Assembly (NCBI GenBank): GCA_039995105.1
Contig: CP146203.1
Span: 620,001 to 684,000 of the forward strand
Origin: Jonesiaceae bacterium BS-20
GTDB lineage: Bacteria; Actinomycetota; Actinomycetes; Actinomycetales; Cellulomonadaceae
DNA length: 64,000 nucleotides
Reading direction: 5' to 3'
How positions within the stretch are numbered: position 1 is the stretch's first letter; each line of letters begins with the position of its first letter. The notes beneath the pieces were generated by a model. It was not told the DNA's origin. It saw only the letters and a list, made by a program, of their open reading frames with translations, and ran no database searches. Below are positions 1-64,000 of the stretch, one piece after another. The position numbers and the translations under genes were made by a program.

Positions 1-433
1 GAAGGACGCCAATGGCGCCGGTAGCGGCATCATTGTCACCGCGAAGGACGGCGGTCAACTGACCACCGCTGGCAACCCAACCGCAGGAGCCGGCCTTGGT
101 GCTGGTGCTGAAGGATCGGTTCTCACCGGAGGCCTCGACTTCTCATCAACAACGACCGCTCAGGCATCGATCACCCTGATTGACCGCCAGATCGAGTCTG
201 TTTCAACCGCTCGTGCAGAGCTGGGTGCATACCAGAACCGCTTTGAGCACACCATCAAGAACGTAAACGTAGCCGTTGAGAACCTCTCGGCTTCCGAGAG
301 CCGCATCCGCGACACGGACATGGCCTCAGAGATGGTGAGCTTCACCCGCGCCCAGATCCTGTCCCAGGCTGGAACCGCAATGCTGGCTCAGGCAAACCAG
401 ATCCCGCAGGGCGTTCTGTCCCTCCTGCGCTAG
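1..433 (+). CDS. fliC: flagellin, C-terminal part (5' end outside window)
   Basis: This is the last 143 codons of a flagellin, the subunit of the flagellar filament exported through the flagellar type III system. The frame is open from base 2 to TAG at 431-433. The C-terminal D0/D1 helices are recognisable: [20 protein letters not shown], then the [19 protein letters not shown] block, then an end in [14 protein letters not shown]. This is the standard conserved flagellin C terminus. The preceding Gly/Ala/Thr-rich part belongs to the variable region. A strong hairpin terminator follows, and fliD and fliS lie downstream, as is usual for filament genes. The promoter and N terminus are not in view. 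Confidence 0.95.
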
Positions 434-487
434 TCGCACAAGGTCCCAAGCGTTAGGGAACTAGCGCTAACGGCTAGCTTAAAAAAA

Positions 488-520
488 CGGCACCTCACCT
501 TTTGGTGAGGTGCCGTTTTT
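488..520 (+). terminator. rho-independent terminator after flagellin
   Basis: A perfect 12-bp stem (488-499 and 504-515) with a TTTT loop is followed by five T at 516-520. A run of seven A precedes the stem, so it could also act on the other strand. It ends the flagellin transcript just before the fliD promoter. Confidence 0.92.
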
Positions 521-521
521 C

Positions 522-548
522 TTAACTTAAGGGCGTTGTGGCCGATCA
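522..548 (+). promoter_or_regulatory. sigma-28 (FliA) type promoter of fliD
   Basis: TTAA at 522-525, a 15-base spacer, then GCCGATCA at 541-548. The FliA consensus is TAAA-N15-GCCGATAA. The element shares the 17-base block GGCCGATCAGGTGNGGT with the flgB and flbD promoters. It lies between the flagellin terminator and fliD, about 50 bases before the start codon. Confidence 0.75.
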
Positions 549-599
549 GGTGAGGTAGATCCGGTATGCCCCAGTGTTTTAAGCGAAGGAAGTAAACCT

Positions 600-1949
600 G
601 TGAACATGTCCATCGGCGGAATAGTGTCAGGTCTGGAGACAGACAAGATTATTGAATCGCTCTTGAAAGTTGAGGGTATTCCGCAGGCGATGCTGGTCAA
701 CAAGAAGACCAACACGGAATCCTTTGTCACGGCCCTGCAGGCGCTAAACACAAAGCTGGATTCCCTCAAAGACATGGCGGCAAAGGTTGCGCTGGGTAAG
801 AGCTACGACGTTTGGAAGGGCAGTTCGTCCAACTCTTCCGTTTCCGTGGCAACCAAAGAGGGGGCTAGCGCAACTACGCTCGAGTTCAGAGTGGACAAAC
901 TCGCTACCGGTCGCAGCATCTTGAGTGGTGCTATGGCCGATGCCTCAGGCCTGTTGAACCCGGACGGTGCGTTTACATTCACCAACGGTGAGGGAGAAAC
1001 CAAAGTGGTGTTTCCTGATTCTGAGTCGCTGGTAGATCTGGCAGCCGCTATCAACCAGGATAGTTCGTTAGGAATCAAGGCGACTCTGGTTACGACCAGT
1101 GAGGGCTCCCGCCTGCAACTTACGAGTGACGAGACTGGGGCACAAGAAGGCAACTTTGCCGTGACGTCTGGGCAAGGGGAAACGAACTTTACCCAAATCC
1201 GGCAGAGCGAAGATGCTCAACTTACGCTGTGGCCTGGACTAAACCTGCCGGGCAGCACGGTTACGAGCGCATCCAATACTTTTGAAGAAATCTCGCCGGG
1301 AATTGCCTTGACGGTGACCTCGATTTCTAAGGACACCGACGCGCCAATCGTGGTGAACGTGGTCAAGGACAAGGAAGCCATCACCAAACTCGGTGAAGAC
1401 CTCGTAAGTCAGTTAAACCAGGTGCTTGAGGAAATCGCTTCACGGTCCAAGGTCACCACGGAAGTGGTTGACGGAAAGACGACGGTCAAGGCCGGTATCT
1501 TTGCCGGTGACTCTATGTCGCGTCAGATCACAACGCTTCTGCAAGAGGCGGGCCTCTACCCGGTCGATGGAAAGTCCCCAACTACAATCGGTATTTCCAT
1601 GGATAAGGACGGCAAGTTCGCCTTTGACAAAGAAAGGTTTGCGGAGGCTTTGGATAAAGACCCAGCCGAGACTCAGCGTTTTCTGAGCCAACTGGCCGGC
1701 CGCGTTGAAAGCGTGGGCAAAACTATGTCGGACCCATACGAGGGGTCGCTGACCATGCGGATCCAGGGACAAAATAACCTGGTCACGGAGTACGGTAAGC
1801 AGATTGAGAACTGGGACATTCGCCTGGCTCAGCGCCGCCAAACACTCGTCAAGATGTACACGGCTATGGAGGTCGCTTTGTCTAATCTGCAAGCCCAGTC
1901 TTCGCGCTTGGGTAGCCAGCTTGGTGCTATGAATGGGCAGGGGAACTAG
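600..1949 (+). CDS. fliD: flagellar filament cap protein FliD
   Basis: Filament cap (hook-associated protein 2), 449 aa, exported through the flagellum to sit at the filament tip and fold incoming flagellin. The N terminus MNMSIGGIVSGLETDKIIES matches the FliD N domain (SGLdt.kiI..L). The C terminus has the expected helical region, LQGQNNLVTEYGKQIENW-like and then a long heptad-rich end (residues about 385-445). GTG at 600 is preferred to ATG at 606 because AAGGAAG (586-592) sits 7 bases before the GTG. It is followed three bases later by fliS. Transcription is expected from the sigma-28 type promoter at 522-548. Confidence 0.9.
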   Translation: MNMSIGGIVSGLETDKIIESLLKVEGIPQAMLVNKKTNTESFVTALQALNTKLDSLKDMAAKVALGKSYDVWKGSSSNSSVSVATKEGASATTLEFRVDKLATGRSILSGAMADASGLLNPDGAFTFTNGEGETKVVFPDSESLVDLAAAINQDSSLGIKATLVTTSEGSRLQLTSDETGAQEGNFAVTSGQGETNFTQIRQSEDAQLTLWPGLNLPGSTVTSASNTFEEISPGIALTVTSISKDTDAPIVVNVVKDKEAITKLGEDLVSQLNQVLEEIASRSKVTTEVVDGKTTVKAGIFAGDSMSRQITTLLQEAGLYPVDGKSPTTIGISMDKDGKFAFDKERFAEALDKDPAETQRFLSQLAGRVESVGKTMSDPYEGSLTMRIQGQNNLVTEYGKQIENWDIRLAQRRQTLVKMYTAMEVALSNLQAQSSRLGSQLGAMNGQGN

Positions 1950-1952
1950 AAC

Positions 1953-2426
1953 ATGACAGCCACTCAATCTCGGGACCAGTACTTACAAAATGCAGTTCTC
2001 AGTGCCAGCCCTGCGCGGCTACTGGTGATGCTGATGGACCGGCTCTATCTTGACATGCAGCGAGCGGAGCACGCCATCGCTGGTGGCAACGCCATGGCTG
2101 CGGGCGAACACTTGCTGCACGCGCAAGACATTGTTACCGAGCTGACTGCCACGCTCAAGGTTGAGGTGTGGGAAGGTGCCCGCCATGTGCAGGCGCTGTA
2201 CCTCTTCCTCTACTCGGAGTTAGTGAACGCAAATGTTTCTAAGGATCTGAGCGACGTTTACGAGTGCAAGGAATTGGTCTCCGAACTCCGGCAGACTTGG
2301 ACGCAGGCCGCTCAAGTCACCGCAGAAGACCAGGGGTTGCAGGCATCACAGCGGGCCGCGACCCGTCCCCAAAGCGGGCCTGTGCGCGCAGCATCAAAAG
2401 GATTGGGGGAGCTGGGCGTTGGCTGA
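1953..2426 (+). CDS. fliS: flagellin export chaperone FliS
   Basis: A 157-aa helical chaperone that binds the flagellin C terminus in the cytoplasm and prevents premature polymerisation. The typical FliS N terminus is present: DQYLQNAVLSASPARLLVML, then LYLDMQRAEHAI, with further amphipathic helices up to residue 120. The last 30 residues are a polar tail longer than in many FliS proteins. It starts three bases after fliD and overlaps the next gene by eight bases, which implies coupled translation. Confidence 0.88.
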   Translation: MTATQSRDQYLQNAVLSASPARLLVMLMDRLYLDMQRAEHAIAGGNAMAAGEHLLHAQDIVTELTATLKVEVWEGARHVQALYLFLYSELVNANVSKDLSDVYECKELVSELRQTWTQAAQVTAEDQGLQASQRAATRPQSGPVRAASKGLGELGVG

Positions 2427-2790
2427 TCTGGAATCTGAGGAAACACCCGATATGGATTGTCCTTTAACTGTTTGGCGGGATTACCTTGACCGTCAATCTC
2501 TTGGATTAGCGCAGGTGGATGCCATCTTGGGGAATCTCCCTCAGGGAACCCCAACGGAACTGGACTTAGCCCGCGTCACTGAGTTGACGGTGCTGACTGC
2601 GCTGAGCCAGCCGGATTGTGATCTGCCCGCTGAGTTAGAACGCGAGGCGAGCGTGGTGCATGGACACATGCTTAACACCCAAGGCCAACTTGACCTTCAA
2701 CGCCTAGTAATGGCACAGCAACTAGATCAACTGCGCCCCCGGGCCCTGACCCAGGACCAAGGTCCCATATTTTTGGATACTAGCGGATAA
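2419..2790 (+). CDS. small protein downstream of fliS, FliT-like position
   Basis: A 123-aa acidic, helix-rich protein starting at TTG 2419, with GGGGGA at 2405-2410 as ribosome binding site and an eight-base overlap with fliS. Its place straight after fliD-fliS and its size match FliT-type export chaperones, which bind FliD and FliI. I see no diagnostic motif beyond helices such as WRDYLDRQSLGLAQVDAIL. The Gln/Leu-rich part near residues 90-110 suggests coiled coil. FliT-like function is inferred from position only. Confidence 0.6.
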   Translation: MADLESEETPDMDCPLTVWRDYLDRQSLGLAQVDAILGNLPQGTPTELDLARVTELTVLTALSQPDCDLPAELEREASVVHGHMLNTQGQLDLQRLVMAQQLDQLRPRALTQDQGPIFLDTSG

Positions 2791-2813
2791 ACCCCTCAAT
2801 AATTAGAAACTAA

Positions 2814-2829
2814 CGGGGACTAGTCCCCG
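2814..2829. terminator. 16-bp perfect palindrome after the fliD operon
   Basis: CGGGGACTAGTCCCCG is a perfect palindrome that can fold as a 6-bp stem with a CTAG loop, followed by GTTT. It lies 24 bases after the last gene of the fliDS unit and 8 bases before the flgB promoter, so a weak terminator is the simplest reading. An operator is also possible. Confidence 0.45.
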
Positions 2830-2836
2830 GTTTCCC

Positions 2837-2863
2837 TAATGGGGTTTGTGGGCGGGCCGATCA
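2837..2863 (+). promoter_or_regulatory. sigma-28 (FliA) type promoter of the flgB operon
   Basis: TAAT at 2837-2840, a 15-base spacer, and GCCGATCA at 2856-2863, then the shared GGTGNGGT. It would drive the long basal body/hook operon flgB to flgE, with a leader of about 70 bases. Confidence 0.75.
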
Positions 2864-2939
2864 GGTGTGGTGTGGCAACGGATTGCCCTTTTACCGGTAG
2901 CCAAGGATTGGCCTAAGCCCACAACTCATTGGGATCTTC

Positions 2940-3281
2940 TTGTTTGACTCTGTTTCATATGTGGCGCTGAATAGTGCCCTTGATGGTCTTGCGCTACGCC
3001 AAAAAGCGATCGCGAACAATATTGCGAACATCAACACGCCCAACTATTTAGCTAAACGGGTGCGGTTTGAAGACGAATTGGCGCGGCAGGTCGCTCGCGG
3101 CAACGGCCAGGTAACGGCCCAACGCGTGGTGTCTCTTGAACCCACGCGCCTTGACGGCAATAACGTCAACCTCGATACCGAGACTCTGTCCAACATCGAT
3201 ACCGCCCTGCGCTATCAGGTAGCCCTGCGCGCCGTCGACGGTAACTTCTCTTCGCTCCGTACTGCCATGAGGACCAACTAA
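2940..3281 (+). CDS. flgB: flagellar proximal rod protein FlgB
   Basis: A 113-aa rod subunit exported across the membrane and placed next to FliE and FliF. The rod/hook N-terminal signature is clear: ALNSALDGLALRQKAIANNIANINTPNY. The C-terminal helix (LRYQVALRAVDGNFSSLRTA) is the usual FlgB end. The protein is slightly short for the family (about 130). The start is TTG at 2940, with only a weak GGGA before it. The stop overlaps the flgC ATG by one base. First gene of the basal body operon. Confidence 0.92.
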   Translation: MFDSVSYVALNSALDGLALRQKAIANNIANINTPNYLAKRVRFEDELARQVARGNGQVTAQRVVSLEPTRLDGNNVNLDTETLSNIDTALRYQVALRAVDGNFSSLRTAMRTN

Positions 3282-3682
3282 TGACTTTTGACGCAATTGG
3301 CATTGCCAGCACCGGTATGACAGTGAACCGTAAGTGGATTGATGCGGTCTCAGACAACATTGCCAACATCAATACTGTCCGCCCCACAAATGAGGATGCA
3401 TTTGCGGCCCGTTACGTTGTGGCCCGTGCAATGGGGACAGAAAATGACCCGCAAGGTGTTCAGGTGGCTGGCATTGAACTTGGCGACACCCAGGGACGAA
3501 TGGTGTTTGAACCGGAACACCCACTTGCGGATGAAGAGGGCTACGTGCGCTACCCCGAAATTGATATGTCGTCTCAGATGACCCAACTGATCATGGCACA
3601 GCGCGGTTACCAAGCCAACGCAGCCGTGGTAGACCGGGCCCGTGCCAGCTATGAGCAGGCAATCGCGATTGGACAGAACTAA
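3281..3682 (+). CDS. flgC: flagellar proximal rod protein FlgC
   Basis: A 133-aa rod subunit. The N terminus carries IASTGMTVNRKWIDAVSDN and then IANINTVRPTN, a rod-protein signature. The C terminus has the conserved MTQLIMAQRGYQANAAVVD helix that packs the D0 domain. Its ATG overlaps the flgB stop (TAATG) and its stop overlaps fliE by one base, so flgB-flgC-fliE are translationally coupled, the usual order. Confidence 0.93.
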   Translation: MTFDAIGIASTGMTVNRKWIDAVSDNIANINTVRPTNEDAFAARYVVARAMGTENDPQGVQVAGIELGDTQGRMVFEPEHPLADEEGYVRYPEIDMSSQMTQLIMAQRGYQANAAVVDRARASYEQAIAIGQN

Positions 3683-4038
3683 TGCCTATGAGTGCGATCA
3701 GTGCGGTAAGCGCCGCGGGCGTTCAACTGCCTCACGGTGCGGTTACGGGTTCAACCTACATTCCTGGTGTTGCGGGGATTGGCAGTGTTGGCACTTCCCA
3801 AGTGCCAACAGCACAGGGGACCGCTTTTGGTGAAATTCTTACGGGGGCGGTGACCGGGCTGCAATCTAGGCAGGATCGTTCCAGTAACCTGGCGGTACGT
3901 GCGGTAACCGGAGATCTTGACGACGTCCACGACTACACCGTGGCGGCGTCCGAGGCAAAGGTGGCTCTTGAGCTGACCGTAGCTGTTCGTAACAAGGCCG
4001 TTGAAGCGTTCAACGAAGTCATGAGGATGCAGGCCTGA
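3682..4038 (+). CDS. fliE: flagellar MS-ring/rod junction protein FliE
   Basis: A 118-aa basal body protein that links the MS ring to the rod. The N-terminal third (residues 1-45) is Gly/Ala/Thr-rich. The C-terminal half has the FliE pattern: LDDVHDYTVAASEAKVALEL, then TVAVRNKAVEAFNEVMRMQ. An ATG at 3682 overlaps the flgC stop, and a second ATG at 3688 is possible. The stop overlaps the fliF ATG by one base. Confidence 0.9.
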   Translation: MPMSAISAVSAAGVQLPHGAVTGSTYIPGVAGIGSVGTSQVPTAQGTAFGEILTGAVTGLQSRQDRSSNLAVRAVTGDLDDVHDYTVAASEAKVALELTVAVRNKAVEAFNEVMRMQA

Positions 4039-5636
4039 TGCCACAGCAACTTACTACGGCCTTTGGCAAGTTGCTTGCTGCGATCAAGCAGTTCAGCCTT
4101 GCCCAGCGCACTCTTGCGTTGCTTGGGGTCGCCATCTTGTTGGTTGGTATTATTGCCCTGGGGGCGTGGGTAGCCAAACCGCAAATGCGGGCGCTATACA
4201 CGGACCTTGCACCCGCCGATGCCTCACCAATTGTTGAGATGCTGGCCGGCGAGGGGGTGCCTTATGAGTTAACAAATGGCGGTGGCACCATCATGATCCC
4301 CGCTGACCAGGTGTACTCTCAGCGCCTCAAGGTGGCGTCCTCGGGAATTACCCCGGTTTCTAAATCGGGTTACTCCCTGCTGGACAACATGGGTATGACC
4401 ACGTCCGTCTTTCAACAGAACGTGACGTACAAACGCGCACTCGAGGGCGAACTAGCTGACACACTCGGTGCCATGACCGGCGTGGAGATGGCCACCGTGC
4501 AACTTGCGTTGCCGGAAGACTCCGTGTTTGTTTCCCAGAAACAAGATCCATCCGCTTCAGTGTTTATCAAACCTGTAGCAGGCACGACCTTTACGGACGA
4601 TCAGGTCCAGGCCATGGTGCAATTTGTGTCCTCTTCGATTGAGGGGCTCAAACCCAAAGATGTTTCAGTGATCGACGCTGCCGGTACGGTCCTGACTACG
4701 CCAGAAACCGCGGGCGGTTCGCAGTCGAGCAACAAGGCAACCTCTGAGTATGAGGCGCGCGTGACGCGCAACGTGCAGGACATGCTTGATCGAATTGTAG
4801 GGACCGGCATGGCCGTGGTTTCTGTAACCGCAGAATTGGACTACGACTCGACCGAGCGCACAAGCGAGAGTTTTAGCTCCAACGAGGACGTTGAACCGCT
4901 GACTGAGCGAACCACAACGGAGCAATTCAACGGTTCCAACAATGCGACGGGGGTGCTTGGCCCGGACAATATTGCCGTACCCAATGGACAAGAAGACGGC
5001 CTCTACACCAACACCAGCGAAGAACGTAACAACGCGGTCGACAAAGTCACCGAACACACGGTGACCGCACCTGGAACCGTCCGTAAACAGTCGATCTCCG
5101 TAGCCGTCGATCAGGAAGCGGCAGGCGGTTTGAACATGATCGACCTGTCCAAGATGGTTGCTAGTGCTGCGGGAATTGATGAGGAACGCGGCGACGTAGT
5201 TTCCGTGTCACGGCTACGTTTTGACCAATCGGCAGCCAAGACCGCCCAAGCCGCGATTGCTCAGGCCGAGGCAGAACTCGAGAGCGCCGAACGCCACGAA
5301 CTTTACCGGATGCTCATCACGGCAGCCGTCATTGTCGTTGCCCTGATTGTGCTAGCAATCTTGTTGGGTCGCAGGCGCAAGCGTGAGATCGAAGAAATCG
5401 AGGAACCGATCGAGGAGGGTACTTACTTTGACCAAGAACCACCTTCGAGTGGCGCGGTGGGCCAACTCCTAGACGAGTTGGATGAGACCCCATCCATGGC
5501 CTTACTGCCACCGTTCCTTGATGAAGCAGGCATAGCGGCGGATCAACGGCGTCAGGATGTTATTTCTCTCGCTGATGAAGAACCCGAAGAAGTTGCTAAT
5601 GTTCTGCGCGAGCTCATGAATACAAGGAGCAGTTGA
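4038..5636 (+). CDS. fliF: flagellar MS-ring protein FliF
   Basis: A 532-aa inner-membrane ring protein on which the rotor and the export gate are built. A first membrane segment lies at about residues 27-45 (TLALLGVAILLVGIIALGAW). The periplasmic ring-building motif ALEGELADTLGAMTGVEMAT and the VQLALPEDSVFV strand are typical. A second membrane helix follows near residues 432-452 (MLITAAVIVVALIVLAILLG), then an acidic tail that should bind FliG. Its stop overlaps the preferred fliG ATG. Confidence 0.95.
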   Translation: MPQQLTTAFGKLLAAIKQFSLAQRTLALLGVAILLVGIIALGAWVAKPQMRALYTDLAPADASPIVEMLAGEGVPYELTNGGGTIMIPADQVYSQRLKVASSGITPVSKSGYSLLDNMGMTTSVFQQNVTYKRALEGELADTLGAMTGVEMATVQLALPEDSVFVSQKQDPSASVFIKPVAGTTFTDDQVQAMVQFVSSSIEGLKPKDVSVIDAAGTVLTTPETAGGSQSSNKATSEYEARVTRNVQDMLDRIVGTGMAVVSVTAELDYDSTERTSESFSSNEDVEPLTERTTTEQFNGSNNATGVLGPDNIAVPNGQEDGLYTNTSEERNNAVDKVTEHTVTAPGTVRKQSISVAVDQEAAGGLNMIDLSKMVASAAGIDEERGDVVSVSRLRFDQSAAKTAQAAIAQAEAELESAERHELYRMLITAAVIVVALIVLAILLGRRRKREIEEIEEPIEEGTYFDQEPPSSGAVGQLLDELDETPSMALLPPFLDEAGIAADQRRQDVISLADEEPEEVANVLRELMNTRSS

Positions 5637-6652
5637 TGACCACGGCGGTAGCGCTCAGTGGCACCCAGAAGGCAGCCATAGTTTTGATGCAGTTGGGCCG
5701 TGAACGTGCGGCCAAGGTGTTGGGCCTGTTAGGCGAAACCGAAATCGAGGAACTGACTTCCGAGATCGTGCGTATGGGCCGGGTAGACCGAGAAACGGCG
5801 GATCAGGCGATGCAGGAGTTCCACGCAATCGCCACAGGCAACTCGAACTTCCTTGGCGCAGGCGGAGCGGGCTTTGCCCAGCAACTTCTTGAATCCTCAA
5901 TCGGTGTTGACCGCGCGGGGGAAATGCTTGAACGCTTGGCCTCGTCCATGGCCGGGCAGCCTTTTGAGTTCTTGCAGCAGGCCGATGCCCGTCAAGTATT
6001 AGCACTACTCAACGGGGAACACCCGCAAACCATGGCGTTGGTCCTTGCACACCTTCGCCCCGAGCACGCGTCCGCCATCATGGCCGGGTTCCCACCGGCT
6101 CTACAGGCGGAAGTGGCTCACCGCATTGCCCTCATGGAACGCGCGGCACCGGACGTGGTCGCAGTCGTTGCGGAATCACTGAGCAAGAAGGCCACCACGG
6201 TGCTGACCCTGCGGGAGACCTCGGCCGTTGGCGGCGTCCAGCCCCTTGTCGAGATTATTAACCGTGCCGATCCAGGCACCGAGAAGCTCATCTTGACCGG
6301 ACTGACCGACCGTGACCCAGAGCTTGCTGATGAGGTGCGCTCGCGGATGTTCATCTTTGCGGACATCATCTTGCTTGAAGACCGGGCATTGCAGTTGGTG
6401 CTGCGCAAGGTGGAAGTTCCACGTCTTGCACTCGCACTCAAGGGTGCGGGGGAGGCGGAACGCAGTGCCGTCATGCGTAACCTCTCCGAGCGTGCGCGTG
6501 CGGACCTGATGGAAGAGATTGTGCTGCTTGGGGCGGTGCGTGTCTCTCAGATTGAGGAGGCCCGCGCCGAGGTTGTTCAGATTATTCGCAGGCTCGAGGA
6601 GTCGGGTCAGATCACCATTAGGCGGGAGGGCGAGGATGAGTACGTTTCCTAA
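5636..6652 (+). CDS. fliG: flagellar motor switch protein FliG
   Basis: A 338-aa rotor protein that contacts MotA and sets torque and direction. The N domain has SGTQKAAIVLMQLGRERAAKV, the middle part EHPQTMALVLAHL and the C-terminal domain ILLEDRALQLVLRKVE, with charged residues expected at the stator interface. ATG 5636 is chosen over TTG 5633 because AAGGAG at 5624-5629 is six bases upstream and it makes the usual one-base overlap with fliF. The gene end overlaps fliH by 17 bases. Confidence 0.95.
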   Translation: MTTAVALSGTQKAAIVLMQLGRERAAKVLGLLGETEIEELTSEIVRMGRVDRETADQAMQEFHAIATGNSNFLGAGGAGFAQQLLESSIGVDRAGEMLERLASSMAGQPFEFLQQADARQVLALLNGEHPQTMALVLAHLRPEHASAIMAGFPPALQAEVAHRIALMERAAPDVVAVVAESLSKKATTVLTLRETSAVGGVQPLVEIINRADPGTEKLILTGLTDRDPELADEVRSRMFIFADIILLEDRALQLVLRKVEVPRLALALKGAGEAERSAVMRNLSERARADLMEEIVLLGAVRVSQIEEARAEVVQIIRRLEESGQITIRREGEDEYVS

Positions 6653-7313
6653 AGCATTTGCCGCCTTGCCGTTCAAGGTCCTTGCTGACGAGCGAGTTTC
6701 TGCCGCCCAGGATGAGGCCCGCGCACTCGGATTCAGTGCCGGGTATGCGGCGGGAGCGCGGGTTGCTGCCCAGGAGTTGGACCAGCAGCGGGCGGATCTC
6801 ATGCATGAACATTTGCAGCGTCAAGCCCAGGACCGCGAGTACCTGAACCAGGCTATTGCGTCGTTTGCGCAAGCAGCTGAGGCGGCCCGGTCCAGGGAAC
6901 TTCCGATGCTCGATGAAGCCCGCAGCACCCTGTGCACGTTGGCCCTTGAGCTAGCCCGGGCAGTGGTGGGAACGACTGACCGGCAGGATAGTTCCGTTGC
7001 CGGGGTTTCCAGCGGCGCACTCGGTGCACTGCTGCGTGCGGTTGCGGCGAGCGGCCAGACGGCTGCCTTATCTATTGCGATGGCACCCGAGCAGGCTCAA
7101 CAGATCAACCAACACTGGGACCAGGTGGTAACGGTCCTTGGAGACGCGGTGGTCAGCGTGGTACCGGATGCGAGCATCCATGCGGGCGGTGCCGTTGCCA
7201 CCTATCCGAACGGGCACGTGGACGCCACCTTGGAAACGGCGTTCAGCCGCGCGAAACTGGCGCTTGAAAACGCCCTGCAACTGGCCCACCTACAACCTGC
7301 GGTGGCACCGTGA
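6636..7313 (+). CDS. fliH: flagellar export ATPase regulator FliH
   Basis: A 225-aa stator-like protein that holds FliI and delivers it to the export gate. It begins MSTFPKAFAALPFKVLADER, followed by a long Ala/Gln/Glu helical region (ARALGFSAGYAAGARVAAQE), the GxxxG-like helix typical of FliH. The C-terminal domain ends in ALENALQLAHLQ. The reading frame is open farther upstream, but ATG 6636 has GGGAGGGCGAGG just before it and keeps the overlap with fliG short. It overlaps fliI by four bases. Confidence 0.85.
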   Translation: MSTFPKAFAALPFKVLADERVSAAQDEARALGFSAGYAAGARVAAQELDQQRADLMHEHLQRQAQDREYLNQAIASFAQAAEAARSRELPMLDEARSTLCTLALELARAVVGTTDRQDSSVAGVSSGALGALLRAVAASGQTAALSIAMAPEQAQQINQHWDQVVTVLGDAVVSVVPDASIHAGGAVATYPNGHVDATLETAFSRAKLALENALQLAHLQPAVAP

Positions 7314-8656
7314 CGGTAACGGCTCCGGCAATTGATGATATTTGGGCGTCGGTCAAGGCCGCCGCTGCTCCCTTTCCTGAGGGCCAGGTCCTGCGGGTCG
7401 TTGGCCTCTCGGTCGACGTGGCCGGGCTCAGCTGCGCGGTTGGCGATGTCCTGAGCGTTGCACACCACGGCACCGAACATGGCCTACTTGAGGTCGTTGC
7501 CGTTGCCGATGCGGTAGCCAGGTGCATGCCTCTGACGCCGATTACGGGCTTGAAACAAGGTTTGGCGGTCCGCTCGACGGGCGGTCCGCTGCAAGTCCCC
7601 TCCGGTCCCGGCCTCTTGGGTCGGGTCCTGGATGGCCTGGGGCGTCCCATGGACGGTTTGGGTCCCCTAGCCCAAACCTCCTGGGCCCCCTTTGGAACAG
7701 GAATTCCCCATGCGCTGACCCGGCGCAGGGTCAGCGACACCATGTCCGTTGGGGTGCGCACGCTTGATACGTTGACCACCATGGGCAAGGGGCAGCGTAT
7801 GGGCCTGTTTGCCGGGTCTGGCGTGGGAAAGTCGACGCTCTTGTCTATGGTTGCGCGCGGCACCGAGGCGCCCGTGAGCGTGATTGCTCTGGTTGGGGAG
7901 CGCGGCCGTGAGGTCCGTGAATTCCTCGAAGATGATTTGGGATCTCAGGGTTTGGCTCGTTCCGTGGTGGTCGTTGCAACGTCCGACCAACCGGCTTTGG
8001 CCCGCAAACAGGCCGCGTTTGTGGCTACCGCGATCGCCCAGGGGTTCCGTGATAGCGGCACCGATGTGCTGCTCATGATGGATTCGTTGACGCGGGTGGC
8101 CATGGCACAGCGTGAGATTGGGCTCTCAGTTGGGGAGCCACCGGCTACGCGTGGGTACCCGCCGTCTACGTTTGCGGTTCTTGCGGATCTGCTGGAGCGC
8201 GCGGGCGGTGGCGAGCACGGCTCGGTCACCGGTATCTATACCGTTCTGGTGGACGGCGATGATCACAATGAGCCAATCGCTGATGCGGCCCGGTCCATTC
8301 TTGACGGCCACGTAGTTTTGGCCCGCAAACTTGCGGTGCGCGGACACTATCCAGCTATTGACGCGCTCGGTTCGATTTCCCGGGTGGCCAGCAAGGTGTT
8401 GGCGAGTCAGGAACGAACCGACGCGACCGCGCTGCGCGCGTATTTAGCAGCAAAGGCCCAGGTTGCAGACCTGCTTGAGGTGGGGGCGTACGTCAAGGGC
8501 ACAAACCCTCTTGCCGATGCCGCAATCGCGTTGGCACCGCAGATAGACGGTTTCTTGCGGCAAGCAACGTCCGAACACACAACAATGGCCGAGGCGTTTG
8601 CGCAGTTGCACCGGTTGGTTGGCCAACTCGATCAGATCAGTGGAGGACAGCGGTGA
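7310..8656 (+). CDS. fliI: flagellum-specific ATPase FliI
   Basis: A 448-aa ATPase of the F1-beta/T3SS family that powers and organises export. The P-loop is FAGSGVGKSTLL (around residues 168-179), followed by ALVGERGREVREF and the Walker B region VLLMMDSLTRVAMAQREIGL. The conserved EPPATRGYPPSTF loop follows. Start GTG 7310 overlaps the fliH stop (GTGA), and the end overlaps fliJ. All catalytic motifs are intact. Confidence 0.97.
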   Translation: MTVTAPAIDDIWASVKAAAAPFPEGQVLRVVGLSVDVAGLSCAVGDVLSVAHHGTEHGLLEVVAVADAVARCMPLTPITGLKQGLAVRSTGGPLQVPSGPGLLGRVLDGLGRPMDGLGPLAQTSWAPFGTGIPHALTRRRVSDTMSVGVRTLDTLTTMGKGQRMGLFAGSGVGKSTLLSMVARGTEAPVSVIALVGERGREVREFLEDDLGSQGLARSVVVVATSDQPALARKQAAFVATAIAQGFRDSGTDVLLMMDSLTRVAMAQREIGLSVGEPPATRGYPPSTFAVLADLLERAGGGEHGSVTGIYTVLVDGDDHNEPIADAARSILDGHVVLARKLAVRGHYPAIDALGSISRVASKVLASQERTDATALRAYLAAKAQVADLLEVGAYVKGTNPLADAAIALAPQIDGFLRQATSEHTTMAEAFAQLHRLVGQLDQISGGQR

Positions 8657-9096
8657 GCTCGTTTCGATTGGCTCGGCTCTTGCAATTGCGGCAGATGAGG
8701 GTTGATAAGGCGACCCACGCGTTGGCGTTGTCTCACCGCCGCGCAAACCAAGCAGAGGACAAGGTTGAGCGCGCGCAAAGTCATGTCCTTGGGGCGGATC
8801 TCGATGTCAGCCCCGCGGTTTGGCAAGCCGTTGTGGCTGCCCGCCTGACCAACATGGCGTTGGCTAAGGAGGCAGTAGCGGCGGCCCAGGTGGCGCGGGC
8901 GCAGACTGCGCAGGCTACCGAGACGTTGGATAGGGCCCGTCAGCAGGCTAAACCCATTGAGAAACTGCAGGAGAAGTTTTACCGGGACCAAGCTACCCAA
9001 GACCTCGCTGCCCAGGCCCTGATTCTGGATGAAGTTGGCCAGAACATGTTCCGGGTCGCCAGCCAATCTGGTGAAGGCGGCAACCGTGAGCTTTGA
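8653..9096 (+). CDS. fliJ: flagellar export coiled-coil protein FliJ
   Basis: A 147-aa, almost entirely helical protein (FRLARLLQLRQMRVDKATHA at the start), rich in Ala, Gln and Arg, as expected for the FliJ stalk that sits in the FliI hexamer. Family identity rests on position between fliI and fliK, size and coiled-coil character. GTG 8653 overlaps fliI by four bases. The stop overlaps the next gene by 11 bases. Confidence 0.8.
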   Translation: MSSFRLARLLQLRQMRVDKATHALALSHRRANQAEDKVERAQSHVLGADLDVSPAVWQAVVAARLTNMALAKEAVAAAQVARAQTAQATETLDRARQQAKPIEKLQEKFYRDQATQDLAAQALILDEVGQNMFRVASQSGEGGNREL

Positions 9097-9790
9097 TCTT
9101 GCTATCGCTCGAGTCAGTGAAATCCGAGACCACATTGCGACCCTGACCGCACAGGCGACGGCAGCGCCGTCCGCCCAGCATTCCAGAACCGGCAACGTCC
9201 CCATGGGTGGCCCCATCGAGGGACAAGGGCATGGAACAACCGAGCAAGTAAACGGTGGTGGGAGCCGGGGATGGTCCGGCATACAACCGAACACCACTTT
9301 GAACTTTGGCGATCTGCTGACCAAGGAACTTTCGAGGGTACTAGGCGCAACGAGTTTGGATCGCAGCCGTGCAGAGCAACCGGGCGTGGTAAACCCACCA
9401 GCCCACGTTGGGCAAGGTGAAGCGGTTTCTGGGCAATCCGCAAGTGCGGCCGGAGACCGGGTGGTCGCCGAGGCAAAGAGATGGATTGGGGTGCCCTATA
9501 AATGGGGCGGCAACACCCGTGCCGGAGTCGACTGCTCAGGGCTGACCAAGAACGTGTTTGCAAAATACGGTGTTGACTTGCACCGGGTTGCCCGCCAGCA
9601 AATGACACAGGGGACCGAGGTGCCCAGCCTCGACCAGGCCCGCCCCGGGGACCTGATTGTGTTCAAGAACGGTAAGCACATAGGGATCTATGCGGGTAAC
9701 GGCCAAATGATCGATGCCCCACGCCCCGGCAAGAACGTGCAACTGCGTGACGTCTATGAAACCCCAACGACCATTAGGAGAGTGCTGTGA
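9086..9790 (+). CDS. NlpC/P60 peptidoglycan hydrolase inside the flagellar operon
   Basis: A 234-aa protein with a C-terminal NlpC/P60 domain (about residues 127-234), a cysteine peptidase fold that cuts peptide cross-links or stems in peptidoglycan. The catalytic Cys150 is in AGVDCSGL and the His is H198 in NGKHIGIY, after ARPGDLIVF. The first 125 residues are Gly/Gln/Ser-rich and include the helix-like MSFDLAIARVSEIRDHIATL. There is no Sec signal peptide or lipobox. GTG 9086 is preferred because GAAGG at 9073-9077 is eight bases upstream. It is coupled to fliJ and fliK. Local wall opening for rod growth, the role of FlgJ in other bacteria, and export by the flagellar apparatus are inferences. 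Confidence 0.85.
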   Translation: MSFDLAIARVSEIRDHIATLTAQATAAPSAQHSRTGNVPMGGPIEGQGHGTTEQVNGGGSRGWSGIQPNTTLNFGDLLTKELSRVLGATSLDRSRAEQPGVVNPPAHVGQGEAVSGQSASAAGDRVVAEAKRWIGVPYKWGGNTRAGVDCSGLTKNVFAKYGVDLHRVARQQMTQGTEVPSLDQARPGDLIVFKNGKHIGIYAGNGQMIDAPRPGKNVQLRDVYETPTTIRRVL

Positions 9791-11157
9791 TCCAAAACCT
9801 GATGGCCCGCGGGCCGCTGCCCGGTCAAGGTTTGGCTTCCAACCGCGCGACAGGAAGGCCCCCCGACGCCCCCAACTTTGAAGACTCACTTAGCAGTGCA
9901 CAGACTCATCTTGACCGGGCCCAGACCGAACCGGGCGCCCAGGATGGCGCCCAGGGTGTAACGGATTTGGGTGGTGGACGAGTTCAGGACGGGCAAGAAC
10001 ACCAGGCCCCACCGGAGGGTGAACCGGTTCCGGCGTTTGCGCTGGCAGGTTCGGTTTCCAACTCCCCAGATCAGCCCGCCCAGCAACCGGTTCCACCCGA
10101 GCTTGCGCGCGACAGCGCGCACCACCAAGGTATAACCGAGCTGGCTGGCGGCGTGACGCCAAGTACAGACCAAACCGGTACTAACCAGTTCGGTGCTGAC
10201 CAATTGGATACTGACCAAACCGGGGCACAGGCATCGGCCGCGAGCAACGGGGTAACCGCCAACGAAATGCCGGCCGGACCAGGCACATCCAGAACAGGTT
10301 TTGGCGCGGCTGAGGTAAGGGGCGCGGCAATTGGCCGCGCACCTAACATAACGGGTCAACCTACCGGGCAAGTACCGGCGCAAACCACGGCGTTCCAAAA
10401 CCTCACCACGGGGGAACTTGCCGCGGGACAGAATCTTGGCGCGCACCAGGAATCTGACGGCGCAGTGCCCGCTCCCGGTGGCTCAGCGCTCACCCCAACT
10501 GGCGGTGATGTGGCCGGTAGCCCCGTAACCGGGGGGTCTTTGGCCCAAGGCAATCTGACCGGTCAAGACACGGGCGTGCTTCAGACAGACCCGAGTGGCC
10601 CCCGCACGGTGGGCGCGGAGGCTGTTGGCGCACCGGAGCCACAATCCGGGGTCACTGGGCCGCGTCACGCTAACCAAACCGCACACGTCAATCAGGGGGC
10701 CCCGCCCCCACTTGCCCAGCAGGTACGCGGGCCGATTGGCCAATTGCGTACCGCAGCGGCGGGCGACCACGTATTTTCTATTCGCATCACCCCAGAAAAC
10801 CTAGGACCGGTCCAAGTGCGCGCCCACATTGGCGGCGACGGTATCCGGGTGGAACTCGTTGGGGCAAGCGATGCTGTGCGCGACCAGTTGCGCACCATGC
10901 TCTCAGACCTGCGCAGGGACCTGCAGTCCACGGGCATGACCGCACAGTTGAGCGTTTCCAACTCAGACGCCCCCGCCCATGACAAACTGCCCGGCCACGG
11001 ATTCAAAGACCAACCGGACCGCGAGCACAACCCAAATGCTCAACAAAGTCGCGCTGACCGCACAGATTTAGGACCCGGCGCACTGACCATCCAAGCCGAT
11101 TCCGGCGCACCACAATCACCGAACTACACCGCATCCGGTGTGGACATCTTGGCTTAG
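9787..11157 (+). CDS. fliK: flagellar hook-length control protein FliK
   Basis: A 456-aa secreted ruler that stops hook growth. Residues 1-300 are disordered, Gly/Gln/Thr/Pro-rich and partly repetitive (for example TDQTGTNQFGADQLDTDQTG). The C-terminal Flg_hook domain is clear at about residues 325-400: HVFSIRITPENLGPVQVRAH, then IRVELVGASDAVRDQLRTML, which contacts FlhB for the export switch. GTG 9787 overlaps the hydrolase stop by four bases. flgD follows nine bases later. Confidence 0.88.
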   Translation: MIQNLMARGPLPGQGLASNRATGRPPDAPNFEDSLSSAQTHLDRAQTEPGAQDGAQGVTDLGGGRVQDGQEHQAPPEGEPVPAFALAGSVSNSPDQPAQQPVPPELARDSAHHQGITELAGGVTPSTDQTGTNQFGADQLDTDQTGAQASAASNGVTANEMPAGPGTSRTGFGAAEVRGAAIGRAPNITGQPTGQVPAQTTAFQNLTTGELAAGQNLGAHQESDGAVPAPGGSALTPTGGDVAGSPVTGGSLAQGNLTGQDTGVLQTDPSGPRTVGAEAVGAPEPQSGVTGPRHANQTAHVNQGAPPPLAQQVRGPIGQLRTAAAGDHVFSIRITPENLGPVQVRAHIGGDGIRVELVGASDAVRDQLRTMLSDLRRDLQSTGMTAQLSVSNSDAPAHDKLPGHGFKDQPDREHNPNAQQSRADRTDLGPGALTIQADSGAPQSPNYTASGVDILA

Positions 11158-11166
11158 GGAGACAGC

Positions 11167-11691
11167 ATGCCACTTGATGTAAATGCAGTAAGCGGAGCCG
11201 GGCTCTACACCAATAGCGGTGGAGTGCCAGAGGCCAAGAAGGAAATGGACTCCGAGACGTTTATGAAGCTCTTGCTAGCCCAACTTCGGTTCCAAGACCC
11301 CAGCACGCCCATGTCCACCAATGAAATGATGGCGCAAACCACCCAACTTGCGACGATGGAACAGTTGACCAACATCGCAACCACGGTCACCGAGGGGTTT
11401 GCCCTTGCCATGCGTGACACGGCAGCCAACCTCGTTGGGAAAACCGTCACCTACCAATTAGCCGATGGCGAGTTTGTGACCGGTCAGGTCCAATCCGTGC
11501 GGTATGACGGTGCCGTGCCATCGGTCAACGTCGATGGCACCGATATTCCATTGGACGCTGTGCTTGCCGTCCTCGGTGCTGCCCCAAGCACCACCCCGGA
11601 TGAAGAAGCGCCGCACCCTGACGACCCTGACGCAACCGACCCTGCGCCAGATAATTCTTTGCCTGAAAACCCAGAAGCAGATGCGGCGTAA
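11167..11691 (+). CDS. flgD: flagellar hook capping/scaffold protein FlgD
   Basis: A 174-aa hook cap needed for FlgE polymerisation. The conserved N-terminal FlgD block is present: EMDSETFMKLLLAQLRFQDP, then STPMSTNEMMAQTTQLATME. A short tudor-like stretch (LVGKTVTYQLADGEFVTGQV) follows. The C terminus is a Pro/Asp/Glu-rich tail instead of a full FnIII domain, a common short form. It sits between fliK and flgE. Confidence 0.93.
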   Translation: MPLDVNAVSGAGLYTNSGGVPEAKKEMDSETFMKLLLAQLRFQDPSTPMSTNEMMAQTTQLATMEQLTNIATTVTEGFALAMRDTAANLVGKTVTYQLADGEFVTGQVQSVRYDGAVPSVNVDGTDIPLDAVLAVLGAAPSTTPDEEAPHPDDPDATDPAPDNSLPENPEADAA

Positions 11692-11723
11692 CGCCGGAAA
11701 CCCAAGTTAAGGAACTGAAAGTA

Positions 11724-12920
11724 ATGCTACGTTCGTTGTTCTCCGGAATTTCCGGAATGCGCGCCCACCAAACCATGCTCGACGTGACGGGTAATAACAT
11801 TGCCAACGTCAACACCACCGGATTCAAGGCCTCTCAAACCCAGTTCACGGACACCTTGAGCCAGGTACTCAATGCCACCGGTGCCCCTGGCCGTGGCGCT
11901 GGTGGAACCAACCCCGCACAAGTTGGTCTGGGAGTCCAGGTTGCCGCCGTGACCACCAACTTCTCCACGGGAGCGCGCCAAACCACCGGCCGCTCAACCG
12001 ACATGATGATCTCCGGTGACGGTTTCTTCGTTGTACAAAAGGGCGGTCAGCAGGCCTACACCCGGGCGGGCTCATTCGACTTCGATGCCAACGGCAACCT
12101 AGTTTCCCCGGACGGCAGCTTTGTCATGGGCTGGGGCGCACAAAATGGGGTGGTCAACCCGAACTCAATCTTGGCGCCACTTAAGCTGCCAACCACCACG
12201 CTCTCCGGTGCGGCAGCCACGGGTAAGATCACGTTCGACGGCAACCTGCCATCTGACGCCGAAGCGGCTACGGAACTGACCCGCGATGTTGAAGTGTATG
12301 ACAACCTGGGTGCGGCCCGCACCGTCACGCTGACCTTCACCAAGGTCGACACCCCCGAGGGTGACCCAGCGCAGTGGGAGGTAACAGCGAAAGATCCAAA
12401 AACTGGTGCGACCACAACCCAGACCCTCGCATTCGATGGGGACGGGCGCCTCACATCCGGGGGAAACCTCAACCTTGGCAACATGGACATTGACCTAAGT
12501 ACGCTCACTGGGTTTGCCGACCTCAACACCATGGCGGTGGCCAGCCGCGACGGTCAGGCGGCCGGTGTGCTTGAGTCCTTCTCAATCACGGCAGACGGAA
12601 CCATCTTGGGTGCGTTCTCCAACGGACGTAAGGAAGAAATTGGCCGGATCGCGTTGGCCAACTTTGACAACGCAAGCGGTTTAGAAAAGCTTGGTGGTTC
12701 CATGTATGGGGCTTCGGTCAACTCGGGAGATCCACAGATCGGTGGTGCCGGTGAGGGTGGGCGCGGCGACCTCGTGGGCAATGCCCTTGAAATGTCTAAC
12801 GTGGACTTGTCTCAAGAATTTACCAACCTGATTGTGGCCCAGCGCGGGTTCCAAGCGAACTCACGCATCATCACCACATCTGACGAGGTCCTCCAGGAAC
12901 TGGTCAACCTCAAGCGTTAA
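11724..12920 (+). CDS. flgE: flagellar hook protein FlgE
   Basis: A 398-aa hook subunit. The N terminus MLRSLFSGISGMRAHQTMLD with NNIANVNTTGFKASQTQF and the C terminus VDLSQEFTNLIVAQRGFQAN with IITTSDEVLQELVNLKR are diagnostic. Internal FlgE motifs (ISGDGFFVVQ and TRAGSFDFDANGNLVSPDG) are intact. No flgF or flgG is present, which fits Gram-positive flagella where FlgE-type proteins do most of the work. The gene ends the flgB operon and is followed by a strong terminator. Confidence 0.95.
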   Translation: MLRSLFSGISGMRAHQTMLDVTGNNIANVNTTGFKASQTQFTDTLSQVLNATGAPGRGAGGTNPAQVGLGVQVAAVTTNFSTGARQTTGRSTDMMISGDGFFVVQKGGQQAYTRAGSFDFDANGNLVSPDGSFVMGWGAQNGVVNPNSILAPLKLPTTTLSGAAATGKITFDGNLPSDAEAATELTRDVEVYDNLGAARTVTLTFTKVDTPEGDPAQWEVTAKDPKTGATTTQTLAFDGDGRLTSGGNLNLGNMDIDLSTLTGFADLNTMAVASRDGQAAGVLESFSITADGTILGAFSNGRKEEIGRIALANFDNASGLEKLGGSMYGASVNSGDPQIGGAGEGGRGDLVGNALEMSNVDLSQEFTNLIVAQRGFQANSRIITTSDEVLQELVNLKR

Positions 12921-12930
12921 CCATCAAAAG

Positions 12931-12965
12931 GCCCGCCACGGTGTAACCACCGTGGCGGGCTTCTT
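12931..12965 (+). terminator. rho-independent terminator after flgE
   Basis: A 13-bp perfect stem (12931-12943 with 12948-12960) and loop TAAC, followed by TTCTT. It closes the flgB-flgE operon 10 bases after the flgE stop. Confidence 0.9.
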
Positions 12966-13004
12966 GGACTCTACTCAGCTCGAGAGCCCGCGTGTGTAAG
13001 AACC

Positions 13005-13031
13005 TAAAATCCAAGTCAAGTTGGCCGATCA
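13005..13031 (+). promoter_or_regulatory. sigma-28 (FliA) type promoter of flbD-motAB
   Basis: TAAA at 13005-13008, a 15-base spacer, and GCCGATCA at 13024-13031. This is the closest of the five to the FliA consensus. The block GGCCGATCAGGTGGGGT is shared with the fliD and flgB promoters. The flbD start is 53 bases downstream. Confidence 0.82.
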
Positions 13032-13083
13032 GGTGGGGTGTAGGGCCCATGGAAGGGCCTAGATTCTTGTCAAGGATGGAACT

Positions 13084-13338
13084 GTGATTGTTGTTAGCAA
13101 GCTGAGCAAAGAGAAATTTGCTGTCAACCCGGATCTGATCCAACGTATTGACAGCTCCCCGGACACCATTTTGACCCTGGTTGATGGCACCAAGTACATC
13201 GTGCGTGAGTCAATGGCACAGGTTATTGACCTCATTGACGCCCACCGGGTCATGATCATCTCCCGCTCTCAGAACTTCGACCAGCCCCAAGACCCGGGCA
13301 CTTCTGGCCGTCTTTCCCTGATTCACACAGAGGACTAA
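13084..13338 (+). CDS. flbD: FlbD-family small flagellar protein
   Basis: An 84-aa protein of the short FlbD (swarming motility SwrD-like) family. It starts MIVVSKLSKEKFAVNPDLIQ and continues IDSSPDTILTLVDGTKYIVR, then ESMAQVIDLID, which is the whole family core. In Bacillus such proteins raise motor torque by supporting stator function. That fits its place directly before motA. GTG 13084 follows AAGGATGGAACT. The last 20 residues are a polar tail. Confidence 0.85.
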   Translation: MIVVSKLSKEKFAVNPDLIQRIDSSPDTILTLVDGTKYIVRESMAQVIDLIDAHRVMIISRSQNFDQPQDPGTSGRLSLIHTED

Positions 13339-13340
13339 GC

Positions 13341-14123
13341 ATGGATCCGGCAAGCATCGTTGGTCTGTTGGTTGCGGTTGGCGCAATCCTTTTAGCCATT
13401 TTCCTTGAGGGCTCCAGCCCCATGTCCATCCTGATCCCAGCTCCAATGATTCTGGTCTTTGTGGCCACTTTTGGGATCACCCTTGCGGGTGGGACACTGC
13501 GTGATTGTGTCGCCGCGTTCAAGGCTGTTCCTGGTGCGTTCACCGGTAAACCCAAGAGTGCAGCGCACTCGGTGGACATGATTGTGAGCTTGGCTGAGCA
13601 GGCCCGGCGTGATGGGCTCTTGGCTCTTGAGGAGTCCAGCCGAGAGATCGACAACGAGTTTTTGCGTGACGGCTTGCGTGCCGCTATCGATGGCGCTGAC
13701 CCTGATGATCTGCGTGAGCTGCTCGAGGACAAGATTGATACCAAGCGCGCGTCAGACAAGATTGCGTATGGATTTTTCAATGATATGGGCGGATACGCAC
13801 CCACCATTGGCATTGTGGGCACCGTGATTTCGCTTGTGCACGTGCTCGAAAACCTTGCGGACCCCGCCGAACTTGGGCATATGATTGCCGCCGCGTTTGT
13901 GGCAACCCTTTGGGGTATTGCCTCGGCGAACGTCATTTGGTTTCCAATCGCAAACCGACTCAAGCGTCTGTCCAACCTCGAATGTGAGGAGATGGAGATC
14001 ATCTTGGAGGGCTTGTTAGCCGTGCAATCGGGTGCGAGTCCTCGTGCGGTCAATGAGCGGTTGCGCTCTTTGATTACCGACTCCTCACGGAGTACAGCTT
14101 CCGGGGACAAGGCGGCGGCGTGA
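13341..14123 (+). CDS. motA: flagellar stator protein MotA
   Basis: A 260-aa proton-channel stator subunit. It has four membrane segments: residues about 3-22, 33-50, then a long cytoplasmic loop, then two segments near 150-200 (YAPTIGIVGTVISLVHVLEN and MIAAAFVATLWGIASANVIW). The cytoplasmic loop holds the charged residues that contact FliG. ATG is two bases after the flbD stop, and the gene overlaps motB by four bases. Confidence 0.95.
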   Translation: MDPASIVGLLVAVGAILLAIFLEGSSPMSILIPAPMILVFVATFGITLAGGTLRDCVAAFKAVPGAFTGKPKSAAHSVDMIVSLAEQARRDGLLALEESSREIDNEFLRDGLRAAIDGADPDDLRELLEDKIDTKRASDKIAYGFFNDMGGYAPTIGIVGTVISLVHVLENLADPAELGHMIAAAFVATLWGIASANVIWFPIANRLKRLSNLECEEMEIILEGLLAVQSGASPRAVNERLRSLITDSSRSTASGDKAAA

Positions 14124-15001
14124 GTGCACGTAGAAAGCGGCGCAATCGTGGTGGTGTGGAAGAAGAATCGTCCGCATCGGAGCGTTGGTTAGTCAGCTAT
14201 GCGGACATGTTGACCGTTCTGGTTGGCCTCTTTATTGTCTTGTATGCCATGTCCCAGGTGGATCAGGCCAAGTTTGAACAGTTAGCGGCGTCGCTCGCGG
14301 TTGGGTTTGGTGGGGAATCGCAGTCCGTGCTCAGCAGTGGCAGCACTATCTTGGCCCAGACCGGCCCGGTTGTCCCGAACATTACGCCGAGCCTAGAAAC
14401 ACCAATGAATGGCCCCGGTGGTCAATCCCAAGAGGTCAACCCTGAGGCAATCGATCCGGAAGATTTGGCCGCTGCCCGGTCCGAACTCGAGAACTTGCAA
14501 GCGCTGGCGAAGGCTCTTGAAGCAGCTCTTGAGGCCAAGGATCTGGAAAGCAGCGTCACCTACCGCATTACTGAGCGTGGCTTGGTTGTGGGGCTGGTTT
14601 CCGACGAGTTATTTTTTGTGGCTGATACGGCTCAACTAACCGAGACCTCCAAACGGGTTGTTGACGTTCTCGCACCGGTTTTGGGTGTGCTGCCCAATCA
14701 GCTCTCGATAGAGGGCCATGCGAACAGCGTGCCGTCCGTGCGGTATCCCACGAACTGGGAGCTATCCGCCGACCGGTCCACCCAGGTGCTGCGGCGTTTT
14801 GTTGAGGAGGGCGAACTCAATTCCACGCGGATTGCGAGCGTTGGCTTTGGGGAATCCCGCCCTCTTATCGACAACACCACGACCGAGGGGCTGGCCGTTA
14901 ATCGCCGGGTAGATGTGGTTATTTTGTCCGCTGAGCCCGAGCACATACGTGAACTTATTCCAGTGGTCCAGGAGACGCTGGCCGATAATGAGGAAAAATA
15001 A
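14120..15001 (+). CDS. motB: flagellar stator protein MotB
   Basis: A 293-aa stator subunit with one membrane helix (about residues 24-45) carrying the proton-binding Asp29 in SYADMLTVL. A linker follows and then an OmpA-like peptidoglycan-binding domain at about residues 150-275, with IEGHANSVP, NWELSADRSTQVLRRFVEEG and NRRVDVVIL. All are family hallmarks. GTG 14120 overlaps motA by four bases and the stop overlaps the fliL ATG by one. Confidence 0.95.
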   Translation: MSARRKRRNRGGVEEESSASERWLVSYADMLTVLVGLFIVLYAMSQVDQAKFEQLAASLAVGFGGESQSVLSSGSTILAQTGPVVPNITPSLETPMNGPGGQSQEVNPEAIDPEDLAAARSELENLQALAKALEAALEAKDLESSVTYRITERGLVVGLVSDELFFVADTAQLTETSKRVVDVLAPVLGVLPNQLSIEGHANSVPSVRYPTNWELSADRSTQVLRRFVEEGELNSTRIASVGFGESRPLIDNTTTEGLAVNRRVDVVILSAEPEHIRELIPVVQETLADNEEK

Positions 15002-15519
15002 TGCCAATCGAACAGCGAGTAGTTTCCGGTTCTGGCCCATTGGGCCAGACCTCCAAGATCACCCCGCGGCCAAGGGTAACTGAACCAGTTGAACCGCCGG
15101 CCCAAGAGTCGGGGTCGCGTAAAGTGAGCTTGAAAGCGGTCATCGTTTCCACCGTGCTCATTGTGGCATTGGTTCTGGGGGCGGTGTACTGGTTCGTGGT
15201 GCGGCCAGCCCTTGACGATGGTGCTCCGCCGCCGATCATTGCCGGTGCCGTGCATACGGTGGATTCAATCAACCTCAACCTCAGCGATGGTCACTATCTG
15301 CGCCTTGGCTTTGCTGTGCAACTTACCGATCAGGCACAAGAGGTTGACAGCGCGCAGATTCTCGATGCCGCAATTACGGTGTTTTCCGGCCAAAAGTACG
15401 ACAATGCCTTAGACCCGGTGGTTCGTGAGGGGCTGCGCCAGCAGCTCGCGGCGCAATTAGACCGCGTATATGAGGGCGAAGTAATGGAGGTGTACTTCAC
15501 CGATTATGTGGCGCAGTAA
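15001..15519 (+). CDS. fliL: flagellar basal body-associated protein FliL
   Basis: A 172-aa single-pass protein that supports the stators. A cytoplasmic N terminus of about 40 residues is followed by one membrane helix (AVIVSTVLIVALVLGAVYWF) and an extracytoplasmic FliL domain with NLSDGHYLRLGFAVQL and the C-terminal VMEVYFTDYVAQ, the usual FliL ending. It is translationally coupled to motB. The fliM promoter begins five bases after its stop. Confidence 0.88.
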   Translation: MPIEQRVVSGSGPLGQTSKITPRPRVTEPVEPPAQESGSRKVSLKAVIVSTVLIVALVLGAVYWFVVRPALDDGAPPPIIAGAVHTVDSINLNLSDGHYLRLGFAVQLTDQAQEVDSAQILDAAITVFSGQKYDNALDPVVREGLRQQLAAQLDRVYEGEVMEVYFTDYVAQ

Positions 15520-15523
15520 ACCC

Positions 15524-15550
15524 TAAGGATTACCGCTATGCGGCCGATCT
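15524..15550 (+). promoter_or_regulatory. sigma-28 (FliA) type promoter at fliM
   Basis: TAAG at 15524-15527, a 15-base spacer, and GCCGATCT at 15543-15550. The fliM GTG starts eight bases after the -10 element, about where transcription should begin, so the mRNA is predicted to be leaderless. Confidence 0.68.
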
Positions 15551-15557
15551 AAGCAAT

Positions 15558-16541
15558 GTGAACACAAATACTGTGGCCCGGCCTCATAAACGTAAGACGG
15601 GTGGAGTACCTCAAAGTTATGACTTCCGCCGTCCAATGACGTTGGCGCGTGAGCACGCACGGATCCTGGAAATGGCATTCGAAACCTATGCCCGCCAGTG
15701 GTCCATGCAACTCACTTCGAGGCTGCGGCTGATCTCCACGATCGTGATGGAGAAAGTAGAATTGATCAGCTATGACGAGTACGTTAAGGGGCTTGATCAG
15801 CACACCGTTCTAGCTCTGGTGAGTCTGGACGATTCACGGGCATCGTCGGTGCTGCAAGTGCCCACCGCAACCGTAATGACTTGGATTGACCTCATGTTGG
15901 GTGGCCCAGGTCTGACCAATAACGTGCCTGACCGGGACCTGACAGAGATTGAAACGCACCTGATCACGGACTTGTTTGGGGCAACCTTGGCTGACCTACG
16001 GTATGCGTTTGCGTCCGTGCTCGATCTGAAGCCGGAGATCCGTGGGATCCAATACAGCCCACAGTTCGTTCAGGTCACCCCCGCCAACGAAGCGGTACTG
16101 GTAGCCAGATTCGAGATCGCAATGAACGATGCGACTGCGCATATGTCGATGATGATCCCCGCTGATCTGCTGGTTACTCCCATGCGTTTAGGGGAAGGCA
16201 CGGACGCCCTGACAGTGGGTGAGGCCGCTGAGGCCAAGGCAGTCCAGGAACGTCTGAACCGCAATATGGAACAGGTTCCGTTAGACCTAGCGGTGGCCTT
16301 TAGAACGACCAAGATCCAATCCAAGGATCTATCCAGCCTCAGCGTGGGCCAGGTCATTCACCTCAACCACGCGGTTTCTAGGCCACTGGATCTATTGGTA
16401 GACGACCTCTTGGTGGGCCATGCAATGCCAGGAAGCGTTGGCAAGCAGTTGGCCGCGAAGGTGGTCTCTGCAAACCCCTCCCAGGGATTGAGCGGCTCCA
16501 ACTTGGATGCCAGCCAGTGGGAACCGGAGCCAGCACGATGA
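15558..16541 (+). CDS. fliM: flagellar motor switch protein FliM, short N terminus
   Basis: A 327-aa rotor switch protein. The core is normal: YDFRRPMTLAREHARILEMA at residues about 21-40, a CheC-like middle domain, and a C-terminal SpoA-like domain (LDLAVAFRTTKIQSKDLSSL). The usual N-terminal CheY-binding peptide (LSQ-x-EIDALL type) is absent. Only about 20 residues precede YDFRRP and they read as basic linker. No start codon lies farther upstream in this frame before fliL. There is no Shine-Dalgarno sequence, which fits leaderless translation from the promoter at 15524. It overlaps fliN by four bases. Confidence 0.92.
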   Translation: MNTNTVARPHKRKTGGVPQSYDFRRPMTLAREHARILEMAFETYARQWSMQLTSRLRLISTIVMEKVELISYDEYVKGLDQHTVLALVSLDDSRASSVLQVPTATVMTWIDLMLGGPGLTNNVPDRDLTEIETHLITDLFGATLADLRYAFASVLDLKPEIRGIQYSPQFVQVTPANEAVLVARFEIAMNDATAHMSMMIPADLLVTPMRLGEGTDALTVGEAAEAKAVQERLNRNMEQVPLDLAVAFRTTKIQSKDLSSLSVGQVIHLNHAVSRPLDLLVDDLLVGHAMPGSVGKQLAAKVVSANPSQGLSGSNLDASQWEPEPAR

Positions 16542-17293
16542 CCGTGTCATACAGCCTGTCAGATTATCAAGAGCTTGCCCGAGCAGTGACCGACTTGGTG
16601 CCCAGTGATGTTCCCTTGACACCGACCCTAGAGTCAGTGGCTCCAGACCTCAGTGCCCTGTCCAGTGAATTTGAGCTGGCCACCGTTCACTATGTAGGCG
16701 CCTGTGATGCTCGGTTACTGCTTGCGGTTACCGGGCAGACAATGGCTCCGCTGGGCCAATCAGGTTTGGATTTGGGAAGTTCCCGAGGCCCCCAAGTCTT
16801 ACTGGACTCAGTTGCGCACAAGCTTGGCCAGGGTGTCATTGTGAGCCAGCGGGTCGCCTTGGAAGCATTTAACTCCGCGTCAACCGTCTATTTTTCCCTG
16901 CGAGCCGGAGTCACCCTGCACGGTTGGTTCGCACTGAACATTCAAGAGGTAGCCCCAATGTTTGATCAAAGCTCAAGCGGTGCAGTTTCAGAATCTGATG
17001 CTGGACTACGCACTCGTGCCACTGGACCTGCAACCGCGGATCCCAAGTCTATGCGGATGCTGTACGACGTTGAGATGACACTCACCGCAGAAATTGGCCG
17101 AGCTAAGCTCCCAGTGCGCCAGATCTTAGACCTGACGCCGGGGGTGATCGTGGAACTGGACCGAGTTGCCGGAAGCGCGGCCGACCTGATGGTAAATGGC
17201 CACCTGGTGGCACGCGGTGAAGTGGTAGTTGTTGATGAGGACTACGGTTTGCGTATCACCGAGATCATGGATGCTACCGAGGGTTTGGTATAG
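16538..17293 (+). CDS. fliN: flagellar motor switch protein FliN with long N-terminal domain
   Basis: A 251-aa protein. The C-terminal 85 residues are a FliN/SpoA domain: VEMTLTAEIGRAKLPVRQIL, LTPGVIVELDRVAGSAADLM, VNGHLVARGEVVVVDEDYGL, the classic FliN sequence. The first 150 residues form an extra domain, longer than in classical FliN (100-140 aa) but much shorter than in FliY. It lacks the ExxN phosphatase motif of CheC. ATG 16538 (overlap ATGA with fliM, GGAG at 16526-16529) is preferred over an upstream in-frame ATG at 16517. Confidence 0.9.
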   Translation: MTVSYSLSDYQELARAVTDLVPSDVPLTPTLESVAPDLSALSSEFELATVHYVGACDARLLLAVTGQTMAPLGQSGLDLGSSRGPQVLLDSVAHKLGQGVIVSQRVALEAFNSASTVYFSLRAGVTLHGWFALNIQEVAPMFDQSSSGAVSESDAGLRTRATGPATADPKSMRMLYDVEMTLTAEIGRAKLPVRQILDLTPGVIVELDRVAGSAADLMVNGHLVARGEVVVVDEDYGLRITEIMDATEGLV

Positions 17294-17299
17294 CTCTCA

Positions 17300-17767
17300 A
17301 TGTTGGAACCAATACTGCGGGCGGTTGCCTCACTCATTGTTATTACCGGTCTGATCTTGTGGCTTGGTAAGTCCGCAAGTTCGGGCGGGGTAGTCGCACG
17401 CCTCCTTGCCAAAACCGGTGGCGGTGCACCTGCCCGCTTGGCCGGTAAGAGGGCCAAGAACACCGGACTGCAGTTGCCATTTTCGTTGCCTAACTGGGGG
17501 CGTAGGGACCAACCGGCCCCGGTCATGACGGTTGCGGCCCGCCAGATATTGATTGGGCGCACGGGTGTAGCGGTCGTTGATATTGACGGCCAGCGGTTGG
17601 TTCTTGGTGTTTCAGAGACTCAGGTCAGCCTGATCACGACCCTGACAACCCCAAGCCAAGATGATCCAACACCGGACGCTGAAGGGGCAGATGATATGCC
17701 GTCACCGGACGCAGCCGGCCTGGATTTTGACCAGATTTTGCGCGGGTCCCTGCAACAACACTTGTAA
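17300..17767 (+). CDS. fliO: flagellar export gate accessory protein FliO
   Basis: A 155-aa protein with one membrane helix near the N terminus (ILRAVASLIVITGLILWLG) and a cytoplasmic domain with RQILIGRTGVAVVDIDGQRL and VLGVSETQVSLI, the FliO/FliZ pattern. The C terminus is acidic and low-complexity. The assignment is supported by position directly before fliP. FliO helps assemble the FliP ring of the export gate. Confidence 0.82.
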   Translation: MLEPILRAVASLIVITGLILWLGKSASSGGVVARLLAKTGGGAPARLAGKRAKNTGLQLPFSLPNWGRRDQPAPVMTVAARQILIGRTGVAVVDIDGQRLVLGVSETQVSLITTLTTPSQDDPTPDAEGADDMPSPDAAGLDFDQILRGSLQQHL

Positions 17768-17819
17768 TTGCACGGATGTAGTCAACCGGGGCGTGAACCC
17801 CGACAAGTTCTTCATACCC

Positions 17820-17837
17820 GGACAGACGGATCTGTCC
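17820..17837. other. short hairpin between fliO and fliP
   Basis: GGACAGA (17820-17826), loop CGGA, TCTGTCC (17831-17837), a perfect 7-bp stem extendable by one more C-G pair. No T-run follows, so it is not a standard terminator. It may be an mRNA processing or stability element, or an operator. Confidence 0.3.
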
Positions 17838-17900
17838 GCTTATTAGTAGCTGCACGGAACCAGGATGGGTCACCGTAACGCACGTGCCGAGAATGCACTT

Positions 17901-17930
17901 TTGATTGGGACTGTGGGCCCGGTGTATTCT
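17901..17930 (+). promoter_or_regulatory. possible housekeeping promoter of fliP
   Basis: TTGATT at 17901-17906, an 18-base spacer and TATTCT at 17925-17930. It lies 24 bases before the ATG at 17955 and would give a very short leader. Supported only by similarity to the sigma-70 type consensus. Confidence 0.3.
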
Positions 17931-17954
17931 TTTCGATCTTGGCGGTCATCTTCT

Positions 17955-18776
17955 ATGTTGCTTCGTTCCGTGCCGATCTGGCGAGCCAGACGGTGGCGTT
18001 TATTCGCCGTCTTTGTCCTCGTCTTCTTGGCAATCTTTGCTCTGGCTAACGGCGCACACGCTGTCCCCATTGATCCGGTTGAGCCGGTCGCCCCTGTTGA
18101 TCCGGTTGAGATTGGCGGGCTGGTCAACGTTAATGTCGACGGCAACGCTAAACCGTCTTCCTCGATCATTGTCTTGCTCGGCATCACGCTCTTATCTGTC
18201 GCGCCGTCATTGCTGTTGATGATGACGAGTTTCACCAAGATTCTGATTGTTCTGTCAATCACTCGTAACGCCTTGGGATTGCAGGGCATCCCACCCAACC
18301 AAGTGCTCGCGGGGATCGCACTATTCTTGACCATGTTCATCATGGGGCCGATTCTGGGACAGATAAACACCGAGGCAGTTCAGCCATATATTGATGGCAC
18401 CATCGATTTCACGCAGGCGCTGGATATTGGTGGCAGCCCCCTGCGGGAGTTCATGCTTGGACAAACCAGGGAGTCAGACATTGCCCTGTTAACCAGGGCC
18501 GCCGGGTTTGATAATCCGCAGACCACCGAAGACGTCAGCATGCTTACGTTAATCCCAGCTTTCTTGTTGTCTGAGATCCGGGCCGGATTTATCATCGGGT
18601 TTGTTATCTTTTTGCCATTCTTGATTATTGACCTGGTGACCTCGGCCGCGCTGATGTCGATGGGCATGATGATGCTGCCCCCGATCATGATTTCGCTTCC
18701 GTTCAAGATCTTATTGTTTGTATTAGTCGATGGTTGGTCACTGATAATCACCGCCCTCGTTGGCAGTTACGGGTAG
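17955..18776 (+). CDS. fliP: flagellar export gate protein FliP
   Basis: A 273-aa membrane protein of the type III export gate. The N terminus (RRWRLFAVFVLVFLAIFALA and AHA) is a cleavable signal peptide as in most FliP. Then come the diagnostic LLMMTSFTKILIVLSITRNA, GIPPNQVLAGIALFLTMF and the late MSMGMMMLPPIMISLPFKIL. An in-frame ATG at 17865 would add 30 residues with no family match, so 17955 is preferred, although neither start has a strong ribosome binding site. fliQ follows nine bases later. Confidence 0.93.
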   Translation: MLLRSVPIWRARRWRLFAVFVLVFLAIFALANGAHAVPIDPVEPVAPVDPVEIGGLVNVNVDGNAKPSSSIIVLLGITLLSVAPSLLLMMTSFTKILIVLSITRNALGLQGIPPNQVLAGIALFLTMFIMGPILGQINTEAVQPYIDGTIDFTQALDIGGSPLREFMLGQTRESDIALLTRAAGFDNPQTTEDVSMLTLIPAFLLSEIRAGFIIGFVIFLPFLIIDLVTSAALMSMGMMMLPPIMISLPFKILLFVLVDGWSLIITALVGSYG

Positions 18777-18785
18777 GGGCAATTC

Positions 18786-19061
18786 ATGGATACCACCGCT
18801 GTTCTAGATCTGGGCTTGCAAGCCATGCTGCTTGCGGCCAAACTATGCGCCCCCATCCTGCTGACCGCCCTGTGTGTGGGGTTCTTGGTTTCGCTGTTGC
18901 AGTCAATTACGCAGATTCAAGAGGTGACTTTGAGTTTTGTGCCCAAGGCTGCCGCGGTAGCGTTCGCGTTGTACCTGGCCGGGCACTGGATGATTGCCGA
19001 GGCAACCGCGTTCACACACATGTTATTTGAACGGTTGCCAACACTGATCGGTGTGCTGTGA
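18786..19061 (+). CDS. fliQ: flagellar export gate protein FliQ
   Basis: A 91-aa protein with two membrane helices (LLAAKLCAPILLTALCVGFL and AAAVAFALYLAGHWMIAEAT). SLLQSITQIQEVTLSFVPK between them is the FliQ signature. It forms part of the FliPQR gate channel. ATG 18786 follows TAGGGGCAATTC. The stop overlaps the fliR GTG by four bases. Confidence 0.95.
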   Translation: MDTTAVLDLGLQAMLLAAKLCAPILLTALCVGFLVSLLQSITQIQEVTLSFVPKAAAVAFALYLAGHWMIAEATAFTHMLFERLPTLIGVL

Positions 19062-19828
19062 ACCTTGAGGCTTCGCTGGTTGGCTTGGAGTCCCTCATGC
19101 TTATCTCTGTTCGCATAGTTGCCTTCCTATTTACGGCACCGCCATTTTCTTACCGGTCCTTTCCAGGCTCGGTCCGGATCATACTTGCTATTGGTCTTGC
19201 CCTGACAATTTTTTCCGGTGTTGACCAACTGCCCGGGGAACTGAGCACCGCCGGGTATATCTTTGCCCTAGTCACCCAGGCGTTCACGGGGGTTGCCCTA
19301 GGGTTTTTGGTGTACTTGGTATTCGCGGCAATGCAAGTTGCGGGCGGATTAATTGACCAGATGGGCGGGTTTGCTATGGCCCAGGGGTTCGACCCGATGA
19401 ACCAGGTCAACGCCGCCCTAATCGCCAGGATGTTTCAAATGACCTCGTTGGCGCTGCTGTTCGCATCCAACGCCCACCTGATCATCTTGGACGGCTTGTT
19501 CAAGACGTTCGATGTTGTGCCCCTGACTCTAGGACAGGGCTCGGTGGCGATTGGTTCGGTGGCCCAGACCGCAACAACACAACTCACCACCATGTTTGTT
19601 GCGGCCCTGCAGATTGCCGGTCCGCTCTTGGTGGTGTTACTGCTCGCTGATATTGGCTTGGGGCTGCTCACCAGAGTCGCCCCGGCACTGAACGCGTTTG
19701 CGATGGGCTTCCCCCTAAAAATCTACCTGACGTTGTCACTTGGATCATTGATCTATCTGACGTTCCCTGCAGTGGTTGAGTCCTTGACCGGAACCTCCAT
19801 GCGCGCCCTATTTGAGGGGGTGTCATGA
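19058..19828 (+). CDS. fliR: flagellar export gate protein FliR
   Basis: A 256-aa integral membrane protein with about six helices, part of the FliPQR core. VYLVFAAMQVAGGLIDQMGG and FAMAQGFDPMNQ are characteristic FliR residues, as is NAFAMGFPLKIYLTLSLG near the end. GTG 19058 overlaps fliQ, and the end overlaps flhB by four bases. Confidence 0.94.
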   Translation: MNLEASLVGLESLMLISVRIVAFLFTAPPFSYRSFPGSVRIILAIGLALTIFSGVDQLPGELSTAGYIFALVTQAFTGVALGFLVYLVFAAMQVAGGLIDQMGGFAMAQGFDPMNQVNAALIARMFQMTSLALLFASNAHLIILDGLFKTFDVVPLTLGQGSVAIGSVAQTATTQLTTMFVAALQIAGPLLVVLLLADIGLGLLTRVAPALNAFAMGFPLKIYLTLSLGSLIYLTFPAVVESLTGTSMRALFEGVS

Positions 19829-20904
19829 GCGAACAATCAGGCGAGGATCGTAGTGAAAAAGCCACCCCCAAGCGGATGAAGGAGGTGCGCAAGGATGGCT
19901 CGCTGCAAAAATCTCAGGATCTGTCCGCGTGGCTTGGTATAGGTGCCGCGGTAGTCATGTTGCCCATGGCATTTGGTCAAATTACCGATGCCGCGGTGAA
20001 CGCAACCCAGCACCTAGCCACAATTGTGCGGTCTCCAGACCCTGCGTTGGCCATGACATTCTTGTCGCAGGCTTTGCAGTCGGTCCTTCCCGCGCTTGCA
20101 CCCATGCTGGCCGCCGGGGTAATCGCCGCAATCGTGGCCAACGCGGCCACCGGTGGTATTCATATCTCCACCAAGAAACTCAAACCCACCTTCAAACAGT
20201 TCGACCTGCTCAAGGGGGTCAAACAGAAGTTTGGCACCCAGGCGCTTTGGCAGGGAGTCAAAGCACTCCTGAAAACAGTTGTAGTCGGTGCAGTACTTTA
20301 CTCGGTCATTCAGCAGCTCATGCCCGTGCTCCTAAGCGCTGGCGGCCTACAACTGAGCGCGATCTTGGAAGCGGCAGGAAACGGCATCAACAAGTTGCTG
20401 TGGACGGCGATCGCGGCCGGGGTTGTGCTGGCAATTGTTGACGTGTTTGTGGTGATGCGCCGCAACCGCAAGAAGACCCGGATGACCAAGAAAGAGATCA
20501 AGGATGAGAACAAGAACACCGAGGGCGATCCACACGTAAAGGGCCAGATCAAATCGCGGCAGCTAGCGATGAGTCGCAATCGAATGATCTCAAATGTTGC
20601 TGACGCTGATGTTGTGGTGGTCAACCCAACCCACGTTGCAGTCGCCTTGAAATACGTAGCAGGCCAAGGTGCCCCCAAGCTCGTTGCTAAGGGCAAGGGA
20701 CTCATCGCAGACAAGATCAGGTCCGAGGCTCAAAAGCATGGTGTCCCGATGGTCAGTGATATTCCGCTGGCCCGGGCACTGCACCAGCACTGCGAATTGG
20801 ACAGGGAGGTGCCCGAGCAGCTCTTCAACGCGGTGGCTCAGGTGCTCGCTTTTGTCATGTTCTTGAAAAACGCGGTGCCACCGGCCCAACGGTCCACACC
20901 ATGA
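19825..20904 (+). CDS. flhB: flagellar export switch protein FlhB
   Basis: A 359-aa export gate protein that changes substrate class from rod/hook to filament. The N terminus has the family start EDRSEKATPKRMKEVRKDG. Four membrane segments follow, then a cytoplasmic domain with the autocleavage motif NPTH (VVVNPTHVAVALKY, cleaved between Asn and Pro in the family). The KEIKDENKNTEGDPHVKGQI linker is also typical. FliK in this operon should be its partner. Confidence 0.96.
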   Translation: MSEQSGEDRSEKATPKRMKEVRKDGSLQKSQDLSAWLGIGAAVVMLPMAFGQITDAAVNATQHLATIVRSPDPALAMTFLSQALQSVLPALAPMLAAGVIAAIVANAATGGIHISTKKLKPTFKQFDLLKGVKQKFGTQALWQGVKALLKTVVVGAVLYSVIQQLMPVLLSAGGLQLSAILEAAGNGINKLLWTAIAAGVVLAIVDVFVVMRRNRKKTRMTKKEIKDENKNTEGDPHVKGQIKSRQLAMSRNRMISNVADADVVVVNPTHVAVALKYVAGQGAPKLVAKGKGLIADKIRSEAQKHGVPMVSDIPLARALHQHCELDREVPEQLFNAVAQVLAFVMFLKNAVPPAQRSTP

Positions 20905-20956
20905 CGACCGGCACGGAAGTTCCCATAGACCTAGTTCCACCCGTAAAGGATGATCA

Positions 20957-23017
<2,061 letters not shown>

Positions 23018-23041
23018 CACCAAACACCGGGTGAAACCTTG

Positions 23042-23047
23042 TAGTCT
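23042..23047 (+). promoter_or_regulatory. possible -10 element for leaderless csrA
   Basis: TAGTCT ends seven bases before the csrA GTG and no Shine-Dalgarno sequence precedes that codon. No good -35 is visible. The case rests on spacing alone. Confidence 0.25.
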
Positions 23048-23053
23048 TAGCCG

Positions 23054-23338
23054 GTGCTGGTCCTAAGTAGACGTGTTGGAGAGAAACTATTAATCGGCGA
23101 TGACATTGAAGTTGTCATCCTCGATTCCCGCGGTGACGGTGTACGCATTGGGATCAACGCCCCGCGTAGCACCAAGATTCACCGGGCCGAGGTAGTCGAG
23201 GCGGTCAAGGCGGCCAATGAGTCTGCTGCCTTGTCTGCGGCGACCAAAACCGAAGGGGCCCAAGCGCTCAGCTCAATGCTGGCGGCCAAGCAGGCCGGCG
23301 CTGATTCGTCTACCCCAAGTAGCCCAAAAATCCTCTAG
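23054..23338 (+). CDS. csrA: carbon storage/translation regulator CsrA with C-terminal tail
   Basis: A 94-aa RNA-binding regulator. Residues 1-55 are a complete CsrA domain (MLVLSRRVGEKLLIGDDIEV, VRIGINAPRSTKIHRAEV, with Arg44 of the RNA-binding site conserved). CsrA dimers bind GGA in leaders and block translation, in Bacillus of flagellin. The tail of about 30 residues (Ala/Ser/Lys-rich) is an addition to the usual 60-75 aa. GTG 23054 has no ribosome binding site. The antagonist FliW, usually adjacent, is not in this window. Confidence 0.93.
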   Translation: MLVLSRRVGEKLLIGDDIEVVILDSRGDGVRIGINAPRSTKIHRAEVVEAVKAANESAALSAATKTEGAQALSSMLAAKQAGADSSTPSSPKIL

Positions 23339-23349
23339 GTCCTAGTTCC

Positions 23350-23376
23350 TCAACTAGTGCGTGATGTGGCCGATCT
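23350..23376 (+). promoter_or_regulatory. sigma-28 (FliA) type promoter of the che operon
   Basis: TCAA at 23350-23353, a 15-base spacer and GCCGATCT at 23369-23376. The cheA start is 46 bases downstream. The downstream GGTG block of the other promoters is not conserved here. Confidence 0.65.
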
Positions 23377-23422
23377 TGTTGGTGTCAGGTTATTTACCTG
23401 ATCATCACGAGGAGGATGGCCA

Positions 23423-25723
23423 TTGGACGGCATGGATGAAATTGTCCGGGAATTCTTGATTGAGAGTTATGAAAACCTCGATCAGCTTGACCAGGACCTC
23501 GTTGCGCTTGAGAGCAACCCTGGCTCCCGTGATTTGATTAGTAGTATTTTTCGCACCATCCACACCATCAAAGGCACGAGCGGTTTCCTCGCGCTGAGCG
23601 GCTTGGAAAAGGTTGCCCACATAGGTGAAAACCTGTTGGTCGACCTGCGTGATGGCAAACGGGTCATGGACCAGCCAACAACAAATGTTCTCCTGATGAT
23701 GGTCGACACTATTCGGGACTTGCTGGGTCGGCTCGATGAAGTTGGGTCGGAAGAGGGCGTTGATACGGCCCACACCTTGGCTGCCCTGCAAGCGGTATTC
23801 GATAACGAGGGTGCGCCAACACCGGTGGCAGCCTCACCGGATGCGCCCTTCCATGCAGCGTCTGAAGTCACCGAGCTTCCAACTGCCATGCCTACCCCTG
23901 CCGTGTCAGCACCAGCCCCCGTGGCTCCGGTTGAACCGGTAGTCGCAGCGCGGCAGGTAGCGGAAGGTCAGGTAGCGACTTCGGGGGATACGGGCCGGCA
24001 TACTTCTGAAACTTCAATTCGCGTAGACGTTGACCTGCTCGATGAGCTCATGCGTCAGGTGGGCGAGCTCGTTTTGGTTCGAAATCAGATTGCGCAACTT
24101 GCTGGTTTTGACTCGGGCGACCTGCTGCGTTCTTCACAGCGGTTGTCGTTGATTGCCTCAGAACTGCAGGACGGTGTCATGAAGACCCGCATGCAGCCCA
24201 TCGAACATATCTGGTCCAAAATGCCACGCGTGGTGCGTGATCTGGCTGCGGCCTGCAACCGTGAGGTGCGCCTAGACCTGGTTGGTGGGGACACCGAACT
24301 CGATCGTTCCCTGCTCGAGTCGGTCAAGGACCCGCTTACGCACCTGGTACGTAACGCCGTCGATCACGGGATTGAGTCACCTGCGGACCGGGTGGCCAAG
24401 GGCAAACCCGCCGCGGGGACGCTGCGGTTACGCGCCTACCATGCCGGCGGTCAGGTGGTTGTTGAGATCACCGATGACGGCGGGGGCATTGACCCACACA
24501 AGATTGGTGCCAAGGCACTTGAGCGGGGTCTCAGGACGGCCGAGCAGTTGGCGTTAATGTCCTCCGTGGAGATTCAGGATCTGGTGTTTACCGCCGGGTT
24601 CTCAACGGCTGCCCAAGTAACAAACGTTTCAGGACGCGGCGTTGGTATGGATGTTGTCCGCGCCAATATTGAAGATATCGGTGGCACGGTTGAGGTTGAG
24701 TCACAGGTTGATGTTGGCACCACGTGGCGCCTGCGGATTCCGTTGACCCTGGCAATCATGCCCGCACTGACCGTGCAAAGCGGAGCTGAGATCTACGCAA
24801 TTCCACAGGTCAACCTTCAGGAGCTGGTAGCCCTAGACGCGCTCAAGACGCAAGGCGCAATCGAGTTAATCGGTGACAGCGAGGTGTACCGCTTGCGCGG
24901 TGTCCTCTTGCCGCTGATCCGGTTGTCCAAGGTATTACAAAGTCAGGGTGAGCCAGCCCAAACCGCCGTTATTGCGGTTCTCCAGGCGGATAATCAGCGT
25001 TTTGGATTGATTGTTGACCGGGTGCTCAACAATGAGGAGATCGTGGTTAAGCCACTTTCTTCAGCGCTTAAGAACATTGGAATCTACGCCGGCGCCACCC
25101 TCATGGGGGACGGACAGGTTGCTCTGATCCTAGATACGCAGGCTATTGCGCGCAGAGAGTTACGCTCCGAGATTACGGAGAAGATGGCCGGTATGACGGG
25201 CCAAAGTGACACGGCCGTCCGCGGAAGCGTCACCGAGCACCTGGTTGTTGGTGTTGGTCAGTCTCCACGCCGCCGGGTGGCCATTGCACTATCCGACATC
25301 ACCCGCCTGGAGATCCTAGATATGGACCGCATTGAGGTGGTGGGCGGACGCGAAGTGGTGCAATACCGCGAAGCGATCGTGCCAATCATTCGCTTGGGGT
25401 CGGTATTGGGTTCCTTTGGTACTGCAGAACTTAGCGAGCCCGGTCAGAAGATTCAAAAACCAACCGTGGTCTTTACCCGTGGGGCAAAGTCGATTGCCAT
25501 GGTCGTTGATGAGATCCTCGAGATCCTCAACGATGACGGCGCACTGCGTTCGGAACTTCGCGATCAGGGCCTGCTGGGCTCGATTGTCTTGTCCGGTGCC
25601 GTCACGGAAATACTCGATGTGCAGCAGGTCTTGTTGGCCGCGGATCCAGGATTCTTTGATCAAGCCCTCAACGACCATGACCTAGTCGCAGATAACTTCG
25701 ACGCTTCCTTGGTGGGTGTGTAA
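23423..25723 (+). CDS. cheA: chemotaxis histidine kinase CheA with two CheW-like domains
   Basis: A 766-aa kinase that phosphorylates CheY and CheB in response to chemoreceptors. The Hpt (P1) domain carries the phospho-acceptor His47 in RTIHTIKGTSGFLAL. Residues 120-195 are a Pro/Ala linker with no recognisable P2. P3 dimerisation starts near DVDLLDELMRQVGELVLVRN. The ATPase has the N box VRNAVDHGIE, G1 ITDDGGGIDP and G2 SGRGVGMDVV. A CheW-like P5 (about 450-600) is followed by a second CheW-like domain (about 605-745). TTG 23423 is chosen because GAGGAGG at 23409-23415 is seven bases upstream. It overlaps cheW by one base. Confidence 0.95.
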   Translation: MDGMDEIVREFLIESYENLDQLDQDLVALESNPGSRDLISSIFRTIHTIKGTSGFLALSGLEKVAHIGENLLVDLRDGKRVMDQPTTNVLLMMVDTIRDLLGRLDEVGSEEGVDTAHTLAALQAVFDNEGAPTPVAASPDAPFHAASEVTELPTAMPTPAVSAPAPVAPVEPVVAARQVAEGQVATSGDTGRHTSETSIRVDVDLLDELMRQVGELVLVRNQIAQLAGFDSGDLLRSSQRLSLIASELQDGVMKTRMQPIEHIWSKMPRVVRDLAAACNREVRLDLVGGDTELDRSLLESVKDPLTHLVRNAVDHGIESPADRVAKGKPAAGTLRLRAYHAGGQVVVEITDDGGGIDPHKIGAKALERGLRTAEQLALMSSVEIQDLVFTAGFSTAAQVTNVSGRGVGMDVVRANIEDIGGTVEVESQVDVGTTWRLRIPLTLAIMPALTVQSGAEIYAIPQVNLQELVALDALKTQGAIELIGDSEVYRLRGVLLPLIRLSKVLQSQGEPAQTAVIAVLQADNQRFGLIVDRVLNNEEIVVKPLSSALKNIGIYAGATLMGDGQVALILDTQAIARRELRSEITEKMAGMTGQSDTAVRGSVTEHLVVGVGQSPRRRVAIALSDITRLEILDMDRIEVVGGREVVQYREAIVPIIRLGSVLGSFGTAELSEPGQKIQKPTVVFTRGAKSIAMVVDEILEILNDDGALRSELRDQGLLGSIVLSGAVTEILDVQQVLLAADPGFFDQALNDHDLVADNFDASLVGV

Positions 25724-26142
25724 TGACACGTCAGTATGTAACTTTTACCATTGCCGGTGCACTGTATGGTCTCGAAGTCTTGCGAGTCGAGGAGACCCTG
25801 GGCCACCTTAACCGCACGCCGGTTCCACTTGCGCCTAAGGGAATAGCCGGACTGGTAAACCTGCGCGGCCAGGTAGTGACCACGATTGACCTGCGGCCCA
25901 AGTTGGGCTTGGAAGCATTGGGTCCCCAGGACGAGTCGATGATGATTGTCATTGACGTTGAGGGGGAGTCCATCAGCCTCCTGGTCGATCAGGTGGGTGA
26001 GGTGTTGAGCCTGCGGCAGGACAACTTTGAACAGGCCCCTTCAACCCTCACGGATGAGATGCGTGCCTTGGTCACCGGCGCATTCAAGCTGGCAGACTCA
26101 CTGCTTCTCACCTTGGATGTTTCTGCGGTTCTAGCAGCCTGA
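25723..26142 (+). CDS. cheW: chemotaxis coupling protein CheW
   Basis: A 139-aa adaptor joining chemoreceptors to CheA. The complete CheW fold is recognisable: YVTFTIAGALYGLEVLRVEE, APKGIAGLVNLRGQVVTTID, the very typical LRGQVVTTIDLR, then DVEGESISLLVDQVGEVLSL. The ATG overlaps the cheA stop (TAATG). Confidence 0.96.
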   Translation: MTRQYVTFTIAGALYGLEVLRVEETLGHLNRTPVPLAPKGIAGLVNLRGQVVTTIDLRPKLGLEALGPQDESMMIVIDVEGESISLLVDQVGEVLSLRQDNFEQAPSTLTDEMRALVTGAFKLADSLLLTLDVSAVLAA

Positions 26143-26165
26143 TCAGCTAGGAAGTGAGGTGTGCT

Positions 26166-27290
26166 GTGAGTATCCGCGTTGTAGTTGTTGATGATTCGGT
26201 GGTTATCCGGCGCCTAGTTGTTCAGGTGCTCGAGTCGGACCCCAACTTTGAGGTTGTTGGAACGGCAGCCAATGGCCGCTTGGCACTGACCAAGGTGGAG
26301 CAGTTAGCCCCAGACGTGGTCACCATGGATATTGAGATGCCGCAGATGAATGGCGTTGAGGCGGTGCGTGAGCTGCGTACGCGCGGCTTCAAGATGCCAA
26401 TCATCATGTTTTCTACGCTTACTGAGCGTGGTGCCACCGCAACCCTTGATGCTTTGACCGCTGGGGCATCGGACTATGTAGCAAAACCGGCGAATATGGG
26501 GTCCGTTACCGAGTCGCTGCAAGCTGTTGCGGAGCAACTGATCCCCAAGATCAAGTCCTTGGTAGCGGGTAAAGTTACCCGCACCAAGATTGGTGTTAGC
26601 GCGCCGCGCGGGACCGCCGCAACTACGCTGCTGCCCGGCCTTTCAGCCATGCACAGCCAAGCGCGCGCGGTGATCCGCACCGACCAAAAGAGTCACCCTG
26701 TTCACGCGGTCGTTGTGGGTAGCTCAACCGGCGGGCCCGAGGCGCTGTCCAAACTTATCGAGGCAATGCCCAATGCGTTGCCGGTGCCTATGCTGATCAC
26801 CCAGCACATGCCGCCGCTGTTTACTAAGCAGTTGGCCGCCCGGCTGGACCGGATTGGCCCGCATAGGGTGTTTGAAGTTGCAGACGGTCAGGTAATTAGC
26901 CCGGGCGGCATTTACATTGCCCCCGGTGACTTTCACTTCACGCTCACCAACGTGACGGGGATTGTGCGGGCCCGGCTCAATCAGGACCCACCCGTGAACT
27001 TTTGCAGGCCGTCAGTTGACGTCATGTTCCGTTCCGCGCTTGAAGTGTACGGCGCCAAGTTGTTGTCGGTCATGCTCACGGGCATGGGGTCAGACGGCAA
27101 GGCCGGGGCCGGGGCCATCGTTGAGCACGGTGGAACGGTCATTGTGCAAGATGAACAAACCTCGGTGGTGTGGGGGATGCCCGGTGCGGTAGCCACGGCC
27201 GGGTATGCGCACCGAATATTGCCGCTTTCGGAACTTGGTTCCACGATTACGGGCCTTACCCGTGAGCAACGTGTACAGAGGGGAGACTAA
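26166..27290 (+). CDS. cheB: chemoreceptor methylesterase/glutamine deamidase CheB
   Basis: A 374-aa, two-domain enzyme. The receiver domain has Asp9-Asp10 and phospho-acceptor Asp55 (VTMDIEMP). The C-terminal methylesterase has the catalytic Ser in VGSSTGGPEAL, His in ITQHMPPLFT and Asp in MLTGMGSDGKAG. GTG 26166 is preferred since GAGG at 26156-26159 is six bases upstream. A GTG at 26154 would add four residues. It removes methyl groups from chemoreceptors after activation by CheA. Confidence 0.95.
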   Translation: MSIRVVVVDDSVVIRRLVVQVLESDPNFEVVGTAANGRLALTKVEQLAPDVVTMDIEMPQMNGVEAVRELRTRGFKMPIIMFSTLTERGATATLDALTAGASDYVAKPANMGSVTESLQAVAEQLIPKIKSLVAGKVTRTKIGVSAPRGTAATTLLPGLSAMHSQARAVIRTDQKSHPVHAVVVGSSTGGPEALSKLIEAMPNALPVPMLITQHMPPLFTKQLAARLDRIGPHRVFEVADGQVISPGGIYIAPGDFHFTLTNVTGIVRARLNQDPPVNFCRPSVDVMFRSALEVYGAKLLSVMLTGMGSDGKAGAGAIVEHGGTVIVQDEQTSVVWGMPGAVATAGYAHRILPLSELGSTITGLTREQRVQRGD

Positions 27291-27291
27291 T

Positions 27292-28128
27292 ATGGCGATC
27301 ACTCAAGAGACTTTTCAATTTGTTGCAAATTTGGTGCATCAACGCAGTGCGATCGCGCTTACTCCCGGCAAGGAATACCTGGTTGAGTCGCGCCTGGCCG
27401 GATTTGCGCGGGAGCTGGACTTAAGTGTTGATGAGTACGTTAGTCAAAAGCGCAAGCATCTGACGTTCACCGATTCGGAACTGATCGTGGAGGCCCTGAC
27501 AACTAACGAGACGTCTTGGTTTCGAGATTCTCAGCCATTTATGGCCCTGAACCAGCACATCTTGCCTGCCACCCGCGCTGCCCGTGACCCGTTGGGAACG
27601 TTCAAGGTGTGGTCCGCTGCCTGTTCCACGGGGCAAGAGCCGTACTCGATCGCAATGAATTTGATTGATTACTTTGATTCGCCTGCGTTCACAAGCCCCA
27701 AACCCATTATTGAGATCCTGGCAACGGACCTGTCCCGTCAGGTGTTGGAACGCAGCATCAAGGGGCGTTATACCCAGCTTGAGGTGAACCGTGGTTTGCC
27801 GGCCATGAACCTGGTGCGCCATTTCCAGCGCGCCGGCACGGAGTGGGAGATTAGTCCGCAAATCCGTTCCATGGTCAAGTTCCAGCGGCATAACCTATTG
27901 GACCTTCCCCCGGCGGGCAATGGCCCATTTGATGTGGTGTTCTTGCGTAACGTTTTGATCTATTTTGATGTGCCCACCAAACTTTCCGTGCTGAACCGCA
28001 TCCGGGGTGCCATGCGCCCCGGTGGGTACCTGATCCTTGGGGCCGCGGAGACAACGGTTGGCCTTGATGATTCTTGGAAGCGGGTCCAGGTGGGCCGGAG
28101 TTCCATTTACCAGAAAGCGTGGAATTGA
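27292..28128 (+). CDS. cheR: chemoreceptor methyltransferase CheR
   Basis: A 278-aa SAM-dependent methyltransferase acting on receptor glutamates. The helical N domain (ITQETFQFVANLVHQRSAIA) is followed by TNETSWFRD and the SAM-binding WSAACSTGQEPYSIAM, then DVVFLRNVLIYFD near the end. All are typical CheR motifs. ATG 27292 follows AGAGGGGAGACTAAT one base after the cheB stop. An upstream in-frame start inside cheB is rejected. Confidence 0.95.
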   Translation: MAITQETFQFVANLVHQRSAIALTPGKEYLVESRLAGFARELDLSVDEYVSQKRKHLTFTDSELIVEALTTNETSWFRDSQPFMALNQHILPATRAARDPLGTFKVWSAACSTGQEPYSIAMNLIDYFDSPAFTSPKPIIEILATDLSRQVLERSIKGRYTQLEVNRGLPAMNLVRHFQRAGTEWEISPQIRSMVKFQRHNLLDLPPAGNGPFDVVFLRNVLIYFDVPTKLSVLNRIRGAMRPGGYLILGAAETTVGLDDSWKRVQVGRSSIYQKAWN

Positions 28129-28529
28129 TGCTGAAGGCCCTTGTTATTGATGATTCCCGCACCATGCGCCGGATCATTTCCAAGATCTTGACCGGGCTTG
28201 GGTTCACAGTTTTTGAAGCTGGAGATGGCCAGGAAGCGCTTTCCGTGATGGAAAACGAGCCGGACATTGCCCTCTGCTGCGTTGACTGGAACATGCCTGT
28301 CATGGATGGGCTCACGTTTGTTAAGCATGTGCGGGCCGTGGACCAGTGGCGCTCGGTCACGTTGATGATGATCACCACGGAGTCCGAGCACGGCCAGATT
28401 GTGCGGGCCCTTGCCGCAGGTGCACACGAGTATGTCATCAAACCGTTTACACCCGAGGCCATCGCACAAAAGCTTGAGTTCTTAGGGTTGCTTCCTCTTG
28501 CGGAAGCCGAAATGTCGGAGGAAGTCTAG
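28128..28529 (+). CDS. cheY: CheY-type single-domain response regulator (first copy)
   Basis: A 133-aa receiver domain. Asp8-Asp9 bind the metal, Asp53 (CVDWNMPVMDG) is the phosphorylation site, MMITTE supplies the Thr switch residue, and IKPF the invariant Lys. No output domain. The ATG overlaps the cheR stop and the end overlaps the next CheX-like gene, so the pair is made together. Phospho-CheY should act on the flagellar switch. This FliM lacks the classical binding peptide. Confidence 0.93.
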   Translation: MLKALVIDDSRTMRRIISKILTGLGFTVFEAGDGQEALSVMENEPDIALCCVDWNMPVMDGLTFVKHVRAVDQWRSVTLMMITTESEHGQIVRALAAGAHEYVIKPFTPEAIAQKLEFLGLLPLAEAEMSEEV

Positions 28530-29005
28530 TGACGGTTATGTCTGTTGCAGTTGAGCGAGAGCAGATTCTGCAGATTGTCCAAGAGGTGTTCTCGGCAATG
28601 CTGGATCAAGGTGAGGAGCGAGTGCGTGAGCTCGTTGGTGATGCGCCGACCTTGTTATCACCGGTGAGCGCCTACGTTGACATGTTTGCTCAGACCGACC
28701 TGGGTGACCTCAATGCCCGTGCGCTTCTGCGTACCGAGTCTGCTACCGCGCATGAGATTGCGCGTGATTTGTTGATGCTCACCGCGGATGAGGAAGTCAC
28801 CCCCGAGGATCTGGTGGATGCATTTGGGGAGATCGCCAACGTAGTGGGCGGCAACGTTAAGGCACTCATTGATGCCCCGGCAAGCCTGAGCCTCCCGCAC
28901 GTTTCGACACCCGAGGTGGATATGACGGGGTCGGTATTTGTTCAGGATCTAGATTTACTGTGGCGCGGGCAGTCCTTGTCCGTCTCACTGTGGTTGCTTA
29001 ACTGA
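28529..29005 (+). CDS. CheX/CheC-like CheY-P phosphatase (first copy)
   Basis: A 158-aa protein. The phosphatase motif of the CheC/CheX/FliY family is visible as DAFGEIANVVGGN (Asp-x3-Glu-x2-Asn) with a Pro about 19 residues later. The Glu and Asn are the catalytic residues in the family. The single motif fits CheX better than two-motif CheC. The start is GTG 28529 (overlap with cheY, GGAGGAAG just upstream), with ATG 28538 as an alternative. The substrate is likely the product of the preceding cheY. Confidence 0.75.
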   Translation: MTVMSVAVEREQILQIVQEVFSAMLDQGEERVRELVGDAPTLLSPVSAYVDMFAQTDLGDLNARALLRTESATAHEIARDLLMLTADEEVTPEDLVDAFGEIANVVGGNVKALIDAPASLSLPHVSTPEVDMTGSVFVQDLDLLWRGQSLSVSLWLLN

Positions 29006-29025
29006 CGAGAAGTAGGAGTAAATAC

Positions 29026-29385
29026 ATGTTTGTACTTGTTGCTGATGATTCCCGCGTCATGCGCCAGATTGTTATTAGGACACTTCGTCAGGCCGGGTAT
29101 GACTGGGAGATCATTGAGGCCAGCGATGGCCAAGAGGTTTACGACATGACCCTTGATCACAACCCGGACTTGGTGTTGTCGGACTGGAATATGCCAAATG
29201 CCACGGGCATTGACGCACTGAACGCGTTGCGTCAGGCCGGTAGCCAGGTGCCTTTTGGGTTCATTACCTCGGAGGGCTCGGAGCAAATGCGTAAAATCGC
29301 TGCCGATGCCGGAGCCCTGTTCCTCATTACCAAACCGTTTTCTGCAGAGAGCTTTAAGGCAGCACTGGATCCGGTGCTGGGATGA
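29026..29385 (+). CDS. CheY-type single-domain response regulator (second copy)
   Basis: A 119-aa receiver domain with Asp7-Asp8, phospho-acceptor Asp53 (LSDWNMPNATG), FITSEGS as switch residue and ITKPF with the invariant Lys. It shares the ADDSRVMRQ start with the first copy, but the two are clearly different proteins, not a recent duplicate. ATG 29026 has TAGGAG upstream. It overlaps the next gene by four bases. It may be the motor-binding CheY, a phosphate sink, or a FliM/FliN-specific form. Confidence 0.92.
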   Translation: MFVLVADDSRVMRQIVIRTLRQAGYDWEIIEASDGQEVYDMTLDHNPDLVLSDWNMPNATGIDALNALRQAGSQVPFGFITSEGSEQMRKIAADAGALFLITKPFSAESFKAALDPVLG

Positions 29386-29897
29386 GTACTAACCCGTTTG
29401 CCAGTAGCCAGCCAGCTATAACCCCGCTACCTAAGGCCCAAGAGGTCCGTGAGCTGTTGGAGAACTTGGTGGGCAGGAACATTGAGCTGCTCACGGGCGG
29501 TCCCATGGTTGACCCGGCGGGTCCCGGGGGAGCGGTCGTTGCCGAGTTTGTGTCCGACAGTTTTGCGCTCAACGCACTTGTTGTGATGGACGTTCCCGCT
29601 GCCGCTCATATCAGTGCGGCCCTTGCCCTGATACCTGCCGCGGTCTCCGCAGAGGCTGCCCAGCAGGGCGAACTGACGGACCTGTTCCTTGAGGCCACCC
29701 ATGAGGTCTGCAACGTCATCTCTGCACTGTTTAACAAGGAGGGCGCACCGCACCTGCGCCTCGGAACCGTGCACCCACCTCAGACCGAGCTACCAAATGA
29801 TATTTCCAGCTGGGTCATGGCCTATGTAGCCCGCCTGGACCTCGAACTCGAGGTCACCGGTTACGGCCAGGGAAACCTGTCTATTTTGGTGCTTTAA
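29382..29897 (+). CDS. CheX/CheC-like protein (second copy)
   Basis: A 171-aa protein. The central part has FLEATHEVCNVISALFN, giving Glu-x2-Asn of the CheC/CheX phosphatase family, with a Pro exactly 22 residues after the Asn, as in the family consensus. The position four before the Glu is Glu rather than Asp or Ser. Residues 20-75 resemble the first half of the CheC/CheX fold. It is coupled to the second cheY and likely dephosphorylates it. Last gene of the motility locus. Confidence 0.65.
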   Translation: MSTNPFASSQPAITPLPKAQEVRELLENLVGRNIELLTGGPMVDPAGPGGAVVAEFVSDSFALNALVVMDVPAAAHISAALALIPAAVSAEAAQQGELTDLFLEATHEVCNVISALFNKEGAPHLRLGTVHPPQTELPNDISSWVMAYVARLDLELEVTGYGQGNLSILVL

Positions 29898-29929
29898 ACC
29901 GAGCAACAAGCCAACGCCGGTGCCAACCG

Positions 29930-29980
29930 AGTTAGCAGCGAGGTGCAAGAACCCCAGACCTTAGCGCTTCGTTGCTAACT
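29930..29980. repeat. inverted repeat downstream of the che operon
   Basis: Arms 29930-29941 and 29969-29980, 12 bp with one G-T wobble, 27-base loop, no T-run. It marks the end of the motility locus and the beginning of the accessory stretch. A transcript-end hairpin is likely. Confidence 0.4.
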
Positions 29981-30378
29981 GCGTGGTGGATCCGAGATCG
30001 TTAGTGTGAGGGCCCCAGAAACAACCATTTTCAATGAGACTGTGGAATTGGTCGATTGAAATGATTCCCGTGAGCACTGGCACTGGCACTGATCTTGAGC
30101 TCCAGCAGGGCAACTGGGACGTCACCACTGAGAATCTGTAGGTCAATTCTGCTGCCATCAGCCAACACAACTTCGCGTTTGACCCTCATAGTTCCAGAAT
30201 CTATACCTAGCCATTGAGCAAGTGGTTTCGGTGCTGTAGTAATGAGCGCCGCTAGCAAGTCTGATGTCGAATTCTCCTTGCGCAGAAGCCTGAGAAGAAA
30301 GTTCTTGGCGAGTTTGTGGTCTAACTGATGCAAGAAGCTACTCTTTCTATTCGGGATTGGCGGGGTGAAAGATTTCAC
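29961..30378 (-). pseudogene. broken PD-(D/E)XK nuclease-like gene
   Basis: The frame from GTG 30378 down to 30031 gives 115 aa. It contains a helical start (NFLLRLLRKENSTSDLLAAL) and the core GSRIDLQI...VALLELKISA, which matches the Asp...Glu-x-Lys core of PD-(D/E)XK nucleases. After that the frame runs into a stop. A shifted frame continues with GIISIDQFHSLIENGC, like the helix that follows the core in this superfamily, and stops near 29961. A full protein would be two to three times longer. I read this as a frameshifted, truncated remnant. The triple AGTGCC/AGTGCC/AGTGCT stretch between the frames is a plausible slip site. A genuine short protein cannot be excluded. Confidence 0.4.
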
Positions 30379-30384
30379 CCCGCC
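30359..30384. repeat. 12-bp perfect inverted repeat
   Basis: GGCGGGGTGAAA (30359-30370), GA, TTTCACCCCGCC (30373-30384). It covers the start region of the nuclease-like remnant and lies about 90 bases beyond the stop of the minus-strand DUF2510 gene. It could be a terminator stem for that gene or an operator. Confidence 0.5.
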
Positions 30385-30476
30385 GACCTAGCTCCATCTT
30401 CTTGCAGCACTCACAGAGTGAATCTCCATCGATCCTTGGTGGCAGCTTCAGGCCTGCCCCCAAAGGTTGCGCCCTG

Positions 30477-31163
30477 TCAGATGCCTAGGATCCGTGCTTT
30501 GGCGGCGATGAATTCATAGTCCCCGATGAGTCCAGCCGAGTAGAGATCAGCAAGCTTTTGGATTTCTACCTGAGTATCACTGGTATTTGAGGCGAATAGT
30601 TTGTTCTTTGCCGCCTGAAATTCTTCTTCGGTGATGGTGCGAGTAAAGAGCAGGGCCTGGAGATTTTGGAGGGCTTTGGCCGTCTCTAGGCTTGCTATCG
30701 CGTTGACCTGGGCACTATGGGCCGAGTCTGAGCCCTGTTGAGCAGGGGCCGTGAACTGTTGGTTAACCTGGGATTGAGCTGCGGAGTTCTGCAACGCTTG
30801 CTGCATGGCTTGCTGGCGCTCTTGTTCCTGCAGGTTTTCAAAATGAACCCGTTGTTGCACCGCTTTTGTAGTGGGGCCCTGTCCCCGGAACATGTAGATT
30901 CCAATTGCAACTAGCACGATTCCGGCAGCAAAAAAGAACACCTTGCCGCCAAGCTCAAGCTCTGCATCTGTGAACGGGCCGATCAAAAAAATCGCACCGA
31001 TAGCGAGGAACCAGGTACCTTTGGTTTGCTCCTTTGCTGGGGCCGCAAACTGCCTCCGGGCTGGACGTGTGTCTCCGGTCCAACGGGAACCGTCCCAGTA
31101 GTGATTACTCTTGGTTTCGGGGTCTTCGTACCAACCCGCAAAGGTGGGGTTCGCCGTGTTCAT
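30477..31163 (-). CDS. DUF2510 membrane protein with two SHOCT domains
   Basis: A 228-aa protein of unknown function. Residues about 8-35 are a DUF2510 module (AGWYEDPE, YWDGSRWTG), common at the N terminus of actinobacterial membrane proteins. Two membrane helices follow (TWFLAIGAIFLIGPFTD and VFFFAAGIVLVAIGIYMF). A Gln-rich coiled coil covers about 95-150. Two SHOCT-like modules end the protein: LFTRTITEEEFQAAKNKLF and LADLYSAGLIGDYEFIAAKA. SHOCT modules are thought to mediate oligomerisation. ATG 31163 is divergent to the cold-shock gene. Confidence 0.75.
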   Translation of the reverse strand: MNTANPTFAGWYEDPETKSNHYWDGSRWTGDTRPARRQFAAPAKEQTKGTWFLAIGAIFLIGPFTDAELELGGKVFFFAAGIVLVAIGIYMFRGQGPTTKAVQQRVHFENLQEQERQQAMQQALQNSAAQSQVNQQFTAPAQQGSDSAHSAQVNAIASLETAKALQNLQALLFTRTITEEEFQAAKNKLFASNTSDTQVEIQKLADLYSAGLIGDYEFIAAKARILGI

Positions 31164-31457
31164 TCTTTTCTCAATTCTACGAATTCGCGCAAGTTAAGCG
31201 CGGTGCTGCAGTTAAGAATAGTGCCCTGAACGTGTGGACCTCGAGCACGAATCGCAGGGAGCTATGAAACAAAGCCTATTATTGTCGTGCCTGTCAGTAG
31301 CTGAGCGGTATTGGTGAATTATTCAGGTCGCAACCCAGATGGGAAGCGGTAAGGGTATGGTCAAGTGGGCTCACGCTAGTGATCAGAGTTGCTCTGCGGT
31401 CAACGAGTGGCCTGCAATAGTTTCAAACATATGTTAAGCAAAGGTGGCAGCAGTTCA

Positions 31458-32651
31458 ATGCAAAATGCAGTAGTTACGTGGTTCGATGACAACCGTGGAT
31501 TTGGCCGGGTCACACTAGAGGACGGAACTACTGCGCATGTGCACCGCTCCAACATCCCTGGGGTGGGCTACCGCTACTTGGTTCCGGGGGAACGGGTCAT
31601 GGTCGAAGTCCAAACCGATGGTCAAAACAGGGTGTCAGTCCACACCTTAGAGATTGATACCAGCGGCCGGGTGGCGGGTGTGATCAAGGAGTATGAGAGC
31701 CAACGTGGGTACGGTCTGATTACCTGCGACGCAGACGGGCAAGACTACTTTGTGCACTATTCCAATGTCATGCAGGGCTCCGGCAGGGTGAACTTGAACG
31801 CGGGGGATAAGGTCGCGTTTGCGGTTGCAGACTACGAGGGTAGAACTCAAGCTATCGAGGTCAAACTTATTGACCCCCGCTCACCGTTTGAGCAATTCAC
31901 AAACCTGCGTGAAGAAGACTTCAAGGTGCTTGCGGCGCTAGCCGAGCCTGAGGACTGGTCCGCCAGCACCAATAATGAAGATCTTGAAGGGTACAGTCCT
32001 GACCACAAGCTGTTGCAGAACTACATCAAGTACACGTTCTTAAGGCTCAACGATCAAGCTAAGATTGCCAAGGGGATCAGTGCTGATGGTGAGCAGGTTG
32101 CCGCGATCAACACGGGGTTGGTGACGCCAAACCAGCAGGAGATTTACGGGTATTTTCGGCGCCAACATCCAGAGTCATTATATGAGTACGCGTTGATTGA
32201 CTGGACCCGAGACTCGGACAACCGCCTTGCAGGTGTATTTGAACCGCGCCCACAACTGGCAAGTTACTGGACGAGCTCCAAGGAACTATATTTTGACCCG
32301 GCGCTGCCTATTTATCTGGATACCGAGCACTTTGTTGAGGACAACCTAGACCGGTACCCCGAGCTATTCCGGCAGCAAAAGCCGTTGGCAATCATTGCCA
32401 CTAACGCTGCCAAAGAGCAGGCAATCCTGCGGGCCAGGCGTAACTATAAGACCGCTATTCCAATGTTCCACCGCGGGAGCACGCAGTTGCTCCTCCCGTT
32501 GAGCCTTGACGGTAGCGGTCAGGCGCAGTTGGCCTTGGTTATCAAGCGGGTCAACAACGAGTACATCGGTGAGACTGTCCTGACGCTCCCGCAGGCCTTG
32601 GGCAATGCGCGGCTCCTAGCTCGCCCCGACCGAGATTGGCTCATGGGGTAG
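31458..32651 (+). CDS. double cold-shock-domain protein with C-terminal DUF3825-like region
   Basis: A 397-aa protein. Residues 1-65 are a first cold-shock domain (VVTWFDDNRGFGRVTLEDGT with the RNP1-like GFGRV) and about 70-140 a second (GVIKEYESQRGYGLITCDAD, YFVHYSNV as RNP2). Both should bind single-stranded nucleic acid. Residues 150-397 (for example FFVHY-distal LQNYIKYTFLRLNDQAKIAK, then VTPNQQEIYGYFRR and NNEYIGETVLTLPQALGNAR) resemble the DUF3825 family, whose activity is unknown to me. ATG 31458 with AAAGGTGGC upstream is preferred over in-frame starts at 31431 and 31389. It stands alone and ends inside a tandem repeat. Confidence 0.78.
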   Translation: MQNAVVTWFDDNRGFGRVTLEDGTTAHVHRSNIPGVGYRYLVPGERVMVEVQTDGQNRVSVHTLEIDTSGRVAGVIKEYESQRGYGLITCDADGQDYFVHYSNVMQGSGRVNLNAGDKVAFAVADYEGRTQAIEVKLIDPRSPFEQFTNLREEDFKVLAALAEPEDWSASTNNEDLEGYSPDHKLLQNYIKYTFLRLNDQAKIAKGISADGEQVAAINTGLVTPNQQEIYGYFRRQHPESLYEYALIDWTRDSDNRLAGVFEPRPQLASYWTSSKELYFDPALPIYLDTEHFVEDNLDRYPELFRQQKPLAIIATNAAKEQAILRARRNYKTAIPMFHRGSTQLLLPLSLDGSGQAQLALVIKRVNNEYIGETVLTLPQALGNARLLARPDRDWLMG

Positions 32652-32785
32652 TTAACAAGACCGGTACAGGCTTGGATTGTCACATGGGGAATCAGCAAGC
32701 CACGTACCGTCCGTGATTAGCTCACGGGGAATCAGCAAGGCCTGTACTGACCGTGATTCGCCCATGGGATAGTCGGCAAATCCCC
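32640..32785. repeat. degenerate 40-41 bp tandem repeat across a gene end
   Basis: Units begin at 32640, 32681, 32721 and 32761. Each has the pattern CTCAYGGGGAATCAGCAAG, then a GTAC-containing core and CCGTGATT. The first unit overlaps the last codons and stop of the DUF3825-like gene. The last is partial. Similarity is highest between units two and three. Confidence 0.7.
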
Positions 32786-33734
32786 GTGGTTGGAAGCCGC
32801 AAGGTGTTCCAACCACGGAAATCCGTCAATTCGCATTGCCGCGGTGTAATTGCGCCGTTGTCCTTCAGAAATCGAGGTGTTCCGGTGGTTGTGCAGGTTA
32901 GCGCGTGTATTTGAATAGATGAGCCCAAGGGCTCCAGATCCTTTCGAGCGCCCACTATTTCTGGGTCTTGTCAATCTGTTGCAATGACGGGTTCCTTCTG
33001 AGAAGATCAAATAAGTGTAGATGGAAGGTTTTAGTGAACCTTTGTGGCTACCTTGAGAATATCCAGTAAATTATTTACCGGCTAAAAGACTCAAGAGCAT
33101 GAAATTAGAGCTTAGAGGGACTAGGTATAGTTACCCCAGTTGTCGGTGCGAGATGTTCTCCCAGTAGCCATTTGACGATTGTGCAGTTACTCCCACATAC
33201 CGGGCACAACAATCTACATAGATTTGCTTGTGGGCTCCGCGTGCTCAATGAGCCGCCACAACTAGATAACAGCAGCGGCAGCAAAGGCCAAATACAATTG
33301 GCACCCAATTTGTTGATTCCGCGCCCGCATCGGTTTTTACAGAAGCTGGTCCGCGCGGTTCATTCAGCGTCGTTGCAAATGCAGTTACGTTTGAGAACCG
33401 AGGCATATATGGATCGCTGTAGCTCTTCCTCTCCCTTTTGAGTCTCCACTTCGCTATTAGTTTGAGACACCCCGCTTAAAATCTCCCGTTGCCCCTTGAC
33501 CCAAGTGGTTTGAGGGTGCCTTCGGTGACCCAATAATTCTGGGCCTCGCAACATCACCGCGCATTGCAAGGCTCCTCATCAGAAAACGAAAGCCTCCATT
33601 CCTATTGGGATTACTAGTCCTATGGGAGTTCTTGGTTTTTGTCAGGGTGGGACAAACAGCCATTGGTGTTAGGCAACCAATGGTGAATTTCCGACCCTGC
33701 ATTTAATGTCTAGTAGTTCCATGGAAGGTCGACG
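32786..33734. other. gene-free stretch of about 0.95 kb
   Basis: Only short overlapping frames on both strands are present, none with a recognisable domain or a consistent start and ribosome binding site. No tRNA, transposase remnant or CRISPR repeat seen. The only structured element I find is the inverted repeat at 33660-33683 near the end. It may hold the promoter region of the polysaccharide operon. Confidence 0.5.
33660..33683. promoter_or_regulatory. 8-bp inverted repeat upstream of the polysaccharide operon
   Basis: CCATTGGT at 33660-33667, 8-base spacer, ACCAATGG at 33676-33683. It lies about 50 bases before the dehydratase start. The spacing of half-sites (16 bp centre to centre) would suit a dimeric regulator. 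No -10/-35 can be assigned with confidence. Confidence 0.35.
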
Positions 33735-35549
33735 ATGATCCCCGAGGATGAGAAAGACACATTTCTTAGACAGGGTATTTCGAGCCCGTATTTTCTGGAT
33801 GCTCTGGCTTGGGTTGTAGCAATTCCCCTGGCAGAGGTAATCCGCTTCGAATTTGTTTTTGCAAGTATGAATTTTCTAATAACCCTAATTTTGGTGCCGG
33901 CCGCGGTGGTCCTGCAATGGGTACTAGGAGCCGTTACTCACCTGTATAGGGCGGGTAACATTCGTGGTTCGTTTGAGGAACTGCGGACCCTAACAGTCAC
34001 CGTCATGCTGGTTGGCAGCGCTGTTTTGATTCCAATCCTGGTGGTTGGGCCGCGCATGGGAGTTTCACGCGGTGCCGTCATGATTTCGGTTCCGTTAGCG
34101 CTGATTGCTATGGCCGGCGTACGGTACGTTACCCGCGCCGGTATGGAAAAGAAGATCCTCAAGATGCAGGTGGCAGAGCCCGTGATTATTTTTGGGGCTG
34201 GCCCAATGGCGGTCCACCTGGTTGATCAACTCTTGACGGACCCCGAGTCACCCTTGCACCCGGTAGCAATCTTGGATGAAACAGAATTCAATCATTACCG
34301 GTACATTCGCACGGTTCCCGTGCTAGGCACCCTGCAGGACCTTGACCAGGTTGCTAGGGAACATGAGGCCAAGGTTCTGCTTATTGCAATCCCACACATT
34401 GACCGTGAACTGCATTGTCAGATCCTCAAAACGGCCAGCGCTCTTGGGATTGAGGTGCGAGTTTTCCCAACCCTGCAGCGCGCCCTCATTCACACGCGCA
34501 CCGCGGCAACGAGCACCCTGCGAGGTGTTCCGATTGAGGACTTGATTCAACGCAGGCAGGTGGAGACTCAAGTTGCCAACATTGCCGGTTACGTCAGGGG
34601 ACAGCGCGTCCTTGTCACCGGTGCCGGTGGCTCAATCGGGTCAGAGCTGAGTTTGCAGCTCAGCAAGTTTAATCCGTCCGAGCTCATCATGCTGGACCGT
34701 GATGAGACCGGACTGCAACATACTCAGCTCAAGGTCCGGGGCAACGGCCTGTTGGACACCGACGAGGTTGTGCTTGCGGATATTCGCGATGAAAACGCGA
34801 TGATGGAACTGTTGGCCCGGCGCCAACCAGACGTGGTGTTTCACACCGCCGCGTTGAAGCATCTGCCAATGCTTGAGCAGTACCCGCAAGAGGCCTGGAA
34901 GACCAACGTCTTGGGCACAAGGAACGTTCTTGAGGCCGCCAGGAATGCCGGTGTGGGCACCTTTATCAACATTTCAACGGACAAGGCCGCCAACCCTACG
35001 AGCGTGCTGGGACTGTCCAAAAAGTACGCGGAGATGCTGACAGCGTGGTACGCCAACGAATTTCAGGGTTCCTATCTATCGGTGCGCTTTGGCAACGTGA
35101 TAGGTAGCCGGGGATCCATGCTCCCCACGTTCATCTCACTGATTGAGGAGCGGCGCCCCCTAACGGTTACGCACCCGGATGTCACCCGCTACTTCATGAC
35201 CATTCCGGAGGCCTGCCAACTGGTAATCCAGGCCGGTGGCATTGGGCGCAAGGCAGAGGTGCTGATCTTAGATATGGGCGACCCCATCAAGATCATGGAC
35301 ATTGTTGACAAGATGATTGATTTATCCGGCCAACCCGTTGAAATCATCTTTACGGGACTGCGTAGCGGGGAGAAGATGCATGAGGACCTGGTGAGTTTCA
35401 CGGAAGAACTCGCGCGTCCGTTCCACCCCAAGATCATGCACACCCGTGCGCTCCCGCTTGCCCCTGCGGACCTTGACCTTGGGGCGTGGAAATCGTTGGT
35501 CCTGGGCCGCGCGCTCGCAGTGGATAGCGAGTTGGAGGCCACGGGATGA
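33735..35549 (+). CDS. PglF/WbpM-type UDP-sugar 4,6-dehydratase
   Basis: A 604-aa membrane-anchored nucleotide-sugar dehydratase. About four membrane helices (residues 15-130) and a CoA-binding-like domain (about 150-270, FGAGPMAVHLVDQ) precede an SDR domain with GAGGSIGSELSLQL and STDKAANPTSVLGLSKK. In PglF and WbpM this last motif contains Thr-Asp-Lys and a Met in place of the SDR Tyr, plus a Lys four residues later. Here Thr, Asp and both Lys are kept but the Met is Leu. The expected reaction is UDP-GlcNAc to the 4-keto-6-deoxy sugar. It overlaps the aminotransferase gene by four bases. Confidence 0.88.
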   Translation: MIPEDEKDTFLRQGISSPYFLDALAWVVAIPLAEVIRFEFVFASMNFLITLILVPAAVVLQWVLGAVTHLYRAGNIRGSFEELRTLTVTVMLVGSAVLIPILVVGPRMGVSRGAVMISVPLALIAMAGVRYVTRAGMEKKILKMQVAEPVIIFGAGPMAVHLVDQLLTDPESPLHPVAILDETEFNHYRYIRTVPVLGTLQDLDQVAREHEAKVLLIAIPHIDRELHCQILKTASALGIEVRVFPTLQRALIHTRTAATSTLRGVPIEDLIQRRQVETQVANIAGYVRGQRVLVTGAGGSIGSELSLQLSKFNPSELIMLDRDETGLQHTQLKVRGNGLLDTDEVVLADIRDENAMMELLARRQPDVVFHTAALKHLPMLEQYPQEAWKTNVLGTRNVLEAARNAGVGTFINISTDKAANPTSVLGLSKKYAEMLTAWYANEFQGSYLSVRFGNVIGSRGSMLPTFISLIEERRPLTVTHPDVTRYFMTIPEACQLVIQAGGIGRKAEVLILDMGDPIKIMDIVDKMIDLSGQPVEIIFTGLRSGEKMHEDLVSFTEELARPFHPKIMHTRALPLAPADLDLGAWKSLVLGRALAVDSELEATG

Positions 35550-36709
35550 AATACGAGATCTTGTTGTCCTCACCCGATGTTGGCGCCCTTGAAGAACAGG
35601 CAGTTGTTGCGGCGTTCCGGTCGGGCTGGATTGCCCCGCTGGGTCCGGAGGTCGATCAGTTTGAGGCAGACGTTAGTGCCTACATCGGGGTGGAACACGG
35701 CATAGCCTTGGCATCCGGAACCGCCGCTTTGCACCTGGGGTTGCTGGCGTTGAACGTTGGGCGCGGTGACATTGTCCTGACCTCGACAATGACGTTTGCG
35801 GCCACGGCGTTCGCAATTACGTATACGGGGGCCACCCCGTACTTCATTGATTGCTTGCCGGGCACCGGCAATATGGATCCGCAGCTACTTCACGATGCCT
35901 TAGCTGGGTTGGCCCAACAAGGCCTGCGAGCGGCCGCAATAGTTCCGGTTGACCTGCTGGGCCGGGTTGCGGATTACACCAGCATTTTGGCGGTGGCTCA
36001 AGAGTTTGGGGTTCCGGTATTTGCTGATGCTGCGGAATCAATGGGAGCGAGGGGACAGGGCCGTGCCGCCGGGAGCTTTGGGGACGCGGCCGTTCTCTCG
36101 TTCAACGGGAACAAGGTCATGACCACTTCCGGTGGTGGCATGCTCGTGACAAACTCCGCGGAGATTGCCAGCTACGTTCGCTACCTGAGCACGCAAGCAC
36201 GTGAGCCGGTCATGCACTACGAGCACACGCACATTGGGTACAACTACCGGTTGAGCAACTTGCTTGCGGCACTGGGGCGGGCACAGTTGCAACGGCTGGA
36301 TGAGATGGTTGCCAAACGCAGTGCGGTTCGCAAGTTCTACGGTGAACTCCTCTGCGAGGTTGAGGGGGTCAAAATCCTTGGCGAGTCCCAGGTCAATGAC
36401 GCAGGCGCGGGGGCATCAGGCCTGGATAACTCCTGGCTGACTGCGATCACCGTGGATGCAAGTAAGTCGCACTTCAAACCCGCGGAACTGAGCGGGTACC
36501 TAGCCAAGCACGGCATAGAGAGCCGGCCGTTGTGGAAGCCCATGCACCTGCAACCAATCTTTGCGGGAGTAAACGGGTCCATTAACGGCTCCGCCGAGCG
36601 TCTCTATGACCAGGGCGTGGTGTTGCCCAGCGGATCGAACCTCACCAACGATCAACTGGACCGGATAGGCACCACAATTACCAACTTTGTTGCAGGTGAC
36701 TGGCCATGA
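35546..36709 (+). CDS. DegT/DnrJ/EryC1-family sugar aminotransferase
   Basis: A 387-aa PLP enzyme, like PglE, that transfers an amino group to a 4-keto sugar nucleotide. Family motifs: LASGTAALHLGLLALNVGRG, STMTFAATAFAITYTGA, the aspartate in VPVFADAAESMGA, and the PLP Lys in SFNGNKVMTTSGGGMLV. ATG 35546 overlaps the dehydratase stop and the end overlaps the sugar transferase. The order dehydratase-aminotransferase-transferase is that of the bacillosamine (pgl) pathway. Confidence 0.92.
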   Translation: MKYEILLSSPDVGALEEQAVVAAFRSGWIAPLGPEVDQFEADVSAYIGVEHGIALASGTAALHLGLLALNVGRGDIVLTSTMTFAATAFAITYTGATPYFIDCLPGTGNMDPQLLHDALAGLAQQGLRAAAIVPVDLLGRVADYTSILAVAQEFGVPVFADAAESMGARGQGRAAGSFGDAAVLSFNGNKVMTTSGGGMLVTNSAEIASYVRYLSTQAREPVMHYEHTHIGYNYRLSNLLAALGRAQLQRLDEMVAKRSAVRKFYGELLCEVEGVKILGESQVNDAGAGASGLDNSWLTAITVDASKSHFKPAELSGYLAKHGIESRPLWKPMHLQPIFAGVNGSINGSAERLYDQGVVLPSGSNLTNDQLDRIGTTITNFVAGDWP

Positions 36710-37884
36710 GCCAAGACCTCATGCAAGCAAACGGCTACCTGGTAACCAAACGAGCCATTGATTCGGTAGGAGCGGGACTGCTTCTCTTGCTGCTCCTGCC
36801 CGTTCTCGGTGTTGTCGCTCTGCTTGTGCGGGTACGCCTGGGCGGTCCGGTGCTGTTCTCCCAGCGGCGGCCCGGCAAAGACGAGAAAGAATTCACCCTC
36901 TACAAGTTCCGTTCCATGGTGCAGCCAGACCCCACCAACGGTCTGATCAGCGACCAAGACCGAATAACGCCCTTTGGCCAAATGTTGCGGTCAACCAGCC
37001 TTGATGAGTTGCCATCGCTGTGGAACATCCTCAAGGGGGAGATGAGCTTTGTGGGCCCGCGCCCACTGCTCGTCAGCCACCTACCTAGGTATTCGCCCGA
37101 GCAGGGCAAACGCCACCTCATCCGGCCCGGTTTGACCGGCCTGGCTCAGGTGAGTGGACGTAACCTCCTGCCCTGGGATGAACGTTTGGGGCTCGACGTC
37201 GAATATGTGGAACGCGTGAGTTGGAAACTCGACCTGTGGATCCTTGTGCAGACCTTCGCTGTTGTCCTGAACCGAACGGGAATTTCGCAGAGCAAGGAGG
37301 AGATCACCATGGAGGAATTCTTTGGGCCACTGTCATTTTCCACGCTTGCCCTCAGGCCCACGGAAGGGCTGCGGGTCCCTCGGGGTATTGAGATGATGCC
37401 CGGCTGTTCCTGCGGACATGAATTTCATGACCGGGGAGGGTCGGCAACCGTGGAGTACCAAAACTGGGTAACACTGCGAGACCACACCCCGCTGCTTTAT
37501 GACTGGGTGGCCGTGGACCCGGCAAACTCAACGGCCAAGGCGGTGTGTGGATTGACTTTGGTCAACGCCCACAACTTTCACCGTGGCGTTGCCCAAGGAA
37601 CGGACCTAGTCGCCGAGCTGTACGTTGCGGTGCTGCGGCCCGAACATGCCATCACTGAGACCGATGCCGCGCAGGAAGTCACAACAATCGGATTCCAAGC
37701 GATCTCCCTTGTCACCACGCGGGCGCTCGCATTGGGCGTCAAAGAGCTGCGAGTGACGTGTGCCAAGACCAATGATCTGATGCTAACTCCGCTCCTGCAA
37801 TTTGGCTTCGAGATCATCCGATCCGTCCTGCAATCCAACAACTATCTACTCAGCTTTGAAACGAACCTGGGGCAAAGTGACTAG
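36706..37884 (+). CDS. phosphoglycosyl transferase fused to a GNAT-like domain
   Basis: A 392-aa protein. Residues 10-205 are a PglC/WbaP-type phosphoglycosyl transferase that starts glycan synthesis on undecaprenyl phosphate. It has a membrane re-entrant helix (SVGAGLLLLLLLPVLGVVAL), PVLFSQRRPGKDEKEFTLYK, the catalytic pair Asp-Glu in STSLDELPSLWNILKGEMSF, then VGPRPLL and RPGLTGLAQVSGRN. Residues about 225-392 resemble an acetyltransferase of the GNAT fold: AELYVAVLRPE strand, a degenerate acetyl-CoA loop near VTTIGFQAIS, and FGFEIIRS near the end. It could supply the PglD-like acetylation step. The fusion joint is near residue 205-215. The stop lies in a 17-bp tandem repeat. Confidence 0.85.
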   Translation: MSQDLMQANGYLVTKRAIDSVGAGLLLLLLLPVLGVVALLVRVRLGGPVLFSQRRPGKDEKEFTLYKFRSMVQPDPTNGLISDQDRITPFGQMLRSTSLDELPSLWNILKGEMSFVGPRPLLVSHLPRYSPEQGKRHLIRPGLTGLAQVSGRNLLPWDERLGLDVEYVERVSWKLDLWILVQTFAVVLNRTGISQSKEEITMEEFFGPLSFSTLALRPTEGLRVPRGIEMMPGCSCGHEFHDRGGSATVEYQNWVTLRDHTPLLYDWVAVDPANSTAKAVCGLTLVNAHNFHRGVAQGTDLVAELYVAVLRPEHAITETDAAQEVTTIGFQAISLVTTRALALGVKELRVTCAKTNDLMLTPLLQFGFEIIRSVLQSNNYLLSFETNLGQSD

Positions 37885-37904
37885 GCCGGCAAAGTGACTG
37901 GGCC
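37871..37904. repeat. 17-bp tandem duplication over the transferase stop codon
   Basis: GGCAAAGTGACTAGGCC (37871-37887) and GGCAAAGTGACTGGGCC (37888-37904) differ by one base. The A in the first copy makes the TAG stop of the sugar transferase, and the second copy reads TGG there. Confidence 0.85.
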
Positions 37905-38056
37905 GGGAACAGGCATCGAAAATCTTGATTGGGTCCGCACAGCGGCGGACGTAGCCGGGGCACAGGTTCGTATAAGCGTTGGTTGACCGCGGATGGTCCA
38001 GCAGTTTACCGGGGCACACAACCGGTCTGGCTCTGACGTAAGGAGTGAAAGTTTAC

Positions 38057-39160
38057 ATGAAGAGTGTATTGAGGATTCTTGATAGTTCGGTTCCAGGAGA
38101 TCGCACCGAGTGGACCAACCTTTGGCTCAGTTGGCCAAACCGGGAGATACAGTCCCACCCCGGTTATGGTGAACTGTTTGCCAAACCGGGTGAACGAGTG
38201 TTGGCCGCGGCCTATTCGACCACCGCTGGGCACAACATTTTGTATCCCTTCATTTTGCGCACCATCGAAGATGATCGCGGCCCCCTGCCTTTGCGGGATA
38301 TCTCCACCCCTTATGGGTATGGCGGACCGGTCGCGTGGGGCACAGATTTAGCCCCAAATGACGCGGTGAGTTACTGGTCGCAGTTTGATGCTTGGGCAGC
38401 TTCTGAACATGTGGTCTCTGAGTTCATCCGGTACGGACTGTTTCATACGGATGACGTCCCCTATCCAGGGGAGAAGGTGACCCGCCAAGAAAATATTGTG
38501 GTGGACCTGCAACGCCCTGAAGAAGCGCTGTGGAGCAGTTTTGAGTCCAAAGTACGTAGGAACGTCAACAGGGCCAGACGCGAGGAAGTTCAGATCACGG
38601 TAGACACCACCCCACAGGGCTTTGAAAAGTTCCATCCAATCTATATCGCAACGATGGACAGGTTAGGGGCGAGTGCTGATTACTACTTCTCAGTAGACTT
38701 CTTTGGCAATATTCACCGAGATTTTCCCGGCCAGTTTGCCTACTTCTATGCCCAGATAGATGGGCGGCCGGTGTCTGCGGAACTGGTACTGGTATCCACG
38801 GATTCTGTGTACTTTTTCCTAGGTGGGACGTTGCCCGAGGGCTTCCCAAAGCGGGCAAATGAGCTGCTCAAATTTGAGGTCATCAGGTGGGCCAAGGACA
38901 TTGGAAAACAATACTTTGTCCTCGGCGGAGGGTTCGTTCCCCATGACGGGCTCGAACGGTACAAACGCTCTTTTGCGCCCCACGGAGTCCGGCAGTTTGT
39001 CACGGGCCAGCGAATCATTGATGCGCCTGCTTATGCGTCCTTGGTTACGGCAAAGCATGGCACGAGCAATCCCAGCACTTCCTTCTTTCCAAAGTATCGG
39101 GCAGGGGCCGCCAACCTGGCCGATCATGAGCCAAAGGCCCAGGTTCCAGATCATGGCTGA
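38057..39160 (+). CDS. FemAB-like/GNAT-type acyltransferase
   Basis: A 367-aa protein of the FemAB-related GNAT superfamily. A first half ends in LWSSFESKVRRNVNRARREE, the typical helix between the two GNAT-like subdomains. The second half has GRPVSAELVLVSTDSVYFFL and GGTLPEGFPKRANELLKFEV, with the conserved final PHDGLERYKRSFAP. Members add amino acids or acyl groups to peptidoglycan precursors or polysaccharides. The acceptor here is unknown, with a sugar amine of this locus plausible. ATG 38057 uses AAGGAG at 38040-38045. The GTG at 38045 overlaps that site and is rejected. Confidence 0.75.
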   Translation: MKSVLRILDSSVPGDRTEWTNLWLSWPNREIQSHPGYGELFAKPGERVLAAAYSTTAGHNILYPFILRTIEDDRGPLPLRDISTPYGYGGPVAWGTDLAPNDAVSYWSQFDAWAASEHVVSEFIRYGLFHTDDVPYPGEKVTRQENIVVDLQRPEEALWSSFESKVRRNVNRARREEVQITVDTTPQGFEKFHPIYIATMDRLGASADYYFSVDFFGNIHRDFPGQFAYFYAQIDGRPVSAELVLVSTDSVYFFLGGTLPEGFPKRANELLKFEVIRWAKDIGKQYFVLGGGFVPHDGLERYKRSFAPHGVRQFVTGQRIIDAPAYASLVTAKHGTSNPSTSFFPKYRAGAANLADHEPKAQVPDHG

Positions 39161-39301
39161 CCGAACCGTAGAACGGAAACGTTCCAGACCACGTTGCGCA
39201 CCTTCAATAAGGTATCACATGACACTTATGGCTTTTGAGCATGATAATTAAGATGTCGGTCAAGGGTGTGCGACGGTATCCCCAAGGAAGGGGGCTGAGC
39301 C

Positions 39302-40684
39302 ATGGAATTCGGTGAGTATCTGCGGATCCTTCGTAGCAGCTGGCGCTTTGTGCTGATTGCCGGTGCCGCGGGGCTTGTCTTGGCTCTTGTCGCCTCACTC
39401 GTAGCGACCCCTCAATACCGGTCCACCGCGCAACTGTACGTCTCTGCGCGGTCTTCCTCCTCGGGCATTGATGATCTGGTCCAAGGGGCCGATTATTCCC
39501 GCCAAATTGTGGTTTCCTACGTCGACGTTGCAAAGACCTCGCTGGTGTTGAAACCGGTGATCGAGGCCCTTGAATTGGACCTCACCTCCGCGGAACTGTC
39601 CAGACTGGTCTCGGTGGAATCCCCAAAAGACACCGTTCTGGTGAACATCTCTGCAACGAGCACCGATCCTCAGCTGGCGGCCGACATAGCCAATACAACG
39701 GGTGAGAGTTTTTCACACGTGGTCCAGACGCAACTGGAGGGTGATTTGAGCTCCCAACGAAGTGGTGTGCAATTGACCTTGGTTGAGCCGGCAATTCCAG
39801 CGGATGCACCGGACAGCCCAAATACCGTGTTCAACTTGGCCGTGGGATTGCTGCTCGGGCTTGCGTTGGGTGCGGGGCTAGCGCTCGTACGGAGCATCAC
39901 TGATACCCGGATTCGCTCTATGCGCAATATCGATGAATTTAGTGACAAGCCGATTCTGGGTGGGATTCACTTTGACCCGGAAGCCAAGGAACGCCCCCTC
40001 GTCTGTACGGAACTTGGTAACCCACGGGTTGAGGCCTTTCGTAGCTTGCGCACGAATATTCAGAGCTTGGATTTGGGTGAGGGCGGACGGAGCATTGTTG
40101 TTACGAGCGCTGGCCCCGCAGAGGGCAAATCTGTTACTACGGTCAACCTTGCAATTTCGCTTGCGGAGGCCGGCTCACGCGTGGTGCTTGTTGAGGGAAA
40201 CCTGCGCCGTCCTAAGGTGGCTGAGTATATGGGGGTTGAGTCGCGGGTTGGTTTGACCGATGTCCTCAGTGGCAAGGCAAAAATTGATGACGTCATGCAC
40301 CAGTGGGGCAAGGGCCATTTGGGGGTCATTCCAGCGGGAAAGACCATCGCCAACGCGAGGGAACTGCTCGGTTCGGTTGCCATGGACAACCTCATTCAGG
40401 AGCTGGCGGACTCCTACGATTACGTGCTCATTGATTGCCCACCGGTGTTGCTGGTTACGGATGCTGCCGTTGTGGGCCAGAAGGCCTCCGGCGTTGTTGT
40501 TGTGGTTGCCTCCGGGGCCACCAAGAAGCACGCTTTTGATACGGCGCAGCGCACCCTTGAGTCTGCGGGGGCAAAAATTCTGGGCCTCATAGTCACCAAA
40601 CTCCCAACAAAGGGCCCGGATAGTTACGGCTATGACGCTGGTGGCTATGGGTACGGCGTTGAAGAGTCTCAACTGCACAATTAA
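39302..40684 (+). CDS. Wzz-type polysaccharide co-polymerase fused to BY-kinase (copy 1)
   Basis: A 460-aa protein. The N-terminal Wzz domain has membrane helices at about residues 16-38 and 178-200. A cytoplasmic BY-kinase domain follows. The P-loop is SAGPAEGKSVTT with Lys276, and the Walker B is VLIDCPPV. The Walker A' region reads VVLVEGNLRRP, with Asn300 where an Asp is usual. A Tyr/Gly-rich tail (YGYDAGGYGYG) is the expected autophosphorylation cluster. It controls polymer length and export. The paralogue at 47.3-48.7 kb keeps the Asp. Confidence 0.9.
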   Translation: MEFGEYLRILRSSWRFVLIAGAAGLVLALVASLVATPQYRSTAQLYVSARSSSSGIDDLVQGADYSRQIVVSYVDVAKTSLVLKPVIEALELDLTSAELSRLVSVESPKDTVLVNISATSTDPQLAADIANTTGESFSHVVQTQLEGDLSSQRSGVQLTLVEPAIPADAPDSPNTVFNLAVGLLLGLALGAGLALVRSITDTRIRSMRNIDEFSDKPILGGIHFDPEAKERPLVCTELGNPRVEAFRSLRTNIQSLDLGEGGRSIVVTSAGPAEGKSVTTVNLAISLAEAGSRVVLVEGNLRRPKVAEYMGVESRVGLTDVLSGKAKIDDVMHQWGKGHLGVIPAGKTIANARELLGSVAMDNLIQELADSYDYVLIDCPPVLLVTDAAVVGQKASGVVVVVASGATKKHAFDTAQRTLESAGAKILGLIVTKLPTKGPDSYGYDAGGYGYGVEESQLHN

Positions 40685-40699
40685 TGAAAGGCCAAGGCG

Positions 40700-41758
40700 G
40701 TGACTGACAACGACATTTTTGCACTTGATCCTCAGGACCCTGAAGATCCGGTCCCTTCTAGTGCTCCCCGGAAGCAGCGGTTGTGGTTGCGCATTGTTGT
40801 TGGCACCTTTGTGGCCCTGTTTGTGGCCGGCGGGGCCGCCGCCGGGATCTTTATCTACAACCTCAACTCCAGTTTTGATCAGGCGGTAAAGCTAGCTCCA
40901 GCGGAGGTTTTCCCGGAGGAAACCCACCGTCCGGAACCGGTCAAGCGCCCGGAAACCGCCAAGCACGACGCCCAAAATATACTACTACTTGGCTCCGACA
41001 GCCGTGGTGGGATCGAGGATAACCTCGACGATATTAAGGGCACACGCTCGGACGTCATCATGGTTGCGCATATCCCCGCAAACCGTGAGTCTGTTCAGGT
41101 GATCTCATTCATGCGTGACAACTGGGTGGACATCCCCGGGTACGGCAAGAACAAGATCAATGCCGCGTTGGCATACGGGGGAGTGCCGCTGATCGTGCAA
41201 ACGATTGAGGGGATTATCGACGCCCGCATCGATCACGTTGCGGTGATCGACTTTGAGGGCTTTCAAGGACTCACCGATGCCCTTGGTGGCGTCACGCTGC
41301 ATAACCCGTTCTCTTTTCATAGCTCGAGCGGACCGAGTTTTGCGGAAGGGGACATTACGCTCAACGGGGAGGATGCGCTCGCATACGTGCGCGAGCGGTA
41401 TTCGTTTGCTGACGGCGATTACTCGCGGGCAGCGAACCAGCAGCGGTACCTCAAGGCGGTTATTTCTAGTTTTCTGTCAAAGGACACTTTGCTGAACCCG
41501 GCTAAACTTGCCGGGGCGGTAGATGCCATTGCCCCTTACCTGACGGTGGATGAGGGCCTGTCCCCAACGTATCTTGCGTCGCTGGGTGCATCGATGCCCC
41601 AAATACGTGCTGAGGATATTACCTTCTTCACCTCGCCCACCCTTGGTACGGGCATGGTGGGGGAGGCATCGGTTGTGCACCCGGATTGGGACCAGCTGGC
41701 GGTCATTGCGGAACACTTCCGCAATGACACGCTCAGTGAGTACGCTGCCAACAACTAG
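40700..41758 (+). CDS. LytR-CpsA-Psr (LCP) family glycopolymer ligase
   Basis: A 352-aa enzyme that moves lipid-linked glycopolymers onto peptidoglycan outside the cell. A cytoplasmic N terminus of 25 residues is followed by one membrane helix (LWLRIVVGTFVALFVAGGAA). The LCP domain runs from ILLLGSDSRGG to about residue 255, with TRSDVIMVAHIPANRESVQV, SFMRDNWVDIPGYGKNKINA and GEDALAYVRERYSF, where the Asp and Arg residues that bind the pyrophosphate are kept. GTG 40700 comes 15 bases after copy 1 of the BY-kinase. Its stop lies in a 13-bp repeat. Confidence 0.93.
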   Translation: MTDNDIFALDPQDPEDPVPSSAPRKQRLWLRIVVGTFVALFVAGGAAAGIFIYNLNSSFDQAVKLAPAEVFPEETHRPEPVKRPETAKHDAQNILLLGSDSRGGIEDNLDDIKGTRSDVIMVAHIPANRESVQVISFMRDNWVDIPGYGKNKINAALAYGGVPLIVQTIEGIIDARIDHVAVIDFEGFQGLTDALGGVTLHNPFSFHSSSGPSFAEGDITLNGEDALAYVRERYSFADGDYSRAANQQRYLKAVISSFLSKDTLLNPAKLAGAVDAIAPYLTVDEGLSPTYLASLGASMPQIRAEDITFFTSPTLGTGMVGEASVVHPDWDQLAVIAEHFRNDTLSEYAANN

Positions 41759-41828
41759 CGGAGCCAACTAGATGAACCAAGCAGTGGAGCTAAGTAAAGA
41801 AGCTAAGTAAAGAAGCTAAGCAAAGAAG
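41751..41828. repeat. six-unit 13-bp tandem repeat over the LCP stop codon
   Basis: Units start at 41751, 41764, 41777, 41790, 41803 and 41816. The last three are near identical (CTAAGTAAAGAAG twice, CTAAGCAAAGAAG), while the first three are degenerate. The first contains the LCP stop codon. It sits between convergent genes. Confidence 0.75.
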
Positions 41829-41842
41829 CACAGCGACTTGGC

Positions 41843-43024
41843 TTACTTTGAAGAGCCGCGTCTCAGAAGGAACACCTGCGCAAGAAGCCGGGGGATGGTC
41901 CCCAAGGTAAAGGCAAGGAGCGCACCGGGGATTCCAAACGGCGGCACTAGGACAATGCTCAAGAGGAATAACCCAACGACCGTAAAGATGCTGACTGCAA
42001 CGGTGTGGCCGTAAAAGTTGCGCTGCAGTAACTGCGCGTTCTTCAAGAACACGATTGGCAGGGTGAATGAGGCCAAGATGATGGCCGCCCATGACAGCGG
42101 ATGGTGAAACGTTGATTCAAAGTCTAGGATCTGCGCCAACACCCCAACGCCGATAATTCCGGCAACGCCCAATGGGACCACCAGGACCACTGAGCGGAGG
42201 TATTCCGTTCTGACCGAGCCTTCGTGATTTTGGGTGAGTTTGAGCCACGCTAAGACTCGCGCGTTGAGCACCAGTTCCAAGGCGGTCAGGATGTACAGGG
42301 CATAGATGTAGGGGACTAATGAATCTGAGCCAAATTGGTAAGCCAGTACGTACTGCGGAATTGAGATCCCCAGCGAGATGACGGCATCGCTTACCCCTAC
42401 GGTCAGCCCCGCCTTCAAAATAGACTTGTGCCCGCCTTGTACTGCCACGGTAGGTCCCCCAAGCGCGGTTGCCGCGCTGCGGTGGGCGAGTACTCGGTGC
42501 ACAAAGATGGTGAATAACCCGGACACAACCAGACTGAGCAGCATTGCCATGGTGATGTCTTTGATCAGCGCCATCGCAATCCCGGCGGCAACCACGGTGA
42601 TCAGTGCCTTGAGCGCCGCCAGTGACAAGATCCTGCTGTGCTGGTTGTTCTTTTGAAAGACCAAAGCGTACAGATCCGAGAATCCGTCTGAAACTTTGGT
42701 CAGCGCGACAACCAAGATAAGTAACGCGGATTGGGGCATTGTGAAAGCTAAGGCAAGGACCGTCAGCCCAATGGCTAAACCGTAGGACCGCAAGAGGGCA
42801 GACTCATAGTCGCCAATCTCGGCGCGGTACTTGAGGGTGAAGAAAATCGAATTGAGGCTCAGGCCCGCGCACACAAAGATGGGGGCGGTCAATGCCAGCG
42901 CAAGTGCGTACTGTCCTGTCTGGTCGTTCCCAAGGATCACCGTTGCAAGGGACACCAAAATGAACTGTGACAGGGTTCTAACCAGTGCGGACCCAAGCAG
43001 GTATGAAGACGGTGAAAGTTTCAC
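41843..43024 (-). CDS. Wzx-type polysaccharide flippase-like membrane protein
   Basis: A 393-aa polytopic protein, about 12 membrane helices by eye, in the oligosaccharide flippase/MATE-like superfamily. It starts MKLSPSSYLLGSALVRTLSQ and has the usual polar-hydrophobic alternation and helix endings such as GIPGALLAFTLGTIPRLLAQ. No diagnostic motif exists for this group. The call rests on size, topology and location between LCP and Wzy genes. It would move the lipid-linked repeat unit outward. GTG 43024 is divergent to the Wzy gene. No clear ribosome binding site. Confidence 0.72.
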   Translation of the reverse strand: MKLSPSSYLLGSALVRTLSQFILVSLATVILGNDQTGQYALALALTAPIFVCAGLSLNSIFFTLKYRAEIGDYESALLRSYGLAIGLTVLALAFTMPQSALLILVVALTKVSDGFSDLYALVFQKNNQHSRILSLAALKALITVVAAGIAMALIKDITMAMLLSLVVSGLFTIFVHRVLAHRSAATALGGPTVAVQGGHKSILKAGLTVGVSDAVISLGISIPQYVLAYQFGSDSLVPYIYALYILTALELVLNARVLAWLKLTQNHEGSVRTEYLRSVVLVVPLGVAGIIGVGVLAQILDFESTFHHPLSWAAIILASFTLPIVFLKNAQLLQRNFYGHTVAVSIFTVVGLFLLSIVLVPPFGIPGALLAFTLGTIPRLLAQVFLLRRGSSK

Positions 43025-43230
43025 TTGACCCTAACCACTTTCGATTGGTTACTACCTAGCACAGAAGTCACACGCACTAACAACACCAAGTTACCACTCC
43101 ACTTTGGGGCAATTGGAAGTACTCTGGAATGGTGTTAGTTATCTACTCTTATCAGCACAATGGCGGCGGAACGGAGGGGAAGAACTACTGGACTGTTTGT
43201 GCGGACCAAATCACACAAGGGAGTGCGTGA

Positions 43231-44502
43231 GTGCAAGTTTCTAAGTCAGCTGCGGCACCAAGTTTCCCCGCCTCCATGTTGTTTATGTTTGGTGCGTTAC
43301 TGAACCAAACCAGTGTCATATTCGGAGTCAATCTCTCGCTGGCTGATCTGCTAGCCGTACTCCTGCTATTTTTTGCGGCACTACACGGGTTCCTCTATGT
43401 TCCCAAGTACGTGACCTTGTTCTTCCTTATCATCACGTTGGTCACGGTCACTGTAGGGGTGTTTATTACCCCAATGAAACTGTCATTTCCCGTGGATCCC
43501 ATGAGCGTAACCGTCGATTACATCAAACTGTTGACGTCATTCGCATATGTTGTTTTGGGAGCCACCCTTGTGCGCTACCAACGGTTCGCATTGATCCTGC
43601 GCGGGTTTGCAATCGTTGCGGTGGCAATCGGGTTTGTCGCCGTCGTTGACATGGCGGTACCGGGCATACTGCCAATTGAGCCCATGTACTATGCGGGCGT
43701 TCGGTTCCGCGGACTCTTGAATGATCCAAACTATTTTGCCGTGTTGCAGATTGCCGCCATAGCAATCATCTGGCGGGACAAGCAGCTGCGCCCCATGGTC
43801 AGGTTTGCCAGTTTTGGGATCATCGCAGTATCAGTCTTGGCCAGCGGGTCAAAGACCGGGCTGATCGTCATGTTGGCGCTCATAGCGTGGCACCTCTTTT
43901 TGTTCATTTTTGGGGGCCAAAACTCCACACGGTCAGTTGCCAGGGTCATGATCTTTGGATTCCTGCTTGCGGTCCTGGCCACCCTGATTGCCTTTGTTGG
44001 GAGCAAGACCCTGATGCTGGGCTTAGTTGCCCGCATGGAAACCAATCCTGCATTGGCACGGTTAGCACCGCTCTTGACGGACTTTGCCACCGGGATTGAT
44101 GCCAACGGGTCCGGGCGCGGTGGCGCCTGGGAGGGCGCCCTGGCCCTTATCAATAACTCACCGTTCTTTGGGGTAGGGGTTGGTACCTATCTCGATGCCG
44201 GGGAGATCCTCACCGGTGAGCAGGTCCTTGCTCACAATACGTTTCTACAACTGGCGGCGGAGTGGGGCCTACCACTGGCGGCATTCTTCTTCTTTTTGGT
44301 GCTCATTGTCCTCATCAAGCGCCCCGCCCAAGATGCAAGTAGACTTTGGGAAACTAACAGGGATGTCCTGTTAGTGCTGCTTGTTGGATCAGTCGGAATT
44401 TCGTTGAATAATGCGCGGCTATTTTGGCTCGTACTGGGCGCAGTGGTCGCAGCCTATTTTTACCAGGAAGACACTGCAGAATTACGGGTAGACAGCGCGT
44501 AA
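43231..44502 (+). CDS. O-antigen ligase/polymerase (Wzy) family membrane protein
   Basis: A 423-aa polytopic protein of about 11 membrane helices. The Wzy_C signature is visible in the outer loop and following helix: GRGGAWEGALALINNSPFFG, GVGVGTYLDAG, then HNTFLQLAAEWGLPLAAFFF. It is likely the polymerase that joins repeat units outside the membrane. GTG 43231 has GGGAG at 43219-43223. Confidence 0.82.
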   Translation: MQVSKSAAAPSFPASMLFMFGALLNQTSVIFGVNLSLADLLAVLLLFFAALHGFLYVPKYVTLFFLIITLVTVTVGVFITPMKLSFPVDPMSVTVDYIKLLTSFAYVVLGATLVRYQRFALILRGFAIVAVAIGFVAVVDMAVPGILPIEPMYYAGVRFRGLLNDPNYFAVLQIAAIAIIWRDKQLRPMVRFASFGIIAVSVLASGSKTGLIVMLALIAWHLFLFIFGGQNSTRSVARVMIFGFLLAVLATLIAFVGSKTLMLGLVARMETNPALARLAPLLTDFATGIDANGSGRGGAWEGALALINNSPFFGVGVGTYLDAGEILTGEQVLAHNTFLQLAAEWGLPLAAFFFFLVLIVLIKRPAQDASRLWETNRDVLLVLLVGSVGISLNNARLFWLVLGAVVAAYFYQEDTAELRVDSA

Positions 44503-44594
44503 ACCCCTGGTCCAGCATGATCGGAATTGGCCTTCGCCGGTGAACGCCATTCCACGCGTAACCAAGAGTTCCATAACTGGGTATGGAAGACGTG

Positions 44595-45458
44595 ATGAAT
44601 TTGAATCCAAGCATTGATGAACCAAAACCCAAAATTTCCGTGGTCATTCCACACTTCAACTCTTCTGCAACCTTGGCCCGGGCCCTAGCATCGGTTGAGC
44701 GGCAGACGTACCAGGCCAGTGAAATTCTGGTGGTTGATGACCGGTCAACGCCCCAAGAAGTTGCCGCGGCGCTAGAGATTATCGCGCGGATCCCGCATGC
44801 CCGGCTCATACGCCAACCGGTAAACGCAGGGCCAGCCAGTGCGCGCAACGCCGGTTGGAATGAGGCGGCAGGAGACTGGGTTGCTTTTCTAGACAGTGAC
44901 GATGCCTGGCATCCGCAAAAGCTTGAGCTGCAGATTCCGGTGCTTGCTGACCGTCGGCAGCCCAGCATGGTTGGCTCCCAAATAGTGGCCCTGGGACCAT
45001 CGCAGGACTTTCCGGTCCTGCCCGTAAGCACGTTGACTCCCATCATGCCGCTGACCAGACGGCGGCTCTTGCGAACCAACCCAATACCAACATCATCGGT
45101 ACTACTGCGGGCATCACCGGAACTACGTTTCACCGACGGCCGCAGATACACCGAGGACTACGAGGTCTGGTTGAAGGCAGCAAGCATCAACGGCGGCATC
45201 TTGCTTGTGGACTTACCGCTCGTAGCGCGCTTCAAGTCCAGCTACGGTGCCTCCGGGCTCTCAGCAAACATGCTGAAGATGGCCCGTGGAGAGCTAGAAA
45301 CCTTTGTGCGGGTTTACAACGCCGGGACCATCTCAGCAGTTGAGTTAGCGCTTTGCCTTGGCTGGTCCGCCGCCAAAAGCGTGCGCCGCCTAGCAATCAC
45401 CGGAGCAAAAAGGCTACTCAAAAAGGTCCGCAGCACCAGCAATACAACATCTAGCTAA
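44595..45458 (+). CDS. family 2 glycosyltransferase
   Basis: A 287-aa GT-A enzyme. The N-terminal half shows the GT2 pattern: ISVVIPHFNSSATLARALAS, ILVVDDRSTP (nucleotide-binding Asp), NAGPASARNAGWNEAAGDWV and the DxD motif FLDSDDAWH. It adds a sugar to the lipid-linked glycan in the cytoplasm; donor and acceptor cannot be told. ATG 44595 with GGAAG five bases upstream is preferred over ATG 44583, which has no ribosome binding site. Confidence 0.9.
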   Translation: MNLNPSIDEPKPKISVVIPHFNSSATLARALASVERQTYQASEILVVDDRSTPQEVAAALEIIARIPHARLIRQPVNAGPASARNAGWNEAAGDWVAFLDSDDAWHPQKLELQIPVLADRRQPSMVGSQIVALGPSQDFPVLPVSTLTPIMPLTRRRLLRTNPIPTSSVLLRASPELRFTDGRRYTEDYEVWLKAASINGGILLVDLPLVARFKSSYGASGLSANMLKMARGELETFVRVYNAGTISAVELALCLGWSAAKSVRRLAITGAKRLLKKVRSTSNTTSS

Positions 45459-45515
45459 CAACAAGACATCAAGCGAGCAGTAGAAAACAAGCATTGTTAG
45501 TGAACGGAGAATCCG

Positions 45516-46553
45516 ATGAGGATCGGTTTGGTAGCAAGTGTTGGGGAGATGATTGACAGCTTCTTTGTTGAGATCATCGAAGAATGGCGCAACGCCGGCA
45601 ACACCGTACTCACTGCCACGGGACCAGACCTACCGGTCAAAGTACAAGACGGCGTCACGCTCATCCCGGGAATCACCCGCCGGCCGTCAACCAAGAACTT
45701 CCAAGCCAAGAGCCAACTGCGCGGTTGGGTCGCCCAAAACAACATTGACATTGTCGTCACTAATGCCGCAACCGGGTCGCTGCTTGTGCGGGCTGCCGGC
45801 CTGACGGTTCCGGTGGTCTATTTCTGCCACGGCCTGCACTGGCAGTCCCATACCAAGTTGTCCGCAATACCTTGGGTGACCGCCGAGCGTTGGGCACTGC
45901 GCAGAACCGCAGGTATTTTGACCCTGAATAGCGATGATGACCAATGGTTTAGAACGCACACCACCAAACCCGTTCACCGGCTGCGCCAAGGCATTGGCTT
46001 GGACCTTACTAACTATGAGCAAACCCCAATGCCCGCCCATGACAACGGCATACTGAAACTGGTTTGGATAGGGGAACTGACTCCCCGCAAGCGTCCGGTA
46101 GATGCGGTACGCACCATTGCCAACCTGCACACCATGGGCATTGATGCAGAACTCGACCTGCTTGGCGCGGGAGACCTGTCACCCAAGGTCGCAGCGGTCA
46201 TTGACCAACTTGGGCTCAATGACAAAGTTAGACTCCAAGGCCTGCAGCCGGTGACCGAGTACTTTGCTAAGTCACACGCACTCATACACACGGCAACCTG
46301 GGAGGGCCTACCCCGAGTCGGCCTTGAAAGCGTTGCCATTGGAAGAGCCATGCTTGCCTATGACACCAAAGGAACCAGAGACATACCCGGCGTCATCCTG
46401 TCACCCCAAGAATCCCCTGACTCCCTCGCCGGCACCATTGCCACCTGGGTCAACAACGGCCTGCAACCACCAGCAGTCCCCAGAGAACACCTGTCCTACC
46501 AAAGTGCAGCAAAACAAATCCTAGAATTCTTGGACCACACCGAGAGCGCCTAG
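45516..46553 (+). CDS. family 4 glycosyltransferase
   Basis: A 345-aa GT-B fold enzyme. The C-terminal donor domain is typical: LVWIGELTPRKRPVDAVRTI, LGAGDLSPKVAAVIDQLGLN, KVRLQGLQPVTEYFAKSHAL, then EGLPRVGLESVAIGRAML with the conserved Glu residues. The N-terminal half has VYFCHGLHWQSH. It probably extends the same repeat unit as the neighbouring GT2. ATG 45516 follows AACGGAGAATCCG. It converges with the phosphatase gene. Confidence 0.9.
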   Translation: MRIGLVASVGEMIDSFFVEIIEEWRNAGNTVLTATGPDLPVKVQDGVTLIPGITRRPSTKNFQAKSQLRGWVAQNNIDIVVTNAATGSLLVRAAGLTVPVVYFCHGLHWQSHTKLSAIPWVTAERWALRRTAGILTLNSDDDQWFRTHTTKPVHRLRQGIGLDLTNYEQTPMPAHDNGILKLVWIGELTPRKRPVDAVRTIANLHTMGIDAELDLLGAGDLSPKVAAVIDQLGLNDKVRLQGLQPVTEYFAKSHALIHTATWEGLPRVGLESVAIGRAMLAYDTKGTRDIPGVILSPQESPDSLAGTIATWVNNGLQPPAVPREHLSYQSAAKQILEFLDHTESA

Positions 46554-46632
46554 ACGTTGGACTTGAGGTGCCCAAGTTGGTAGTCAAGCGGCATGAAATC
46601 TTGTTTGCCTTGTATTTTTGGATCAGGTTCTT

Positions 46633-47244
46633 TCAGGACTCCAACGAGAGGGCTCTGTGCAAGATACTTACGGTTGAGTTAACTGCTGGTATCAACTCAT
46701 TTGCGGAACGCTCGTAAACGCCTTGGCCATGACCGTAAGGGTCCACAACGTCATCAAGAGCGGGATCTGCCGGGCTTTGAGTAGTTCCCCGGCCTAGACC
46801 AACGCAGGTGACACCGGTGCGGAGTTTGGTGACCGCAGAATCCGGTCTAACTGCTTTGAACTCCATCATGAGGTCGGTGTCTGTGGTCGCGTCAGCCAAG
46901 CGTGCGAACTCGCGTACGGTGAAGATTTTGGTGGAGATTCGGGGGTTCATCTCGGCAACCAATCTGGCGTGCTCCCGGCTCATTGCCAATATGAGGTCAC
47001 CAGTTTGGAGCTCGCCCGCAGTCATTTGCGTGCTGACATGATCCTCCGGGGATTGCACACCGTACCGGTGGGCAATCGCCAGTGAATGCGGGGGCATTCC
47101 TGCGCCAACGATGGCTCGAGTGCCCATACTGGCAACCCTGACCACGGGGAAGCCTGCAAAGGCTTGTGCCAGTAGTAGCTGAGCCAACGGCGAGCGGCAA
47201 ATATTTCCCGTACACACGGTCAAAATGGTGAATTGATCAGGCAT
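46633..47244 (-). CDS. low-molecular-weight protein tyrosine phosphatase
   Basis: A 203-aa phosphatase, likely acting on the tyrosine cluster of the BY-kinase encoded immediately upstream. The P-loop is VCTGNICRSPLAQ with nucleophile Cys11 and Arg17. The general acid Asp lies in DVVDPYGHG. The protein is longer than usual (about 150), with an extension between the core motifs. ATG 47244 is seven bases after the kinase stop, and an in-frame GTG at 47286 would overlap the kinase gene. Kinase-phosphatase pairs are standard in polysaccharide loci. Confidence 0.9.
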   Translation of the reverse strand: MPDQFTILTVCTGNICRSPLAQLLLAQAFAGFPVVRVASMGTRAIVGAGMPPHSLAIAHRYGVQSPEDHVSTQMTAGELQTGDLILAMSREHARLVAEMNPRISTKIFTVREFARLADATTDTDLMMEFKAVRPDSAVTKLRTGVTCVGLGRGTTQSPADPALDDVVDPYGHGQGVYERSANELIPAVNSTVSILHRALSLES

Positions 47245-47251
47245 GCTATGC

Positions 47252-48700
47252 CTAGGCCTTTCTTCGGCGGGCTTTAATAGGGGCACGTTTGGGCTTGGAA
47301 CCTGCTGGTTTTATGGGGTTTGTGACCTCGGATAGTTCGGTAGGACCGTAGCTGTACTGGCCGTAACCGTAGCTATCTGGCCCCTTAGTGGGCAGCATCG
47401 TAACGACCAGCCCCAAGACCTTTGCTCCCGCGGTCTCAAGTGCGTGTACAGCGGCGTTAAAGGCCTGCTTCTTAGTCGAACCGGATGCGACAATCACAAT
47501 GACGCCGGAGGCTTTCTTACCAACTACTGCGGCATCTGTAACCATCAGAACCGGCGGAGCATCAATCAAGATGTATTCGAAGCGTTCTGCAAGTAACTCA
47601 AGGGTGCTATCCATGGCGCGCGATCCCAAAAGTTCACTTGGGTTGGGAGGAATGCGCCCGGCTGGCAGCACAAAGAGTTGGCCACGGCCCCAACGGTGCA
47701 TCACGTCATTGATCCGTGCCTTGCCAATGAGAACATCGGTTAGACCTGCCCCTGAGTGGATACCCATGTACGTTGCGACCTTGGGCAGACGCAGATCGCC
47801 TTCAACGAGCACCACGCGTGCGCCGGTCTCCGCAAGAGAGATAGCAAGATTAGCAGCGGTGGTGGACTTACCCTCGGAAGGACCAGCACTAGTGAGGACA
47901 AAGCTGTGGCCCCCTTCACCAAAGTTCAGGAACTGGAGGTTGGTGCGCAGACTACGGAAGGATTCTGCCCGGGGGTTACGTGGATCCGTGTGGACAATGA
48001 GCGGACGTTCTGCAGTGTCGGGGTCGAATGCAATACCTCCCAACAGCGGCTGGTCGGTGATCTCTTCGATGTCCTGGAGCGAGTGGATACGAGTGTCAAG
48101 TACAGAACGCACAACCGCAGAGCCAACGCCGAGTGCCATACCCAGTAAGAAACCGAAAGCAAAGTTCACCTTAGTGTTGGGGCTGGTAGGGGCGATAGGC
48201 TCAGTAGCAGGTTGGGTAGTGGTCAGGCGTACGATGCTGCTCTGGGCATCCTTTCCGTCGCCTTCAAGTGTGGTTTGGACCACGTTCGCAAAACTGTCGC
48301 CGGTAGCATTAGCAATATCCGCGGCCTGCTTTGGATCAGTACTCGTTGCAGTGATATTGATCAAGACAGTGTTGAGCGGGGAATCAGCAGAGATCGACTT
48401 ACTTAGCTCTCCGGAAGTAATGTCGAGCCCGAGCTCTTCAATTACGGGATCTAGGACGACCGAGGTGTTAACAATGTCAACGTAGGAGGCCACAATTTGG
48501 CGGGCAAAGTTAGAACCCTGAACTAGGTCACCCGTTGCTGAGGACTCAGGGCGCACGGATACGTATAACTGCGTTTTACCCTGATACTGGGGAGCCATCA
48601 AAAGGGAGACAACACCAGCCAAACCAACGCCTACTAGGGTTGTGGCGATGATCAGTGCCCAGCTCTTGTGCAAGATCCGTAAGTAAACGCGTAATTCCAC
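47252..48700 (-). CDS. Wzz-type polysaccharide co-polymerase fused to BY-kinase (copy 2)
   Basis: A 482-aa paralogue of the protein at 39.3-40.7 kb, similar along its length. Wzz domain with two membrane helices (WALIIATTLVGVGLAGVVSL and the later FAFGFLLGMALGVGSAVVRS). BY-kinase with P-loop SAGPSEGKSTTA, Walker A' VVLVEGDLRLP (Asp kept) and Walker B ILIDAPPV. The Tyr cluster is SYGYGQYSYGP and the end is strongly basic. GTG 48700 is chosen because GAGAGGGG lies upstream and the N terminus then aligns with copy 1. It is transcribed away from the DUF-type membrane gene at 49 kb. Confidence 0.9.
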   Translation of the reverse strand: MELRVYLRILHKSWALIIATTLVGVGLAGVVSLLMAPQYQGKTQLYVSVRPESSATGDLVQGSNFARQIVASYVDIVNTSVVLDPVIEELGLDITSGELSKSISADSPLNTVLINITATSTDPKQAADIANATGDSFANVVQTTLEGDGKDAQSSIVRLTTTQPATEPIAPTSPNTKVNFAFGFLLGMALGVGSAVVRSVLDTRIHSLQDIEEITDQPLLGGIAFDPDTAERPLIVHTDPRNPRAESFRSLRTNLQFLNFGEGGHSFVLTSAGPSEGKSTTAANLAISLAETGARVVLVEGDLRLPKVATYMGIHSGAGLTDVLIGKARINDVMHRWGRGQLFVLPAGRIPPNPSELLGSRAMDSTLELLAERFEYILIDAPPVLMVTDAAVVGKKASGVIVIVASGSTKKQAFNAAVHALETAGAKVLGLVVTMLPTKGPDSYGYGQYSYGPTELSEVTNPIKPAGSKPKRAPIKARRRKA

Positions 48701-48998
48701 GAGGTGCGCCCCTCTCATTGCGTTGTTCGTTCCATCTACATGGTTCCACAAACGGAGGGAAAACGTGAGGAGTGCGAAGCAAACCACTGCTTCCCATCAT
48801 TTGGCGAGGACACGCTAATTTGGGAAAATTCAAAAAAATAGAGCAGTGGGATGCAGAGCACACAGTTGTGTTGGTCTTATCGGGGGTATCCGCCTAAAGG
48901 CTGACATTGGTGGACCCGGGCTGAACTGTCCTAGGACCTAAGTCTGATTTCTGGGAAATTGCTTTATTTGGCCATGGGTTGGCGGCTAGGTTGGTTGA

Positions 48999-49502
48999 GT
49001 GAAGAGAAGCTGGAAGTTCCTAAAAGACGCCAAAGCGACGGAACTGCTTGCCAGTGCCGTGCTGGCGTTTGAGGCCCTCTACTTCATCATTGCGACCTTG
49101 GTTGTCACAGGCTTTGGTGTTGTCTACGCAAAGGGAAGCGCCGACGCCCACGGTCTTTTGGGAATGGTTAGCCTGCCGCTCATCGCGGTAGGAGCCTTTG
49201 CCATCTGGTCCCTAGCCCTGCTGCACGTGCTTCCTCCTGTTGCGGAAAGTAGTTCGGCTCGATCGGATAGGTCGCCAACGAGTGCGAGTTGCCAGAGCAC
49301 GCGCAGAGTTTCCATGACCGGGTTCTACCTCGTTGTTGCGGCCCACCTGGTCTACGCGTTGTTGCTGATAGGCCAGGAGCGGCTACTGCTGGCAAGCGCC
49401 ATCATGGTCTTAACCGGGCTCTTGCTAGTGTGCTCGGTGACCCAGGTGCACCTGCCAAACAAACGGCGCAAAGCAATCTTGGCAAACCAAGCCACCGGCT
49501 AA
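48999..49502 (+). CDS. small membrane protein of unknown function
   Basis: A 167-aa protein with about four membrane helices (VLAFEALYFIIATLVVTGFG, GMVSLPLIAVGAFAIWSLAL, GFYLVVAAHLVYALLLI, LLLASAIMVLTGLLLVCSV). No domain recognised. GTG 48999 has no Shine-Dalgarno sequence. TAGGTT at 48987-48992 is a possible -10 and would make the mRNA leaderless. Similar small membrane genes often sit next to DUF6350 in actinobacteria, so it may belong to that neighbourhood. Confidence 0.7.
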   Translation: MKRSWKFLKDAKATELLASAVLAFEALYFIIATLVVTGFGVVYAKGSADAHGLLGMVSLPLIAVGAFAIWSLALLHVLPPVAESSSARSDRSPTSASCQSTRRVSMTGFYLVVAAHLVYALLLIGQERLLLASAIMVLTGLLLVCSVTQVHLPNKRRKAILANQATG

Positions 49503-49607
49503 CAGCGGTGCTGCATTGGCAGTCCAAAGATGTGCGTAAGGTGAAAACCTTAGGGCACGCCGCCCGCAAAGTCGCGTTGATGGGGTAGAAGCAGACAAGA
49601 TGAACAC

Positions 49608-51059
49608 ATGAGTCTGTCAGGTGGTTACCGTCCTCCAAACGCCCAGGGAAAAATCAAGCCCGCGGGGCGTGTCATTGAGGACCGGGAATCTCTGCGAGAG
49701 CAGCTCAACGCGCAGCGCTCAAGCATTGATGGAGTGCCGTGGGTCTCCGGACTGGTCGCCGCCGTGCAATCACTCGTCTTTGGCCTGGCCATCATCTTGA
49801 TCCCAGTGCTGACCACAGCCGCTATCTCAACAACGCTCGTTGACCAAGACTTCGCATTTGGTCCATCCTTCATGGCGGGTCTGCGATTTTGGGCACTGGG
49901 CCACGGCGGTCAGGAGATGGTCCAAGGCAGTGCGATCACACTGATCCCGTTGGGCCTGACAATCGTGTTGATCCTGGCCGGCAGTTTGTCGGTGCGCCGC
50001 ACGGTCAAACCCGGCTACGATGCAGCCGGCTGGTATGCCGGCAGTTACCTATTGATTGTGCTGGCGCTCTCTGCGGCGGTAGGTGCCGTCAGTGGCGGAT
50101 CATTCCTAAGCATCTTGGTGACCACGTTGATCATCGCCGTAGCTAGCCTGGCGCTCGGGCTGCGCAAGCGACTCGACGCGGCAAAGTTCCGGGAGCAGCT
50201 GGGTACCCAACTTGGCCGCCCGCCGGTATGGCTGCGGATCGGTGTGCGCATGGGTTCAGCCGCGCTTGCGTTGGTCTTGCTCATTGCCGGTGTGGTCCTA
50301 GCCGGATGGTTCATGTTGGGCATGGACAACATGGCAGAGGTGTTGGGCCAGTGGTCCCTTGATGCCCCAAGCGGTATTGCAATGGGCGCAGCCCAACTAG
50401 CTTTGGTTCCAAACCTTTTGTTGTGGGCCGCAGCGTGGAGCAGTGGCACCAACTTTGCGGTGGGCCAAGACACCATGATTTCTCTGACGCAGACTGAACT
50501 GGGGCCATTGCCAGCCCTGCCCATGCTCGGCGCGCTGCCCTCTGCGCCCGCCTGGCCCATCCTGCATAACCTCTTGCCGATCCTGCTTGTGCTGGTATGC
50601 GCGGCGGCCGGCATGATCTTTGCCCGGCACCGCTACCAGATGGGTGCGTGGCAGATGCTTGGAGTCCTCGTCAGCGGTGTTGGAACAGTATTTGTTGGAT
50701 TCATGATCCTGTACTGGCTTGGATCCGGGGCCGCGGGCCCACACCGCCTGAGCGAAGTTGGGGTCAACCCGCTGTCCGGAGCCGGCCAGCTAGCCCTGTT
50801 GAGCGGCATTGGATTTGTGCTGGTCACGCTCCTGATGCGCCCCGAGGTCCGGCAGTGGACAAAACACTGGTGGGGTAAGGCCATGGAACGGGCAACCCGA
50901 GTAGACGATCTTGACTTTGTGCCAGCCCAACCGGACGCCCAAGCTGAATCGGTTATCCGGGTTGGTCGCAACGAACCAGCTGAACTGGGAGAAGTTGAGC
51001 CGGGACAAAGTGAGCCGGCTGGGCCATCCGCCCAGGTTCCGCTGCCAGACCGGGATTAG
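49608..51059 (+). CDS. DUF6350-type membrane protein (PerM-like)
   Basis: A 483-aa protein with about 10 membrane helices. The family pattern includes LVFGLAIILIPVLTTAAIST, ALGHGGQEMVQGSAITLIPL, VPNLLLWAAAWSSGTNFAVG and ALPSAPAWPILHNLLPILLV. This family sits before purN in many actinobacteria and the mycobacterial member is reported to support cell division. That role here is inference. The last 50 residues are acidic and repetitive. It converges with the small minus-strand gene downstream. Confidence 0.8.
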   Translation: MSLSGGYRPPNAQGKIKPAGRVIEDRESLREQLNAQRSSIDGVPWVSGLVAAVQSLVFGLAIILIPVLTTAAISTTLVDQDFAFGPSFMAGLRFWALGHGGQEMVQGSAITLIPLGLTIVLILAGSLSVRRTVKPGYDAAGWYAGSYLLIVLALSAAVGAVSGGSFLSILVTTLIIAVASLALGLRKRLDAAKFREQLGTQLGRPPVWLRIGVRMGSAALALVLLIAGVVLAGWFMLGMDNMAEVLGQWSLDAPSGIAMGAAQLALVPNLLLWAAAWSSGTNFAVGQDTMISLTQTELGPLPALPMLGALPSAPAWPILHNLLPILLVLVCAAAGMIFARHRYQMGAWQMLGVLVSGVGTVFVGFMILYWLGSGAAGPHRLSEVGVNPLSGAGQLALLSGIGFVLVTLLMRPEVRQWTKHWWGKAMERATRVDDLDFVPAQPDAQAESVIRVGRNEPAELGEVEPGQSEPAGPSAQVPLPDRD

Positions 51060-51478
51060 CGGGTCAGGTTCTTTAAGTACTCGGTCATTGCGGATTCGTA
51101 ATTGGCCGTGCATTCCAGCTGGGCGGTGTGGGTGATTGCCTGGTTGCGGCAAGCTTGCCGGTCCATCTCAATGTCCCAGCGGGCCAACACGGACGCGGTT
51201 GACAGACCAAGCACCGCGGTCAGTCCCACCGCAACGATGTTGAACACAATCGCAGCCCCGCGCACCTTGGCGGCCCAACTGGCCCGCAACGCCTGAATCC
51301 CAACTATGACCGCCCAAATGGCAACCGGGATGGTGACCAACTGCAACGGCAACGCAAGCATCCCCGTGATGATGGTTGCCAGCATCAGCATTGCAAAGCG
51401 TAAGAGCTTCTTATTCGCTGCCACCACTTGCGGCGTGGGTTCAGCGCGTTTGGTGTCCTTGGGTAACGGTTTAGCCAT
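51056..51478 (-). CDS. small membrane protein of unknown function
   Basis: A 140-aa protein read from ATG 51478. Two membrane helices: LLRFAMLMLATIITGMLALP with LQLVTIPVAIWAVIVGIQAL, and AAIVFNIVAVGLTAVLGLST. The C terminus holds two Cys (RQACRNQ and LECTANY), likely outside the membrane. The frame is open far upstream, overlapping purN on the opposite strand, but no start there has a family match. Its stop overlaps the DUF6350 stop region. No domain recognised. Confidence 0.65.
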   Translation of the reverse strand: MAKPLPKDTKRAEPTPQVVAANKKLLRFAMLMLATIITGMLALPLQLVTIPVAIWAVIVGIQALRASWAAKVRGAAIVFNIVAVGLTAVLGLSTASVLARWDIEMDRQACRNQAITHTAQLECTANYESAMTEYLKNLTR

Positions 51479-51571
51479 GGCACCATCTTGGCCTATGAAC
51501 CACCAAAACGGCCGGAACCGGGCGGATAAACGTATGGATATTGTGTGTCTCATTGCGGGTACCCTTAGAGC

Positions 51572-52309
51572 GTGACAAATCCAAACGAGGCCCAAGGGCA
51601 AAAAGAAAATGTTGGTGTGACCGTGAGCCAAGGTTCTGCGGACGGTGCATCCGTGCGTACCCCAAGCGGGCATCGAGTAAATACCGTGGGCCGCGCAGGT
51701 GATAGCGGCACCCGAGTTGTGGTTTTGGTGTCCGGTGGGGGCAGCAATCTCCAAGCGCTCCTTGACGCCCAAGCCGCGGGTGACTACGGGGCTCGCATTG
51801 TCGGGGTTGTGACCGACAACCCCGAGGCCGGCGCAATCGCCCTGGCTGCCAACGCGAACGTTGCATGCGTGGTAGTGAACCCCAAAGATTTTGACTCCCG
51901 CGACCTCTGGAACAAGGGACTTGCAGACGCCGTTGCGGTGTTCTCGCCCCAACTCGTGGTCAGCGCCGGATTCATGCGGATCTTGGGGCCCATCTTCTTG
52001 AACCGCTTTGGTGGCAAGACCATCAACACCCACCCGGCACTGCTGCCGTCGTTCCCGGGTGCCCACGGGGTGCGCGACGCCCTGGCGTACGGGGTGCGCG
52101 TTACCGGATGCACCCTGCACGTGGTCGACGAGGGAACCGATACCGGGCCCATCATTGCCCAAGCCATTGTTGAGGTGCTCGACGGCGATGACCAAGAAAC
52201 CTTACACGAACGCATCAAGGTCGTTGAGCGCGCATTGATTGTGCAATGGGTAGATAAACTCTGCCGCCAAGGCTTTACCGTCAACGGGCGAACCGTCACA
52301 CTGGGGTAA
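51572..52309 (+). CDS. purN: phosphoribosylglycinamide formyltransferase PurN
   Basis: A 245-aa enzyme of purine synthesis: transfers a formyl group from 10-formyl-tetrahydrofolate to GAR. VVVLVSGGGSNLQALLDAQA (substrate loop), the catalytic Asn-x-His in INTHPALLPSFPGAHGV, and Asp in VDEGTDTGPIIAQA are intact. Residues 1-45 are an N-terminal extension not seen in most PurN (about 200 aa), so a later start cannot be ruled out. GTG 51572 has no ribosome binding site, but TACCCT at 51560-51565 suggests a leaderless message. purH follows. Confidence 0.95.
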   Translation: MTNPNEAQGQKENVGVTVSQGSADGASVRTPSGHRVNTVGRAGDSGTRVVVLVSGGGSNLQALLDAQAAGDYGARIVGVVTDNPEAGAIALAANANVACVVVNPKDFDSRDLWNKGLADAVAVFSPQLVVSAGFMRILGPIFLNRFGGKTINTHPALLPSFPGAHGVRDALAYGVRVTGCTLHVVDEGTDTGPIIAQAIVEVLDGDDQETLHERIKVVERALIVQWVDKLCRQGFTVNGRTVTLG

Positions 52310-52355
52310 TCCTCACACTGCTAGTTGCGGCCAAAGCGGTCAGGTAGACTTGGCT

Positions 52356-52437
52356 TTGGTCGCAACTGGCGAGGGTGGAGTACCACCGGGGAGCGACCAA
52401 GAACCGCACCCCGAAGTAGCGCCGTCCGCCTGGGCGT
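52356..52437 (+). ncRNA. ZTP (pfl-motif) riboswitch upstream of purH
   Basis: TTGGTCGC (52356-52363) pairs with GCGACCAA (52393-52400). Inside lie AACTGGCGA and the small stem GGTGGAGTACCACC, followed by GGGGAGCG. The 3' part ends in the signature CCGCCTGGGCG (52427-52437), the conserved pseudoknot segment of the pfl motif. The class binds ZMP/ZTP, which signals shortage of 10-formyl-tetrahydrofolate. PurH uses ZMP (AICAR) as substrate, so the switch should raise purH expression when that substrate accumulates. The start of purH is about 70 bases downstream. Confidence 0.88.
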
Positions 52438-52449
52438 AGGGATCGAACA

Positions 52450-52475
52450 CCGTCATGCTGACCGCAGCATGACGG
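52450..52475 (+). other. hairpin after the ZTP aptamer
   Basis: An 11-bp perfect stem (52450-52460 with 52465-52475) and loop ACCG. No T-run follows, so the expression platform is probably not a simple terminator. It could control access to the purH start about 35 bases later, or be an intermediate structure. Confidence 0.55.
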
Positions 52476-52508
52476 GGATAAAATCGAAACGCTACGTCAG
52501 GAGAACGT

Positions 52509-54137
52509 GTGGCACCCGCAACTTCAATTCCAGCCCTTACCAATGACTCGCAGCGCCCAATCAAGCGTGCGCTCATCAGTGTCTACGACAAGACCGGTCT
52601 GGTAGAACTAGCAACCGCGCTGGCCGCCGCCGGCGTTGAGATTGTCTCAACCGGCTCAACCGCCAAGACCATTGCAGACGCAGGCATTGCCGTGACCGGC
52701 GTTGAGTCAGTGACCGGATTCCCAGAATGCCTTGAAGGCCGGGTCAAGACCCTGCACCCACGCATCCACGCCGGAATCTTGGCTGACACCCGCAAGGAAG
52801 ACCACCTTGCACAGCTGGTAGAGCTGGATGTGGCTCCGTTTGAGCTCGTTGTGGTAAACCTGTACCCGTTCACCGAGACCGTAGCCTCGGGCGCAACCCC
52901 AGACGAGTGCGTTGAGCAGATCGACATTGGCGGACCTTCCATGGTGCGCGCGGCCGCAAAGAACCACCCCTCGGTTGGTGTCGTTGTTGAGCCTGCCGCC
53001 TACGGCCAGGTTATTGCTGCACTCGGTGCCGGTGGATTCACCTACGCACAGCGCAAGGCGCTCGCTGCTCAGGCCTTCATTCACACCGCGTCCTACGACG
53101 TTGCCGTGGCGTCTTGGATGGGCTCGGTTGTTTCCCCAACCGACCAGATCGAGGTTGACGGCGAATCGGTTTCAACCGGATTCCCAGCCTGGCTTGGTGG
53201 CACCTACACCCGCGCCGACGTGCTGCGCTACGGCGAGAACCCGCACCAGCCTGCCGCGATCTACCACAACGGTTTTGGTCCCGCAGGCTTGGCCCAGGCC
53301 ACCGTGCTCCACGGCAAGGCCATGAGCTACAACAACTACGTGGACGCAGACGCCGCATGGCGCGCAGCCCACGACCACACCGGCCCGGCCGTCGCGATCA
53401 TCAAGCACGCTAACCCGTGCGGCATTGCCCAGGGCACCGACATTGCCGATGCCCACGCCAAGGCGCACGCCTGCGACCCACTCTCGGCGTTTGGTGGCGT
53501 TATCGCAGCCAACGACGTAATCACCGTTGCGGCCGCAAACCAGATCAAGGACATCTTCACCGAGGTCGTTGTGGCGCCGGGCTTTGAGCCAGAGGCCCTT
53601 GAGATCCTGTCCCAGAAGAAGAACATTCGTCTGCTGACGGTTCCGGTCAATCAGGGGTCCCCGGTTGAGACCCGCCCAATCTCCGGTGGTCTGCTCATGC
53701 AGGCCGTTGACCGCATTGACGCTCCAGGCGACGACGTTGCTAACTGGACGCTCGCAGCCGGTGCGGCCGCAGACGAGGCCACCCTTGCGGACCTGAAGTT
53801 CGCATGGAACGCAGTGCGTGCGGTCAAGTCCAACGCAATCCTACTTGCCGCTAACGGCGCCTCCGTGGGCGTTGGTATGGGCCAGGTCAACCGCGTGGAC
53901 TCATGCAAGCTAGCCGTTGAGCGCGCCAACACCGGTGACGTTGAGCGGGCCAAGGGTGCGGTTGCCGCTTCCGATGCCTTCTTCCCGTTCGCAGATGGCC
54001 TGCAGGTTCTTCTCGATGCCGGAGTAAAGGCCGTGGTGCAACCCGGTGGGTCCGTGCGCGACGAGGAAGTTATTGCCGCAGCTAACGCTGCAGGCGTGAC
54101 CCTGTACTTCACCGGGACGCGGCACTTCGCACACTGA
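52509..54137 (+). CDS. purH: bifunctional AICAR transformylase/IMP cyclohydrolase PurH
   Basis: A 542-aa enzyme catalysing the last two steps to IMP. The N-terminal cyclohydrolase (residues about 15-215) has [39 protein letters not shown] and [15 protein letters not shown]. The transformylase part has [34 protein letters not shown], the catalytic Lys-His in [13 protein letters not shown], and the end [22 protein letters not shown] 52509 with AGGAG at 52498-52502. Controlled by the ZTP riboswitch upstream. Confidence 0.97.
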
Positions 54138-54153
54138 TAACCAAGTAACAATG

Positions 54154-54188
54154 CGGGGCGTCATGGAGTTTCCAAGGCGCCCCGTTTT
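54154..54188 (+). terminator. rho-independent terminator after purH
   Basis: CGGGGCG (54154-54160) pairs with CGCCCCG (54178-54184), with an inner TGGA/TCCA stem in the loop and TTTT following. It lies 16 bases after the purH stop. Confidence 0.82.
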
Positions 54189-54418
54189 GTGTCTCAGCGT
54201 GGCACCAGAAGCTGGCGGGCGCCCCGGTGCAAACCTCTGCAAAGGCTGCTGGGCGACAAGCGAGTAAGACCGCGCAAACTTTGCAGACGTCTGGACTAGC
54301 GCACTTACCGCCCATACATAATACTGAGAATGTACTTGCAGATTTAGCCTTTTCGATCGGGATTCTTAAGCGACGGTGCTTTGAGGCAGCCGCCCATACG
54401 TAAGGCGGGAACAATGTC

Positions 54419-55144
54419 ATGAGTGTGGCCATCAAGATTGCTCCAAAACGCGTACTTATGTTCCTTATCGGCGCCATCGTCGTATTGGCGCTACTCGATC
54501 TGGTGATGCTGAGTGCCGCCGTTGCAAGCCCAGAATCACACAGCCTGCGGTTTATCGCTCGGATCTTCAACATGGATGAGGAAGCGAGCCTGCCGACTTG
54601 GTTCTCCCAAATCGTCTTGCTTGCAGCTGCCATCACCGCGTTTGTTATTGGCCACGTGCGGCGGTCTCAATCGCTTAAAGACGTGGTGCACTGGTATGTC
54701 ATCAGCGTCCTGTTGCTCTACATGAGCATTGACGAGGGATCCTCCATCCATGAGGGGGCAAGCGGAATCCTAGACGGGTTGTTTGATTTTGAAAGTACCT
54801 GGCTGACCTACAGTTGGGTTCTGGCCGGGCTGTTGGCCGCGCTGGTCGTGGTTCTTGCCTTCTTCAAATTCTGGTTGCGCCTTCCCCCAAAAACCCGCTG
54901 GTTCCTCTTTGCCGCCGCAGTTATCTTTATGCTTGGAGCCGTTGGGTTCGAAGCGATTGGCAGCTACGTACTGAACAACAGCGCCGAGGGAGCCGAGCTG
55001 CGGTTGATAGTGGTGTGCGAAGAAGTACTTGAACTGACCGGAACATCTCTGGTCCTGTATGCCGGCCTAGATTACTTGCATTCCCTGACCGATCTTGTCC
55101 AGGTGCAAATAGTGGGGGCGAAGAATAACGGCCCTGCAGTTTAA
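54419..55144 (+). CDS. membrane protein of unknown function with conserved acidic/His motifs
   Basis: A 241-aa protein with about six membrane helices. Polar motifs sit at helix ends: MDEEASLPTWFSQ (about residue 45), SIDEGSSIHEGASG (about 100), GAVGFEAIG (about 178) and CEEVLELTGTSLV (about 202). Such repeated Asp/Glu/His pairs inside a membrane protein suggest metal binding, as in membrane hydrolase families, but I do not recognise the family. ATG 54419 follows GGCGGGAACAATGTC. It stands alone and converges with the oxidoreductase gene. Confidence 0.7.
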   Translation: MSVAIKIAPKRVLMFLIGAIVVLALLDLVMLSAAVASPESHSLRFIARIFNMDEEASLPTWFSQIVLLAAAITAFVIGHVRRSQSLKDVVHWYVISVLLLYMSIDEGSSIHEGASGILDGLFDFESTWLTYSWVLAGLLAALVVVLAFFKFWLRLPPKTRWFLFAAAVIFMLGAVGFEAIGSYVLNNSAEGAELRLIVVCEEVLELTGTSLVLYAGLDYLHSLTDLVQVQIVGAKNNGPAV

Positions 55145-56544
55145 GCAGCTGCCAAGCGTAGTTGGACGCTTGGATCAAGCGCCTTGGTCATGTCCAAGCG
55201 AACCGGTCCGTTACTCATGAGTTTGCGGGCCTGGCTGGAAAACCTGGGCGAGTCCACCGTAAAGATCCCGGTCACCGTCCGGATATCCGGGGCCGGGGAG
55301 CCGGAAGATTCCTCGGGGGAGACATACAGTCCCACCCAGTCTTGACCGTCCGCGGTTGCGCTGGGACGGATGAGCACATGGTCGGTTAAGACGTTGGGTA
55401 GCCCAAAGAGGTTGACCTCATGGCCCAATTGGGTTGAGAACACCTGGGGCGCATGGGCCCGGGGCAGCTCGTATGTGCCGGTGATCGCAGCGGCCACCCT
55501 ATCCGGGTCTTGGAGTGCGGTGTTCCAGTGCCCACCAGGAACCGTAGTGAACACACTGTCTTGCCGTTCTGCGCAGTCACCGACCGCGTAAACGTGTGCG
55601 TTGGGGAAGTCAGGAACTGCAATTCTGCCCCACTGATCGGTTTGTAAACCGCCAAGCGCCGTACGCGGAAACGAGTCAGGTAGCCATTGCGTTGCGGGCC
55701 GGGCACCTACGGCGGTGATGACGATGTCTGCCACGAGCGACCTGCTCCCAGATCGGTCCGCGCCGGTGACGTGGACCTTGCGTTTGGAGTCCGGGTTGAC
55801 CATGACGCGGTCGACCGAGGTGGCGCTCAAGAGGTTGATGCCGAGTTCTGAATACCAGGACGCGGTGATGGTGCCAATCTCGGTTCCCAGTTGGGCAGCC
55901 AGGGGAGTGGCTTGTGCTTCAACCACGGTGACGTTGTGGCCAGCATCCGCGGCAACGGTTGCAAGCTCAGCACCAATCCAACCGGCGCCAATAATGACCA
56001 CGTCTTGATGCTCGGACTTGGTTAACGCCGAACGCAACTTTTGGGCATCTTCCCACGTATAGAGTTTGTGTGTCCCAGCCCAGCCGGACGGAACAATGGG
56101 TGCGGATCCCACGGCGAGTACCACCGCTGTTGCGGTGAACCGCTTGATCACGGAACCTTGGCCGCCGGAATTGCTTCCTGCGGCATCGGAAAATCTTGCT
56201 GTTACCGTCACCTGCGGCTGACCGGAGGAATCGAGGCCGAGGTCAAGGTCCGTAACGGTTAACCCGGTGTGCGCGTGAGGGGTGAGCTCATGCAAAATGA
56301 GGCCAAGGTCGTCATGCAAGAAGACGGGCTCCGAGTGGGCCAAAAGCTTTTTGGAAAGCGGTGGGCGGTCATAGGGCAGGTGCGGCTCGGTGCCAAGAAT
56401 CGTGATGTCGCCGGTAAAACCTTGATCGCGCAGCGCACTGGTGGTGCGCAAACCAGCGAGCCCGGTGCCAATGACGATGACGGAATCAATTAGAGACTTA
56501 TCCCTCACCGGTTGTGTACCGGAGGCTGCTGCATGTTTTTCCAT
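55141..56544 (-). CDS. FAD-dependent NAD(P)H oxidoreductase, ferredoxin-reductase type
   Basis: A 467-aa flavoprotein of the pyridine nucleotide-disulfide oxidoreductase group, like reductases that feed electrons to ferredoxin partners. The first Rossmann motif is VIVIGTGLAGLRTTSALRDQ, followed by PYDRPPLSKKLL. A second, NAD-binding GAGWIGAELATVAADAG is at about residue 180, and the FAD-binding Asp is in HVYAVGDCAERQ. The final domain has LGHEVNLFGLP. ATG 56544 is taken. A GTG at 56586 would add 14 residues, and neither has a clear ribosome binding site. No ferredoxin or oxygenase partner is near. Confidence 0.85.
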   Translation of the reverse strand: MEKHAAASGTQPVRDKSLIDSVIVIGTGLAGLRTTSALRDQGFTGDITILGTEPHLPYDRPPLSKKLLAHSEPVFLHDDLGLILHELTPHAHTGLTVTDLDLGLDSSGQPQVTVTARFSDAAGSNSGGQGSVIKRFTATAVVLAVGSAPIVPSGWAGTHKLYTWEDAQKLRSALTKSEHQDVVIIGAGWIGAELATVAADAGHNVTVVEAQATPLAAQLGTEIGTITASWYSELGINLLSATSVDRVMVNPDSKRKVHVTGADRSGSRSLVADIVITAVGARPATQWLPDSFPRTALGGLQTDQWGRIAVPDFPNAHVYAVGDCAERQDSVFTTVPGGHWNTALQDPDRVAAAITGTYELPRAHAPQVFSTQLGHEVNLFGLPNVLTDHVLIRPSATADGQDWVGLYVSPEESSGSPAPDIRTVTGIFTVDSPRFSSQARKLMSNGPVRLDMTKALDPSVQLRLAAA

Positions 56545-56625
56545 GCCACTAACGGTAATCTCATCCTTAGGCTTTGAGCCAGTCACTCCGGCTAAGAGCG
56601 CAAAAATAGAAGAAGCCCTGATGAG

Positions 56626-56667
56626 ACCACTCAGCTGAAACCACTTGGCTGAAACTACTCAGCTGAA
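56626..56667. repeat. three-unit 14-bp tandem repeat
   Basis: Units 56626-56639, 56640-56653 and 56654-56667 share ACYACTYRGCTGAA. It lies between the divergent oxidoreductase and DUF3017 genes, 18 bases before the DUF3017 start. Confidence 0.7.
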
Positions 56668-56685
56668 CCCAAGAAAAGACTTCCC

Positions 56686-57087
56686 TTGGATAACAACCCA
56701 GTAACCTCCCCACCTGACGAACCCTCGCCCGAGGATGATGTAGGCGACGGAAGGAACAGTGCACCCGGCAACGGCGGTGAAACTAGTACGCCGACCGGAG
56801 GATCGAGCAGCGCGGTGTTGGCCTCACGGCTTTCGTTGCGCACCACGATCATGTGGTTAGTGAGTGCTTTGCTCGTTGTTGCGGGGGCAACAATGGTTGT
56901 GGTGAGCCCAAAAATGGGTGCCTTTGCGATCGCCACGCTGCTTGCACTGGTGGGAACCGCGCGACTAGTTATTCCGGGAACTCCGTTTGGGCTATCCGCT
57001 AGAAATAGGTTCTGGGACGTGTCCTTTTGTTACGCGGTGGCCCTGGCGATCGTAATCCTGACAAATAGCGCGCATTCTCTCAAATAG
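56686..57087 (+). CDS. DUF3017-type membrane protein
   Basis: A 133-aa protein. Residues 1-45 are a Pro/Ser/Gly-rich, acidic cytoplasmic start. Three membrane helices follow (IMWLVSALLVVAGATMVVV, FAIATLLALVGTARLVIPG, FCYAVALAIVILTNSAHSL). The core ARLVIPGTPFGLSARNRFWD matches the actinobacterial DUF3017 family, which is usually encoded between purH and mdh as here. Function unknown. The start is TTG 56686, and no ATG lies near. Confidence 0.75.
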   Translation: MDNNPVTSPPDEPSPEDDVGDGRNSAPGNGGETSTPTGGSSSAVLASRLSLRTTIMWLVSALLVVAGATMVVVSPKMGAFAIATLLALVGTARLVIPGTPFGLSARNRFWDVSFCYAVALAIVILTNSAHSLK

Positions 57088-57189
57088 CCAGAGTCTCAAT
57101 GGCGGAACCCGGTTAGGTTACCGTGGCGCTGCACCCGCACTGACCGAGGGTTTGCGCAGGTGGGGGGAGTCCGGCCCAACCCAGAGATA

Positions 57190-57203
57190 TCTTGACGTCA
57201 AGA
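57190..57203. promoter_or_regulatory. perfect 14-bp palindrome, probable operator
   Basis: TCTTGACGTCAAGA, with a possible -35 TTGACG inside it (57192-57197) and a possible -10 TTACAT at 57216-57221 (18-base spacer). A repressor bound here would cover the -35. It lies 61 bases before a possible small ORF and about 430 bases before mdh. Confidence 0.5.
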
Positions 57204-57263
57204 AATCTAGTAGAGTTACATGTGGTAACAAACGGTATTCGCCCACTTAGGAGTGTTGCTCGC

Positions 57264-57383
57264 ATGGGAAAGTTGAAGGCTCTCACCCCAATCGATGCCC
57301 CCGACGATGTTCCGTCATGTAGGCAGACTACCAAGGCAGTACCTGGCGTGCTCAATGAATCACTGAAAACTCGCCTGAGTTAG
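57264..57383 (+). CDS. possible small protein, 39 aa
   Basis: ATG 57264 has AGGAG at 57249-57253, ten bases upstream. The peptide begins MGKLKALTPIDAPDDVPS and ends in LKTRLS. No family recognised. The ribosome binding site and the palindromic promoter region just upstream argue for a real unit, while the short length argues against. It could also be a leader ORF for mdh. Confidence 0.3.
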   Translation: MGKLKALTPIDAPDDVPSCRQTTKAVPGVLNESLKTRLS

Positions 57384-58618
<1,235 letters not shown>

Positions 58619-58657
58619 ACCCAGTGGTAATTCATGGCTGCCGGCGGGAATGCGCGT

Positions 58658-58729
58658 GCTGTGGTCAAAACCTGCGCTGTAGTTAGCAACTGCGCAGTAG
58701 TTAAAACCGGCACTGTGGTGAAACAGACG
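58658..58729. repeat. four-unit 18-bp degenerate tandem repeat after mdh
   Basis: Units 58658-58675, 58676-58693, 58694-58711 and 58712-58729 share the pattern GCTGTRGTYAAAACCTGC. Weaker similarity may extend back towards the mdh stop at 58618. Confidence 0.6.
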
Positions 58730-58749
58730 CGCTTTCTTTGGTCGTTGGT

Positions 58750-58778
58750 TTGTTAACGCACAAAACACCAGTCATGCT
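58750..58778 (+). promoter_or_regulatory. probable promoter of the MFS gene
   Basis: TTGTTA at 58750-58755, 17-base spacer and CATGCT at 58773-58778. The GTG start at 58785 would be at or near +1, giving a leaderless mRNA. No Shine-Dalgarno sequence is present. Confidence 0.4.
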
Positions 58779-58784
58779 TTAAGT

Positions 58785-60065
58785 GTGCCCAAAACCAGCC
58801 GCCGCCAAAGCCTTGCCTACCATTTTGACTTCAGGCAACTGTGGATTGGTGATGCGCTCAGCCAAGTAGGTGCACAGCTCACCCTGCTCGCCCTGCCGCT
58901 GTATGCGGTCACCCAACTCAACGCGTCTGAGCTGCAGATGGGCTACCTTACCGCGGCCCAAACCATTGCCTTCTTGGTCGTGGGGCTGCCCGCCGGGGCC
59001 TGGATCGACCGCATGGTCAAACGCAAGGTGCTCATTTGGGCGGACCTTGTCCGGGCCGTGGCACTGGGAACTGTCGTGGTCACCGCACTTTCAGGTCACG
59101 GCAACATGGCAATCTTGTATGGCGCGAGCCTGGTGATTTCGGTTGCCACGGTGTTCTTTGATGTTGCCCACCTCAGTTACGTTCCGGGGTTGGTAGGGAT
59201 CAAGAACATCTCCGAGGGAAACACTAAACTGCAGGCCACCTATGCCATTGCCGCGGTCGCAGTTCCCGCCATAGGTGGCATGCTGCTGCGCGTGATCATG
59301 GCGCCCGTGCTGATCGCGGTCAACGTGGTCACCTACCTGCTGTCAATCGTGTTTCTGCGGCGAATCAAGCAGGAAGAAGTATTGCCGCCCAAGGACTCGC
59401 ACCTGCCGCTGGTCCCTGCGATTGCCGAAGGATTGCGGTTTATTGCTACGACCCCACTGCTCAACCGCCTAGTGTTTAGCACCGGGGCAGCAACACTATT
59501 TTCAACCATGGGCTGGTCCATGCTCATGCTCTACGTCATCAAGACGCTGCGCTTGTCTGAGACCGACGTGGGCGTGGTGCTCTCTGCGTCGGCAATCGGC
59601 GGCATCATCGGTGCGGTGTTTGCCCGCAAGATCTCCTTGTATGTTGGTGAAGGACGGATCATTGCAATCTCAGCCGCCGCAACCCCGGTCCTGTTCGTTG
59701 GTATCCCGCTGGCCGCATTCCTTGCCACACGCGGCGTCAACCCAATGATTCCACTGATTATCTCCGGGTTTCTCTCCCAAATTACCTCGACCCTCTTCAA
59801 CGTTGCCCAGGTCAGCTTCCGGCAACGCCTGTGCCCACCTCACCTGCTGGGCCGCATCAACGCGTCATTTCGGTTCATTGTGTGGGGTGGTATGCCGTTT
59901 GCGGGCCTGATTGGCGGATGGGTTGCCCACCAGTTTGGTCTGGTCACCATGCTGTGGCTGGTGATCGCCGGTGAACTAGCCGCGGCCCTGCCCCTCGTCT
60001 TCTCCAAGTTCATCACTATGCGCGAGCTCCCGGGCGCAGGCAGCATCGAGACGGTCGAGGTTTAG
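58785..60065 (+). CDS. MFS-type exporter
   Basis: A 426-aa major facilitator protein with about 12 membrane helices, of the macrolide/enterobactin efflux type (MFS_3-like). LWIGDALSQVGAQLTLLALP is the first helix pattern and GLPAGAWIDRMVKRKVLIWA is the family loop between helices 2 and 3. A matching loop follows helix 8 (GAVFARKISLYVGEGRIIAI). The substrate is unknown: drug or small-molecule efflux. It is transcribed alone and converges with the small minus-strand ORF. Confidence 0.88.
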   Translation: MPKTSRRQSLAYHFDFRQLWIGDALSQVGAQLTLLALPLYAVTQLNASELQMGYLTAAQTIAFLVVGLPAGAWIDRMVKRKVLIWADLVRAVALGTVVVTALSGHGNMAILYGASLVISVATVFFDVAHLSYVPGLVGIKNISEGNTKLQATYAIAAVAVPAIGGMLLRVIMAPVLIAVNVVTYLLSIVFLRRIKQEEVLPPKDSHLPLVPAIAEGLRFIATTPLLNRLVFSTGAATLFSTMGWSMLMLYVIKTLRLSETDVGVVLSASAIGGIIGAVFARKISLYVGEGRIIAISAAATPVLFVGIPLAAFLATRGVNPMIPLIISGFLSQITSTLFNVAQVSFRQRLCPPHLLGRINASFRFIVWGGMPFAGLIGGWVAHQFGLVTMLWLVIAGELAAALPLVFSKFITMRELPGAGSIETVEV

Positions 60066-60115
60066 AGCGCAAAGAATTGAGTGGTTGGGAAGACCACCCC
60101 ATCACTGGCAGAAAT

Positions 60116-60361
60116 TTATAGAGCTCGAGCTGCCGCTTCACGTAGTTTATTAGCGCTACTGTTATAGGCTTGCCGCCTATCCGGGGCAATCGTGGCTCGC
60201 CGTCCGTCGATGGACGAAGCTCGACCGTAAATCAGGATCTTGTTGACTGGTGCTTTGGGAGCAATCTCGGAGTTGGGGGTCTGCTCATCTATTTTCGAAG
60301 ATTCAGTCGAACCCGAAATGAGATCAGTGGAGTCTCTTTGAGTTCCATTTCTCCAAAACAT
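60116..60361 (-). CDS. possible small protein, 81 aa
   Basis: ATG 60361 has GGAGG six bases upstream on the minus strand. The peptide is Ser/Ala/Arg-rich and polar, ending in RRQAYNSSANKLREAAARAL, which looks helical. No family recognised. It lies downstream of the decayed membrane-protein gene in the same frame, with stops between, so it may be part of the same decayed region or a separate gene. Confidence 0.4.
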   Translation of the reverse strand: MFWRNGTQRDSTDLISGSTESSKIDEQTPNSEIAPKAPVNKILIYGRASSIDGRRATIAPDRRQAYNSSANKLREAAARAL

Positions 60362-60406
60362 GCAATCCTCCAATGCTCAAATTATCAGGCCAGCCTATCA
60401 ATTCTT

Positions 60407-61800
60407 CTAGTCTAACCCCTGTACTCCATGTATATGGTGGCGTAGGAATTCTCCTAGCAGCATGGCCAGTACTATGAGCCCGGATACGATCAATGAAACC
60501 CACCACAACCAGTGCAGATACGGATCTTGAAGTTGATATGTGAGTGAAGCTGCGGTTGCCAGGAGTAGGGCAGAACATGAGATTGAAGCGGCTCGTATTG
60601 GGAATAACAAGATTGCCGCAATCGCGTGCTCGCGGCTCGCAATAAATAGCCCAACTGTAACGGCAGGAAGTGTCAAAAGTAGAGCACTTGGATCTGTTTA
60701 AGTGCCGGTGGGACCTGTTCCTCGTAATTGTTCGTATGCGCCAGACAGGACAAGGCCAAGAAGGAAGAAAACAAAAGTAAAGAGGGCCGTTAGGAAGGTG
60801 ACAAGTTTGGTGCCCCTACGTGTAACGCCGAGATTAAGAATTGCGAGCAGTTCACCATTCTCGTCTGTATCAGCAAGCAATGGATAGTTTCCGTGAGCAT
60901 GTGCAACCAATGTGTTGCGGTTATCAACAGTGCCTGCAGATGCGGGACTCGTGCTGGGAAGTACCAAACCTTCACTGATGATCTCCGCAGGAGTATGAAC
61001 CTCAAGATGGTAAGACTCCGCATCACCAACGCCCTGCACTGGTATTTCTAGGCCTATTGAATAAAGCCCAAACGCCCCCACAATAAGTTTGAATCCAAAG
61101 TACTTTTGACTGAGACTTGTTTGCCAAAACGAGAGAATTTGATTATTTGGCGTTGGCCCACCGTGGCTGCGGGTAATACAACCGTGAGTAAAAAGTTTCG
61201 AGTTAAGTCTGAAAGAAGTGAGCGTGTTACTTCAGAGAATTTTGCAACCTGCTCAAGTGTTACTCCACTTGTGTTAATAAGGTGTTGAATGCAAACTTCC
61301 CGAACTTCTGACTCTGAAAGTTCTGGGTTCAACTTGAAATCTGAAACAAGATCATGGAGACCCTGGCGTAACGCATTGGAACTAGAAATACCATCAACTG
61401 CAAGGGCAAAGATGAGTATTTCGACTGCAATTCTTGAGTTTTCTGCTTTACCCAAGACAACTAGAGGATTGTTTGAACCATCGAGCACATCAAGGTCACG
61501 CATGGGCTCCTTTGCTAGCAGTGCGAGAGGAACTACGATCTGAGCGCCAGTACTACTATAAAATAGCCGGGGATCATCAGGAATAGTCAGATCAATGGAA
61601 GTACGCCATTGCCCGCGGTCACCAGATTCCAAGTGAATGCTGTCAACGCGACGGTGCTTCCACTCTTGGGTAGAAATAAGCAATCCGGCAAAGGCCGCGC
61701 CTAGGTCTGAATGAATAGTTGATCCGGTGTCTTCTGGTTGTTCTTTCCTGGCGCGCCTAGCACAGTGACCTAGTATGTGTTTGCCTAAATGAAGGGGCAT
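60407..61800 (-). pseudogene. decayed multi-domain membrane protein gene
   Basis: Three frames look like one protein. Part one (61800-61054) ends in FGKQVSVKSTLDSNLLWGRL and then stops. Part two, one frame over, starts at about 61081 with GAFGLYSIGLEIPVQGVGDA, continues to AESYHLEVHTPAEI and a helix FLTALFTFVFFLLGLVL. Adding one base to the CCCCC run at 61075-61079 joins them as ...LLWGAFGLYSIG.... Part three (60676-60407), in the frame of part two, follows an in-frame TAA at 60698-60700 and holds three membrane helices. The ESYHLEV element resembles actinobacterial membrane proteins of unknown function. The gene seems inactive, unless the two defects are sequencing errors. Confidence 0.65.
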
Positions 61801-61829
61801 AGAGCGAGGTTACCGCATTGATGCCCAAT

Positions 61830-62699
61830 TTAAGTTGAATCTTCTGATCTGGGGATATCGAGGCTGGACGCGACTTTGGAATCGAACTGGGCCTCATAGT
61901 CTGCCCGGGCCGCGCTGTCAGATTGCCGCACCTGATCCGGGACGAGGCTGCGGAAAATTGGGTCCCGAATAATCGCGGGCAAAATGTCAATGAACCGCTG
62001 CAGCGGACCAATGTAACCGGGGATGGTGACCTCAAATTTGGGCCGCGCAATGGTCCGGGCAACCACAAGTGCGACATCGGCAGGCTCTAAAAGTTTTGCC
62101 GCACCGGTAGCCGTGCCCGCGGCCAAGGCGGTATTAACCACGGCGGGCATGATCACCGAAAGCTTGACCGGGGTGCCGTGCAACTCCGCGCGGGCTGCCT
62201 TGAGGAACCCGTAGACGCCGTGCTTGGTCGCCGCGTAGGTGGCCTCACCGGGAGTGGTCAGGACCGAGGCCGCAGATGCAATCGTGATGATGTGCCCGCT
62301 GCCGCGCGCAAGCATGATGGGGGCCGTGAGCTTTACGCCCCTAATGACGCCCAACAAATTTACCGCGACCTGACGTGCGGCGGCGGATTCAGGCTCATCA
62401 ACAAATGGGCCAACCCACATGAGACCGGCATTGTTTACCAGGACGTCTATTGGCCCCAGCGCCGCTTGTGTGGCGGCCAAGAACACCTGGAAGGACTCGT
62501 TGTTGGTGACGTCCAAGCTCAGCCCGGTGACGGAGGGACCGAGTTCTTTGGCCGTCAGGGCCACCGCCTTGGCGTCGATGTCGCCAATAGCGACCTTCGC
62601 TCCGGCTTGCCCAAGCACGTTCGCAATCTGCTTGCCAATCCCGGTGGCGCCGCCCGTGACGGCAATGACCTTGCCGCTGAGATTAGGTAACTTGTTCAT
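61830..62699 (-). CDS. short-chain dehydrogenase/reductase
   Basis: A 289-aa NAD(P)-dependent SDR. VTGGATGIGKQIANVLGQAG is the cofactor loop, GDIDAKAV the following acidic residues, VLVNNAGLMWVGPF the NNAG motif, and the catalytic Ser (TIASAASVL) and Tyr-x3-Lys (YAATKHG) are intact. A C-terminal hydrophobic stretch (ITVPGYIGPLQRFIDILPAI-like) is typical for SDRs co-encoded with flavin monooxygenases. ATG 62699 overlaps the monooxygenase stop by four bases. Substrate unknown. Confidence 0.92.
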   Translation of the reverse strand: MNKLPNLSGKVIAVTGGATGIGKQIANVLGQAGAKVAIGDIDAKAVALTAKELGPSVTGLSLDVTNNESFQVFLAATQAALGPIDVLVNNAGLMWVGPFVDEPESAAARQVAVNLLGVIRGVKLTAPIMLARGSGHIITIASAASVLTTPGEATYAATKHGVYGFLKAARAELHGTPVKLSVIMPAVVNTALAAGTATGAAKLLEPADVALVVARTIARPKFEVTIPGYIGPLQRFIDILPAIIRDPIFRSLVPDQVRQSDSAARADYEAQFDSKVASSLDIPRSEDST

Positions 62700-64000
62700 G
62701 ACCGAGCCCCTGGAACCAAGGATGGGGCTGCGGCGGGGTTGTCAGCGCTGTTGGCCCGGACCCGCCCGCGCTTGCGCTCGCGGGCCAAGTCCCACAGGTA
62801 GTGGTCAAAATCGACCTCCATGGTGTGCCGCGCCGAGGCGTAAAACTGTCGCTTGTTGCGTTCGTGGTCAGCGGTCATTTGCGCCCTAATCTCGGGTAGC
62901 GATGGGGGAGTGTAGTTGCCGCACAGCATTTGGGTCCCCCATTCGCTTTGGGCCTGCGCGAGCGGCATGACCGCCCCAACCGGTTGGACCAGGCCAATAA
63001 AGAACAACCCGGGTAGGTCCGGGTGGACCGTGCGCTTCCACAGCGGTAGGTCGTTATCCTGAGCCGAGACCAACGCGGGATCGAGGAACGGAAACGTCAC
63101 TTTGTAGCCGGTAGCCCAAACAATTAAGTCAGCTTTGACCCAGGTGCCGTCGGTAAAGATGACGGCGTTGCCGTCAAGTTTCTCGATGCCTGGGCGAACG
63201 ATGATCCCGTCAGCGGCGATCCGGTCGCGCAGCGTTTGCGACTGGACCGGGTGGGACTGCCCCGGTTTGTGGGGTGGTTTTGGCAGGCCATACTTGCGTA
63301 GCCCACCCGAGGTAATCGCCCCAATCCGCAGGCGCAATGCGGTCACCCACCAGGGCATCCAACCGGGCAAGGCCACCTGGTCACTGGGTTTGCCGAGCAC
63401 AAACTTCTTGAGCACCCACTGTCCGCGGCGCACCGACATACTCACGGAGTTGGCCCGGTAAGAACCCTCAACGGCTATGTCCATGGCGGAGTTACCCGCG
63501 CCCACAACCACAAGGTCTTTGCCCTCTAACTGGTCACCGTTGCGGTAGTCATGGGCGTGCATCTGCTGCCCGTCAAAGTGCCCGGGGTACTCGGGCTCCG
63601 GCCAGCGCGGATCCCAGTGGTGGCCGTTTGCAACCATGACCGCGTCATAGTGACTGGTCTGGGCGCCAGTTGGGCCGCTCGTGTGGACCAGCCAGCCGCC
63701 CTTTGGGTCCGGGGTAACCTCTGTGACCTCGGTGTTGAAGGTGATGGTGTGCCTAAACCCAAAGTGCTCCACATACTGCTCAAAGTACTCGTGGATCTGG
63801 TTGTGCTTGGGGTAGGGCGGAAAATGGGAGGGCATTGGAAAGTCAGAAAATGCCATGCGGGCGCCCGAGGTATTGATCTCCAGCGTCTCGTAGCACGCAG
63901 ACTGTCCGTTGGGGTTATCAAAGAGCCAGTTCCCACCAATCGCGCTGCCCCGCTCAAAGCAATCGAAGGGCACCCCCGCCAAGTACAGGGCCTTCGCCGC
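62696..64000 (-). CDS. flavin-containing monooxygenase, 5' end outside window
   Basis: Open to the window edge (435 codons visible). It lacks the N-terminal GxGxxG but shows the following LAGVPFDCFERGSAIGGNWL. The FMO fingerprint FDGQQMHAHDY (FxGxxxHxxxY) is followed by VVGAGNSAMDIAVEGS for NADPH. VMVANGHHWDPRWPEPEYPG and VIWATGYKVTFPFLDP are further family motifs. It probably oxygenates a small organic substrate at N, S or a carbonyl carbon. It forms an operon with the SDR. Confidence 0.93.
   Translation of the reverse strand, partial: AAKALYLAGVPFDCFERGSAIGGNWLFDNPNGQSACYETLEINTSGARMAFSDFPMPSHFPPYPKHNQIHEYFEQYVEHFGFRHTITFNTEVTEVTPDPKGGWLVHTSGPTGAQTSHYDAVMVANGHHWDPRWPEPEYPGHFDGQQMHAHDYRNGDQLEGKDLVVVGAGNSAMDIAVEGSYRANSVSMSVRRGQWVLKKFVLGKPSDQVALPGWMPWWVTALRLRIGAITSGGLRKYGLPKPPHKPGQSHPVQSQTLRDRIAADGIIVRPGIEKLDGNAVIFTDGTWVKADLIVWATGYKVTFPFLDPALVSAQDNDLPLWKRTVHPDLPGLFFIGLVQPVGAVMPLAQAQSEWGTQMLCGNYTPPSLPEIRAQMTADHERNKRQFYASARHTMEVDFDHYLWDLARERKRGRVRANSADNPAAAPSLVPGARS

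Follow-up and report, generated by a model that had tools for sequence, protein, structure and literature searches.

A phosphoglycosyl transferase (PGT) gene with an in-frame C-terminal extension was found in Jonesiaceae bacterium BS-20, within a stretch of 64,000 nucleotides (contig CP146203.1, positions 620,001 to 684,000), here called the window. The fusion is real, and so is a pathway in this genome without a detectable PglD. The extension, hereafter the tail, has a probable GNAT identity, catalysis by it is doubtful judging from its sequence, and the FemX-like gene next to it, from its position and co-occurrence, is more likely than the tail to be the N-acylating candidate. The explanation we favour, tentatively and as a whole somewhat short of probable, is a priming PGT whose tail is a decayed GNAT retained for docking or regulation, with the FemX-like neighbour as N4 acylator.

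The PGT gene and its cluster

The gene follows those of a PglF-like dehydratase and a PglE/LegC-like aminotransferase and directly precedes the FemX-like gene (Table 1), its ORF overlapping that of the aminotransferase by 4 bases. The NCBIfam models PseB and FnlA matched the 604-aa dehydratase, both below cut-off, and the aminotransferase scored 323 bits against the LegC family TIGR04181, under the cut-off of 420. Downstream of the PGT-tail gene lie the chain-length/autokinase, LCP and polymerase genes of Table 1 and also two glycosyltransferase genes (Pfam), and by gene content the cluster looks like one of exopolysaccharide or capsule type. Two Wzz/tyrosine-autokinase-like genes (39302-40684 and 47252-48787) lie on opposite strands, are alike by eye over much of their length and flank the polymerase and glycosyltransferase genes.

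Table 1. Features of the cluster, with window positions; G499 is a same-family genome with a related fusion
Feature	Positions	Strand	Description
PglF-like membrane-anchored nucleotide-sugar 4,6-dehydratase	33735..35549	+	604 aa; PF02719 5.1e-98 at residues 292-570; PF13727
PglE/LegC-like DegT aminotransferase	35546..36709	+	387 aa; PF01041 2e-93
PGT-tail ORF	36706..37884	+	392 aa, ATG start, intact
PGT domain, residues 1-205	36706..37320	+	PglC-type small monotopic PGT; PF02397
C-terminal domain (tail), residues 206-392	37321..37884	+	~187 aa; probably GNAT-derived; weak collinearity with G499, low-confidence AF2 models
Residues 254-285 (WVTLRDHTPLLYDWVAVDPANSTAKAVCGLTL)	37465..37560	+	matches G499 GNAT; pairwise blastp 4e-4, 13/32 identical
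Residues 311-325 (RPEHAITETDAAQEV)	37636..37680	+	putative acetyl-CoA loop position, by reading against HGRGHG of G499; glycine-free
FemAB/FemX-like transferase	38045..39160	+	371 aa; PF13480 2.3e-16; PF02388 1.3e-5, over its cut-off
Wzz-type chain-length / tyrosine autokinase	39302..40684	+	PF02706, PF13614
LCP-family glycopolymer transferase	40700..41758	+	PF03816 3.4e-41
Wzy/O-antigen ligase-like polymerase	43231..44502	+	PF04932 2.2e-13

PF02397 at residues 15-188 (8.3e-59) was the sole Pfam match of the 392-aa protein, and this Bac_transf domain stands without a long N-terminal CoA_binding_3 region, as defines a small monotopic PGT. The best solved relatives in a PDB sequence search were two entries of N,N'-diacetylbacillosaminyl-1-phosphate transferase (8e37 and 8g1n; 1.7e-53 and 8.6e-53). 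When aligned to 8e37, the DE of SLDELP and the PRP of GPRPLL fell in register; the DE dyad of PGTs is catalytic and the PRP residues bind uridine, according to an excerpt of PMC10653937 (published work is cited from excerpts throughout). The tail is in frame and coding, with a codon-position GC similar to the values for the PGT part and the neighbouring genes. A frameshift behind the loss of the acetyl-CoA loop described below was rejected, as stops interrupt both other frames of the tail. The first-pass annotation, made from the letters of the window, had proposed a PGT with a C-terminal extension here, which the exact ORF, the Pfam domain, the solved relatives and the coding tail bear out.

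The tail and the related fusion of G499

Searched on its own, the tail gave no Pfam match at E up to 10, with no recognition by a GNAT profile, no NCBIfam match at E up to 1 (PseH model included), two matches only against PDB sequences, both at E about 1, and no match on plasmids. Against 396 genomes of the order, the matches beyond its own genome were confined to E 0.001-0.1, many of them in long frames. A weak match (~33% identity) to residues ~84-153 of query P0002 recurred in this search in many order genomes, in frames mostly of 550-750 aa. When the whole protein was used, the furthest query residue matched among the best 80 of 359 relatives was 274 (L064), at a locus where the PGT frame stops 9 aa past the PGT. 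Apparent long extensions at L009, L118, L135 and L138 proved to be split domain matches and were left uncounted.

In 221 genomes of the same family, matches at 1e-44 or better were found in 11, counting that of the window. One of these, G499, matched the window protein through residue 286, into the tail. In G499 a GNAT domain (PF00583 6.4e-14; PseH model 5.4e-9, below cut-off) is joined in frame to the end of the PGT, in a PglF-PglE-PGT operon as in the window, and PglD was detected neither in the 20 kb around it nor elsewhere in the genome. Residues 254-285 of the window protein give the best match to this GNAT, at an equal distance from the PGT in both proteins. A score as good as that of the window tail against the G499 GNAT was reached by 3 of 5000 shuffles and by one of 3775 ORFs of a six-frame translation of the retrieved stretches. 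The first half of the tail carries the match (1/5000 shuffles as good); the second half, gap-free and in the register expected, does not reach significance by itself (1229/5000). When G499 served as query, the 1e-44 threshold was passed by 37 places, spread over 36 of 396 genomes of the phylum; the window match reached query residue 284 and the remaining places ended at 215 or earlier.

Other comparisons were weaker. The hhalign probability for the window against G499 was 28.6 per cent. A profile of the 20 other long tails of our locus survey (below) found G499 at 2.9e-7 and the window only at 0.0064, each in a two-sequence search, with an hhalign probability for the window of 0.4 per cent. 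Against the stand-alone GNAT of G600 the window tail scored no better than shuffles (1188/2000), and against that of G189 27 of 2000 shuffles were as good, in a stretch that does not correspond. For the long tail of G084, 33 of 1000 shuffles were as good as the window tail; a likeness of the G084 tail to the G499 GNAT by pairwise score was rejected, being no better than shuffles (468/1000). From these sequence comparisons the window tail is probably GNAT-derived.

The motifs of a working GNAT were sought in the tail by scan and by reading. The consensus of the acetyl-CoA P-loop, Q/R-x-x-G-x-G/A before helix alpha3 (PMC4964394, excerpt), is absent from it, even when H or K is allowed in first place. 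A Tyr ahead of the GF motif is likewise missing, the window having LLQFGF where G499 has LYRSLGF. The loop of G499, HGRGHG, is itself off the strict consensus, with His for Q/R, and working GNATs with an atypical loop exist, such as AAC(2')-Ic (same excerpt); because of these two cases, the missing consensus is not proof of lost function. An active but divergent GNAT with an unusual CoA-binding loop, N-acetylating the UDP-4-amino sugar before the PGT step, would fit such atypical loops. It would also fit the G499 operon, where Pfam recognises the GNAT fused to the PGT, a window genome in which neither PglD nor PseH exceeds its cut-off, and the example of PseH, which shows that GNATs acting on UDP-4-amino sugars exist (PMC4363471, excerpt). 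We consider it somewhat unlikely nonetheless, as the tail has neither the consensus loop nor a glycine at the putative loop position nor the Tyr before GF, and is recognised by neither Pfam nor NCBIfam.

Fold prediction of the tail, which the first-pass annotation had proposed as a check, was run with AF2 on single sequences without an alignment. Residues 203-392 gave a mean pLDDT of 42.9, and residues 240-392 a mean of 54.6 with a pTM of 0.51 and the element order E E E E H E H E; the order of strands and helices in these low-confidence models would suit a GNAT. In Foldseek the first model had GNATs in all of its top eight rows, which come from two PDB entries (E 0.1-0.61), but the folds were mixed overall: the trimmed model (240-392) returned RNase H-like, RuvC and ribosomal chains with no GNAT among the 50 rows listed, and neither model had a match at 0.001. 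VIA-align of the trimmed model reached Z 6.9 at most, and threonyl-tRNA synthetase editing domains ranked at the top, with GNATs also among the matches listed; the editing domains covered model residues 40-151 and most GNAT rows nearly the whole model. The models are thus compatible with a GNAT, yet are no evidence by themselves. The annotated GNAT likeness of the tail is weakly supported by the collinear match to G499 and from these compatible models, while the absence of a Pfam or NCBIfam match and of the acetyl-CoA signature speaks against it.

The tail could instead be an unrelated alpha/beta domain, its similarity to G499 arising from chance and a shared position after the PGT. Consistent with this, it matches no family and not the stand-alone GNAT of G600, no GNAT stood among the 50 Foldseek rows listed for the trimmed model, and the editing domains led the VIA-align result at Z under 7. 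The collinear G499 match, the GNATs in the top eight Foldseek rows of the first model and the near-complete coverage by most VIA-align GNAT rows speak against it, and we regard the unrelated domain as unlikely.

PglD and FemAB genes in the genome and at related loci

The NeuD/PglD model TIGR03570 gave nine matches in the window genome (3.53 Mb), none full length or over cut-off and none in the PGT-tail gene. Of the two best, both partial, one fell in a CysE-like frame next to a frame resembling cysteine synthase, the other in a frame resembling maltose acetyltransferase (names by reading the sequence). A PglD hidden elsewhere in the genome is rejected at the level of this model, and the annotated absence of a separate PglD, for which a stand-alone copy elsewhere had been named as the refuting result, withstood this genome-wide check. 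PseH matched at six weak places, all under cut-off.

For the survey of related loci, up to 20 kb were taken around each PGT place matching at 1e-44 or better, window included, which gave 64 rows from 63 loci in 59 genomes, with some stretches ending at contig ends (e.g. L192, L197). An extension of 100 aa or more was counted as a long tail, and PglD was called at E below 1e-30. PglD was nearby in none of the 22 long-tail rows and in 27 of the 42 short rows (Fisher 1.2e-7, rows related); as the rows are related, with perhaps three independent cases, the P values of the survey overstate the evidence. Two short rows scored as PglD-less carry weaker PglD-like matches (L205 4e-16, L222 2e-8), and PglD is the next gene after the short PGT at, for example, L162-L165. 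On a PGT tree, 20 of the 22 long tails formed one clade (88/91), G499 fell among the PglD rows and the window was left unplaced (24/52), and because of these placements the window and G499 fusions need not share an origin. Among the tails of the large clade, the loop pattern occurred in five, at places judged to be elsewhere than the loop, and the Tyr before GF in one (L227).

Whole genomes were checked for PglD in 32 chosen cases. Full-length matches over cut-off were found in all five positive controls and in G029, and none that was full length or over cut-off in the 20 long-tail genomes, eight of which held partial matches below cut-off. No full-length PglD over cut-off was found in six short-PGT genomes either (G189, G221, G277, G432, G325, G405). 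The suggestion in the first-pass annotation that a GNAT-like tail takes the place of PglD has a clean case in G499 and agrees with the PglD genes in 27 of the 42 short rows, but it transfers poorly to the window, where the tail has no loop, Tyr or Pfam recognition and a FemX-like gene lies downstream.

This FemX-like gene (38045-39160) matched best among NCBIfam models the XrtA-type FemAB (3.9e-12) and then FemX (2.5e-8), both below cut-off, the latter with a score of 33.6 against a cut-off of 500. FemX was also its one convincing match in the PDB (6.7e-7). Membership of the FemABX family is indicated by the profile match together with the alignment of FemX Lys305 to its Lys307; FemX acts on UDP-MurNAc-pentapeptide with an aminoacyl-tRNA, and Lys305 is named in the excerpt (PMC4964394). 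The equivalent position is Lys in all 21 aligned rows (matches below 1e-15; one row repeats the window). This Lys may be family-wide and is no indicator of tRNA use.

With a FemAB profile built from the surveyed loci themselves (threshold E 1e-5), FemAB was detected in 12 of 22 long-tail and 5 of 42 short rows (6e-4, rows related), that is in 17 of all 64 rows and in none of the 27 with PglD (2e-5, rows related). A relative of the window FemAB at 1e-15 was present in nine of 20 long-tail genomes (one being that of the window) and in none of 20 PglD genomes chosen from 27; the other 11 long-tail genomes had none at this threshold. At L218, L219 and L227 the operon consists, in order, of genes for a dehydratase, two FemAB proteins, the PGT-tail and an aminotransferase. 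In G189 the PGT gene is followed by a stand-alone GNAT gene and this by FemAB; G600 likewise has a stand-alone GNAT after its PGT, with a single gene separating the GNAT from a FemAB-like gene just under the Pfam cut-off. As GNAT and FemAB occur together in these two genomes, FemAB need not replace the GNAT. At L231 (G237), a FemAB-like frame lies between two long-tail PGT frames (8294-14356).

Six G084-type long-tail rows have no PglD, FemAB or dehydratase/aminotransferase match in their stretch. An aminotransferase lies ~12 kb from the PGT in these six genomes, and no acyltransferase was recognised by reading among the G084 genes near it. That N4 is acylated in trans by an ordinary genomic GNAT or left free, with the tail and the FemX-like gene doing something else, would suit these six rows and the six weak PseH places of the window genome, but is very improbable given the FemX-like gene directly downstream in the window and inside the operon at L218, L219 and L227.

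Other modules were seen beside related PGTs. ATP-grasp genes adjoin the PGT at L212 (Pfam) and, by reading, at L192, L223, L225 and L241, and in G615 of the same phylum (L279/L281) a Pfam-recognised ATP-grasp domain is in frame with the PGT, as an extension of 380 aa. The PglD-less locus L192 also holds a formyltransferase-like frame (by reading) beside the PGT, at 5364-6272. Adenylate-forming, CapK/PaaK-like frames (by reading) near the PGT at L212 (6871-9503), L223 (12434-13921) and L225 (14064-15410) co-occur with the ATP-grasp genes at these PglD-less loci. Judging by the gene content of the relatives, N4-acylation of bacillosamine-type priming sugars may be a slot with exchangeable occupants: PglD, a fused GNAT, a stand-alone GNAT, fused or separate ATP-grasp and FemX-like genes. 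If so, the genes beside a PGT would help to predict the N4 substituent, and a fused pseudo-enzyme would offer a means of studying the coupling of sugar modification to lipid transfer.

Proposed pathway and known systems

In the favoured explanation of a decayed GNAT tail beside a FemX-like acylator, the PglF- and PglE-like enzymes would, from their families, make a UDP-4-amino sugar. The window PGT would act as primer of an exopolysaccharide-type cluster, probably moving a 2-acetamido-4-(acyl)amino-2,4,6-trideoxyhexose-1-phosphate from UDP to undecaprenyl phosphate. Its collinearity with G499 suggests that the tail probably descends from a GNAT that had assumed the PglD role, a state retained in G499. 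Lacking both the acetyl-CoA loop and a candidate general-acid Tyr, the window tail would no longer acetylate and may have been retained for docking or regulation, and the adjacent FemX-like protein would be the likeliest enzyme to add an acyl or aminoacyl group to the 4-amino group. A more specific form, which we hold to be quite improbable, would have the FemX-like protein aminoacylate the 4-amino group of the UDP-sugar from aminoacyl-tRNA, with the degenerate GNAT as docking platform and only the modified sugar passed to the lipid carrier.

Like the Campylobacter PglF/PglE/PglD/PglC and Bacillus subtilis EpsC/N/M/L systems (the EpsCNM/EpsL pathway is described in the excerpt of PMC10653937), the window has a dehydratase, an aminotransferase and a PGT, the last matching PglC structures at ~1e-53. 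It differs from both in that no PglD/EpsM was found, in the tail of its PGT and in the adjoining FemX-like gene. FemX is the closest solved relative of that gene, with the Lys305 equivalent kept, but the window protein is distant from it (about 1e-6) and is a candidate N-acyl or aminoacyl transferase. PseH, a GNAT acting on a UDP-4-amino sugar (PMC4363471, excerpt), illustrates the likely chemistry of the G499 GNAT domain; unlike the latter and the window tail, PseH is a stand-alone protein of the pseudaminic acid pathway, and the window tail does not match its model.

The closest parallels are found in Neisseria, for which the first-pass annotation had cited a fusion of PglC with PglD; the fusion is known, but under the name PglB. 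According to excerpts of PMC11130364 and PMC6959607, PglB joins a PGT to an acetyltransferase and leads to diNAcBac, whereas PglB2 joins a PGT to an ATP-grasp domain and leads to a glyceramido sugar (GATDH), the two being mutually exclusive at the locus. As in PglB, a PGT and an N4-acylation domain would be combined in one protein of a UDP-bacillosamine-type pathway, but the left-handed beta-helix of PglD type was not detected in the window tail by family search, the tail being probably GNAT-derived and without a CoA signature. PglB2 offers the likeness of an alternative C-terminal domain that replaces the acetyltransferase and changes the N4 acyl group; the window tail has no ATP-grasp match in Pfam, unlike the PGT-ATP-grasp protein of G615, which resembles the PglB2 architecture. 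Titles and abstract openings of the literature gave no description of a PGT-GNAT fusion or of a GNAT replacing PglD, and a precedent may exist in print. By analogy, the G499 fusion would add a third option to PglB and PglB2, and the window tail resembles a later and degenerate stage, or a non-catalytic domain that the PGT has kept.
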